A program made the translations under genes and the position numbers. A DNA stretch of 64,000 nt from Vitis vinifera (Eukaryota > Streptophyta > Magnoliopsida > Vitales > Vitaceae): assembly GCF_030704535.1 (NCBI RefSeq), contig NC_081813.1:2380001-2444000 (forward strand). The letters are read 5' to 3'. The stretch's first letter is position 1; every line of letters begins with the position of its first letter. Under the pieces are notes generated by a model. The model saw only the letters and a list, made by a program, of their open reading frames with translations, searched no databases and was not told the DNA's origin. Positions 1 through 64,000 of this stretch are shown piece by piece.

Positions 1-2352
1 GTGTCTTCCTTGGTTACTCATCCACTAAAAAAGGATACAAGTGTTACAATCCCTCAGCAAGAAAATTTTACATATCTGCAGATGTCACTTTCACATAAAA
101 TAAACCTTTTTTCCTCAAGTCCTCTCTTCAGGGGGAGATTTCAATGATGGAAGATAGTCCTTGTGAGTCATTTGAACCTCTTGATCTTCCTCATGTCTCA
201 ACCCATGGTGATGAAGAACCTGAGTCATCCGAGTCAATCACACCTTAGTCACCCAATTTTACCAATGAACCCGTGTCATCCCCTGTTCCAGCTAGTGTTA
301 CTCGCAATTTTCCACAGTTTCCTAAGGTGTATTCAAGGGAAAAGGTTATTCCAAAACAAAAGTAGGTCCAAGAATCCAACTCAGACCTTGGGAATGAAAT
401 CACGGTAAGATCAAACCCACCTTTACATACACAACCTAGTGAAACTTCCACTGACTCAACAGACAACCTAGACCTAGACCTTCCCATTGCTGTCAGAAAA
501 GGCAACAGAGAATGCACTAATTGACCATTCTATCCACTATTACACTATGTGTCTCTTAAGCACCTATCACCAGCCGACAAGAATTTTATTGTGAGTCTAA
601 ACACCACTATCATCCCTAACACTATTTCTAAGGCATTGACAAAAAATGAATGGAAGGATGCTATGAGAGAGGAGATGAGTGCATTAGAAAACAATAAAAC
701 ATGGGAGATTGTTGAAAGACCGAAAGGGAAAAACATTGTTGATTACAAGTGGATTTTCACACTAAAATATAAGGCTGATGGATCTCTTAAGAAACATAAA
801 GCAAGATTGGTAGCCAAAGGGTACACTCAAACTTATGGAGTTTATTATTAGGAGACTTTTGCTCAAGTTGCAAAAAAATGAATACTGTCAGAATCCTGCT
901 GTCATTGGCTGCCCACTACAATTGGCAACTCCTACAGTATGATGTTAAGAATGCATTTCTTCATGGTGATTTAGATGAAGAGATTTACATGAACATCCCA
1001 CCGGGATTTGAGGGAAACACAGGTAACAAGGTGTGCAAGCTGAAAAAGGCCCTTTATGGTCTAAAACAATCTCCTAGGGCTTGGTTTGGGAGATTTTCAA
1101 AAGTCATGAAAGAGTCTAGGTACAAACAAAGTCAAGGTGACCATACTCTCTTTATTAAGCACTCGGTTGCAAGGGGAGTAACTGCTCTTCTAGTCTATGT
1201 TGACGACATCATAGTGACTGGAAATGATGAGAGAGAAAAACATGAAGTAAAACAAAGATTAACAACAGAGTTTGAAATAAAGGAACTAGGGAAACTGAAG
1301 TACTTCCTCGGTATTGAGGTGGCATATTCCACACAAAAAATCTTCATCTCTCAACAAAAGTATGTGATTGATTTATTGGCAAAAATAGGGAAGATTGGGT
1401 GTAAACTAGTCTCTACCCCAATGGATCCAAACCACAAGGTGGGAGAAGCTAAAGAAGAACCAGTGGTGGATAAAAGAATGTACCAAAGGCTGGTTGGCAG
1501 ACTCATATACCTTGCTCACACTCGGCTAGACATCGCCTACTAGGTGAGCATAGTCAGTCAATTCATGCATGATCCAAGAGAACATCACCTTCAAGCTGCT
1601 TGCAGGGTGCTACATTACTTGAAAGACAACCCCGAGAAAGGAATTTTGTTCAAGAAGAACAATACTCTTACTCTAAAAGCATACACCGACGCTGATTATG
1701 CAGGTTCCCTAGTGGATCGAAGATCAACTACAAGGTATTATACTTTTCTTGGGGGTAATCTAGTAACATGGAGAAGTAAAAAGCAAAATGTGGTAGCAAA
1801 GTCGTCTGCAGAATCAGAGTTTAGGGTCATTGCTCAAGGGTTGTGTGAACTACTTTGGCTGAAGATTATTCTAGATGATTTGAGAATCAAGTGAGATGGT
1901 CCTATGAAACTCTATTGTGACAACAAGTTAGCTATCAATATTGCTCATAACCCTATACAACACGATAGGACAAAACATATTGAGATTGATAGGCATTTCA
2001 TCAAAGAAAAATTGGAGGAAGGAGTAGTGTGTATGTCCTATGTTCCATCAGAACATCAATTAGCTGATATCCTAACAAAAAGGTTGAACAGTTCAATGTT
2101 TCACAATCTTGTATTCAAGTTGGGAATGGAAGGCATCTATTCCTCAGCTTGAGGGAGAGTGTTGAGCTGTAAATAGAATAGGAGAATTATTTTCCGATTA
2201 TGTTAGTTTCCTATTTCTGTAAATAGATAGTTTTATGATTTAGGAATAAATTAGTTTCCTATTATGTCTCTTGTTTCCTATTTCTTCTCTTGTAATCTCC
2301 TATATAAACTGTATGTATAGTCAATCTAATAGACAGAACTTATTATTTTTCA
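1..2352 (+). mobile_element. Ty1/Copia LTR retrotransposon, 3' part, decayed
   Basis: Plus-strand pol sequence entering from the left edge. In order it shows the integrase tail ([15 protein letters not shown] near the start), a long linker, reverse transcriptase (about 620-1540, with the YVDDIIVTGND active-site motif) and RNase H (about 1680-2150, with the plant Copia motifs DADYAGS and KHIEIDRHFIKE). A purine-rich tract (cttgagggagag) precedes TGTTGAGC at about 2160, which I take as the start of a 3' LTR of roughly 190 bp. The LTR end near 2352 is approximate because the 5' LTR is outside the window. The coding region is broken in several places (about four), so this is a fossil of moderate age. 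It lies opposite in orientation to the anoctamin-like gene and appears to sit in one of that gene's introns. Confidence 0.9.
2160..2352 (+). repeat. Putative 3' LTR of the Copia element
   Basis: Begins TGTTGAGCTG directly after a polypurine tract and contains a promoter-like AT-rich stretch with 'tatataaact'. The right boundary is inferred from a TTTTCA end and cannot be checked without the 5' LTR. Confidence 0.5.
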
Positions 2353-2379
2353 TTTGTGTCACTTATTAATAATAAACCA

Positions 2380-2486
2380 AGTTGAAGAATATAGAGTATT
2401 TGAGCATCAGAGCACAGAGCCAATTAGAAAACAAAATTGAAGAATATATAGTATTTGACCATTAGAGCACAAAGCCAGTTAGAGTG
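2380..2486. repeat. Short tandem duplication, period ~58 bp
   Basis: 'gttgaagaatatagagtatt' at 2381 and its near copy at about 2439 are each followed by the same 'agagcacaRagccaRttag' sequence. The two copies differ at a handful of bases. It lies between the Copia LTR and anoctamin exon 3, in intron sequence. Confidence 0.7.
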
Positions 2487-2663
2487 CACAATACCAACTG
2501 ATAATAACAGCAAACTAAAGGAAACTGAGAAACATGAAGGTAGAAAAGTAGTTGTTTAGGTCATAATAATTTATTTGGCAAAATGCCCTTAAACTGCACA
2601 GTATGACCATAGTTCAACCGCCTCAAAATTGAGAAATAAAGGAGTACACAGTGAATGACTCAC

Positions 2664-3940
2664 AATTCCATAGATTAAGTGATTGAAGCAACGAAATCGC
2701 TCCCACCAACTAAACAATGAACCATCCGGCTGTCTCACAAAAGCTTCAACCTCATCCCACTCAAATTGTAAATCCATTCCTGAGAGCGAAAGTGAGTATG
2801 AGTTATTACTCCTATGTGGAAGAAACCATAATTGTAAAAATCAGCATTTTTAATCAAGAAATTTTATTATGAAAATCCATTAGTAAGGATTTTAAACCAG
2901 GGACAATAAAAACCAAAAGATAAAATGAAAACAGCATAGTATACCAATATGAGTTGGTTTCTTTATTTGCAACTCAGCTGCAGCCCTCCCCAAAGTTTCC
3001 AAAGGTGCAGCCAGCTGGAAGAAGAATAATCACAATCAAAACTGTTACCCAATTGCACCAAATTTCCATGTTAGACAAAGTACAGAAACAACAATTAATC
3101 CGAACAGGGACAAAATGAATTTCTTTCTTTAATTCCATTAAAATATATATATATCCTAGAAAAATAACATGCTAAATCCATACAATATAGCAAACATAAA
3201 ACTCAAATTTTCCTAATCAGAAAGAACTATCGATCTAAAAATGCAAAAGAATAACTTGGAACAAGACCTGGTGACTCCACTGAATTTTGCAAACCAATGC
3301 AGTTAATTTGCCTTATCAGAAACATCCAAAGACCAAACCAGCATACCATAAAATTCCTTTTTCACTGCAAGAGGTCATACATCACTGGATATTGGTATAA
3401 AACCCTAAATACACTATAATCATGATAAAATTCTCTAAATTCATTGGGGTGACTGACTTTTTTGGTGGCCATCCACCTTCCACAATCCTCTTCCCTCCTA
3501 TAGGCTTTAGACAAGCTACCTGAGGGATAGAACATTCAATACCAGACACACACGCATAAAACCAATATTCTCATGAGAAATTCCATGAATCACAAGAGAG
3601 TTATTAATCTTTTCATCAGAAAAAATTTGCTTAAAATTTAAAAGCACAACAAAATTCCAATTGCATGAACCAGAAGATGGCTAAATGGAAAATTCAACAA
3701 TAGGGAGAAAATACAACGCAGTAGAACATTACAAAGGTAAGAACAAAATCAAACCTTAATAAACTCATCTGCAATGCCAATAACCTTCTCAACTGTCAAA
3801 CCCGCCTGCTTAAACTCCTCTACAAGAACCTCCACGCAATCAAAACTCTCATCTCTTTCCTTCACGGCCCGCTTTGGCACCACCACCCCTATCTCAAAAG
3901 CAGTGCGTTCCTCACCTTGCCCATTCATTTCTTTGCCCAA
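2664..3940 (-). CDS. Anoctamin-like (TMEM16 family) protein, first three coding exons, gene runs off left edge
   Basis: Family: plant homologue of animal TMEM16 channels/scramblases, a multi-pass membrane protein, usually one gene per plant (Arabidopsis At1g73020 type). Three minus-strand exons join in frame. Exon 1 is 3940-3755 (starts [18 protein letters not shown], ends DEFIK, donor GTTTGA). Exon 2 is 3014-2945 ([19 protein letters not shown], acceptor cttccag). Exon 3 is 2779-2664 ([16 protein letters not shown], then LFSWWERF, donor GTGAGT). The glycine at the exon 2/3 junction is split G|GA. This is only about 124 residues of the cytosolic N-terminal region; the membrane domain (normally another ~520 residues) is not in the window. 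No exon 4 is visible between 2352 and 2663, so the next intron is at least 2.6 kb and holds the Copia element. The start could also be the second Met (MNGQGEE). I cannot tell whether the gene is intact beyond the edge. Confidence 0.85.
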
Positions 3941-4440
3941 TCCACCCTTCCCACCTCAAAACCTCAACAAAACAACACCAGAAACGGCTTCAATAACCCA
4001 AACACCCAAATGGGTCTCCCTGTTCAAACCAGAACAAACCTCGCATCAACCAATTAGACGAAATAACCGGTACTCAGCTCCCCAATGAAGCCAGGAACAC
4101 CCAAGAACGGCCAAGCTCAAATCAATACTCGATCAACCAAAGAGATTAATTTTCTGGCCAAAGGACGAAATGGGTCCTTGAAAACATTGAAAAAAATAAA
4201 ACATGGATTGAGAAAACAGGTGTCTGCAAAATCGAGGATTGGGGAAGAACTATGGACGGCGACGGACACGTGGATCCGGACATGTCCCTTTGTGGAGTAA
4301 TCATTTGGGTGAGTCGCGAGGTACGATTCTCTATGTATCCTCGGTGTCTGTGATATATAATGCCTGCTTGATCCACTCGTGACCACCCACCTCTCCCCCC
4401 TCTCTCTGTCTCTCTCTCTCTGCTATACAGCCTATACCCA
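3941..4440 (-). promoter_or_regulatory. 5' leader and promoter region of the anoctamin-like gene, with CT-rich tract
   Basis: Sequence directly upstream of the anoctamin start. A CT microsatellite (about 4390-4421, ctctctctgtctctctctctct) is a common feature of plant core promoters and leaders, read here as GA on the minus strand. The short open frames in this stretch on both strands show no family resemblance and are not called. Confidence 0.4.
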
Positions 4441-6836
4441 ATTTGCAGGCGATGATGAGCTGAAAGCTAGATATGAGGGTTCAAGCATTATACCATGAAA
4501 AAAACACTACAATACAGCATCTGTAATGCTTTTTGTTCTATATTCCTTCATTCTTTTTTGTGGGGTTGGGTTATTTACTAACCATAGGGTTGAAAGCTTT
4601 GCAATAAGGACAGGTGATAGAGAGAATCGATAAGGTGAAACTGTGGAGGCTGTGTCTGCAGAGTATTGGTGGGTACGTTACCTTGTTATGAAGCAGATCC
4701 TGTTTGGATACAATCATTTAATGTATGTATGTTTTTATTTGAAATTCAAATGAAATAAAGAGTGGGTTTTTGAATTTGTAAGGTTGGAAACTTCTTCCCT
4801 TCCCCACCCACCCACATTCCTTATAAAAAAACTAAAATATTTGGGGTTGTCTTAAGGGGTAATGGAATATTGTTTCAATGCTTAATCCTAATTTCAATGA
4901 AGTTGGATCGAGCTTTTTAAGGTCCGTGTTTTTTTTTTATTGAATTTCGTTTTAACTAAAAATAATTTGTTGATATCAATTAATATAATTAAATTAAATA
5001 TTTAATTTTTTTTATTCAATAAAAAAATACCACTTAAATCTTATTTTCATTAACTTTTAAAAAAAATTAGAAATTCAAAATTGTTTTTAAATTTCAATAA
5101 AAATTTGTATACCCATTTGGTAATTTTTGCTTAAAAACCACCTACCAAAAATTATTAAAATGTTATTTCTTGTAACAATTCTATTTTGTCTTATATAATA
5201 AGTTTTTTTTTTCATATTTAATAAAATTTTTATAATATTAATATCATCGTTTTAAATATTATTTCTCATTAATGCTTTATTTTAAGTTATGTAAGAAATG
5301 ATCTTGTGTGTTAATGGGGCATGATATCGATATGATTTTTATATAATTATGGATTTAATCCAAAAGCTAAAAACAAAAGGCTATCTTAAAGTGGACTCTA
5401 AGCATATTTGAATTGGTTCATAAAAAGTCAAGATCTAATTTATAACTTAGATAAGCCCTTTTGTTCATATTTGTATAGCTTTATTAACAAAAAATTATAC
5501 TTGAGTTAAGAAATTATTATTTTTTTCTAAAATATTTTATTTTATCGTATTTTATTATATTGTTTTATTTAATAAATATTTATATAATTAATATTATTGT
5601 AAAAAAATTATAACTTTGACTTTAATTTTAAATTTCAAAGACAGTAAATTTTTTTGAAACTATTAAAAACTAGAAATCCATTCATTCTAAAAGCTTAAGG
5701 CTTGGTAGTTGTTTTTGAAAATTATTTTAAAAAATAATTTTTGATAAGAGTTTTTGAAAATTATTCTATGATTTGATTTTTTAGAACAAATTTTTAAAAT
5801 TATTTTATATAACAAAAGTTTTTTGGAAACTTAGAATGTTTTTAACCTATTTTAAATATTTTTTTAAGTAATTTTTATAGTTAGTGTTTTATTTTTAATC
5901 ATTTTATATGTTTGTATAATTATTTCTTAAAATAATATAAAATAATTAAAAGATGTTATCTTAAAACATTCTATTTTTTATTTTTAATAATAGAAAACAA
6001 AAAACAGTTTTTGTTATAAAGAATATAAAACTATTATAAAAAACAATTTTCAAACACACCCTTAAGTTCTATTTGGGAAGTGTTTTCGAAAATAGTTTTT
6101 AAAAACTATTTTTTTCAGAATTGTTTCGTTGATATTTTATAAAATAAAATTTTGTTTAAGAACTTTAAATGATTTTAAACTATTTTCTATATTTTTAAAA
6201 ATATTTTTTATATCTAATACTTTATTTTATATAATTATTTTTTAAAACAAAAAACAAGTAAATATAACTAAAATCAACAAAAAAAATTATTCAAAAATAC
6301 CAAAAATTTAAAAATAGGAAATTATTTTATATTTTTTGGTTGTTAAATATATTTCTATTTTTTTTATATGAAAATTTGAAAATTATTGTTCTTGAAGTGC
6401 TTGTATTTTCACGTGTATATTCATTATAATTATTTAATTATTTATTATTATAATTATGGTATATTTTTATCTCTATTTTTTGCACATGTTTGATTATATC
6501 ATTAATACGATGAAATAAAGACAAGCAAACATTAATTTATTACAAAAGGACAAGATTTCTTCACGTGATTTAAGAGAAAATAAGGTTAATAACCAATTTA
6601 ATCCACAAAACCTAAACCCTCTATCAATTTCGAATTTTAAATATTTAAATAATTGAAACTTTCATCAAAAGGAGAATATTTTATAATTATAAAAAAAATA
6701 TAATTATTAAAAAAATTTACTATCTTAAATTTTAAAATATTTGTTAATTATTTTAGGGAATTCTTTTTTTAGATTAATTTTTTATTTTTTATAAAAATTA
6801 TTATTATTTTATATTTTATTTTGAAAATATAAAAAA
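4441..6836. other. AT-rich intergenic region without a gene
   Basis: Very AT-rich, with no coding sequence I can support. It contains one MITE-like element (5692-6065) and a second similar AT-rich stretch starting at 6066 (gtgttttcgaaaatag, followed by a palindromic aaaaacta/tagtttttt core) whose right end I could not fix. Confidence 0.6.
5691..6066. mobile_element. MITE-like element with terminal inverted repeats
   Basis: The left end reads cttaaggcttggtagttgtt and the right end, reverse-complemented, reads cttaagggtgtgtttgaaaa. Both are followed by AT-rich sequence rich in 'aaaattattttaaaaaat'. No coding capacity. A clear target-site duplication was not found. Related AT-rich elements occur at 13393-13733 and elsewhere in the window. 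Confidence 0.5.
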
Positions 6837-6959
6837 TTGGAAAGTGTATCCAAACAACACGTTAATTCATTGAAATTGAGGTTGGAAAATGGAAGGGAGC
6901 GAGGGAGCAGGGGCCCACTTGACGCATCAGATGGGATAGGCCTCCAGGTCAAGACAGTG

Positions 6960-6995
6960 GGTTGGGCCGAATTTGAGCTTGGTTTGGCCCATTTG
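6960..6995 (+). promoter_or_regulatory. Paired site II (TGGGCC / GGCCCA) motifs upstream of CHMP1
   Basis: TGGGCC at 6963-6968 and GGCCCA at 6986-6991 lie about 225-255 bp before the ATG of the ESCRT-III gene. Site II elements are TCP-factor targets common in plant housekeeping and proliferation genes. Functional assignment is inference. Confidence 0.4.
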
Positions 6996-7216
6996 GGTTA
7001 CGCTTTATTGTCAATACAAAGCTTGGTCAAGGAGAAAACAGTAATTTCAGAAATCTACGCGTATATTCGCCTTCTCCTCGAAGAAAGTCCCACTAAGAGG
7101 TTGCTCGGAAGGCAAACGCCAAACCCTAAGGCTCGAGAGTCAAATTCCTCACAACCAATCCCCGAAATCGAATTTTCTGACGCAGGAACCGTAGATCGGA
7201 GATCATCCAAGAAACC

Positions 7217-7825
7217 ATGGGAAACACAGAGAAACTGATGAACCAAATCATGGAATTGAAGTTTACCTCGAAATCCCTCCAACGCCAGGCGAGAAAGTGC
7301 GAGAAAGAGGAGAAAGGCGAGAAACTCAAGGTCAAGAAAGCGATCGAGAAGGGCAACATGGACGGAGCCCGTATCTACGCCGAGAACGCCATCCGCAAAC
7401 GCACCGAGCAGATGAACTACCTCCGCCTCTCCTCACGCCTCGACGCCGTCGTCGCCCGCCTCGACACACAGGCCAAGATGACCACCATCAGCAAGTCCAT
7501 GGGCTCCATCGTCAAGTCTCTCGAATCTACTCTTGCCACCGGCAATTTGCAGAAGATGTCCGAGACGATGGACCAGTTCGAGAAGCAATTCGTCAACATG
7601 GAGGTTCAGGCCGAGTTTATGGAGAGTTCCATGGCTGGATCGACCTCGCTTTCGACTCCGGAGGGAGAGGTCAACAGTTTGATGCAGCAAGTGGCGGATG
7701 ATTACGGCCTGGAGGTGTCGGTGGGGCTGCCACAGCCGGCGGCGCACGCGGTTCCGGCCAAGGCGGAGAAGGTCGACGAGGACGATCTTTCCAGGAGGCT
7801 TGCAGAGCTCAAGGCCAGAGGTTGA
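7217..7825 (+). CDS. CHMP1: ESCRT-III subunit CHMP1 / VPS46 (charged multivesicular body protein 1)
   Basis: A single uninterrupted 202-codon frame starting in good context (gaaaccATGGGAA). The protein is a Snf7-family ESCRT-III component: basic helical N-terminus ([20 protein letters not shown]), a central coiled-coil segment and an acidic C-terminal half. It ends in [16 protein letters not shown], a textbook MIT-interacting motif (MIM1) that binds VPS4 and LIP5. In plants CHMP1 acts at late endosomes in forming intraluminal vesicles and sorting auxin carriers and other plasma-membrane proteins for the vacuole. Length matches Arabidopsis CHMP1A/B (~203 aa). It is intronless and much more GC-rich than its surroundings, and reads as intact. 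The leader contains 'aaaccctaag' near 7122. The overlapping long frames on both strands here are shadows of this GC-rich coding region. Confidence 0.96.
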
Positions 7826-8264
7826 TCGGAATTGAATGCTAGGGTAAATGTTTTGATGTTATCTTCGATATTTGGAATGGAGTTTATAGCATATTGGAAA
7901 GACTTATCGTGTAAATTTAAACGAATTTGGATTTGACCAATGTTTGTTAAATATGGATATTGATGCCTAGCTATTTGCATGCGGTTGAATATGTGTCTGG
8001 GATTATTACTAATGCAGAAAAGAGGCGCATATGTACATTTAGATGATTTCTAATTCCAAATGTTCTTTCCCTGTTCTCTTGTTTCCAATCAGTTTTTTTC
8101 CTCAGAAATACTAGTTAGTACTGTTGAACATGTTATTGGATGAAATTGATTTGGCTTTTTAGGTATTTTATGCAATGTGGAATCATTGTGTGTAGATTCA
8201 TGCAAATTTTAATAGAATGTGATTCTGATATTTTGTATCATGTGAATTTTGAATGAGTGTGCCT

Positions 8265-8462
8265 TTGGGGTTATTGGTAATGCCCTCTAGAAGCAGGTGG
8301 ATGCCATGAGTTTGAGCCTCCTTGGCATTCCTCTAGCAGCAAACTGGAGGTACTGAGATTGAGCCTCCTCTGCATTTAACTGGTGTATGATAGAGGGGTA
8401 GACCCATATCATCTAGGATTTGAGGATCAATGCCTGACTGTTGGGGTGGACATGTTCCCACA
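8265..8462. repeat. Imperfect internal repeat, possible degenerate SINE
   Basis: 'gagtttgagcctccttggcatt' and 'gagattgagcctcctctgcatt' recur about 48 bp apart. The 'gtttgagcctcc' string vaguely resembles a Pol III B box, but no convincing A box or poly-A tail is seen, so SINE origin is only a guess. Confidence 0.25.
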
Positions 8463-9130
8463 CAAATTTGAATGAAATGTGATTTGATTCTTGTCCTGGA
8501 TGTGTGCGTGCTTGAATGTGATATGCCCGCAAATTTGATTGAAAGGCAATTTGGGTTCTCTCCCAGAGCATGTATTTCTCAATATAATCATGTTTCCTTA
8601 ATGGGTTTGGTTTGATGTATTTTATCTTTTGTCTTATTAGCCATTAAGGAATTGGGTATCATATCTGGGTTGTCTTTGGAATTAAATTTAATGTTGAAAG
8701 ATTATAAATTGACCGAATTGTGATTTGTGTTTCTAAATACTTGTATTTATGTTCTATGGATGTAGACATTGATGCCTTTGATCAACTCTTTTTTGGATCC
8801 CTTGCTTTTATCAAGTTGCTTGGGATTCTGTATGAGAGAAATAATATATGTATTAATGAACTACAATTTTGGTGGAGCTATGAAAGCCTGTTGTAGAAAA
8901 GAGGACCTACTATGAAATGCCATGGGAGAAACTTCTTGTGTGATGTGATTTTATGTAGACTGTGTGTTATATATGGTCTATAGATATTGATGCCTTCTAT
9001 TACAGTCTTGCTTGTACCGGTTGTGTTATTTGTAAAAAGATTTTGTTAAAAAGAAAACACGAAGAAATTTTATTCTCTGAAAAGTTTGATAAAGTCCAAT
9101 AGTTTTATTATTGTTGGTTCATCTGCATTT

Positions 9131-9279
9131 GGAATGTTAAATGCCACTGGTTTCTTGATTGGTTTGATTCCCATCCGTCGTATGTTATTCTATACTTTGC
9201 GTATGAAATGTTAAATGCCACTGGTTTCTTGATAGGTTTGTTTCCCACCCATTGTATGCTATTCTCTACTTCATATGAT
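9131..9279. repeat. 74-bp tandem duplication
   Basis: Unit 1 (9131-9204) and unit 2 (9205-9279) share 'aatgttaaatgccactggtt' and the following 'attctMtactt' segment, with about ten differences. Non-coding. Confidence 0.8.
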
Positions 9280-10121
9280 GGGTGAGAAGATGCAATTGCA
9301 TTTCCTACACTACCATGGTAAGCTATTCAGGTTTCTGCCACATGTTCTATGACCCGTGGCCGTAGAATAATATGGTGCTAAATGTATTGATCATACTTAT
9401 GTTTTACTGAGATTGTATCAATTCAGCTGAAAACAATGAGTATCATATACTGAAATTTGGAGTAATAGAAACCTATTGGAGAAGAGGACCTTTTATAAAA
9501 TGCTATAGGAGATTAGAAACTGTTTAAATACCAGTTGAATCAAAGCTAGGAAGGTAGTAGGTGAGGCAAAACATAGCAGATCTTGTTGATTGTGTTATTA
9601 GAGAGATTGAGAATTGTACAAAAATCTGAATAATTCAAAAGGGGAGAAGCCAGTGGAACTTTTTGGGGATAAAGTCAAGGAGAAAATTGAGAGCTGTAAT
9701 GAAATAGAGGAAGATGTATGGCTAGTATGAAAATATCTTCTTCTTTTGTATTTCTCAGGTACCAAACATTAGGGTAGGAAACAAACCTATCTTAACAAGG
9801 GAAAATCAGTAAGTATGATGAGGGAGCTATATTAATATTGTCTTTGCTTCAGTGTAGTAAATCAAAATTATGATGATGATCCCGTCTATACCATCGAAGA
9901 GGTAGGTCATAAGCATATCAAGAAGTGGAAGGAAACTGCTTCTGATGTATAAAATCCCACACTAATACTTGTTTCCCAAACATCAATTAGATCTCACGAA
10001 TAAGTTTTGTCATAGCATACAGAAGCCAAAAGGTCAAATAGATGAACCCCAAAGTATAGAACTTGTTTGGTTAAGACCACATTAGATAGCTTACAATAGG
10101 ATAACACACATCTATGGTAAT

Positions 10122-11069
10122 TCACTGTCTCATTGATTGGTTCTTCTTCATTCGAGGAGTTGCTTCACTATCTTTAGGTGCCGAGATAGCCATGCTTGCA
10201 ATCTTTTGAAGCTTCTTTTGAACCTTCTCAAATAGTTTTGTGGATCGTGTTTGAGACAAATGGAATCCTATCGCATCCAAGTACCAGCCGCTTCGCCCCT
10301 GGAAACCCACGATCCGGCCCCCATCCATCGATAGAGAAAACGGTGTTCCTTCTTCAACCCCAAACGGCCCAAATGTTCTTCGGTTGCTCTTGAACGTAAG
10401 TGATCGGATTACAGGGCTGCCACCGTACACCACCGGACAGTAGTGGCCGCTCACACTGATCAAGATCTCTTCTGGGTATTGCAGCTTGACCTGATTCAAT
10501 GAAACATGAATTATCTCTTCATATTCTACTGTTTGTATGTGATGTTATTGGGAAGTACAAAGGAACAAGCAAAAATGGAGAAGGGAAATATGAGTACAGA
10601 TCCTGCTTCTACCTCTGCAGTCTTGTTGCCCCCAACGCCTCCATGTTTTTGGCCAGTAACTGGCTTGCCATTTTTATCGTACACAACACGGATCCAGTCG
10701 ATGCAGCGATCGTAAACTATTGTGATCCCTCTCACCCCACTGTAACTCCCATCGTCCCAACTCGATCCACCATCACCTCCCCATGCTCCTACTACCATGC
10801 TCAGCTTTTTCTCATTTGAATGGTCCTTCTCACCTTCCTACAAAAATATCGTAACATGGCCACCCTCGAAAAAACTAAAAATCCCTTACAATAATAGGAG
10901 AAATGATCATCAAAAGTTTATGCAAAACCGAAAAAGGAGTTGTAATTTGTAAACTTCATACCATATTGATGGAGCAAGTGGGCAGAACAGCTGCGGAAGT
11001 GGCCTTGGCTTGTGGTGGTGAGTGGTGCTGATATAGACCAACAGGTAGGTGGAAGGTTTCAAGCAGTAT
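10122..11069 (-). CDS. Jacalin-related lectin, copy 1 (single jacalin domain)
   Basis: Minus-strand gene. Exon 2 is 10837-10613 (EGEKDHSNEKKLSMVVGAWG onward, acceptor tttttgtag, donor GTAGAAG). Exon 3 is 10490-10122 (VKLQYPEEILISVSGHY to KKNQSMRQ stop). A leader exon ends at 10962 (donor GTATGAA). The mannose-type jacalin beta-prism is complete: WGGDGGSSWDDG near the N-terminus, TFGPFGVEEGTPF in the middle, and the ligand loop GRSGWYLDAIG with the canonical G-x3-D motif near the C-terminus. A basic ~40-residue tail follows. The ATG that opens the sister gene is ATA here (11069-11067), so translation probably starts at the ATG closing exon 1 (10964-10962), giving about 198 aa. Resembles JAL/RTM1-like cytosolic lectins, usually stress- or defence-linked; sugar specificity is not deducible. 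Confidence 0.85.
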
Positions 11070-11827
11070 CTGATTCCAATTCTTTCACCATATGGGAAAG
11101 TGCTTTTGCCTCGTTGTACCCATCATTTTGGACCACAACAAGGGGATACAATTCCTCATCACAACTCGAATATGGCATGCTTTTCTTGAGTTGAATTTGT
11201 GTAGATTCTAAAATTTGTTCTAAGGTTCTTTTATTCAAAAGTTTTAGGCTCGTTTTTATTCATAGATCTTTAGCCCATACACTTTTATTTGTATTTTTAT
11301 TATTTTATCGTATTTATTTTTAATAAAAAATAAAATAAAATTGGAAATAAGGAAAATCAGAATAAAATAAAATAAAATAAATACAATGTGCCCCTACATT
11401 AACCTCCCTTCCCCCCATCTGACGCCTGCTCCACGGTTCACACACCATTGCCGCACTTGCCTCCCACCATCCAGCCATACCACCTCCATTCACAATGTCG
11501 GTAGCACCACCACCAGCCATCCTCCTGCCATCACTTCCAGACATGGTCTCCGTAGGCATCTCCCCTATCTTTACGTCTCCCCTGTAAAGCTGAAACATGA
11601 GGTGAGTCTTCTTTTCCTTCCCCAAAATTATATGTACATAATAATTTTAATTTTGAATGAGTGTGCCCCTGGAAACAATTCACCTGAAAACAATGGTTTG
11701 CAGATTGTTCAGAATTGCTTTGGGTGTGCTTTGTGCACCCATGGTATTATACTAGATTTAAAAGTAATAAATTATTTTTATATGCGGGTTAAGAATTCGT
11801 ATTGTGGGTTATCTTCGTGTCATGTCA
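11070..11827. other. Intergenic region upstream of jacalin copy 1
   Basis: Promoter side of copy 1, then AT-rich sequence and a GC-rich island at about 11390-11610. The island has open frames on both strands (up to 149 codons) rich in Pro, Ser, His or Gly. I recognise no protein family in either frame and leave them uncalled. Confidence 0.5.
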
Positions 11828-13010
11828 AACCCTAAGGATTTTACTACATAGCTCAACTCAAACCCGACACAAATAATAATTGTGTAAACAATATAAACCT
11901 AAATACTATATAATTATTAAATAGGTAATATATCGTGTAATCCATTTAATAATGAGGTTCTCCTATTTAATTATAGGGAGAATTATATTTTGGGGGTAGA
12001 TGGGCCCCCAAATTAACAAAAGGTCCATGTAACTCTTCAAATTGAGACCAAGACCCAATGAAAGTATGGAAATTGAGTTGAAGAATATCATCCTTCAGTA
12101 TTTCCAAAAATGCCCTTTGTTGATTTTGAGAAAAAAAATTAATATTTTTAAAAAATACTTTATTTAATTTAATATTTAAAAAAAATACTTTTATGTAATT
12201 TAATATTTTTTAAAATACTTTTATTTAATTTAATATTTTTAAAAAATAAATTTATTTAATTTAATATTTAAAAAAAATATTTAATTTAATATTTTTTTAA
12301 ATACTTTAATTTAATTTAATATTTTTGAAAAAAAATTAATTTAATATTTTTGAAAAAAATTTATTTAATTTAGTATTTTTGAAAAAAAAATTATTAAAAA
12401 AAATTATTTAACTTAATTTTATAAAATATTTTATATGTGTTTTTAAAGGGTATATTTGTCCATTACTATTTCATATCCTTCAACTCAATTTGAAGAGTTA
12501 TATGAACCTTTTATTAATTTAGGGGTCCATTTACCCCCAAAAGATAATTCTCCCTTAATTATATGTCTGTCATATCAAAACCTAAGGATTCTATTATATA
12601 ACTTAACTCAAATCGGACACAAATAATAATTGTGTAAAAAACATAAACCTAAATACTATTCATGTAACATATTTAATAATCAAGTCCTCCTATTTAATAA
12701 TTAGGTTAACTCTTGTATATGTCTATATGATTAATATTTTGACTAAACATGTTTATAAATTAATTGATCTATTTATTTAAAAAAAAAATACGTCAATGGT
12801 TTAAAAATACAATTGGGTTAATAACATGATTATTAAATGGGTCAATATGGATCAAATTCGTGTCGGGCAAATTGACATAAAAATGACTTTTTTTATTAAA
12901 CAATTTATATAGAGTGATGGAAATTTGATTCAAATCCATTTGTACCGGATCCAAACTTGTGAAAAACGTGTTGGGTTCATGTCATGTTTGTGAATCGTAT
13001 CAAAATTTGT
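11828..13010. repeat. Dispersed grape-type repeat, copy split by a MITE
   Basis: 'aaccctaaggattttactac' and its second version 'aacctaaggattctattata' flank a MITE insertion. The downstream part (to about 13010, 'gggttcatgtcatgtttgtg') is the same family as sequences at 30567-30860, 30947-31291, 44650-45035 and 61335-61800. Typical words are gacacRaataataattgtgt, ttaataatYaaRtYctcc and gggttaataacatgattatt. No coding capacity. Confidence 0.6.
11976..12554. mobile_element. MULE-type MITE with long TIRs and 9-bp target duplication
   Basis: The left end gggagaattatattttgggg and the right end, reverse-complemented, gggagaattatcttttgggg begin inverted repeats of roughly 75-90 bp that match through 'ctcttcaaattgag'. 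Both sides are flanked by the identical 9-mer ttaattata (11967-11975 and 12555-12563), the target-site length of Mutator-like elements. The interior is a run of degenerate ~30-bp AT repeats ('tttaatttaatatttttaaa') with no coding capacity. Confidence 0.88.
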
Positions 13011-13392
13011 TATCCCTACTTCAAACTCATTTCACATATTTTAACCATTTTATATAAAAATTTATATAAGTTTTCAACAAATTTTAATTATATTTTATTT
13101 TCTTTTAAAATTTTCATGATAAAACTAAACATAAAAAATAATATTTTTTTCTCTACATTTTTTCTCTAGTACTTTATAAGAAGAAATGTAGCCCTTGAAA
13201 GAAAAGTTCATACTAGAAATTGTAAAAAGTCAATCACTATTATAAGTGTGCTACATTATTATCATCTTTGCTTCATTGTAGTGAATCGAAACTATGAAAA
13301 TAATCTTATCCAACTCTCTTTCCACTTTATTTATCTCTCCTCTTTTACACGTGTCTTTGTGTCATTTGTTTGTTCAATTAAAAAAAAGGATC

Positions 13393-13733
13393 TTAGGGTT
13401 TGTTTGACAATTATTTTCGAAAACAATAATCTGTTCTGCAAAACAAAAAACAATGAAAACACGTTTAACAATGAAAAGCTTTTTTCAACAAGATGTTCTC
13501 AGAAAACATCTTTTATTTGTTTTTTTTTTGTTTTTACTTTTTTTTTAAAGATTGTTTTAAAAAATAATTATATAAACATGTAGAATGATTAAAAATAAAA
13601 TACTAGACATAAAAATTATTTTTAAAACTATTAAAATAAATTAAAAATATTTTAGATTTTTAAATAAACTTTTATTTTACAAAACATAATAGAATAATTT
13701 TTAAAAATAATTACCAAACTGACTCTTAACAGC
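13393..13733. mobile_element. MITE-like AT-rich element
   Basis: Left end cttagggtttgtttgacaat; right end, reverse-complemented, gttaagagtcagtttggtaa. The inner sequence is AT-rich with 'attattttcgaaaacaataa' symmetry. No open frame of note and no clear target duplication. It sits about 100 bp beyond the 3' end of jacalin copy 2. Confidence 0.5.
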
Positions 13734-13839
13734 GGTTTTTGTCATTAATAGTAGTAATTCACACGTACAAACCACACGTACACAATTATACAGTGTTCTT
13801 CAGAGTCTCAGTGAGTGTTCTTCACACTGCCGAGATAGC

Positions 13840-14697
13840 TTACAATATGGAACAAAACATCTCACATGGAAATTTTGTGGGTGGGGCGGTACCAGACAAC
13901 CGGAATCCTATTGCATCCAAGTACAAGTCGCTTCGCCCCTGGAAACCCACGATCTGGCCCCCATCCATTGTTAGAGAAAACGGTGTTCCTTCTTCCACCC
14001 CAAATGGCCCAAATGTTCTTCGGTTGCTCTTCAACGTAAGTGATCGGATTACAGGGGTGCCGATGAACCCGAAAGGATGGTAGTGGCCGCTCACACCGAT
14101 CAACTTCTCTTCCGGGTACTGCAGTTTGATCTGATTCAATGAAAAATTAATGTATTCTCTTTTCCTATTCTACTGTTTGTATGTGATCTTATTGGGAAGT
14201 TAAAAAGGAAGAAGCAAAAATGGAGAAGGGAAATATGAGTACAGATCATCCGGCTTCTACCTCTGAAGTCTGATCGCCTCCACTGCCTCCATGTTTGTCG
14301 CCAGAAACCGGCTCGCCATTTTTATCATACACAACACGGATCGAGTCGATGCAGCCAGCGTAAACTATTGTGATCTCTCTCACCCCACTGTAACTCCCAT
14401 CGTCCCAACTCGATCCACCATGACCTCCCCATGGTCCTACTACCATGCTCAGCTTTTTCCCATGTGAATGATCCTTCCCACCTTCCTACAAAAATATCAT
14501 AACATGGCCACCCTCAACAATCCATTCCCAAACAAAAAAAAGAATTGAATAGGAGAAAAGATCACCAAAAGAGTTGTAATTTGTAAAATTCATACCATAT
14601 TGATCCAGCAATTGGATAGATGAGGAGCTGCATGGAGATGAGGTGGTGAGTGACGCTGATATAGATCACCAGGTGGGCGGAAAGTTTCAATCAGCAT
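13840..14697 (-). CDS. Jacalin-related lectin, copy 2 (tandem duplicate with altered binding loop)
   Basis: Three minus-strand exons: 14697-14596 (MLIETFRPPGDLYQRHSPPH, 34 codons), 14485-14261 (EGGKDHSHGKKLSMVVGPWG) and 14130-13840 (IKLQYPEEKLIGVSGHYHPF to CEMFCSIL stop). Splice sites and phases are the same as in copy 1, showing tandem duplication. The predicted product is about 205 aa. Two differences matter. The sugar-loop GRSGWYLDAIG of copy 1 is GRSDLYLDAIG here, so the Gly of the G-x3-D ligand motif is Asp and the aromatic Trp is Leu. The C-terminal tail after IGFRLSG is short and unrelated to copy 1. The first exon opens with a real ATG in copy 2. The frame is otherwise whole. Binding may be weakened or retargeted (inference). 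Confidence 0.85.
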
Positions 14698-14752
14698 CTG
14701 ATTCCAGTTCTTGCACTACATGGGAATTTGCTTTTGCTTTTGCTTTATTAAT

Positions 14753-15562
14753 GGAGTAACTAAATTTTGATAGAATTACGAATAATTAATACCACCCACA
14801 AAAACGAATCGTAAACCTACTTATAATTTGGCATTTTTTAAGGTTATATATTGAGGCAATGGAATACCTAAATTTTGATATACTACAAACAAAACCCGCA
14901 AACATAATTGTAAATCTACTTATAACTTGGTATTTCTTATAATTATATATTGACATAATCGAGTACTTAAATTTTGACACAATACAAACAAGACCCGTAA
15001 ACATAAACAAATTGTAAACCTATTTATAATCTGGTATTTTTTAAATTTTTTACAAATGTATACTGACACAATTGAGTACCTAAATTTTGACACATTACAA
15101 ATAGAACCCATAAATATAAAAGAATTTTAAGCCTACTTATAACATGATATTATTTACAATTATATATTAACATAATCGAGTGTCTAAATTTTGACATAAT
15201 ATGAACAAGATCTGCAAACATAAATGAATTATAAACCTACTTATAACCTAGTATTTTTTTACAAATATATATTGATGTAATTGAATACCTAAATTTTGAC
15301 ATAATACGAATAGGATTTACGAACCTATGTACTTATAACCAGACATTAATTTTTACACATATATTAATATGATCGATTGTCTAAATTTTGACATAATAAG
15401 AACAAGACCCGTATGCATAACTGAATTATAAACCTACTTATATATAACCAAGCATTTTTTTACAATTTTATTTTGAGTATAATCAAGTGCCTAAATTTTA
15501 ACACAATAGGAACAGTACCCACAAACATAAATTGTGAGCCTCCTTATGACTTATGCGTTTTA
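14753..15562. repeat. ~105-bp satellite array, about eight degenerate units
   Basis: Units share 'cYtaaattttgacacaata', 'acaaRacccgYaaacataaa', 'aaacctacttataacttgg' and 'ttacaattatatattgacat'. The 'aaattttga' word recurs at about 14763, 14868, 14967, 15078, 15185, 15290, 15378 and 15493, spacing 88-115 bp. Identity between neighbours looks like 75-85 %. The array starts less than 60 bp upstream of the first jacalin copy 2 exon, so it occupies that gene's promoter. Confidence 0.88.
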
Positions 15563-16644
15563 CGACTGTATGGGTTAATGTCTACCAGCTAAGAATCAAC
15601 CACTTCATGCAATCCAAAAAGAAGAAGATAGGTGATTGGGCAGTCATCACAATGTATTTTTCTTAATCATCAACCACCATTTTAGAATTTTCATTAAGAT
15701 GATGTGTTCCGATGCTAATGTGATTAAGAATAAGGGTAGATTCTTCCACCAAGTTGCTTAGTTTTGCTGGGCATTTTTTGGTGGGACACCTTCAGATTCA
15801 ACGTGGTGTCTATCCAACAACACCACGTTGCACTGTTCTTCCTTTTTGTGTGGTCCTCCAGGGTGAAGTGAAAGTTTCCAAAAGGCGACTCGCAACTAAG
15901 GAAGCCAATATGATGGTAAATTGAGAAAGAGGCCTCTCAAAACATTTGCTAAGAATCTTAATACCATTTGTAATAACCCATTCCAAAAAAGAAGCATAAA
16001 ACCGTAAACTCAAGCTTCAATCATCTTGAACGATACCTATACAAGTCGATATGATGGTAAACTGAGAGAAAGGTCACTCAGCTCAGAATCTTAATATCAT
16101 TTGTAATGACATGTTCTAGAGCCAATGAGCTCTAATGGTTGTAAAAACCGTCTACATTATTAAGAGAAACCCACTATATATGTAATATGTTAGTAACTTC
16201 TTCCTGAGATGAGATATCGCACATTCACAATATGGATTCAGGTTAAACTACAATTAAAGTGCAAGAAGAACAAACTTCAAAAAGCATCAGAATCAGAGAA
16301 GGATTGTCTTGGCCTGTTGAAAAACAGGTAGAAAAAACGGATATACCAGATGGTTAATAGGAATGAAGAAGTTGATAACATCACAGAAAGCACATGAGAG
16401 CAAAGGTTCAGCGTAAATAGCTGATATCATATTTACAACAGAAAGCATTATCCAAGTATCAAACCAGATGCTCAATCAAATTCCAGTAGCATTTAACTGA
16501 TTTGCAGTCTACAATTCTTCATGGCATTTTCTTCATAACTGGATCATAATGAGTATCAAAACCAAATACTCAATGAAATTCTAGTAGAACTTAAAATCAA
16601 TTTGCAGGTAATGAAGCCGTTCTTGTAAATGAGGCTGTAAACCA
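15563..16644. other. Intergenic region 3' of the ILR1-like gene
   Basis: No gene seen. It contains a perfect 11-bp hairpin at 15799-15830 and a diverged direct duplication (15905-15975 and 16029-16103, sharing 'atatgatggtaaaYtgag' and 'agaatcttaataYcattt'). A stretch at 16130-16240 resembles fragments I associate with plant interspersed repeats, but I could not name it. Confidence 0.5.
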
Positions 16645-19600
16645 CTATAATTCATCGTGATGTTTTCCCTCTCGTGAAGAAGGTTGCGGCTGGATTTCTA
16701 GAAGATATGTTGCAGCCAACGAAGCATGGAGTGCAGCGCCATAAGGAAGAGCGTCTTCGTTGATTTTGAAGTGGGGTGAGTGCACAGATGGAAGCCGCCC
16801 GAGTGCTTCATCCTTCATTCCAAGGAAGAAGAAGTATCCGGGCATCTCCTCTTGGTAGAATGAAAAATCCTCAGAACCCATCAATGGTTGCATGTCTTTA
16901 ACATTATGAACACCAAGCATATTCCCCACAACGTTTTGAAAGTGTTTGTGCAAGTTTGGATTGTTTATGGTTGCAGGGAAGAGGGGTTTTTCTTTTTCAT
17001 GAAAATCAACAGTGGCATTGCACCTCTGTACTGCAGCTTGCCTTGTGATAACCTGTCAGTGAACAGAATTAGTATTAAATTAGAAAATACCATAAGAAGT
17101 TAGAAATTCAATATAAAATATTGCAAGTAAGAATATAGGGAGAAATCAAGATAACAAATCATTTTGAGTTGGGAGGAGCAACACATCTAGATATGAATAA
17201 AGCACATGACTTCAATAATTAGGAATTTGTTCACATATATGTGATCTATGTTATTAATTCACGCAGACTTAGTTTCTGTTCTACAATAACTGTTATTTAA
17301 CTGTCGTACCTCCTCAATTCGCTGCTTGAGTTGCATAATGCTTTCCTTTGAAAAGGCTCTAAAGGTGCCACCGATGGTTACAGAATCTGGAATAACATTG
17401 AATGCACCACCTCCTTGGAATTTTGCAACCGTAACTACCTGCAAAATGAAGGTTTTAGGTCAATGAGTTTGATAAATAAGGTAATGTTTCATGGAACCAA
17501 AAAAAGCCAAATTTTCCAATGAATGTATTGACAGAAGAAGCAGAATGTTATATGATTTTCATATACTGGCAAAGTTTTAATCCTTAATTACTTTAATGGA
17601 TGAAGGTTTGTAGCTGCCCATTTTGAACCCTCTTGATTTCACCTCTGGTGAAAGACTTCTTGGCATAGACTAAATTTTTCTATGAAGAGAGAAAAATCCC
17701 TTCGGATATATAAACCTAGTGGCTGAAACTACCCTTAGAGTTGTTTTCTGCAGCAGCCTAAGTTTCACTACCTAGAATCCTAGATAATCGTGATACCAAT
17801 CCTTTTTACTTGCTAACTGAAATTCTTTCCTCTACAATTAGTAGAGATAGCAAGTGTGATGGAAATGTGGCTGGTTTCTCAACTATAATTCCAATAGGTT
17901 TGTCGGATTTTCAGGAAATGGAAGCAGAAACCTTCTATATTCTGTTCTAGTGTGCTGTTATTGAGCATTCCAAAGAGCCAAAACCAATTAGAAAAACCAC
18001 ATGAGTCAACCCTCCAACCAAATTTCAAGATTAGCAGTTGAGGCTATAAAAGATTAGAGCAAATTCTGTAGAAATAAAGATGGTGTATTATAAGTAAACA
18101 GGTCCAATTAATTATCAAAGGCATTTCTTAATATTTGACAGGGAAGAAAATGATAAGAAATGAAAAGGAAAGAAATTTCATGTGGAAAGATGAAGGTACC
18201 TGTGACTCCAGCGGATCAGCTTCACGTGAGACAAGATGTTGTAAGCTCACAATCACATTAGAAGCTGCCAATATTGGATCGATTGAGTGCTGAGGAATGG
18301 CTGCATGACCCCCCTTTCCACTTATTACTGCTTCAAAGAAGCCACTTCCAGCCAAAAGGGGACCAGATCTTGATGCCACTTCACCAATGGGCAAGTCAGG
18401 GGAGACATGCAACCCAAAGATAGCATTCACATTTTCTAGTACTCCAGCATCTAAAATTTTCTTTGCCCCTCCACCTCCTTCTTCAGCTGGTTGAAAAACA
18501 AGAATGACTGTTCCCTGATAATAATATAAAAGAAGAAAAAAAAAAAAAAAAGGAAAAGAAAAAAGGAATAAAATCATTTATCCACAAAAGAAGGAAGAAA
18601 TAGGAAGCTTGAATGTATTCAAAACAATAATAGTCATGAAAAATTTCCCATACATTTTAGTATTTTATTTTTAGTAATGGTATTGGCAGGAGCTTTGAAA
18701 TTAAAGAATGCTTGAGGCCGCAGTAGTTTTTGTCTGTCTTCAGTTAGCTTTGAAATCAATTTATTAAATATCTACAACTAATAAATAGAGTAGCATAAAG
18801 AAAACAAGATACAAGACAACAAATCGTTTGAAGCAAGTTCTTATTGTAGTAAAACCTGTTAGAACACGGTAGTAGATTTATTGTTTTCCACAACATTTAG
18901 TAAAATTTTCCTCTTATTTTCAAATAAATTATTATAGAAAATTATCTCCTTTTCTAATCTAACAAAATCCAACATTTTTCAATTTTAAACACTTCAAATC
19001 TAAATATGTAATAAACACTATTATTTAGAACAAAGCTATAGTGTATATGTTTAAGATAAAGTTTACGAAAAGTTGGTCAGTTTTGGTGAGACATGTGTAG
19101 ACACGTACTAAAGCAGCTATCGCCTCCTTACATGCATGTACAACAGTTGACAACAACCCTAAGATACAACCCCAATGGCTTGAAATAGTATCTCCACGAG
19201 CACATGTTCATAGGAAGATTATTTGAACCATGCAAATCTCGTTGCCCGAGTAAGAAATAAGAGAAGCAAAAAAAATCTGTTTTCTGACTTTGAGAGGAGT
19301 ACATATCGTTCCTTTTCATTTGTTGACGTCTACAAAAGGTTAGGAAGACGTGACCTTTTGTGGCCAAACATGGGTAGGAATCATTTTGTACACAAAAATG
19401 CATAACAATAATCCCATGCCTTGGAAATATCTAAAGTTATAAATTACCTATTAAATTATGATTTTGTAATCTTAAGGAAAATCGGACTACCAAATCAATA
19501 CTTATTAAGGTTTATCCCGTTTTCAATATGAGGGAAGTTTTAAACTTCTCTTTTAAACATCAAATTCCCTACAAAAACAAGGTGCAATGTACATATAAAA

Positions 19601-21348
19601 TCTACACAGACGTGCATTGATTACAATTAACCCATGATTTCATGATGATTCCTGCTTATCTCTCTTGGTTGATAACAATTTGATAATAGTTTAATTGGTT
19701 ATTGAACAAATGCCTCATGAAATACTTTTAGTTCTTAAACCTTTTGGTGGTTCATCTACTAGGCATTTTACACCAGATAGTGTTCATTGTCAGTAAATCC
19801 TACAAATTTATAATGATTTTAAACGAGCACCAGCCCAATGATTTATCTGAATGTTGTGAAAATTTGCTCTGAAGGGACAGGAAACATATATCATTTTCAG
19901 CTAAACTTCTCCCCCAAGCACTCATGTTCCCTTGTTTTGGGAACCCTAATTTCACTTTAGAACTTAAACACATAAATGAACCTGTGGAGAAGCGATAAAG
20001 AGAAATGGAGCCTAGAAACCCACTCACATAAAGGATGGTAGAACAGATAAATTTGGGTAAAAGGAAAGCAAATTATTGAGCAAGTATCAAGAGACATACT
20101 TGTAACTCTTCACGATGCTCTTGAAGAATTTTTGCAGCCCCTAGAAGCATCGCAACATGGGAGTCGTGCCCACAGGCATGCATCTTCCCAGGAATTTTAC
20201 TCTTGTGCTCCCACTCCACCATTTCCTATGAAGATCAAACCCCATCAAAATAATTCACAAAAAATTTGCTTTGATGGGAAAAATAAATAAAAATAAAAGA
20301 AGAGACCTCTTGTTTGAGATCATAGCAAATATAAAGCAACCAAGTCACAATACTACTCATCCAACAGCAGTGTAAATACCAGTAGACATCGAAAAATACC
20401 CCAATTTTTACGCCAGTAGGCTAATAGAGTTAATGCAGAATCAGGCAGAGACAACATGAAAAATACCAAAATTCAAAGAAAATATTAAGTAAGCAAGGGC
20501 TCATACTACTCATGACTCATCCAGAAGCTCTGTAAGTACCACCATACAGCAAACCCCAAATTTGTACACCCTCGTTGAGTATCAAAATTCAAAGCAAAAA
20601 ATGAGAAGAGACTTTCAAAGCAAAAATGGAAAGAGACCATCAAAATTCAAAGAAAATATCAAGTAACAAAGCCCTCATGGTATGCATCCAGAACCAGTGT
20701 AACTTCCCCCAATTTCAAATACCCTAATAGGGTAAACATCACTTCACACAATCAGACAGAAATGATAACTAACAAGAGACCATCAAAATCCAAAGCAAGT
20801 ATCAACTATCAAGAAACCAAGTGCTCGTATTACTCATACAAAATCAGCAAGAAAACCACAATACAATTCCCCCGATTGTAAAAACCGTTATAGATTTAAT
20901 AAACATCATTCAAACAATCAGGCGAAAACAGCAAGAAACTCCTGAAATCCCACCCAACCTGCATAGCAAGAGCGTCCATATCTGCTCTTATGGCAACAAA
21001 AGGGGGTTCTCCGGTCCCAACAAATCCAAGAACGCCCGTAACTGCAACTGGGTATTTATAGGGTATACCCATCTTATCCAACTCTGCTCTGACAAGCTTA
21101 CTGGTCTCAACTTCCTCAAAACCAAGCTCTGGGTTCTCATGTATCTTCCTCCTCACACCCACCAGCCAGTCAACCACCTCTTGTTTTCTAGCAAAACTCA
21201 GGAAATTTGTGGGAATATTTGAGCTCAAAGAAGACTCTGAGGAGATAGGTGTTGGACCAAACAAACACAGGATGAAAATCCACGAAACCCACTCGGTATA
21301 GGTCATGGATTCGTTGAAATTGAGCTTGAAAGAAGCGATTCTGGGCAA
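16645..21348 (-). CDS. IAA-amino acid hydrolase, ILR1/ILL-like, M20D metallopeptidase with HDEL tail
   Basis: Releases free indole-3-acetic acid from amino-acid conjugates in the ER. Five minus-strand exons join in frame: 21348-20959, 20225-20100, 18514-18200, 17438-17310 and 17052-16645, all GT-AG. Product is 455 aa from the first ATG, or 441 aa from the ATG at 21306 ([17 protein letters not shown]), which starts right at a signal peptide and is the likelier start. Metal-site residues are present: [12 protein letters not shown] (end of exon 1), [18 protein letters not shown] (exon 2), PAEEGGGGA (exon 3) and [19 protein letters not shown] (exon 5). The dimerisation-domain segment [15 protein letters not shown] is intact. 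The C-terminus EGKHHDEL is a classical ER-retention signal, as in Arabidopsis ILL-type hydrolases. Introns are 147-1585 bp. It looks functional. Exact orthology (ILL1/2/3/6, ILR1, IAR3) is not assigned. Confidence 0.95.
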
Positions 21349-21792
21349 GAAGGAAGGGGAAAGAGGAGGAAACCGAGGTGGGTTTGAGTGTGTTAGCTGC
21401 TGTCAGCAATATAGCAAATGGCACCATGTAGGAATCGAATAGGGCCCGTGAAAGTGTTGGGTGGCGGCTAAGCTTGGCTTCTTTTCATTCTTATTTATCT
21501 TTTTTTTTTTTTTTTTTTTCCTTAATGGATTCATTGACTGGGCAGTCGATCCATCACCTCTGGCACAGTCTAACCCACGTGCTTAATTTCTATTTCCCAC
21601 GTGTTGAAATAAGTTTCGTTTCCTCTTTCCTGCTTTTATTCTTCTTCTAGTTTGATATGGTTTTAAAAGGAAATCCAAAAATTAAAATATGACTAAAATA
21701 ATAATAATTTTTATATAAAATAAAAAAAAATTATTAACTTATATTGAAAAATTAATAATTTTAAATATATTTAAAAATTTGAGGCACCAAAG
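21349..21792 (-). promoter_or_regulatory. Upstream region of the ILR1-like gene
   Basis: Leader and promoter side of the hydrolase gene. Contains a long poly-T tract (about 21499-21520) and two CACGTG G-box cores in 'cccacgtgcttaat' and 'cccacgtgttgaa' (about 21572 and 21597), 25 bp apart. G-boxes bind bZIP/bHLH factors; a role here is inference. The LTR element at 21793 begins about 450 bp upstream of the start codon. Confidence 0.4.
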
Positions 21793-23686
21793 TGTAAACC
21801 CCCATTTAGGGCCTTTCATGCAGCCGCTCATTTTGCCACGTGGAAGAGCCTTGCTCAACCACGTGTCTTCTTTTGAGAGGATAGTGCAGAATCATATGTT
21901 GCTTTTGAAGTGCCAATGGAAGGTTGACAGGTGGCATGAGGATCTGCAGGCCGTTGTCTTGAGGAGCGTCTTCTGTTATTAGCAGGGTAGTGGTGCTGGG
22001 GTAGAGGGGGTTGCTGCAGAGATTGTTAGAGATATTTTGGGGGAGCTTTTGGCAGGGAGCTAGCGGGAGAAGGGAGGAGAGATTTCGGAGAGCTGTTTTA
22101 GGAGATACAGAGAGATATTGTTTCTCTGGAGAAGATTGAGCTTAGACTGAGTTTTTGAGAGGGAGAGATTATTTTTTATCAGAAGAGGAGAGTGAGGTTT
22201 TTTGGGAGAGCGGTAGAGGAGATACTGGGGATTCAAGGCTGTTGGAGGAGATTCTGCAAAAGAGAGAGTGCAGAGAGTTTTTTTTTAAGGGAGTTTTGAG
22301 CTGCTGTGAGGTGGGTGACTTCACTTGCTAGAAGAAGGAGACTCAGGTATGATTTCCATAGCTATGTTTATTTTTCCATGTTCATGCCCCTTTCATGGTG
22401 ATATCTGAATATCAAATGAGGTTCTATCTGGATATTTGAACGTATTTACTGAGTATTTTCGTTGGTTTTTGGGATCTTGAGCTTGCTTGTACTCACCCTT
22501 TTGCTTGATTTCTATCCCGTTTCAATGTCCCCTGTTTTGAGATCTCTCATGAGATTCCCACCTTTGTTTTCGTTTTAAAACTCGTTTTTGAATTTTTATT
22601 TTTATTTTTATTTTTCTTGAACTGATTTTATATCCGAGCTCATTGAGGGTATGGGAAATGAGACTTGTATGAACTCATTTGGTTCCCATCTGCTGTACTC
22701 TGTTCTGGCTATATTCCTCTGTTTTTAGGACCCATTTGTATCATGCATCAGATCTTCCACTTTCGCCTGATGAAGAAGGGTATTATGAGGTGCGTGATCA
22801 TGTTGGTTTGGTCCTTGTGCTTTCCTGTACCGAGATGAGTCAATTTTCAAGAGGAGAAGGGTATAAAGATGGGATTAATCATGAATGAGGGTGGTGTGGT
22901 ATGTGATGGTGCTCGTGGTTTTAGACCTAAGTCTCTACATGTTGACACGGATGAAATCTATAGGGCTATCACTATGAGAAAATGCAAGGAAATCCCGAAG
23001 AAATTGAAAGGCATGAACCAGAGATGAGGAGTTGGGGATGTTAAACCTATTGGCTGCCATACCTCACGTCCATCCAACCCGTATACCATGTATCCAACCC
23101 ATGGTTCAAAGTCGCGGTATCGGTCACTGACTCGGAGGGTCCCGAGGCGTATCGGTCTCGGTGTATCGGCCTGGTATCGGGTGATACGTAAAATAATCTA
23201 ATTAGAAAATTCAAAAAAATATAAAAATATTATGTAAATCATCAGAAAAATATATACAATTAAATAAGCTAAAAAAATTAAAAAAATAAAATTGTCTCAC
23301 ATTTAACATTATTTAAATAGTTATAAAAGTATCTACTCAAAGTTATTTATGATAATGCTAATAAAAAGAAAGTTATTTTATTTCAAATATAATAACATTA
23401 GAAGGTTGTGATGGGAACATGTAGGGATCAATTCCTTTTGGAGGTATGCTAGCTTCTTCTCTTACACTGAAGCTACGTGTCAGTCCGCGCTTAATCCTAG
23501 CATTAGAAGGTTGTGAGGAACTACCACCCTACTGATGCTCTTGTCCACCTTCTTCAAAAATTCGACGACTTTCTTTCATTGCTTGTTTCATTTGTCTTCT
23601 TTCAAAATCAGCGATAGCAACTTCCTCAATTTCATCATCAGAATCACCCTCATCAATTTCATAAAAATTATCTCTATTTAAGGAAT

Positions 23687-23944
23687 TCAAAAGTCGTTCT
23701 TTTTTTTTTTCTTTAATTGTGCTTTTTCTTTTGAAGTATTAGACATATGTTGTCTAACACTATGTGACACTTCTACCGGTACACGTGGACATCCTTCCAC
23801 TTGTCCAGATATATGTGCGATGTGTTGCTTTAATCTTGTTATACTGTCATGTATAACTTTCCCACAATATTTACACTTTGTGGTTCTTCTACTACCACCA
23901 ACAGGTTCTGCATGCTCCCAACCAATATCATGTTTTGAAGCCAT
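23687..23944 (-). pseudogene. hAT transposase N-terminal fragment (BED zinc finger)
   Basis: MASKHDIGWEHAEPVGGSRR followed by the BED finger CKYCGKVIHDSITRLKQHIA: Cys pair, then His pair, DNA-binding domain of plant hAT transposases. After residue ~85 the frame stops in a poly-K stretch. Downstream minus-strand sequence still reads as the usual linker (EIDEGDSDDEIEEVAIADFE in another frame near 23600-23670) and then disappears. No RNase-H-like core exists in the element, so the product cannot be an active transposase. Confidence 0.8.
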
Positions 23945-24420
23945 TTTGAAATTTTAACCTAACCATGTATAAAAGGAAAACAATTTACTTTTCAAATTGA
24001 ATATATATAAACACATTTATATAAAAATTATAATATTCAATTTTCCACTCACTTATATGTTTCATATTGTTGCCATATAAAAATAAATTGTACTAAAAAA
24101 GCAATAAACATGATCTCACCTAAGTTCATCATCTTTTGTTTTCCACTTATTTATATGTTTTTTAAATTAAAATCAATGTAATTGACCATGTAAATGCATA
24201 CCCTTCATTCCGTATTATTAAATCATTTATGATTATTTGAAGAAAAAAATTTCAATAATGATTAATTTTGTATAGTAATTTAATTTTGCGATATAGTATT
24301 AATGTAATTGAGTAATAGGGAAATTTTTTGTCACTAATATAATCTAAATTTATTTATACTAATAGAAAATTGAGTGATATTTTTAAAGTATTCAAGACAA
24401 TTTCTTGTACATTATATTTT

Positions 24421-25562
24421 TAAAAATTTTAAAATTCATGAAACAATTTAAAATTATTAATTATGTCTTATTTAGTTTATAAGACATATAGGAATAATAT
24501 TTGAAAAGAAATAATATATTATATATAGCAACAATATTAAACCATATATAGAGAGTATATATATTAATTTGAAAATGAATAACATATTATATATATTATA
24601 TTATAATAAAATCATAGGTTAATTTTATTTTATTTTTATAAAAAAAATACTATTTTAGCATATGTTAGAAACATAAAAATATTAACATCTTTATCATTTT
24701 TTGGGTTAAAAATTAATAATAAATATTTAAACTAATAATTTTTCATAATATTTTATTTAAATTGAATAATTAATAAAGTTTAACTTTTTAAAAATGAGTC
24801 AAAATTTTCATTCCATGTACTCATTTAGAATTGAATTATCAACATAATATTATGAAAAAAATTATTTTATATGTAATTAATTAGATTGGTTTTTTAATTT
24901 CAAAATTATTTTTAAAAATTAAAAAATTCATGAAATAATTTAAAACTATTAATTATATCTTATTTAGTATTTGAAAAGAAATAATAGATTATATATAGCA
25001 ACATATTAAACCATATATAAAGATTATATATATTAATTTGAAAAGGAATAACATATTATATATATGATATTAAATAAAATTATAGGTTAATTTTATTTTA
25101 TTTTTATAAAAAAAAATACTATTTTAGCATATGTTAGAAACATAAAAATATTAACATCTTTATCATTTTTTGGGTTAAAAATTAATAATAAATATTTAAA
25201 CTAATAATTTTTCATAATATTTTATTTAAATTGAATAATTAATAAAGTTTAACTTTTTAAAAATGAGCAAAATTTTCATTCCATGTACTCATTTAGAATT
25301 GAATTATCAACATAATATTATAAAAAATTTTATTTTATATGTAATTAATTAGATTGGTTTTTAAATTTCAAAATTATTTTTAAAAATTAAAAAATTCATG
25401 AAATAATTTAAAATTATTAATTATATCTTATTTAGTTTATAAGATATATGGCAACAATATTTGAAAATGAATAATAAATTATATATAGCAACAATATTCA
25501 ATTATATATAAAGATTACATATATTAAATTGAAAAGGAATAATATATCATATAAATTAGGAA
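24421..25562. repeat. ~480-bp tandem repeat, about 2.4 units, inside the hAT element
   Basis: Unit 1 starts at about 24421 (ttttaaaattcatgaaacaa), unit 2 at about 24911 and a truncated unit 3 at about 25379. Units 1 and 2 share long identical stretches such as 'catatgttagaaacataaaa' and 'ttcattccatgtactcattt', so the duplication is fairly recent relative to the insertion. AT-rich, non-coding. Confidence 0.85.
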
Positions 25563-28183
25563 TAATATTTAAGATTTGCAAGACTAAATCCTATTAAATC
25601 AAGTAATAAAATTCTAACCTATTCTATGATTGAATTAAATTATTCAATATTCTATATGAATTTGTTACCTAGGTCAAACGACTCAAACCTCCTCCTGCCC
25701 AGGCTGCCCTAACCCCCTCTGTTTCTTCTTCTTCCCCAGCAACACCACGCCTCTATCTTCTTCTTCTTCCCCAAAACAGCAACAGCCCTAAGCCCTTACA
25801 CAGCAACACCACGAAGGCCCTCTTCTTCTTCTTCCCCAACTCAGCAGTCAGCAACACCACGAAGATGTTGATGCACTGATGCAACCCTCTGTCTTCTTCC
25901 CCAAACCACGAAGACGCAGCCTCTCGTGGCACGATTTGCTACCTTCCACCAAGCACCGCACCAAAGATGAGGATTATAAACTCCGACAATGGTGGATTTC
26001 TTCAACTGAGCCTCTTTTTAAAGGCTTTTGAAAAATTGAAAGGGTCACAGACTCACAGGTTTGTCAAATCTTCACGGGTTTTTTTTTTTATTTTCATAGG
26101 TTTCGTAGGTTTTCTTTTACAGAGGAATCTCTGCTTTCTCTGAAAAATCAAGATTTGTTGTGGGGCTTTTTGCAGAGAATCCATTGAATTTTTTCCTCGA
26201 GTTGCCCGAGTTAACTCGGAATATCGGTCGACTCATCCGAGTCCAACCGATTCAGGCCGAGTCTAGGTATCTGGTATCGGACTCGTCGCGGTCCACTTCG
26301 AGGCGGATACGACTCGGCCGATTTTTTGAACGCTGATCCAACCCACCATTTCTCGCTCATTATTCCATCACCACCTTTTCTCTCTCTACTCTGCCTTTTA
26401 TACCCATGTCCCATGCTAACCACATGCATGCTTTCTTATTCATTCTATCACCACTTCGTTTGTTCATACCCATCACTGTACTCTCTCTCGGATCTCCATT
26501 CACATACTTAGTTTGTCATCTTTTTTTTCAGATTTACATCATTTCACACCCACATCTACACATGCACTCATCATCTTGCATTCTCTCTCTCTACACCACG
26601 CTCTCTTTGAATACCGCCTACCCACTAATCCACCCCACACTACATCGTGCCCATCATTTGCAGTTCACCTCTCACTATACCCACGGGCATGGGACTCATT
26701 CATACCCTTGTCACGCTACCATCATACCCATAACCCTATACCCATTATACCCCCATGCATATCCGTTTCTCACCACCTTCTCTCTCTCGATATCCCATCT
26801 TTTCTAAGCATCCATGGTCAATCCGCGCATCACTCCCAGTATCTTAATCTCTTTCATGTTATCATGCTGCGGCAGTTGGAGAGGGATTCTCCTTCAAGTG
26901 ATTTCTTTGTCACAGGTGCTTTCAAGGAGATACAATTGACTGAAGGAAAATTGACCCAAGGAGAAGCTCCGCGGCATCACTATGCAAACAGGTCACCAGT
27001 TTGTTCTTAACTCCTGTCATCATTTACAGTAGGGGGTTTCGAGGTCACCTACCTTCCCATAGGGTTTGGTGAGATTGTTGATATCAATCTAGTGTGGTTC
27101 GTGATTTGGCGAGATATACAAGCTGAAGGATAAAAAGTAGCAGCCCCTATTCACCGAATGGATTTACGGGTTGAGCAGAATATAGAAATCCATGCTCAAA
27201 TGTCATCAGAAGCAGTCCCGTCAAGCATTTTTGACTGTTTCTGGCCAACTGCAAGTTGAGACTTATGCATGTGCTATTGGCAGTGTTTATACCTTTGGGC
27301 CATGTGGCATTCTTGGTTTTCTTCTTATTTGTTTCCTTTGAAAATGATTTCTCAAATCCCCTTTTGTAAATATTTTTCCCAAATCCTGATTTTCAAATAA
27401 TCCAAATTTTCCCATTTTCCATCCTTAGAATTTTTGGATACCGAAATCCCATTTTCAATAAAATTTGGTTGCCATTTTCCTTCCGGCAAGCCACTTTTGC
27501 ATTTTCTTTGCTTTTAAAATGTTTTAAAAATAAGTAAGAATTAAATTCCGTAATTCCAAGTGATGGAATTTATGGAATTGATTCATGCAAAATAAATGGG
27601 CTTTGGTGGGGGCCTTACATATGAGATTTCAAGATTGATTAACTAATTGTTTGCTTCATTGGCCACATGTGATTGATTTACTCTATTCCTTGATATGCTC
27701 TTAATTATATATGTTTATTGTTCACTAACTATGTTTCATGATAGTGCATTCGTGATCGCCGCCCAGGTACGCATCTATTCATATTTTGCTCATTCTTTAT
27801 ACATGTTTTGCTTCTCATATTGTGCATGATCGATTTGAGTATTCATCGATTTTCTTGTTGACTGCCACGTCAGCTTCATTCTATTAGTAGAGACTCGACA
27901 TTAGGGACTTAGAGGGGTGCTACGGTATTTACCGTACCTTTCCGATAAGTAACCTGACCCTCGAACCCGATCCGGTTTTTCACAGACCGCATTTTTCAAA
28001 ATAAGGAGTCACACTTAGGGTTTTTCTTTCTTATTTTGTTTACCCTTTAAAAATAAAACAAAAATAAGTGGCGACTCCAAGTCATTTTCTTAATCAATAA
28101 AAATCAATTTTTCAAATAAAATAAAAATCGAGCTCGTCATTCGAGTGGGAAACGCATCGAGCAATCGAAATGCGGGGTCCACA

Positions 28184-29466
28184 CAAAGAAATTTCCCATC
28201 CCAAATTTTAAAATTTTTTAAAGTGATTTTTAAATGCAAAAAGTAAATTTACATTTTTTGTATTTATTTTTTTATATAAAATTTATTATTATTTTTTGCT
28301 TTTTAGAAATAGAAAATATAAAATATATCCAAATAAGGTATAAGTGTACATATAAATACTCTTTTTTTAAATAAAATAAAATGCTAATAAATTTATATAA
28401 GATACAAGAAATTTTTAAAACTTGCATGGAGAAAATATAATTGTTAAAAAATATGAATTATTAAAAAAAATTACTACCTTCAATTTAAGGTTTCTAGGAT
28501 TTTTTATTTTTATATGAAAGTTTCTTATTTAAAAAATAATAATAATAATAATTTGGATATCAAATACGATAACACTTCTTAAAAGGTAGTAGTTTTTAAA
28601 AATTAATTAAAAATAATTCTCCGATATTAAAAAAAAAATAAAAAGCTTTCTCACTTTAAATTTCAAAATTTTCAAAATTTAAGGATATGATATTGGAGTT
28701 TTTGACTAAAATATTTCCTTTAAAAAAAAGCAACCCAATTTAGTTTAATTAACAATGCCATTAGTAGTTCGTTAGGTACACGTGGACGTCCACGCTGCTC
28801 ATAGCTATGGCTTTGATTTTTAATGAAAAAATCCACGTGTAGGGAAAGAACTAGAATGAACGTTATTTTTTCGTGTTTTTATTTTCAAGGATTGTTTTAA
28901 GAAGTAAATATACAAATATATAAAATAATTAAAAATAAAATATTAATAAATAAAATTTTATTTTATAAAAATTAAAAAATAATTTTTAAAAACCGTAATC
29001 AAAAATTATTTTTTAAAACAATTATCCTAACTCATCCTATAATTATTCTTTTCCACTCAAAATTTATCTCATTAAAAAATGAATATCAAATGGTGTGAAA
29101 AATAAAAAAACGTTACATTGATTTTATTTTATTTATTTGTATGCATACATTAAATAATTATTGGTTTATTGCATCATTAAATTAATAATATAATAATCAT
29201 TTGATAATCTTGTCATCAACCTCCTTGATAAAGGCCACCTTTTGTTTTAATCAATTTTGGTTGAAACGACGCCGTTGCACTCTTTCGTTTGTAACCAAGG
29301 CAATAGAGTGTTCTCAGCCGTACGATACTTACATAGTTACGCATTCACCGTCGGATCCTCAGACCACCCCCTTAAATACCCAAAACCCAACCCTAACCCT
29401 AGTCTTTGCATCGTCCTCATCGTCGCCGGAGACCAATCGAGCAATCACCACCACCCACAATCACAA
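28184..29466. other. AT-rich intergenic region and S30 promoter
   Basis: No gene. 28190-28730 is AT-rich. 28855-29045 resembles the AT-rich MITE group (ends 'agaatgaacgttattttttc' and 'aattatcctaactcatcc'). 29250-29466 is the S30 promoter and leader. Confidence 0.5.
29372..29402 (+). promoter_or_regulatory. TATA-like box and telo-box of the eS30 gene
   Basis: ttaaata at 29372-29378 and the telomere-like aaccctaaccctag at 29389-29402 lie 65-95 bp before the start codon. Telo-boxes near the transcription start are characteristic of plant ribosomal protein genes. The match fits the gene identity; the exact start site is not known. Confidence 0.6.
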
Positions 29467-30173
<707 letters not shown>

Positions 30174-30566
30174 TTCTAGAATGTAAGAAGTTTTTGTGGG
30201 TGGAGGCCATTTAGTTTGGCCTCCCTCAAGCTCTTTGTTTTTCGTTCTACTTTTGCTTCTTTGATTCAAGAACAATGTGTTAGGTTTAGTTTGGCATTTT
30301 CATAATTGGATGTGTTGATTTGAATTTTCAGTTTACTGGGAAATGGCATTCTTTCCCAACAAGAACACTATCTTGTTTAGTGGTAGCACTTGGTTTGATT
30401 TGTAGTTAGTTTAAACTTGACATGGGTTAGTAGATTTAGAACTCGTTTGATAGTAATTTTAGGAAATGTTTCTAATACTGAAAACGTCTCCTAAAATCAC
30501 TACCAAACATACTCTAAGAGTTTGTTTGGTAGTGATTTTAGAAAACCCTTTTAAAACTAGTTTGAT
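30174..30566. other. 3' region of eS30 and small MITE cluster
   Basis: Holds the S30 3' UTR and, at 30438-30515, a near-perfect palindromic MITE. It is followed at 30516 by another single end of the same family (agtttgtttggtagtgattt). No gene. Confidence 0.5.
30438..30515. mobile_element. Foldback MITE, ~78 bp
   Basis: Arms of about 33 bp: agaactcgtttgatagtaat on the left, and agagtatgtttggtagtgat as the reverse complement of the right, separated by about 12 bp. The same family appears at 45904-46027 and probably at 60481-60610. Confidence 0.65.
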
Positions 30567-31291
30567 ATGAAAATTGTGACTCATTTAACACATTTAATAA
30601 TTATGTTCTCCTTTTTAATAATCAAATTAAGTTTTACATATATTCATATGATTAAATGAACTAATTTATTAAAAAATAAATTTAAAACGAGTTAAATACG
30701 GGTTAAATAGTTTAAAGATATAATTAGGTTAATAACAAGATTATTAAATGGGTTAATTTGGGTTAAATTTGTATTATACAGATGGACGAAAAAATTATAT
30801 GTTAACACGAATTTGATCTAAACTCATTTATACTCAATCTAACCCTTCTAATCCCACAACGTATTAGAATTTATCTATATATTTTTTTTAATGGGCCTTG
30901 AGCCATTTCCTCTCATGGTCTATGGATTGGGACGGTAAAATTTAATACGATTTTCGTGGGATTAGAGGGATTAGATTGAGTATAAATGAGTTTAGATCAA
31001 ATTCGTGTTGATATATAATTTTTTCGTCATTTTGTATAATGGGAATTTAACCCGAATTAACTCATTTACTAATCTTGTTATTAACCTAATTATATACCTT
31101 TAAACTATTTAACTTGTATTTGACTCATTTTAAATTTATTTTCAAATAAATTAGTTCATTTAATCATAAAAATGTTTGGTTTAGACATTAATCATAAACA
31201 TATATAAAACTTAATCTAATTATTAAAAAGGAGAACCTAATTATTAAATGGGTTAAATGAGGAATCTTCTATAGTTTTTGTCACGTCACAA
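30567..31291. repeat. Large inverted repeat made of two opposite copies of the dispersed repeat
   Basis: Left arm about 30567-30860 and right arm about 30947-31291 are reverse complements of each other over about 290 bp, with scattered differences and a ~86-bp spacer. Example words: 'tataattaggttaataacaa' on the left, 'tgttattaacctaattatat' on the right. Outer ends are gaaaattgtga and tcacaattttc. The right arm is also the left end of block A. Confidence 0.8.
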
Positions 31292-33612
31292 TTTTCATGC
31301 CAACCATACATTGAATTCATATATATCATTTTAAAATATGGTTTTCACAATTCTATAAAATTGAATTTATATTAAAGGTATTTTTTGAAAATATACCTCC
31401 CACAATTTTCATGTGGGCCTGATCAGGGTGGGGTTTCTAGGCTATACTAAAAGGCATATTTGCAATAAACATGGCCATCCGAAAATCGATGGCTTTGTGG
31501 GCAACCATAGAGGGTATCCCTCAATGCATTCATGGGCCTTTAATGGGCCATGAGCCCATTTCCATTCATGGCCCATGGGGCATAGGTTGGTGATTGGGCC
31601 TAGGCAAAGGCCCAATCACAATCAATGAAGCCCACAACCACCACAACTCATTGATGGTGTGTGCAGTATTGACAGAGTCATTATAGCACACCGTTACAGT
31701 TTTTTCATTTATGATCCGTACAACACTGCATTTATTTGAATTTTAAAACATTTAAGAACCATTATTTGACTGAATGGGGCCTAGCCTAGCTTAGGGGTTG
31801 TTTGGATGGGTTTTTGATGCAAAATCAGATATAAATGGACAACATGGGTTGTTTTTATGGTGAGAAAATGCTCTGCCCGTCACAATCAATTCTGAAATGA
31901 ACTCTTCCTTTAAGAGGCTGTATGGGAATTTTCAGAAATGACCAGCCCAAGAAGAGAATGGGCCTCTTGAGAAGGATTTTTTATTATTATTATTTTCAAA
32001 AAGGTAATAAAAATATTAAAATTTTAAGATTTAAGTTGGGTTGGACTTGAATTAGGTTTTTTCAACTCGAACCTAATCTGAGTTGGGCTCAGTTAAGCCC
32101 GTATCTAAATTTTTCTTTTTTTAAAAAATAAAATAAAATAAAAACTTGAAAATGTGTAACAATGGTAGTAATAATATTTTTAAAATTTTGAATAATATAT
32201 GTGATAAAATATAATAATTAATTTTTTTATTTTAATTTTATAAAATATATTATATGTTGTTGTGGGATGCACTTGGTAGAAGCTTTGCACACGTTGGTAA
32301 GCCTAATTTGGAGTCGTTCTCAAGGGTCAAAAAAATGATAACCAACCACATGTTATAATGAATGTTATAATAAATGTTAATTAAGTATTATTTATGACTT
32401 CCATTAATACTCATTAATACTATTTATGAGTAACATTAATATTCATTAATAAAAATATTTGAAAAAGATATTAATCAAAGACGGTAAGATGAAACCTAAT
32501 AAGAATGAAGTTATTTATATTTTTTAGTATTTTACTTTAATTAAGTATTAAGAAGTAAAAAAAAACTAACATGTTTATTTTAGCATTTGGAAAAAAGTCA
32601 AATGTTTTGGTTTTTTCTATTCAATCAAAAAATTTAAGAAATGAATAATAAGTCAAGAAATAAATAAATAATTTAAAATCTAAAAATAATTTGATTTTAG
32701 TAAAAAGTAAAAAAAAACAAACACCGCGATATTGGGTAAAACTTAATACTTATTACTTAATGACTTAAGTTGATTTTAAGCTAAATTATATTTAAATTAT
32801 TGACTTAAAATTTATTATTTTATTCTTGTTTTAAGTATTGAGGTCGTTTGATAAAATAAATTTAAAATTTATTTTACATTATTAAATTAACATATTTATT
32901 TTCATAAATTATAATTATGGTAAAAAAATGTCTAAGCAACAATGAAGGTGGTGAAGTATTAAAAAAGAGTGTTGAAGTAATTAAGATAAATAATAAAAAA
33001 AAAAAAGTAAAATAAAAATATGAACTTAAAAATAAGCTAATTATTTTTTATTTTTTACTTTTAAGTATGTTATTAAGTTATTTTATCAAACATGTTTAAT
33101 TTACTTAATAACTTAAAATTTTAAATTATTAAATTGTTTTATCAAACATCCATTTTGACATGAACTTAATTGTATAATCATCTCATATGTACTTAGAAAA
33201 CACGAGAAAATTGTAATTTTCAAATATTACAAATTATTGTTATAGGATATAAGGAAACAATGAATATGATAACATGAAATTTGGATTTGAGTAGTTCAAA
33301 ATATTTAAATTTTGGTGAGAATGATTTTGTTTTAATTTTATTTCTAATTTAGTAAATGATTCAAACACAAAAAAAATAATAAGAAATGAAATAAATTTTT
33401 ATCCTCATTTCCTTATTCTAATGCTTCCAATAATATGCTTTAAAAATTTATAAGATTTTTTTATTTTTCAACTCCCATGTGTTATTAACATGGAAATATG
33501 CATGCCAAATGTAACAACAAATTGAACAAAGAGCATAATTATTTTAGATTGTGACAAATTATCATTGAGATTGAAATTATTTTCCTTTTAAAGATTCGTA
33601 ATTTTGTGATGT

Positions 33613-36600
33613 TGTGGACCTCGCATTTCGGCTCATGCGTTTCCCACTCGATGGCGAGCTCGATTTTTCATTTGAAAAATTGATTTTTATTGATTAAGAA
33701 AAATTGACTTGGAGTCGCCACTTATTTTTGTTTTATTTTTAAAAGGGTAAACAAAATAAGAAAGAAAAACCCTAAGTACGACTCCTGGTTTTGGAAAAGG
33801 TGATCTACTGAAAATCAGATCGGGCTCGGGGGTCAGGTTACTTATCGAGAATGTACGGTGAGGACCATAACACCCCTCTAAGTCCCTAAAGTCGGGTCTC
33901 TACTAATAAAATGAAGTTGACGTGGCAATTTACGAGTAAATCAATGAATATCCTGGATGATCATGCACACACAATAGTCAAGACATGCATAGACAACGAT
34001 TAGAGGGAAAATGGGTACATACCTGGGCAATGAGTCACCATGCGCTATCAATAGAGAGGGTTAGTGCACAATTTAAGAATAATCGCATGTATGTCAGAGA
34101 GTAGGGTAAATCAATCACGTATGATAATCAAAGCAAGCGATCTATCAATCAGTCATAAAGTCACACATGTTGGACCCTCACCAAAGCCCGTTTATTTCAC
34201 ATGAATTAATATCACAGATTCTATTATTCCAGGATTATGAAAAACTCATTCATGCTTATTGAAAGTAAGAGGAGCAGAAGATTGTTTGAAAACCAGAATG
34301 GAATTAAAACTACTTGAGAGAAAATCGGATTTTTGAAATTTATTTGAAAATTTGGAATCCCAGAGGTTATTTGAAAATTGGAATTTTAGAGTTTATTTGG
34401 AGATCCGACTTTTAGAAACTGAATGTGAGAACGAGAATTTTAGAAATTGAATTTGAACGAGGTTGGGAATTTGAAAAATGATTTGAGAGTTCGGGATTTA
34501 AAATAAGTGGATAAGCGGATGAGCGAATAAGTAAATGAATGTGATAGTGACGATGGTGAAATAATAAATATCAGGTAAATAATTACGCATGATGGAACTT
34601 TTAGAGGTTGGAGACTAAACTTATAGATTGAAAGTTTAAGAAATTGTTTAAAGATGAGATCTTCAATATATGAACAAGTGAACAAATAAATGGATGTGAC
34701 AACATTAATAACGAAAATAATTACTAAATAGTTGATTGTGAACAGTGGAGTTTTTGATATTGGAAATTAAATTTGGACGTTGAGTTTTTGAAGAATTGGA
34801 CTTTAAGGGATGAGATTTTTAAAGGAGGATAAATAAACACATGAAGAATAATAATAATAATTAACAAAACTTAATATTTAAACAAATGAAATAGTGAAAA
34901 TTTTGAGATTGAAAATTTAATTAGGACGTTAGATTTTTAATGAATTGGGCTTTAGGAAATGAAACTTTTAAAGGAGGATAAATAAACACATGAGGAATAA
35001 TAATAATGGTTAACAAAGATAATATTTAAACAAATGAAATTGAATAGTGGAAATTTTGAGATTAAAATTTAATTAGGACATTAGATTTTTTTTATGAATT
35101 GGGCTTTAGGAAATGAAATTTTTAAAGGAGGATAAATAAATACATGAGAAACAATAATGACAATTAACAAACATAATATTTAAACAATGAAATTGGATAA
35201 TGGAAATTTTCAGATTGAAATTTAATTAGGAAATTGGATTCTTGAAGAATTGGGCTTTAAGGAATGAGATTTTTTTAAAGAGGATAGAAAATACATAAGA
35301 AATAATAATAATAATTAACAAACAAATTTGAATAGTGGAAATTTTGGGATTGAGAATTTAATTAGGACATTTAATTTTTGAAGATTTGAACTTTAAGGAT
35401 CGAGATTTTTTTCTAAAAGAAATAAATAAATAAATATGGAATAGTAATGATAATTAACAAAAACGATATTTAAGTGAATGAAAGTGAATAGTGGAATTTT
35501 TCAAATAAATAAAAATTAAATTCGGAAGTCGGGATTTTGAAAAATTGTTTAAAGATAGAGATTTTAAAATACATAAATGAATAAATAATAATAATAACAA
35601 TGAAAATGATAATGGTTAAATTCATAAATTGAAAATTATATTCGAAAATTAGAGTTTTGAAGCATTACTTAAAGACGGGAGTTTTAAAGACTGAATTTAA
35701 AAAAACCAAAATAAAAATAAAAATAAATAAATCTTGATATCAAAAGATAGAGGATGGATTAAAATAAAATAAGATGTAGTCTTTGTGGTACACTGGGAAG
35801 CAAGAGCCCCAGCTAGGAGGCCAATACCCAGAAACAATATCATAGTGATGGTAAGGGTCCAAATAAAAATAAAAACTCTCTATCTACACGCCATAGAAAG
35901 AAAGAAAAGGCTTCAACGTCATCCACTAAAGCCCTCACCGGTTTCAGACCCCTGCTGTCTCCACCTAGGTATCACCCAAAACCGGGCCACCTCATTAACA
36001 TGACTTCTCAAATTTTTGAGAACTGCCTTCTACACCGAGGATGAGGTCCCTACCACCTTCAAAGAGCTGATAGAAAGACAATGCAACCACACGAGGCTTG
36101 ACTGTCTTTAGACTTTCAGAAGCTCCCAAGGAAATCCCAATTATCACCGAATGAACTACAATCCATGACTCCAAAACCTGAACCATAATGCGATGGCGGG
36201 CGAGCTCCGGTGATCTCGGTACACCGGTGGCAAAGCTGGACCCACCGCGGGTGACCATGTGCGGGATTTCATGCGCTGGGGAAGGGAATGAAATAAACGG
36301 GAAAGGAGTCATGGGGTATGGTTGAGAAGATGTTGAGTTGAATGAGACGAATGTGGTAGGGGGATCCTATTCCGTGAGCATGGAATATGAGAACCAGTGG
36401 GTATGAGGGCTAAGGTGGCCATGCATGGGGGGGAATACGTGTCGAGCAATGAGAGAGAACGAGGGAAGCGGGCTGGTATTCTTGCTCATGGATGGCGTGG
36501 GTGATGATAGATGGTTGGATAAATACATAATGAAATCAGGTGGGATAAATGGTTAATGGTGAGTGCAAAATATGGGCATGCATGGTGACAGGTTTGCATG

Positions 36601-37880
36601 AGAATTCAGGATGGTGGGGAAAATGGATATTTGATGTGGTGAAGAAAGAGAATGGTGGTAAAACAAAAAGAGGTGAGGGAAAACGGGTTCGGTGGTAGCA
36701 GGTAACATGGTGGATTAGATGGATGGTGATATAGGAAATAAATGGTGAATGGTGGGTGTGGGTAGCATGAAAGACGAGAGATGGGTATGGTGGTGTTTGA
36801 AATGCGTGGGGATGAGATGTGGGCATAGGAATGACGGTCAGGTCTGCATGAGAATAGATGGGTATTAATTTGTGGGAGAATGGGTATGAAATAGGTGTGA
36901 AGGGCAGCCATGGGCACGTTGGGTATAATGGGTAGATACTGCCAGTTTTGGATGATGAACTCTTTGCATGCAAGCTTCTCTGTTTACAGATATTAAAAGA
37001 AGAACAAAGATCATAAAAACAGAGCATACATCTCGTCAACGTCCCTGCTTCATCTGAAAACATGGGTGGCTCAATCGGTTTTATCAAATACAAGAAACAG
37101 CCTTTGTGTCTAGGTCTTCATTTACAGAAAGGATCACAAATATAGGAGCCAAAGCAACAAAAAAACGAGGGAAGGATAATCAAGGAATAAAGTAGAAAAA
37201 CATGAGTGTATCAAGCCTCATGTCGGGTGGTATCCATGGGCAGATACAGGTGGGAAGATCTCAAGCCAGAGCCACAAAATACGCGAGAAACAGATCTCGT
37301 TAACTCCAAACTAAACCATAAGGATAACGGCAAAATCAACAACAACAAACAAGTGATCCAGAAAAATCAATGAAATTCAACATGAAATCCAACCCAGACT
37401 GATGAGCAATGCAAAGCAAACCAAAATGAGAAAAGGACGAGGAGAATATGAATCAAAGGGAGCAAGAGACTCACCCCAAACTCACCTGCAGCTGCCTCCT
37501 TTCTCTGTTATCTCCTTCTCTAGTAAGTTCTCCTTTAAGATCAATGGAACCAGCCAGCTCCCTTCTCTGTGACCCCTCTAATGGCCTCCTCCCTTTCAGA
37601 TCTCAGACTCTCCTCTCGTATCTGCTTTTTCTCTCCTGTTTCTATCTTCCACAACAAGCCACTACCAGCTCCACTATTCCTCCATCAGCCAGTATGGCTT
37701 CCCTCCTCTCTGACGTGGCCGGCCATCACGTCTTTGCCGTGTCTGTGAGGCTGCTCTCCTTGCAGAAAGGGGTCCCCCCGTTTGCCTAGGGTGCTGCCCG
37801 CTGCTGGTGATGAGGAGGCCCCCTTCCAATGTCATCAAAAAAACTAAAAGGTCCCCCGGCTCCTAAAAGAGGGGTCTACA
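33613..37880 (+). mobile_element. Long solo-LTR-like element, second copy
   Basis: Starts TGTGGACCTCGCATTTCGG and ends GGGGTCTACA, flanked by the 5-bp duplication gatgt (33608-33612 and 37881-37885). The paralogous block B has the uninterrupted site 'catgttcttctttt' near 48198, confirming the boundaries. 4,268 bp, with no gag/pol and no internal second LTR: a solo LTR of a long-LTR (probably Gypsy) family, or a coding-less derivative. Its GC-rich right half contains long open frames on both strands rich in His, Pro and Ser, without recognisable domains. Inserted after the block duplication, so younger than it. Confidence 0.8.
34590..35690 (+). repeat. ~147-bp tandem repeats inside the LTR element
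   Basis: Units share 'gaattgggctttaRgaaatg', 'tttttaaaggaggataaata', 'aataataataattaacaaa' and 'ttgagattgaaatttaatta'. The 'ggctttaRg' word recurs at about 34799, 34946, 35101, 35248 and 35388. Five clear units plus degraded flanking ones. Confidence 0.8.
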
Positions 37881-38507
37881 GATGTTCTTCTTTTTGCCTT
37901 TTTTTTTTTTTTCATATTTGATATCAAATTCATAACAATTTGGTCAAAATCCAAAAGTTATCTTAATAAAAACAAGCCCTCTATTTAACGAAAACAATCT
38001 TATAACAAATTATTAGCTTGTTTGCTCGTGTGATTTAAAAACAATTTTTTAGTCATTATTTTCTGAAAATAATTTTTAAAATAAAGTAAAATAGATAACA
38101 ATTTTTAGAAAATAAATGAGAATTATTTTTACCCGTTTTTTAAAATAAAAGAAAAATATAAATCAATTTAATCATGTTTTCTAAAACTTGTTTTTCAAAT
38201 TTAAAAAATAAGTTTTAGAAAACAAAAAGCCTTGTATACCCACGGATTAAAAAAAACAAATTTTTATTTTTAAATTTATTGGGATGATATCAGCAGAACT
38301 TTTAAAAACCCTAATTAAGAATGGAATGAAGTCCACCCCAAAAAGATTAGACAAGTCACGAGGCTCCCAACAAACATTTGCCTTGGTTTTGCCATCGGCA
38401 TCCCCACCACAAGCCTCTCTTTCCCTTCACTAACTTTGGGTCTCTTCCTCAGTTATAAAACAGCCCCATGTACAGGAGAAAGCATAAGCACTGACTCCAC
38501 CAAAACC

Positions 38508-38880
38508 ATATGGAGAAAACCAAAACCATTTGTTTAATTAGAACAAACCAGCCTAGGGTTTTCCAACTTAGACTCCTTCAATTTTTATTGCTATTTTTGC
38601 TTGTGGGTCTTAGAGTTATGATTTTTAGTATGAATATAATTCGATATTTTGGAGTTCAGAGCGTAGTCCCTGCACCTCAGTCCCATTTTCAACAAATTCC
38701 AAAGATCGCCTTCATGTTCATGACAAGGGAGCCATTGCCATTGGCACCTCTATGGGAGAGATTCTTCAAGGGTGACAAGGGGCTATATTCAATCTATGTT
38801 CATTCTTTGTCATCTTATGATTCTGATTTTCCAACTTCATCGATTTTCTATAAGACAAATTCCTAGCCAGGTTGTGACAA
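38508..38880 (+). pseudogene. GT14 glycosyltransferase exon-1 pseudogene, copy A
   Basis: Near copy of exon 1 of the intact gene at 49376. It keeps the membrane anchor (VFQLRLLQFLLLFLLVG), PKIAFMFMT, LWERFFKGDKGLYSIYVHS and YDSDFPTSS. It lacks about 155 bp of exon 1 between SHFQ and IPKIAF, and has lost two pieces of the 5' leader, so the open frame starts in former leader sequence (MEKTKTICLIRTNQ). It ends in a stop just where the parent reaches its splice donor, and no exon 2 follows. The promoter with 'cagttataaaacagcccc' is retained at 38450-38467, so it might be transcribed. A non-functional enzyme fragment. Confidence 0.85.
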
Positions 38881-39113
38881 AGGGCTATATTCAATCTATC
38901 ACAAACTAGACAAAATCTAGTTTGTGATAAGAAACTTGGGATTAGTATGATTGCACATGTTGGCTAGGAATTTGTCTCTTGTAGAAAACGATGAAGCTGG
39001 AAAATCAGCATCGTAAGATGGCAGAGAATGAATATAGATTAAATATAGCCCCTTGTGGCCCTTGAAGATCTCTCCCATAGAGGTGTCAATGGCAATGACC
39101 CATTTGTCATGAA

Positions 39114-42100
39114 CAAAGTTTTTAAAGGCGAAAGCGTAAGGCGAGACGTTTTTGTGTTCCTGAGGCGAGGCGTAAGCCTCGAGGCGTTGAGGCGTAAGCT
39201 TTTTAAGCCTCACATTATATAATTAATTAATATTTTTAAATATATAAAATAAAATAGCATAAATAGAAACATGAAAACAATTCATTAGAATCATAATAAA
39301 AAAAGCATACTAGTACCCTACTTTCACAAAAAAACCATAACAAAGTCATAAAATAGACTCTAGATTCAACTATATTAATAGTTTCAAACTTTAACAAAAA
39401 ACCATAACTAAGTCATGAAATAGAAAATAGAGTCAACCATAATAATAGTTCTAAACTTTTACAAAAAATCCATAACTAAGTCATAAAATAACAACTAGAG
39501 TCAATTGTTTCAACTTAAATCCTCATCCTCAAGGTCATCATCATCCTCATCCAATGTATCAATAGTAGGAAAATGTCCACTATCATGTATCCCCATTTCA
39601 TGTAAATCTTCATCTTCATCAATTGGTGTCAAATTCAACTCCTTCTCTTTGCCTTTGCCTCCACTTGTACCTAGCATAAAGAATTAATTAAGTGTAAATA
39701 TTATAAGTTTTTTTATTAAATTTAATCAAATTTATGACTTCAATTTTTGAGTACTTACTTGGTACTTCATTATATTTCCTTTTGTAGGAATGTGAAGAAA
39801 CCATGTGATCCGATGATGTTTCAGTCTCTTGGGAGTTGGATGACACAGCTCTAATGGCATCAACACTGAATAACTCATCATCTTGAAGCCAACAAAGATC
39901 AAGGGGGAGGAGGGGATCTTCTTTCTCCGCAATCCATTCATCATCCGAATCAATCTCCTCTACCAAAATCGGATCAACATTTTGTTTCCTTTGTAGACTT
40001 CGCTCTCTCAATCTAGTGTTGTATCTTACATACACTAGAGCATTCAACCTTTGATGTTCAAGTCTATTTCTTTTTTTTGTATGGATCTACAAATAATAAA
40101 AGTATCAAATTTATGTGTTAAAATGAAATAAGGTTCTCTAACATTGACATAGAAATATATGTATAAAAATTTACAAAAATAGAAGTATTACCGACTCAAA
40201 TGTGCTCCAATTTCTTTCACATCCCGAAGCACTACAAGTAAGGCTAAGGACTCGAATAGCAAACTTTTGCAACTCCGGTGTTGAACCCCCAAAACGCATC
40301 CACCAACTTGTAGGACTTCTTAATGTTCGAGAATCAATTGCAATACGACTCCCAAATTCACCCATTGCTTGGTCATATGAGTCCAACTGAATGTCAGCTT
40401 TTAAACGTTCTTGATAATCCAACATCCTATCCATGCATTCAAATAATCCCTTCCTCACCTCATCAGCATTAGAGAACTTATCTCCATACCGCAATTGAGG
40501 ATTAAGATAATAACCCGCTGCATGTAAAGGTCGATGAAGTTGCGGAGTCCATCTTGCGTCAATTTTTCTCCAAATTGGGCCATATTTTCTCTCCACACCC
40601 CGACAATTAAATGCAATCTTCTCCTTAGCTGAATCCATCAACTCATAAATATAACCCATGGCTGGTCTTTCCTCTGAATCAACCTCTCTCAAGACACTAA
40701 CTAATGGAACAGTGGTCTTTATGCAAAAAGCAACATGAGGCCAAAAATTTGGATCAAACAACACTGTACTTCGAGTTTTCACACCTTCTACCTTTTTAGC
40801 CCATGTGCTTGAACACCATTTTTCTGATGAGAACATTGCTATAAGAGCTTGCTTTTGCTTATAAAGACTTTGGAGAGTAAGAAATGCAGTAGCAAATCGT
40901 GTAATTGCTGGACGAAGAAGTTCATGATTTTTTGTAAATGTTCTCATCAAGCTAAGAACCCAAGTATGCCCATATATGAGCTTCACTACTTGCCTAGCTC
41001 AAGATAGTGTAGTAGCATGAACATTTAGCTTTCCAATATCCTCCAACATCAAATCAATACAATGAGCAGCACAAGGAGTCCACCACAATTTTCTCCTTTT
41101 TTCCATAAGCCTCATTCCAGCATTCACATAATTAGAGGCATTATCAGTGATGACTTGCACAACATTCTCCTCTCCAATTTCTTCAACCACCTCATCAAGA
41201 TATTTGAACATCAATTCCCCATTTTTTATTGTATCAAAAGCATCAATTGATTTCATAAACCAAGTGCCAGCAGGACTATTCACCAAAAAATTGATAAGAC
41301 ACCTACTTTTTCCATCTGTCCAACCATCTGACATAATTGAACATCCATATTGTTTCCAAGCTTTTTTGTGATCTTCCATAATGATACTTAGGTCATTTAC
41401 CTCTTCTTTAAGAATCCATGTCCTCAATTCATGCATAGATGGAGGCTTAAACCCGGACCCAAAATTTGCAACAGCATCTATCATAGGAAACCAATAAGGA
41501 TCATTCACAGTGTTGAATGGGAGACCTTTTGAATACATGAACCTACCAATTTTTCTACACACTTCCTTCTTTTCTTCTTGCTTCCACTTTGAATTCAAAG
41601 TAGTTTGTCTAGGTTGTGAAGTGGTAAATTTATCCATGGGTCCCCTAGGAATAGGTTCACCACTCCCACTTACACTCCCACTCCCACTCCCACTCCCTAG
41701 TGTCCCTATTGTTTTAGACAAGGCACTCTCATGCATTGAAGTTGGACCCATACCAATTTCTTGGAGCAATTCATTTCTTTTTGTTTTTTGATCCTTAAAA
41801 TTGGCCAATGCCTCTTTGCATTCCAATCTAGCATCTTCACTAACCTTGGTGCATGGTTTCATACCATGATGAGTTCCGGCTAAGTGATGCTTGAGTCTAT
41901 TCACCCCTCCCGTGCATCTTTGATTGCAAAATTTACATCTTAAATATTGCTCCCCGGCAACTTCAAGAACATAATTCCACACAAAATCTTTTCTTGAATT
42001 TTTCGAATCGAAGGAACTCATTCTAAAAAAAAAAAAACACCAATAATAATATTCAAATTTCTATATAATAATATAATTGACTTAAAAATAATAACAAGAC

Positions 42101-43224
42101 ATAATTGAAAGGAATTTAAAAATGAAATTCAAAATTTAATTGGTTTTAATTTTAAAAAACCAATATTTGTTTTAGAAGAATTTTAAAATTATACACATAA
42201 AAGGGAAGAGATATTTTTATAATCTAAATTCCATTTAATAAGGAAATGAATGTTATATTTCATTTAAAAAAATAAGAAATAAAAAATATACTTATAAGAG
42301 TGAAGACAAAATATAAGAGTGAATACCTTGGAAAAATAGAAAAAAAGAAATAAAAAATAAATTTATAATTATTAAATTAAGTGTATATTTTAAACTAATT
42401 TTATTTATATAAAAAAATAAATATTTCGTGAACCAAACACACCATCAAGGAAAGAAAGGTTTTTCACCTCTGAAATATGATTATATTTTTGTAATTAAAA
42501 AAAAAGAAAAAAAAAAGGTGATTGCCGATTGGTAAGGTGGGTGGGAACTGAGAAGAGGAGGGCGATGCACCTCTGTTTCAACAGAGGAGTCACAGACGGC
42601 TATTGAGGGTGTGCGTACTACGCACCATTTTATTTTTTAAATTGGATGGCATTTGATTAAAAAAAAAAAATTGATGAACGAGAACGAACCCCGACTGCCA
42701 AGAGAGAGCCAGCCTCTCTGTGTCAAGTCGACTGCCATGGAAGATGAAGAAAACCATGGCAGATGGAGAACAAGATGAAACCGAGAGGGGGAAGCATCGA
42801 AGACACGAAGAAAGGGAGATCGCGACATACCTGGAGATGAACGAGAAGGATCGCCGCCGGAGAAGATGCTCTGCAATTGGTCGTCGCCGGAGAAGATGCT
42901 CTGGATTGGTCGCCGCCGCTTCAGGTAGGGTTTCCTTTTGGAGTTTTTCTCCCAATTTCTGTTTGCCTTCAATCGGGACTCGGGTTTTGCTTTAGGGATC
43001 AGTTAGGGCTTTTTTTTAAAAAATTTCTTCATGGCCACAACGCGTGCGCCTTCTTCTCAAGGCGTAAAAGGCGCAATCAAGGCGCGCCTCAGACACGCCT
43101 CGGTTGAAAAGGCGTACGCCTTTCTCGCATTACGTTTTATTATTTACGCGTCAGGGCGTTTTTGCCTCGCCTCGCTTCAAGGCGCGCTTCAAGGCGCGCC
43201 TGAGATACGCCTTTGAAAACCTTG
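39114..43224 (-). mobile_element. hAT DNA transposon, nearly complete, inserted in GT14 pseudogene copy B
   Basis: Ends CAAAGTTTTTAAAGGCG and CGCCTTTGAAAACCTTG form TIRs; the 8-bp duplication gtcatgaa lies at 39106-39113 and 43225-43232. Both subterminal regions are dense in 'aggcg' repeats (39120-39200 and 43050-43215), probable transposase binding sites. The 4,111-bp element carries one transposase gene on the minus strand and a GC-rich 5' region (42590-43020) that includes a 30-bp duplication (42851-42909). The two clean ends and intact duplication suggest a fairly young insertion. Confidence 0.93.
39510..42021 (-). pseudogene. hAT transposase, full length with one in-frame stop
   Basis: Minus-strand exons join in frame: 42021-40192, 40086-39759 and 39670-39510, about 772 codons. 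Domains: BED finger (LRCKFCNQRCTGGVNRLKHH, residues ~29-48), a Ser/Gly linker (GSGSGSGSVSGSG), a DUF659-type core with SDGWTDGKSR and a conserved VITDNASNYVNAG, and the C-terminal hAT dimerisation region (VLSLTCSASGCERNWSTFES). An acidic tail (DEDDDDLEDEDL) closes the frame. One TGA lies between LNVHATTLS and ARQVVKLIYG (near 40999-41001), in the position of a likely former CGA. No other damage was seen, so the gene is one substitution from a full frame. Splice sites fit: TCG|GTAATA, tttgtag|ATCC, CCAA|GTAAGT and gctag|GTAC. Confidence 0.88.
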
Positions 43225-43655
43225 GTCATGAACATGAAGGCGATCTTCGAAATTTTTTGAAAATGGGATTGAGGTACAGGGACTACGCTCTGAACTCCAA
43301 AATATCGAATCATATTCATACTAAAAATCATAACTCCAAGACCCACAAGCAAAAATAGCAATAAAAATCGAAGGAGTCCAAGTTGGAAAACCCTAGGTTG
43401 GTTTGTTCTACTTATAGTTTCAAACTCCTTGCCTTCCTCCCATGACATTACCCTTGTGTGGATCTCAACGACAATTTCCTATAACACCCTTTTTCCAATC
43501 CAAACCTGCCCTAAATGTAAAAAGCTGAACTTTCTTTGCTCTAATCTCAAAACCAGCCTGAAATTGTAGCTTACAATGACAATGGAGAAATGGTTTTGAC
43601 TTTCTCCATATGGGTATTTGATCCACAATAGTTTTCACAAGAGACAGAGCAATTT

Positions 43656-44649
43656 AAAAAATATATAATAATAATAATAACTTAATTTATTATATATATA
43701 TATATATATGTTATTAAATAAAAAAAGTTAAAATGTCTAGCTTTTTAAAAGTAAATCCTAGTAACTATAGTTGATCTATTGATTTTTTATTTTTTTACTT
43801 CTTAATACCTAATAGAAATATATTATTAAAAAAAAAAATCAACTTAATGTTTAACATTATTAAACATTATTTAGTCTTAAGTTTTATTTAAAAGTAAATA
43901 AAAAAATAAACATCACCTTAATATCATAATTTAAAATTAAAAATAACTTTAAAATAGTTATTTTATTTTTAATTTCAAATCTTTTTTACCTTATTTGTCC
44001 ACACTAACAAAAGTAAATTGATCACATCCATGATTTATTTTTTTATAATAAATATTTTATAGTTATTTTATATATCCATCTATAATACTTTAAATATGAA
44101 TGTTCTATAAATAAATTTATTACTTAAAATTAATAAAAATAAATATAAGTTGAAATTAATGAGGGTAATTGTGTCAATTTGATGATTTAAAATAAGTTTT
44201 AAGTTGATTTTATTAAGTAATTTTAATAATTAAAGTAAAAAATAAATAATAAGTTTTACATTAAAATAATTTAACTTAAAGTTAATTTAAGTTATTAAAA
44301 AAATAAATATTAAGTTTTATTAAACATCCAATTAGCTTTGATATTTATCTTGGAACACTCTCCTTACAAATATGAAAGGGTTTAGCTCCTCTTACATATA
44401 TGAAAGGTGTAGCTGTCATTCATGAAGAATTTGACCATGAGAAGGACCAGCAAGGAATCTAAAGTTGAGGAGAAATTAAAAGAGAAGGATAAATTGAAGA
44501 AAACAAAAGAACCATTTGGAGGAAGGAATCAAATTGCAGCTGCTTCATTCGGTGTTATTTGTTTTTTGGCTGAATAGAGAAAACCAAAATATTTGACTTT
44601 TTTTTATTCAGTTAAAAGTAAATAATTGATATTGTCCAATGAACATGAC
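43656..44649. other. AT-rich intergenic region
   Basis: No gene. Contains a (TA)n microsatellite at about 43689-43709 and AT-rich sequence with 'acttaagtt' words like those in 32740-33150 and 47360-47760. Confidence 0.55.
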
Positions 44650-45903
44650 ACAAAACCGAACATGATTTTCGTGGGGTTAAAGGTTAGATTAAGTATAAAT
44701 GAGTTTAGTTCAAATTCGTCTTGACATGTATAATTCGTTTAATAAAATAAGTAATTTTTTTATCAATCTGTATAATAGGAATCTAATCCAAATTAACTCA
44801 TTTAATAATATTGTTATTAACCTAATTATATCTTTAAATTATTTAACCCATATTTGACTCATTTTAAATTTATTTTCAAATAAATTAGTTCATTTAATCA
44901 TAAAAATGTTTGGTTGAGATATTAATCATATGAACATATATAAAACTTAATCTAGTTATTAAAAATAAAACATAATTATTAAACGGGATAAATGAGAAAT
45001 CTACAATAGTTTTTGTCACGTCACAATTTTCATATCAACCATACATCGAAAAAAAAAATTTAATTCATACTAAAGAAATCATTTTAAAAAATGGTTTTCA
45101 CAATTCCATAAAATTGAATTTATATTAAAGATATTTTTTGAAAATATACCTTCCACAATTTTCACGTGGGCCAAATCAGGGTGGGGTTTCTCGGCTATAC
45201 TAAGAGGCATATTTGCAATAAACATGGCCACCCCAAAATCGATGGCTTCGTGGGCAAACCATAGTGGGCACTGGGCATCCCTCAATGCATTAATGGGCCT
45301 TTAATGGGCCATGAGCCCATTTCCATTCAAGGGCCATAGGGCATAGGTTGGTGATTGGGCCCTGGTCCAGGCCCAATCAGAATCAATGAAGCCCACAACC
45401 ACCACACTCACTAATGGTGTGTGCAGTATTGACAGTCATTATAGCACACCGTTAACAGTTTTTTCATTTCTGATCCGTACAACACTGCATTTACTTGAAT
45501 TTAAAAACATTTAATTGCTTTGTGGATTTATTTTTCTGATAAGGCAAGGCCGGCTTTGGTGTATTATGGACTATCAATACTTCTGAAAGCTCTTGGCTTC
45601 ATCAATTAATGCCTTCATCAAATATGAAAATAAATTTTGAAGAAAAAAATACAATAAATTTTAAAAATATTTATTAAAATATGACAATTATTATATTACT
45701 ATTATTATTATTTTAAAAAATGGGGCCTAGCTTAGGGGTTGTTTGGATGGGTTTTTGATGCAAAATCATATATAAATGGACAATACGGATTTTTTTTTTT
45801 TTTTTTTAATGGTGAGAAAGTGCTCTGCCTGTCACAATTAATTCTAAAATGAACTCTTCCTTTAAGACATTGTATGAGAACTTTTATAAATGAACCGTAT
45901 CAG

Positions 45904-46027
45904 AAGAATTTGTTTGATAGTAATTTTATGAAGTGTTTTTAAACCTTTTTAACACTTTAAAATTTGTATTATACTAAATATTAGAAATGTTAAAAACGTT
46001 TTCTAAAATCATTACTAAACGCACTCT
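45904..46027. mobile_element. Foldback MITE
   Basis: Left end agaatttgtttgatagtaat; right end, reverse-complemented, agagtgcgtttagtaatgat. Same family as 30438-30515 but with a longer interior. Confidence 0.6.
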
Positions 46028-46883
46028 AAATTGGGTTGGAATTGAGCCCATATCTAAATTTTGCTTTTTTTAAAAAAAAAAATAAATAAATATGACTTCA
46101 TCAATTAATGCCTTGCTTAGGGGTTGTTTGGATGAGTTTTTTTTTTTAATGCAAAATCAGATATAAATGGACAACATGGGTTGTTTTTATGATGAGAAAA
46201 TGCTCTGCCTGTCACAGACTCACAATCAATTCTAAAAAGAACTCTTCCTTTTAAAAATATATTAAAATTTTAACATCTAAGTTGGGTTGGACTTGATTAA
46301 GTTTTTGACTTTTTTTTTTTTTTTTTCAACTTGAACCTAATTTGAGTTGGGCTAAATTAAGCCCATATCTAAATTTTGCTTTAAAATAATAATAATAATA
46401 ATAATAAAATAAAAACTTGAAAATGTGTAAAAATAATGGTTATAATATTAAAAAAAATTTAAATAATATATGTGATAAAATATAATAAGTAATATCTTTA
46501 TTTTAATTTTATAAAATATATTATATGTTGTTGTGGGATGCCTTTCATAGAAATTTTGTACACATTGGTAAGCGTAATTTGGAGTCGTTCTCAAAAAAAA
46601 AAAAATGATAACCAACCACCAACAATATATCATTTCACCCCTACGCAACGTTTTCTATCTACAATGGCATCATTCAAGTCGTTGACTTGAGGGTAACCCT
46701 AACTTGGAATCATTCTATTAACTAAAAACAAATAATTTAGAGAATAAGAATATTGATAGATTATGTAAAAATATTAATCAAAGACGGTAAGATGAAATAT
46801 GATAAGAATTAGGTTGTTTGTATTTTTTCGTATTTTATTTATATTAAGTATTAAAAAGTACAGAAAAATCAATATGTTCATTT

Positions 46884-47210
46884 ATGTTTGGTTCCCGGAA
46901 AGTACAAAGGAAAGAAAAAAAGTGCTAAGAAAAATGATTTTCTCATGTTTGGTTGTCTTATAAAATATTTCAAAGAAAATTAAATATAATTAAAATTAGT
47001 TAGAAACTTATACATTTTAAAATTATTTAATCTTTATATTAATGAGTTAAAATAAATAAAATGAGTTTGAAGTACTAAATAAAAATAATTTATCATCTTT
47101 AACTCTATTTTTTATTTTCCTTCACTTTTTCTTTCCTTTTACTTTTCCTCTCTATTTTCTTTCCTTTGCATTTTCCCTCAAATTTTCCAAGAACCAAACA
47201 TAGCCTTAGT
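46884..47210. mobile_element. MITE, polymorphic between duplicated blocks
   Basis: Ends 'atgtttggttcccggaaa' and 'ttccaagaaccaaacatagc' are inverted. Block A has the uninterrupted sequence 'catgtttattttagcatttgg' at about 32574. A related element lies at about 60642-60930. The exact target duplication (perhaps tta) is unclear. Confidence 0.65.
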
Positions 47211-48698
47211 ATTTAGAAAAAAGTTAAATGTTTTTATTTTTTTTATTCAGTCAAAAAATTTAAGAAATTAATAATAAGTAAATAAAAAATAAAAATAAAA
47301 ACAAATAATTTAAAATTTAAAAACAAAATGATTTTAGTAAAAAGTTTAAAAAACAAACATCATTGTGTTAAGGTAAAACTTAATATTTATTAATTAATGA
47401 GTTAAGTTGACTTTAAGTTAAATTATACTTAAATTATTGACTTAAAATTTATTTTAAATCATTAAATTAACATATTTATTTTCATAAATTATAATTAGGG
47501 TAACAAAATGTCAAATAACAATGAAAGTTGTGAAATAGTAAAAGAAATCGTTAACATAATTAAGATAAATAAAAATAAAACAGTAAAATAAAGATATGAG
47601 CTTAAAATAAGTTAATTATTTTTATTTATTATTTTTTTATTTTTTGCTTTTAAGTATGTTATTGAGTTATTTTATTAAATATACTTAATTTACTTAATAA
47701 CTTAAATTAAATTATTAATTAACTTTAAGTTATTAAGTTGTTTTATGAAATACCCACTTAGATATGAACTTAATTGTATAATCATTACATATGTACTTAA
47801 AAAACACAATAAAATTGTAATTTTCAAATATTACGAATTATATATGGAAGCGATAACATGAAATTTGGATTTGAGTAGTTCAAAATGTTTAAATTTTGGT
47901 GAGAATAATTTTGTTTTAATTTTATTTCTAATTTAGTAAATAATTAAAACACAATAAAAATTAAGAAATGAAATAAATTTCTATTCTCATTTCCTTATTC
48001 TAATATCTCCTTTAAAATCTTATAAAATCTTATAAGATTCTTTTTTCCTTTTTTTTTTCAACTTCCATGTGTTATTAACATGGAAATATGCATGCCAAAT
48101 GTAACAATAAATTGAAGAAAGATCATAATTATTTTAGATTACGACAAATTATCATTGAGATTGAAATTATTTTCCTTTTATAGATCTGTAATTTTGTCAT
48201 GTTCTTCTTTTTTGCCATAAGAAATTATGAATATGTATACTGTGATTTAAAAATAGTTCTTTGTTTTTTTGTTTTCTAAAAATAATTTTTAAAGACAAAG
48301 TGAAATACAGATTAATTTTTAAAGAATAAATATGACTTGTTTTTAGCTGTTTTTAAAAATATAAGAAAAACATAATACAGTTTCATTGTGTTTTCTAAAA
48401 CTTGTTTTTTAAAACTGCTTTTAAATTAAAAAGATAAAAACCGATACTTAAGAATAAGTTTTAGAAAACATGATCAATGGATTAAAAAATAAATTTTTAT
48501 TTTTTATTTTTAAATTTATTGGGATAATAGCAGAACTTTTAAAAACCCTAATTAAGAATGGAATGAAGTCCACCTCCACCGGAGACACCAAAAAGAATAG
48601 ACAAGACTCCAAACAAACATTTGCCTTGGTTTTGCCATCACCCCACCATAAGCTTCTCTCTCTCTTCAGTCTTCATTGCCTTTGGGTCTCTTCCTCAG

Positions 48699-48706
48699 TT
48701 ATAAAA
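48699..48706 (+). promoter_or_regulatory. TATA box of the GT14 gene
   Basis: TTATAAAA in 'cctcagttataaaacagccc', conserved in pseudogene copy A at about 38451. The ATG follows about 670 bp downstream, so the leader is long and may contain an intron. Confidence 0.55.
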
Positions 48707-49375
48707 CAGCCCCATCTACTGTGGAAAGAATAAAGGAGGAGGAGAGTAAAGCACCTGAAAACAGCACTGACTCCACCACTCATCAAACACTGTATACAAA
48801 TTCAGTGAAATCAGGCGGAATTCAAGATACAAAGCAAAAAGTGTGAGAGCAATTACTCTAGTTCTGTGGAGGCCTTTGATCCTTCTTCTACATTCATCGT
48901 AATGCCATTACACTGCATTTTGGTAATCAACTAAAATCCCACTTTTCTCTGTTTTTTTTTTTTCCTTTTTCTTTTGGTATCTTTCATCATTTGGTTATTT
49001 CTTTTCTTTCTCTTGTACCAGAAATCTTGATTTGGCTGAAGGTTTTGCTGTTTTGGGGTTGTGCCTTGGGCAGAACCGTGTGTTTGGGCAATACCCATGT
49101 TGTGAGAACTGACCCACTTCACCCATTCGATGTTTAAATCGCTCTGTCTCTTGTGAAAACTCTTGCGGATCAAATACCCATATGGAGAAAACCAAAACCA
49201 TTTCTCCATTCTCATTGTAAGCTACAATTTCAGGCTGGTTTTGAGATTAGAGCAAAGAAAGTTCAGTTTTTTTTTACATTTAGTGCAGGTTTGGATTGGA
49301 AAAAGGGTGTTATCGGATTTGATTTCTGCATAAAGACTATACTCAAGCAGAATTTGATAGGAAATAGTCGTTAAG

Positions 49376-52300
49376 ATGCACACAAGGGTAATGTCATGGG
49401 AGGAAGGCAAGGAGTTTGAAACTATAAGTAGAACAAACCAACCTAAGGTTTTCCAACTTAGACTCCTTCAATTTTTATTGCTATTTTTGCTTGTGGGTCT
49501 TGGAGTTATGATCTTTAGTATGAATATGATTCGATATTTTGGAGTTGAGAGCGTAGTCCCTGTAGCTCGGTCCCATTTTCAACCTTGCTTTGAAGAGGCA
49601 AATACTTTAGAAACTTGGATTAGGCCTCCATCCAAACTGTTACACAGCATGAATGACAGTGAGCTGTTTTGGCGAGCTTCCTTTGTTCCCGGAATAAAGA
49701 ACTACCCATTTAGGAGAATTCCGAAGATCGCCTTCATGTTCATGACAAAGGGGCCATTGCCACTGTCACCTCTATGGGAGAGATTCTTCAAGGGCCACAA
49801 GGGACTATATTCAATCTATGTTCATTCTCTGCCATCTTATGATGCTGATTTTCCAGCTTCATCGGTTTTCTACAAGAGACAAATTCCTAGCCAGGTATCT
49901 TTTTCTTTCCTCTTCTTTGCTATAAAGTTGCATATTCAACTAACTTTGCTTTTGAAGCATGCAAGTTCAATTTCGTATGGTTTTACACGTTTAATTTTCT
50001 AAAATAACTGGTAATATGTGTTGCCGGCTCGCCTTTCATCTTGATAGAATGCCGATTAGTCAATGTGCTCAATGTTCCTTTTATATAGCCAGATCTCACT
50101 ATTGTTGTGTGATTTAGTGAACAAAGTAATCTTGTCTGCAGTCGCTTTGCCTATCTACTCTACGTAACCCTGAATCTTCTTTCTTAAATGATGTGAATCA
50201 ATTCCCCACATTACTGCAAACAATTTTTCTTGCTTTCTGACTGATTGTTTGGTCAAAGATAATGTCCTTTTCTTTTTTAATCGTCATGGTTGCATCAATT
50301 TCTTTGAAAAGAGAAGTGGAAATTTTCAGTTATCATAAGAGCCTGAACATTTCATTTTGACATAAACTTCAGAAACTTAGTACATGGCTAGAACCTAAGT
50401 ATGCATCTAGTGTGGAGGCCTATGTACTTCTACCTTCAGGAAGTTTGTAGTTCTTTTGCAACATCGTAAAGTAATATCACTTGCATATACCCAAAAAAAG
50501 AATGATATTGTGCTTTCAAATCTTAGTTTCTCTGATGTGTTGAAAGGTATTGGTAGACTTGGGCAGAGCAAGTTGGCTTCCTGACTGAACACAGTCATAG
50601 CTATGTGTTTATGCTAGTTTGTGATAAGAAAATTGGGATTAGTATGATTGTACTTGTTGGGATATTTGACTATTGATACCCTGATGTTTTCACCTAGCCC
50701 TGTGAATTTGGCAATAATGAATAGTTTCTGGATTTTTATCATGTAAGGATGGTGAGAATGGTGCAATATAGGGACTGTTTTCATTTGTTACTTACTTTAC
50801 AAGTATGAGCATTGAAAATTTTGAAAACTTCACATATTGAGCAAGTTATCTTGGAGCCATGAAACCCTTGTGGCTACAATAGTAAGTATTATCTAGGGTT
50901 GTTCTAAGCATCCTATATTGCTTCTTACTACTCATTCTTTATACATTAGTTGATATATGTGATGGCCATCATTCCTAATAGTTCTCTACATTCCACAAGT
51001 GTGTAGATCAAATTAAACCATTAGGCTGGGAGCACATTCATCGACAAGTACCTTCCCTGCCTTCACTGTTTATGTCCTACACAAAGTAGGATCTATCCTT
51101 TTGAAGAGAATACTGCTCTGTTATCAGGGAAGGATGACTTTAATAATCACACTCGTTATAGTCTCTTTTCGTGTAAATGAAACCTGACCACCGATTCCTT
51201 TCCAAGGGTGGAGCAAGATTTGTGAAGCCAACCTCATAATTGAGAGAAGGATTTTTTTGGATTGCTTCTTAATATACCACATGCTTGTATTTGGCCATAA
51301 TTTCTCTTTCAATCCTGCTCACGCATGCATTTTGATTGATTCCAATGGTGTGGACTCAGGCTAGGATATGTGCTAGAATCTGGCAGTTAATTATGATCTG
51401 TGGGTGTCCCGCTGGATTTAACACCAAAAAAACATACACTTAATGACGAATGCACGGCTGGCGTTTGGTCCGTGCAGCTATCATAATTCTTGAACATCAC
51501 ACATTGGGTCACTTTTCTTTTTACTGTTACTGTTCTCTTGTTCTTTTGTTTTTTGTTTGCTTGTATGATGTTAATCTCTTCCTTCCTTTTCTAAAGTTAA
51601 AGGAGTTCTGGATTTTTATGCGAAATTTTCATATGATATGCATTGACATATATAGACTACCCCTTGAATGTGAATGCACAGACACAAAACATTTCCGGGA
51701 AAAGGAATCTCTTTCTTTAGCAGGGATTTTATAATCCTAAATAGCCTACACTTTTGGGAGTGAAAGTGGAAAGATATTCAATAATTGTAGATATGTACCA
51801 CTATTGATCCACCTTTTTTGGTCCATGCAATAATGCTCTCGTATTATTCAGTAAATGATGTGTCCAAAGGATGCGGGTTATTCAATGAATGATATTAATT
51901 GGCTTCCAGTGTCTCAACACCCCCTTAAGCGTATTCTCATTTGACATGTTCTCTAGACTCTATGGCTGGAACAGTTCTTACTCTTGTGCTTGTCTCATTT
52001 GCAGGTGGTGGAGTGGGGAATGATGAGCATGTGTGATGCTGAGAGGAGACTACTAGCTAATGCATTGCTTGATATTGACAATGAATGGTTCATCCTCTTG
52101 TCAGAGTCTTGCATTCCTCTCCACAACTTCAGCATTGTCTATCGCTACCTATCAAGATCCCGATACAGCTTTATTGGTGCATTCGACGAAGATAGCCCTT
52201 TTGGGAGGGGACGCTATAACCCAAACCTAGCACCTCAAGTTAACCTCACCGAATGGCGTAAAGGATCCCAATGGTTTGAAGTTAATCGGAAACTTGCAAT

Positions 52301-52643
52301 TGACATAGTTGGAGACAACACTTTCTACCCAAGATTTAAGGAGTTTTGCAGACCATCATGTTACGTGGATGAACACTACTTCCAAACAATGCTGACCATC
52401 CTGGCTCCACACCTATTAGCAAACAGGACCACCACTTGGGTGGACTGGTCGAGGGGTGGTGCACACCCTGCCACATTCGGCCAGGCTGATATCACAAAGG
52501 AATTCTTCAAGAAAATCATTGAAGGTGGCACCTGCATTTACAATAACCAGCCAACTTCACTTTGCTTCCTTTTTGCAAGAAAGTTTGCTCCAAGTGCATT
52601 GGAACCACTCTTAGACTTAGCATCTGAAGTTTTTGGTTATTAA
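49376..52643 (+). CDS. Core-2/I-branching beta-1,6-N-acetylglucosaminyltransferase-like protein (GT14, DUF266)
   Basis: Two coding exons, 49376-49894 and 52005-52643, joined across a 2,110-bp intron (CAG|gtatct, tttgcag|GTGG), 385 aa. Type II Golgi architecture: short cytosolic N-terminus, one membrane anchor (about residues 25-48, FQLRLLQFLLLFLLVGLG), stem, then the GT14 catalytic domain. Family motifs: PKIAFMFMTKGPLPL, LWERFFKGHKGLYSIYVHS, CDAERRLLANALLDI, NEWFILLSESCIPLHNF, YVDEHYFQTM and TTWVDWSRGGAHP. Plant members are thought to glycosylate wall or arabinogalactan components; the acceptor is not predictable. Start could also be the Met at 49391 (MSWEEGKEFET), supported by pseudogene B, where the first ATG is absent. 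The nearby pseudogenes derive from this locus. Confidence 0.93.
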
Positions 52644-54010
52644 CAAATTGATGAGCAAACCGATTACATTTTTTCTCTGAAAAGTGGCTGTTGGAACATG
52701 CGAGTTATGTCATGAAGCAATCTTGTTTCAGGTGAACGCCTCTGAAATCTTTTTCCCTACCACTTTTATTCCTTGATAACATGTATTACCATTAGGTTTA
52801 GATCTTAGACAAGCTCCCAGGGCATAATAATATTCTATATGTTTACATCTTACACAAGGTTATGGGGCTTAATAATATTCTCTTTGATTGTATTTTGTAC
52901 TGTACCTTATGAATGAATATCTACATTTATGTTTGTTGATGGTTCATCTTACATCTTGTCTTTCCTGCAAACCCTTGAAGCATTTGGTGCATGGAGTAGG
53001 TACTTTGTTGTTCACATTGGGAGGCTATTGGATGCAGACTTGTGTTGGTCTATTTAAAATGGGTGGAAGTACACAAATGATAAAACATTGATTTGAAATG
53101 CTCTTGACCTAGGTTGGAATTATGAATGTATAAAAAATGAATGTGTAGGTTCGGGTTTTGACCATCTCATCTAAAACCAATTGATGTTCGGTGAAGGTAA
53201 GCCAAACCTTTTATGACATTCAACATTATACTCCGTGGGTTTGTTCTAAGTGTCATCATTTATGAAAGTAGAGATGAAAATGTTTAAAAAATAGTTATTC
53301 AGCATATTTTTCTCAAACAATTTTACAATGTTTTTTATAATAAAAATCTAATTGCGAACATGTAATTTTATTAAACTATTTTTTAAAAATAATTTCTTAT
53401 CTATTATGGTTTTTTTTTAATTATTTTTCGTATGAACAATTATAAAAGTTGTTTTACAATTTAAAATGTTATCAATCTATTTTTCAATAAATGTTTTCAA
53501 ATATTTTTTAAAAATAACCTTCATATATATAATATTTTTTAATCTTCATATTTATACAAAATATTTTTTGAAAGGGCCCTAAAAAATAAATAAAAATATA
53601 ATATTTTTAGAAGAAATTGCAAAAAGTAATAACCAAAAAACACTTTTATTATTCTTATTTTTGAAAACAAAACAATTGTACTAGGTTCCTAATTATTGCG
53701 TTAGGATAGCCCAGTTTAATCCCAGGTTGTAATCCTATCATTGATGATACTTTGAATTTATCGAATGTTGGTTGTTACGGAATGATCAACAATTTGAGAA
53801 TTGGGTTTCTATGGAAAATGTAAGCGCTTTCACAAAGATTCTTTGGTTTAAAAAAAAAAAAAAAAAGTCACTCGTCATGGATTTTGAGGGTTTTTTTTTT
53901 CTCAAAATATGAAACTAATTTTAAAATTTTAATTTTTAAAAAGATAACTTCAATTGTTGTTATAAAAAGTAATTTTTTTAAAAATATTTATTTTCCTCAC
54001 AAATACAAAA
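52644..54010. other. Intergenic region between the GT14 and RNA methyltransferase genes
   Basis: GT14 3' UTR, then AT-rich sequence. A poly-A tract at 53850-53866. No gene recognised. Confidence 0.6.
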
Positions 54011-57000
54011 ATGTCTGTGATGTCAATATTACACTTTATCCCAAACCTTCATTTTGCCGCCACGGGAGTTCAACAGCAACCAAGGCCGCCTCCAATGGCG
54101 ACGGTGCCAACCTACGGCCTTCGTTGGCTGAACTCCGGCAGGCCATGGATGCAGAATTTCCGCAGGTCCTCTATTCTCTCCTCTGCAATTCCTGCAATTC
54201 AGGATTCAGAGGAATCGCAGTTCGACAGTCCAAAACCTAAGACTCAATCCTACTTTCCAAAGCGAGGTCAGACCTTGGAGCTCGTCTGCGAATCCCTGGC
54301 TTTCAAAGGAAAGGGCCTGTGCAAGGTGGCTGACACTGGCTTCGTTGTGCTCTGCGACCGTGCACTCCCCGGTGAACGCTTCGTTGGCCGCGTCACTCGC
54401 AAGAAAGGGAACTACGCCGAGGTTAGGTGGAATCGTTGATTGTTAGTTCCCAGTTTGTTTTCTGTTTGGTTTCTGAGAAAATTGCGCAAAGGAGTGGAAA
54501 GTAGCATTTTGAAATCTCGTATTTATGGTGAAAATATTGCTGGCGGTTTTCTTTCTTATGTTAGGTTGTTTTTACTTTTTAGTTTCTGTTTGGTTGCTGA
54601 GAAATTCATGTGCTATGGAAATGAAGTTTGAATATTGTGTGTTTTAGGTGTTTTATCAATAATGAGAAGAATCCCTTCGAACTGACCCAAGCAGTTGCAG
54701 TTGTAGATGTTTTTGTTTTTCAGAAAAGATTATATCTTTTATTTTTCCAGCATTTTCTTGGAAACCAAAGCCTCATTATCCTTGTGATTCTCAGAAACCG
54801 AACAGTGAATTTTGTAAACCCTCTTTTATTTTTATTCCCGACTCTGAGGGCTTGGATGGTTTGGTTTTGAAATGGGCAGGTGACTAAGGTGGAGACAATA
54901 TCTCCTCACTGGGACATTGTGGATGCCCCATGTGAATATGCTTCAAATTGTGGAGGTTGTAAGACACAAAATTTATCATATGAGGCCCAGGTCAGAGCAA
55001 AGGAACAGCAAGTCCAGGAGTTGGTGATACATGTTGGAAAGTTTTCTGATAAAGATCCTGAATTCTCTAGTATCATGAAGCCAATTGTTCCTTGCGATGT
55101 TCAATTTCATTACAGGAATAAGGTTAGCAAAGAAAGCAAACTTGCTCCCTGCTGTTGCATTGTTTCAGTTCCATTGTGAAATAATTAATTTCTATTCTTT
55201 TCAAAGACTTCAGTATCCAGTAGTTAGTCATTCCTATGTAATGTGCTTAGGACAATCTTGGAAATGATTGTGGTAAAGATGCTTTCAGTCTGTGGCTACT
55301 TCTGTTAATAGTACCTCCATTAGAATCACTTTTAAGTAGAATCACTTAGTGTTTGAATATAAACCAAAAAAGTGTTTTGTATCATGTTATATGATAAAGA
55401 AGTGATTTTTGGAAGTAGCACCTATTGAGTAATCATTTGGGAATCACTGAAGTGATTTTCTAGATTCTTAAAAGTGATTTTCAAAATTTTTCCAAACACC
55501 TAATGGCTCTAAAGAAGTGCTTCCAAGCCAAAATCACTATCAAACAGGTTCTTGGTATCAGATAGTGTAAGTAAGGGTTAGATAAAAAACAAACTTGGAC
55601 ACTATGCCATGCAAAGAATCCACTTCAAAATTATAAAATATGGTCATACATATCTCAATAAATCTATCTTTGGCCTTAAAATTATAATTTGATCTTCAAA
55701 ACTTTAGTTCTGGACATGATATTTAACTGCCACCTTATCATCATAAAATCTGCCAGCCTCTTTCCTGAAAAGTTGTTTCTAGATAACATGCTATAGGAAA
55801 ATGTGGGTAACCTTCAAATGTGGAGAAGCATTAAATGTCAAAGATATGATTGTTACACCAACACTTGCCCAAAGTTTTCAAAACAATAATCTCTAGCTAA
55901 AAAATTCTCTCCCAATTGACTTTTTCCCATATCATGGACGTAAAAGATCTTTTATTTTTTTAGTTATCCAATAAAAAAAAAAATGGGGACATCAAAATAA
56001 AAGATGGAAAAAATAATAATTATTGATTTCCTGTTTCTGCAGATGGAGTTCTCTTTTGCTACCCAAAAATGGTTACCTAGAGAACTGTTACACGAGAAGG
56101 AAGATGGTGCCAGTGGTTATGCACTGGGACTGCATGCCCCTGGCTTTTTTGATAAGGTTCTGAATGTCAACAAATGCTTATTGCAAAGTGAGCCAGCCAA
56201 TACGGTATGCTATTTTTTATTTATCTTGTTTAAACCTGTATGTTGTTAGCCATTGACAAAGTCCCCAATTTATTATTGACTAAAACTGTATGTTAGGTCA
56301 ACTTACTTGTTTGCAACATCTTACTTGCTCTGTACCATTGAAATCAAGCACCCTATCTTTAGCTTTCCTTTAGATTGATAGTGGCCTTCCTTATTTGCAT
56401 GGCACACAATATTTAAAGTTAAAAGATACAATTTAAGCTGTTGAGCTAAATTTAACTTAAGGAAGGGAAGGGTAAACTAAAGTTCCCTTAAAAGAGTTAT
56501 GATAAAAATTATTTTTTAAAGTTCTCAAGCAGTTTTTCTCTGCATTGTTTAAAAGATGCTTTGGATATCTATTGTGTTGTTTACGATTGCTTTTCTTTCC
56601 ATTCATGGAGAAGTTACATTTTTTTCTTTGCAAGTTCTTAAAACAATTGGTTTTAGTGAAAATTCCAAAGATGCTTTGATGTGCATTGCAGAGTACTTAT
56701 TCTTTTCTGTTGTTTGCCTTTGAGGTTTAATGGGAACTGCTTCACCCATATTTATCTTCCAAAACTAAGTCTTGCTTCTAAACCATTGTATCACATAATA
56801 CAAACAAACCTTGTTATCATTCTTGGATGCAATCATACCAGCATTAATGCACTGAATCCCATCCGAGCCTTGTTATCATTACATACATCAGTTTCTATCT
56901 AATGAAGTTAATAGTGTGGCCCAGTTTGTTACATTGTTTAATCTTGATGATGGCCCGTGGCTAAATTTAAGAGTGCTAGATATATGATAAGAATCATTCT

Positions 57001-60000
57001 CTTATTTATTTATTTTTTAGAAAAGCCCTCAAACTTTAATAATTATTAGCTGTAATTTCTAAAGGTCTATCCAAATAGATCGTATTATAAGATCTGATCT
57101 CCCAAGCATGATATGAATCATATGATATATAAGTTTGTGGTTTCTATGCATCAGCATTGTCTGGCTGGTTGGTTCATTTGGACATAGAGATGTCCTAATT
57201 TTTCTAAGCTACTTTGACTATGCAATTTTTTTGCAGCTTATCTAATTGTATTTTACTAATATTCACAGCTCTGTTACTCTGTTCTATGGCTATTGGCAGT
57301 GTACATGAGTTATATTCTGAGTTTGCTCTACCTGCCTATTTGAGTCATGTTTCTGATCCATAGGTTCTCGCAGCTATTCAAGAATGTTGGAGAGATCCAC
57401 AATTCGGCCTATCTCCATATAATGTTCATTCTCATGATGGATTTCTTAAGCATCTGGTACTAAGAACGGGCAGGTACTCAGAGTTCTACAAATTTCTTCT
57501 ATTGTTAGCTTTAGTGCTTTATGGCTCCTATGAACGTCCAGTCTAGTGAGACTTATAGTCATAGTTGTACACAGAAGACACCCCTGCATTACCTTTCAAA
57601 AGAAACAAACCTATGTACTATGTTAACCCCTCTTCAATTTGTTGTGCTTTGGTGAAATCCAAATTTTGGGTCATCCATGAATGGAGGGAAAAGGGGGAAA
57701 AAAGGCCCTTTTCCTTGTTAAATTATGCACAAATGTGCAAAGATATTTTTTCATTTGGAGGCTGCATTTTTATGGTTAAACAGTTAAAGGAAAATCTTCT
57801 TGATGGCTAGATGTTCTTCTTGATGGCTAGACATGCTTCTTGATGGCTTGACATGCTTCAAGAAGTCCTTATTTATTTATTTATTTATTTGTTTCTGTTT
57901 GCATGCACACACCTGACACCCAACTCACAGCATTCAGTCCTTTCACCCACCTCTTTCTACCTCTTAAATCATGTGTTTGTTTCTTCTTTAACCTCTTATT
58001 GGGGGTTGCCAAAACTTTCATGGTATACCATATTTTTCCCTATGATATTCTGAACTATTGTTTGGATTACAAGCGCCTGACATAACCTTTTCCTTTTCAG
58101 GGATATCAAGACCGGTCTACCTGAACTTATGGTTAATTTTGTAACTTCATCTTACAAGCCAGAGCTGCTGAAGCCCCTTGTTGAAAAGATTTCAGCTATT
58201 CCTGAAGTGGTTTGTATGACCAAATCCTATTTTATATATTTAAAGTCAAATTAGTTTTTTTATCCATGTATTCCCCAGTCCTAATCAACTTTTAACATCA
58301 GATATAGCTTTTGTGCTTTCTCCCTTACACAGTGATTCAACTTAATGAGGCATTTCTACAAGCTAAATTGCCCCTCTAAATGATAGTTTTGGTTACCATG
58401 TTAAGGGTTTGGAGTAGGAAAAACAATGCTGATTAATTTCAATCCCTCAATATTATGTAGTGGTATGTACTACTAGTTGTTTTTTGGCCATTTCAAACTG
58501 TGCATCTTACTATAATTTTTAAGAAATTCTTCACTTGTAGCTTCTTTGATACAGAGGTGTTAGTGAAGATCTCATTATTTAATGCTTAAATTATATTTGC
58601 ACTTTATTTTATCTGTTCCCTTCTCTAAAAACATAATGTCACTGAATTATCTTCCAATGGTCATTTCATGCAATCAATTACTCTTTTTTTATTTTTTGTT
58701 TTTTATTTCTTTTTTTTATGGTTGACAGGTAAGCATTGTAAACAACATAAATACTTCTGTTGGTAGTACATCTGTTGGTGAGCAGGAATACATTTTGCAT
58801 GGGAAGTCTGCGATCACTGAAATCTTGAGAGGGCTCACATTTCAAATTTCAGCCAATTCCTTTTTCCAAACAAATACACATCAGGTATGCTGCATGATGA
58901 AATTGAATGTACTGTCAGCTCATGCTGGTTTTGATATTCTGTCCCTATAGTCTCTCACTTTAGTTTCCTATCTAGCTTTTTGGATGTTCCTTGATAGCAA
59001 ATTCTAAGACTTTATAATGTTCAGGCAGAGGTGCTGTATAAACTTATAGAAGATTGTGCTGGTCTTAGAGGTGACGGCTCTGAAATTGTTCTTGACCTGT
59101 TTTGTGGAACTGGAACCATTGGTCTAACACTTTCCAGAAGGTGAATGTTTTGTAATTGTTCAGTTTAGTTAATTTTTATCAATCTGACTTTGAATGCCTC
59201 TTGCTTTCACTTTATCAGGGTAAGGCATGTTTATGGCTATGAAGTAGTGGCTCAAGCTGTTTCAGATGCTCGTCGGAATGCCAAGCTGAATGGTATCTGT
59301 AATGCCACATTTATTGAAGGGGATCTTAATAAAATTGGTGAAAACTTTGGCAAGGATTTCCCTAAGCCTGATGTGGTCATTTCAGGTGATCTTCTCTATC
59401 AGATGCCTGCTTCCATAATCTTTTAGAAATGTTAATTTCATGCTCTTCTAGAAACTGCATTTTGTTGTTCTCTTAAGGCATATTATACTTAGATGCTAGT
59501 TCATAGTGTCCAAAGAAAGCATCAATTGAGAGTAGAGGGGTTTGAACATTTGGATTTTAGGGTGGTGGCAATGAGTTGCTCACCTAAGACCTACCTTCAT
59601 TATTTATTTATTTCTGTAAAAGTAGGAGCCATGACATCCTGAGTTCAGTCTTGGGGTTGTGTTCATGAACTGACCTAAAACTCAGTAGCTTCATATCCCG
59701 AATCCCATTTTAATTAGGATATAAACATTGGGCCTCTTAACTTTGTTCTAATGAAAAAATCTTGCAGATCCAAACCGCCCAGGCATGCATATGAAGCTGA
59801 TTAAATTTCTTCTAAAGCTCAAGGCGCCACGCATTGTTTACGTCTCATGTAATCCTGCCACATGTGCACGCGACCTTGATTACCTTTGTCATGGTGTGGT
59901 ATGTATCTGTCTTCTCTATTGGCAGTTCTTATCTCCATAGCTTCATCGTTTAAGCCGGTGAGAACTTAATGTAGGTGGAGCAAAATATTGAAGGATGTTA

Positions 60001-60082
60001 CAAACTGAAAAGCTTACAGCCTGTGGACATGTTCCCGCACACTCCACATATTGAGTGTGTTTGCCTGTTGGAGCTTCGTTGA
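54011..60082 (+). CDS. TrmA/RlmD-type RNA (uracil-5-)-methyltransferase
   Basis: Ten in-frame exons: 54011-54421, 54880-55122, 56043-56204, 57364-57473, 58101-58209, 58729-58884, 59025-59140, 59219-59385, 59768-59898 and 59975-60082; 570 aa, all GT-AG. Domains: a Ser/Arg/Pro-rich N-terminus resembling an organelle transit peptide (especially if starting at the ATG at 54095, [15 protein letters not shown]), a TRAM RNA-binding domain (about residues 84-137), an Fe-S cluster motif with Cys155, Cys161, Cys164 ([10 protein letters not shown]) and probably Cys263, the SAM site [11 protein letters not shown] (from residue 421), DPNRPG (492-497), and the catalytic cysteine in [12 protein letters not shown] (Cys519). 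These match the bacterial RlmD/RumA layout, which makes m5U in 23S rRNA. The plant target (probably organellar rRNA or tRNA) is inference. Complete and intact. Confidence 0.94.
55330..55556. mobile_element. MITE-like sequence in intron 2 of the methyltransferase gene
   Basis: 'agtagaatcacttagtgttt' on one side and 'gccaaaatcactatcaaaca' on the other, with several internal 'agtgatttt' words in both orientations. Resembles the foldback MITE group, but the ends are uncertain. Confidence 0.4.
57795..57860 (+). repeat. 20-bp minisatellite in intron 4 of the methyltransferase gene
   Basis: 'cttcttgatggctagatgtt', 'cttcttgatggctagacatg' and 'cttcttgatggcttgacatg' in a row plus a partial fourth unit. 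A (TTTA)n tract follows at 57868-57890. Confidence 0.85.
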
Positions 60083-60437
60083 CCTTGCTTGTTACCAAGC
60101 GCCAAGGTTAAGAGGCTCGTACCCATTATTTGATGTGAATTTGTCGTATTTCTTTGATGATTTTTTTTTCCTGAACAAAATTTTAAATGTTTTTCCCAGA
60201 ATGGCCCAAGCTCAGCCGCAGAAGGTAGCTCTGGTGGGAAGAAGACTCAGAATAAAGAAGCATAGGCTGCTTGTATTTTGGTACAACACAATTTTTTGAG
60301 ATGAGTAATGGCTGTATGTTGCTGAGAACAATGGCAATAACATTATTTTTGTAGCTTTGAAATAGGCTTGTACATCATATAACATTATGAAGAATTTGCT
60401 GAAGTTGATATTCTAATTTGTTTGGACACAAATATGG

Positions 60438-60443
60438 AATAAA
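60438..60443 (+). terminator. Candidate polyadenylation signal
   Basis: AATAAA about 355 bp after the methyltransferase stop codon. Position is plausible but unproven. Confidence 0.35.
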
Positions 60444-60480
60444 GAGCTGAAATGAAACAAGTCATATTTCGGAATATTAG

Positions 60481-60935
60481 CCTGTTCGAAAGTAATTTTA
60501 GGAATTGCTTTTAAAATTTTTAATACTTAAAATTTTTAAAACTTAAAATTTTTTATGATTTAAGTATTAAAAAGGTTAAAAATATTTTCTAGAATCAAGT
60601 TTATTAAGACATGATTTCTTGGAACAACAACCATTTGTCTTTTAGGTTATATTTGGTTTTCGGGAAAATTTGAAAGAAATGAAATAAAAAGGAAAAGTGG
60701 AAAGAAGTAAAAGACAAGGAAAATAAAAATTAAATTTAAAATTAATAAATTATTTTTATATGTATCTTCAAATTTATTTTATTTATTCTCTCATGTATTA
60801 TATAAATATTAAATAATTTAAAAATGCATAATTTTCTAATAAAATTTTAATTTTATTTAATTTTCTTTTCTATTTTGGGAAAATTATTTAGCATTTTGTT
60901 TCCTTCCCTTCCTTGGCAATTCACCTGGGAATTCA
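60481..60935. mobile_element. Two adjacent MITE-like sequences
   Basis: 60481-60610 starts 'cctgttcgaaagtaatttta' and ends 'ttttctagaatcaagttta', like the foldback family at 30438 and 45904. 60642-60935 starts 'ggttatatttggttttcggg' and is like the MITE at 46884-47210. Ends are approximate. Confidence 0.45.
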
Positions 60936-61334
60936 ACATCAAGCATCAAAATGCCAAACTTTCAACATCATATAAATGTTAAAGCTTTCCAGGTGTCATT
61001 AAACGAGTGATCCCAACCCTAACAAGTGTCATATGTCAATCAACCAAACTATCTTAATGTAGACGTCTACTCCTAGATTTTTGTTGCTTTTTGGCTTGAG
61101 CATAAGCTTGTCATTACATCTAAGCTCTCCATACGCCGGCTCCAAAACAGGTGGAAATTTTAGTTAAACGAGTATCGTGTCAATATGAAATTAAGCCACG
61201 TATTTTCAATATTTGAAGAATAAAAATAAATTTAAATAGAAAAAAAAATCATAAAGTGATGAGAAAAAAATTAAATGAATTAAAAATGGTAATAAATTTC
61301 AAGTATGATAGAATTTTATTGAAAAGGTTTATGA

Positions 61335-61800
61335 ATAGTAGGGTTTAAACACGACGAACCCAACGTGTATATTTTTCCTTTTTTTTTTTTTTTATAGATT
61401 TTAATTAAATATAAATAGGTCTATTTAAAATTTGTGTCGATTGTATAATTTTTTTAATAAATATGTAATTTTTGGATCAACTTGTATAACATAAATCTGA
61501 CCTATTTAATAATCTTGTTATTAACCTAATTATATTTTTAAACCATTTCATCCATCTCATTTTAAATTTGTTTTTAAATAAATATGTCAATTAAAATATA
61601 AATATGTTTAATTGAGATGATAATTATATAAACATGTATAACACTTAACTCAACTTAATTATTAAATAGGAAAGTCTGGTTATTAAATAAGTTATACGAC
61701 GTATTACTTGTTTAATAATTAGATAGAATTTTGATTTACATTTTCGACATGATTATTGTTGATGTCGGGTTTAGGTCAAGTTATATAGTAGAATATCTAA
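61335..61800. repeat. Dispersed repeat, reverse-orientation copy
   Basis: Shares 'cttgttattaacctaattat', 'gaYgtcgggtttaggtcaag' and 'atagtagaat' words with the repeat at 11828-13010, on the other strand. AT-rich, non-coding. Confidence 0.6.
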
Positions 61801-63232
61801 GTATATAAATATGAAACTCGCTGCAAGAGGAGCCCTTGTCACTCATTTAGGCCATTTAGGCTTTTTAAAAAGATATAGGCACAAGTCAAGTAGAGTAATT
61901 TAGGCAATAAAAATTAGTTAGAGATATTTGAAATCAACTAATAAAGGGAATTCCACAAACCCTATATAAACATTAAACACCCCATATTTAGTACTTCTAA
62001 TGCAAGTTCTAAAATGTGTTCTTGTAGATTTCTGGGCAAGTAAATATTTTTGTCTTGTATAATCCACCGTCTTCTGTAACTTTCAGAGTCTTTCATATAT
62101 TATAATATTTCTGGGACTTCCACAAACTTTAGATACAGGCCGCCACATTCCACATTTCTCTTGCAAATTCTAGAAAGTGTTTTGAACTCTCCAGTTCCTT
62201 AGCCTTTGGGTTTCCTTATATATGCCTATGGGTTGGATGAACTTCTGAAGGATTTGACAGTCTTATTTGAAGGCAATATTTAACTGAAAATCAGTTAAAA
62301 TTGGGCAGATTTTAGCTTAGAAAGATAAAACATAAACTTGTGGTTCTAAATATGAACACACAACCATGTGACAGATTGGGTTACAGTTTCTATCTCAATC
62401 CCATATCTGCTATTGGGGTCCACAAAAAGTGGCTTCAATATGGCCCTCCAGTGGTGTTGGTGGGTCACAGTGACCTTTGGAGTAGTGGATGGGGAAGGGG
62501 ATAGGTACAAGATCGCTATGCCCTCAACACCTTCAAAGTTCTATCCATTTGGGCCCTACACTAAACTCCACTTTTCCCTTTTATATTATATGTTCTTTTT
62601 CCTTCTAATTTTTATTCTGGTTTTTTGGGTTACAGATCCTGTGTGAATACTAAACTGAATGCAACCCTGATTTCTGGTGAATTTATTTTATCATACTTTT
62701 CGTGTCTTTTGCTCCTGAGTAGGCAGTTTTGGTCAGATTACTTCATTTGTTGCTTTTCTTTGTGGCTTAGATCTTGGCATTAAGTTTGAGTAGGTCGGTT
62801 GATTTTGGATTCTTGGTGTTTTCTCTGGTTCTTTTGGTTTTTTCCTCAAAAATTTGATTTCTGAGTTGGGTTTTTGGTACTCAAAAGTTTTACAGTTACA
62901 TGTGTTCTTGGTGTGGGGTTTCAAATTTCAGCCAAAGGATTTGCATTTTTGAGGTGGGTTAAATTTGGTTACTTGTAAATTTTTTTCCCTTCACATAATC
63001 AATTTTGTTGTAGGGAGTTTGCTGGGTTGAGCTAAAAACTCTGTTTATGAAATGGGGTGATTTGAGGTAATCCTGAAATTATATTGTCTTTGAATTCCAT
63101 TGGATGAGGGAGGACTGGATATCTTAATTTGTGTTAGTGGAGTTGGTTGGAAAGAATTTGAAGATACCATTCTTCAGTGAGTTTGGTGTAGTATTTTCTT
63201 TCTAGAGGTGGGTATAGGTGTGGAAAGGAAAG
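61801..63232 (+). promoter_or_regulatory. Upstream region and probable leader of the ELF3-like gene
   Basis: No other gene seen. T-rich sequence with 'ttcttttggttttttcctc' words looks like leader or leader-intron sequence. 'tttctttctag' at about 63197-63205, shortly before the ATG, fits a leader-intron acceptor. No clear TATA box was assigned. Confidence 0.35.
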
Positions 63233-63451
63233 ATGAAAAAAGGAAAAGATGAGGGAAAGGTGATGAGTCCATTGTTCCCTAGGCTTCATGTTAATGATGC
63301 AGAGAAAGGAGGGCCAAGGGCACCTCCAAGGAACAAGATGGCTCTCTATGAACAACTTTCAGTTCCGAAGGTTCCTTCAAGATCAACAGTCATCTTACCT
63401 CTTCTACCCAATAACAGCGGCAGCTTGGTGCCTTCAGCCCCATCCACCCAG
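63233..63451 (+). CDS. ELF3: EARLY FLOWERING 3-like protein, first coding exon (gene continues off right edge)
   Basis: 73 codons from the ATG at 63233 to the donor CAG|gtgaat. The N-terminus is the hallmark of plant ELF3: [40 protein letters not shown] and QLSVP, followed by a Ser/Pro-rich stretch. ELF3 is the scaffold of the evening complex (with ELF4 and LUX), a repressor in the circadian clock and in photoperiod and temperature control of flowering. The upstream in-frame ATG at 63218 would add five residues (MWKGK); the second ATG matches the family start. The rest of the protein is not in the window: no exon 2 is visible in the remaining ~550 bp, which read as intron. Confidence 0.9.
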
Positions 63452-64000
63452 GTGAATTGAAGAATTCATTTTTTGCTCATAAAGGTGTTTGATTAGTATA
63501 TATGCAATGACTATGGCTTCTGTTCCAACTCCATGATTTATAACTATATTTTTCTATGGTCTAGGATTTAGATATATATCTCACATTTATGTTGGTTAAC
63601 TGCCTGAGTGCCTGTACAAGAATGGCACCTAGACAATGGATGGCTTCAGTTTGCCTGGTTCTTTGCAAATAAGATTTGGGATGGTTAATCTTCCTATTCC
63701 TTTATAATCAATTTATTACCAAGGTTTTTCTTTTGCTTCTTCTTGTTCCTTATTTGTAACTTAGACACTTAGTTTATAGCCGGCAAGTTTCACTGCTTCA
63801 GTGTTTTGCAGTTTCAATGGATTATGTTGTTTCTTTCCTTAGTTTCTGTCATGGACTGTTGTGAGTGGCCATTGTTCAGGGTGCAACCAAATGGAAATTT
63901 TTTTGTCATGGCACCCTTTTTTTTATTGCCTTTTCTTTACCATATGGTATGACAGTTGACATAGTGTTGCATGAGTAATGCCAAGATAGGGTGGTAATTT
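63452..64000 (+). other. Intron 1 of the ELF3-like gene (incomplete)
   Basis: Starts gtgaattg. T-rich with no coding continuation visible. The window ends inside it. Confidence 0.6.

Follow-up and report, generated by a model that had tools for sequence, protein, structure and literature searches.

The Arabidopsis PAI inverted repeat reportedly affects related gene copies; its own copies are nearly identical, and experiments are reported to have shown that the silencing operates via DNA methylation. In soybean, GmIRCHS is described as the candidate I allele, in which the 5' portion of a DnaJ gene, with its promoter, is joined to a tail-to-tail 1,087-bp pseudoCHS3 repeat with 78 bp between the arms; double-stranded RNA (dsRNA) was detected from this structure, and deletions relieve silencing (PMC13051633). 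For microRNA genes, PMC1790633 cites computational evidence that MIR163 originated with a duplicated promoter, and PMC3237417 describes a miRNA gene that overlaps two adjacent inverted pseudogenes of a single parent. Rice has two pairs of inverted pseudogenes whose transcripts form hairpins and to which small RNAs have been mapped; for one pair a 185-nt duplex with a 1,283-nt loop is predicted, and its parent gene yielded no small RNAs detected in that study (PMC2708354). As reported in PMC9263138, hpRNA transgenes with perfect repeats undergo self- and promoter-methylation, which mismatches in the sense arm prevent.

Here we describe an inverted pseudogene pair of grapevine, Vitis vinifera, within a window of 64,000 nucleotides (contig NC_081813.1, positions 2,380,001 to 2,444,000); coordinates are those of the window unless stated otherwise. 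Its features are as follows.

38002-38487, plus strand: upstream region of copy A, a duplicate of the parent promoter (48217-48733)
38506-38872, plus strand: exon-1 pseudogene of copy A, the sense arm, lacking a net 132 bp and another ~220 bp
38510-38866, plus strand: open frame of copy A, 118 aa
38706-39131, plus strand: hairpin predicted for a transcript of this strand, with 187 pairs flanking the centre
38873-38960, no strand: centre of the palindrome, exon and intron pieces between the exon arms
38961-39113, minus strand: proximal part of copy B, the antisense arm of the present hairpin, 94% identical to parent 49893-49737
39114-43224, minus strand: hAT DNA transposon of 4,111 bp inside copy B, recognised by its ends, an 8-bp target duplication, and Pfam domains
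43233-43658, minus strand: distal part of copy B, the remainder of exon 1 plus the 5' leader, likewise lacking the net 132 bp
49376-52643, plus strand: intact parent gene, PF02485 Branch, 385 aa, exons 49376-49894 and 52005-52643

When the two parent exons were joined, they formed a single 385-aa open frame, and the Pfam Branch domain was found in each (E values of 7.2e-15 in exon 1 and 5.3e-61 in exon 2), as befits the intact gene that an earlier note on this DNA had placed at 49376. Plant GT14 proteins carry this domain, PF02485, and the parent is of the Branch/GT14 type. A search of the whole genome (495.6 Mb, 21 contigs) with the parent protein gave 27 matches, the best of which beyond the parent locus were on contig 4, with 61% identity in exon 1 and 70% in exon 2. 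A DNA search of the same genome with the end of the leader plus exon 1 gave seven matches, comprising the query itself, five fragments belonging to copy A or B, and a contig-4 paralogue that, at 68% identity, was the sole relative outside the parent and its two copies in this exon-1 search.

Alignment to the parent bore out the orientation and position of the tail-to-tail pair that the earlier note had described, with copy A on the plus strand and copy B on the minus strand. Copy A extends from the start of its promoter at 38002 to the end of exon 1 at 38872; it matches the parent at 149 of 159 bases (94%) over 38535-38693 and at 91%, with one gap, over 38695-38872. Copy B aligns on the minus strand over 43257-43658 (85%, gaps counted), 43220-43254, and 38961-39115. 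Neither copy matched exon 2 of the parent in the sequence comparison. Copy A is without ~220 bp (parent 49204-49424), whereas copy B is without ~45 bp inside that stretch, around the coding start, and has kept the remainder, so the two copies are not mirror images. The spacing between them had been estimated at ~100 bp; an interval of 88 bp separates the exon parts (38872 to 38961), and it is itself predicted to pair, leaving a loop of 5 nt. A multi-copy repeat ends at ~37884, some 118 bp to the left of copy A, and another lies to the right of copy B.

Both copies lack a net 132 bp of exon 1 (parent ~49583-49716), equivalent to 44 codons in frame. The offset of copy A from the parent shifts from 10890 to 11022 at this point, and the coordinate sum of copy B and the parent shifts from 92839 to 92971. 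The common deletion had been noticed before, albeit with a size of ~155 bp that these values correct. Since 132 is divisible by three, copy A retains a 118-aa open frame. Over the 329 sites at which A, B, and the parent were compared (7 gap columns left out), A and B differ at 25 (7.6%); 15 changes are found in A only and 9 in B only, the two copies share a base other than the parental one at 7 sites, and all three differ at 1. When the contig-4 paralogue was used to polarise the 7 sites, 2 were derived in A and B, 4 were derived in the parent, and 1 was ambiguous, although individual polarisations are weak with an outgroup that is only 68% identical (of the 15 states confined to A, 3 match the outgroup, as do 2 of the 9 confined to B). 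The identical net deletion and the 2 shared derived substitutions, with 1 further ambiguous site, support the previous proposal that A and B descend from one broken ancestor. Given that only two to three derived changes are shared, this common branch was short, which suggests that the inversion came soon after the duplication.

With the parent taken as ancestral, copy A has acquired 10 nonsynonymous and 5 synonymous changes and copy B 7 and 2, neither with a stop, and copy B also has frame breaks. The expectation without constraint, with transitions weighted fourfold, is 68% nonsynonymous, 29% synonymous, and 3% stop (3.3%), and by these small counts no coding constraint was seen in either copy. 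Its absence carries no information on RNA function. The locus is thus an inverted-duplicate pseudogene pair, its members adjacent, opposed, and without exon 2 or coding constraint, with the 118-aa frame still open in A. In a hand count made without context or control, C/G-to-T/A transitions on A and B numbered 14, versus 6 in the reverse direction; this count was not used as a mark of methylation.

The parental TATA region, which the earlier note held to be kept by copy A, is present. In the core promoter (38281-38487), 167 of 183 aligned bases are identical to the parent, and the TATAAA motif is retained (38454 in copy A, 48700 in the parent); in the more distal part, 218 of 260 aligned bases are identical (gaps excluded in both counts). 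This putative promoter precedes the sense arm.

At the centre of the palindrome, the 26 nt of 38874-38899 nearly repeat a stretch of the exon in copy A itself (38772-38797), the 47 nt of 38917-38963 correspond to part of the parental intron (50614-50660), and a 10-nt inverted repeat surrounds the middle. Patchworks of exon and intron pieces are a pattern known from template-switching repair. By these alignments, the patches at the centre come from exon and intron of the parent and are of the kind left by template switching, which may have been the mechanism of the inversion.

When the plus-strand RNA of 38690-39140 was folded and compared with 100 shuffles, the predicted minimum free energy was -276.8 kcal/mol (z = -28.5); the shuffles averaged -107.3, and none of them folded as well. 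The predicted stem has 187 pairs, including 12 G-U pairs, with a 5-nt loop and a longest unbroken helix of 31 pairs; the outermost 9 pairs are formed with the first bases of the transposon. A transcript that crosses the centre would thus fold over a longer stretch than the ~120 bp or more previously suggested, and it would have the long stem expected of an endogenous hpRNA/siRNA locus. The usual MIRNA foldback is shorter than this stem. With the hAT element removed in silico, the empty site gave a predicted stem of 384 pairs.

We compared the 21-mers of copy B, in antisense, with the parent gene region (48200-52700). Among the 131 proximal 21-mers, 11 were perfect matches, 40 had one mismatch, and 36 had two (87 of 131 with ≤2 mismatches). 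Of the 406 distal 21-mers, 131 were perfect, 134 had one mismatch, and 72 had two when matches to the leader were included; against exon 1 alone, these numbers were 82, 72, and 24. No copy B 21-mer had fewer than three mismatches to the exon-1 locus of the contig-4 paralogue, the sole paralogue compared, and exactly three were found for 7 of 131 proximal and 3 of 406 distal 21-mers. Silencing, if any, would therefore favour the parent gene over this paralogue. In the predicted structure, the hAT insertion has moved most of the parent-perfect 21-mers out of the compact hairpin, and the displaced distal 21-mers could still pair across a loop of >4 kb.

The insert itself is flanked on both sides by a perfect 8-bp target duplication, GTCATGAA, and has the terminal repeats CAAAGTTTTTAAAGGCG and CAAGGTTTTCAAAGGCG. 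On its minus strand, Pfam zf-BED and DUF659 share one frame and Dimer_Tnp_hAT lies in another. The target duplication of 8 bp, the terminal inverted repeats, and the zf-BED and dimerisation domains together place it in the hAT superfamily. Its coding part was found in at least 39 further places in the genome besides this copy, 38 of them at 94-99% identity and one at 89%; among the matches listed, the closest copies shared 99% of the 1,851-bp coding part, and at the left end identity over the first 290 bp reached 98%. Since these copies are 98-99% identical whereas A and B differ by 7.6%, the insertion is younger than the arms, and these divergences put the age of the inverted pair at several times that of the insertion. 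A rate of 7e-9 per site per year is often used, and grapevine is said to evolve slowly (PMC11876125). That rate gives a minimum of about 5 million years since the arms separated and a maximum of about 0.7-1.4 million years for the age of the insertion, both rough dates that become older if the rate is lower.

As a background, we screened 19 stretches of 10 kb (190 kb in total), each of contigs 1-19 contributing one from a fixed position, for fold-backs with arms of ≥80 bp, a spacer of ≤1 kb, and identity of ≥80%. None of the 19 stretches contained one, and the three weaker fold-backs seen had identities of 67.6, 67.2, and 74.7%; the same script recovered the pseudogene pair with 200-bp arms at 80.7% identity (gaps counted). 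The window has four palindromes with arms of ≥50 bp and a spacer of ≤1 kb, of which the pseudogene pair has the highest identity. The three others are at 77.1, 68.8, and 73.3%, and two of them have longer arms than the pair; the 77% palindrome, the only one of the three searched in the genome, is a multi-copy repeat. Fold-backs as such are not unusual here; a gene-exon fold-back so well matched is. Among the titles listed in our literature search, none named this locus, which is not proof of its absence from print.

Taken together, these observations make it reasonably probable that the locus is a decaying fold-back pair of exon-1 pseudogenes with a latent hairpin capacity, whose siRNAs, if any, would act mainly in cis or not at all. 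The alignments show that the gene's 5' part was duplicated, together with its promoter, ~10 kb upstream of the parent; the upstream duplicate lost 132 bp and is present as two opposed copies with exon and intron patches between them, each arm has undergone losses of its own, and the hAT element inserted into copy B. The inversion may have proceeded via template switching during replication or repair. Were the copy A promoter active, its transcript would fold back and be diced to siRNAs, which would act chiefly on their own locus, through methylation, or nowhere while the locus decays, with a weak effect on the parent or none. This confinement to cis or to no action is presumptive. The mismatches between the arms (25 of 329 sites) would count against self-methylation by analogy with the transgenes, since such arms escape it (PMC9263138), and with arms that are 7.6% different it is hard to say whether self-methylation or escape would prevail.

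Silencing of the parent by the pair is possible, and the kept core promoter together with the 87 proximal 21-mers would allow it to act in trans. We consider it unlikely, albeit worth keeping in view, that the locus is an active trans-silencer, in which the copy A promoter drives a hairpin RNA that Dicer-like enzymes process to siRNAs of 21-22 nt, with those from arm B directing cleavage or methylation of the parent. Promoter, sense arm, and antisense arm are in the correct order, 76 proximal 21-mers with one or two mismatches add to the 11 perfect ones while none comes within two mismatches of the contig-4 paralogue's exon-1 locus, and the layout is that of GmIRCHS, which is proposed to silence chalcone synthase (PMC13051633). 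However, the hAT element removed the arm with most perfect matches from the compact stem, and the coding-constraint test found no sign of selection; both argue against a strong silencing role today. A bolder version, which we regard as improbable, is natural RNAi feedback on a single GT14-type gene from its own promoter, where the hAT insertion cut the predicted stem from 384 to 187 pairs and accessions with the empty site silence more. If true, it would be a self-limiting feedback hit by a recent and possibly still polymorphic insertion.

Very improbable, in our judgement, is an early microRNA gene born by inverted duplication of its target, even though this fits a published route that includes the promoter duplication of MIR163 (PMC1790633) and has a precedent in the miRNA gene on two adjacent inverted pseudogenes (PMC3237417). 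The 187-pair stem, interrupted in few places, would suit a mixture of siRNAs better than a single miRNA, and Rfam gave no match at the gathering threshold anywhere in the window, although a new family would be missing from Rfam. Expression of copy A as a truncated 118-aa membrane-anchor protein is more doubtful still; its frame does stay in that of the parent across the in-frame deletion, but its 10:5 ratio of nonsynonymous to synonymous changes matches the expectation without constraint, and a set of 15 random changes would contain no stop in ~60% of cases (0.967^15). Although palindromes pose difficulties for assembly, a falsely joined inverted copy is scarcely credible when the arms show 25 differences over 329 sites, each has private deletions, and a single arm carries a transposon, flanked by a perfect target duplication of 8 bp. 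We also rejected a retrocopy origin, as the promoter was duplicated as well and the gaps of copy A, by eye, are unlike spliced introns. Among the flanking repeats, there was no sign of one element enclosing the pair, as capture inside a transposable element would leave.

The decaying fold-back pair that we favour is an easily read case of the opening step that has been proposed for the origin of hairpin-RNA loci in plants, with parent, promoter-bearing inverted copy, patched centre, and later transposon hit all within one stretch. If small RNAs arise from it, the locus would be a natural test of the effect of a transposon on a young silencing locus; if none arise, it is an ordinary pseudogene pair.

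Like the PAI locus, the grape pair is an inverted repeat of a gene, but the PAI copies are reportedly nearly identical, whereas 25 of 329 sites distinguish the grape arms. The likeness to GmIRCHS is closer in layout, with a tail-to-tail pseudogene repeat, a promoter upstream, an intact family gene nearby, and a spacer of 88 bp compared to 78 bp, although the soybean arms are 1,087 bp long versus ~200 bp at present in grape, and the soybean promoter comes from an unrelated DnaJ gene whereas copy A has the gene's own (PMC13051633). The rice duplex of 185 nt is near the grape stem in size, and both loci are adjacent inverted pseudogenes of a single parent, although the loops differ (1,283 nt in rice versus 5 nt); that the rice parent gave no detected small RNAs calls for caution over any effect on the grape parent (PMC2708354). 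Small RNAs were mapped to the rice arms (PMC2708354) and dsRNA was detected for GmIRCHS (PMC13051633), whereas the grape pair, which has a transposon in one arm, was read from its DNA. Like the inverted-duplication loci of Arabidopsis and rice that are evolving towards MIRNA genes, the pair has fold-back arms similar to a protein-coding gene (PMC1790633, PMC3237417), and like MIR163, copy A has a duplicated promoter (PMC1790633). In its anatomy, the grape locus thus resembles both GmIRCHS and the proposed inverted-duplication stage of young plant MIRNA loci.

The 118-aa open frame of copy A, the plus-strand exon-1 pseudogene, starts at an ATG whose counterpart lies in the 5' leader of the parent, the intact Branch/GT14-type gene, and it stays open through the in-frame deletion common to copies A and B. 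The frame and the repeats that flank the inverted pair are as follows.

37000-37884: multi-copy repeat, left of copy A
38510-38866: 118-aa open frame, copy A
43836-44335: multi-copy repeat, on the right-hand side of copy B

The left repeat, whose right end lies ~118 bp to the left of copy A, shares 95% identity with two copies on contig 18, and the right repeat matches places elsewhere at mostly 73 to 80% identity. The hAT element that splits copy B, the minus-strand exon-1 pseudogene, occupies 39114-43224 and is found at no fewer than 39 further genomic places, with 38 of the 39 listed being 94 to 99% identical to it (coding part compared). The family looks recently active. In the copy found here the coding part is split, being shared by two frames.

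Other palindromes, inverted arms, and coding frames or fragments were also present in the window.

878-1543: reverse transcriptase (RVT_2) fragment
7217-7825: Snf7-domain frame
11965-12564: weak palindrome, 600 bp, 69%
18128-18577, minus strand: Peptidase_M20 fragment
27563-28183 and 33613-34224: opposed arms, ~620 bp each, in opposite orientation
30580-31261: palindrome, 682 bp, 77%, a multi-copy fold-back repeat
60495-60595: weak palindrome, 101 bp, 73%

A relative of the fold-back repeat also lies at 44664-44996. The two opposed arms are 77% alike and are separated by 5.4 kb.
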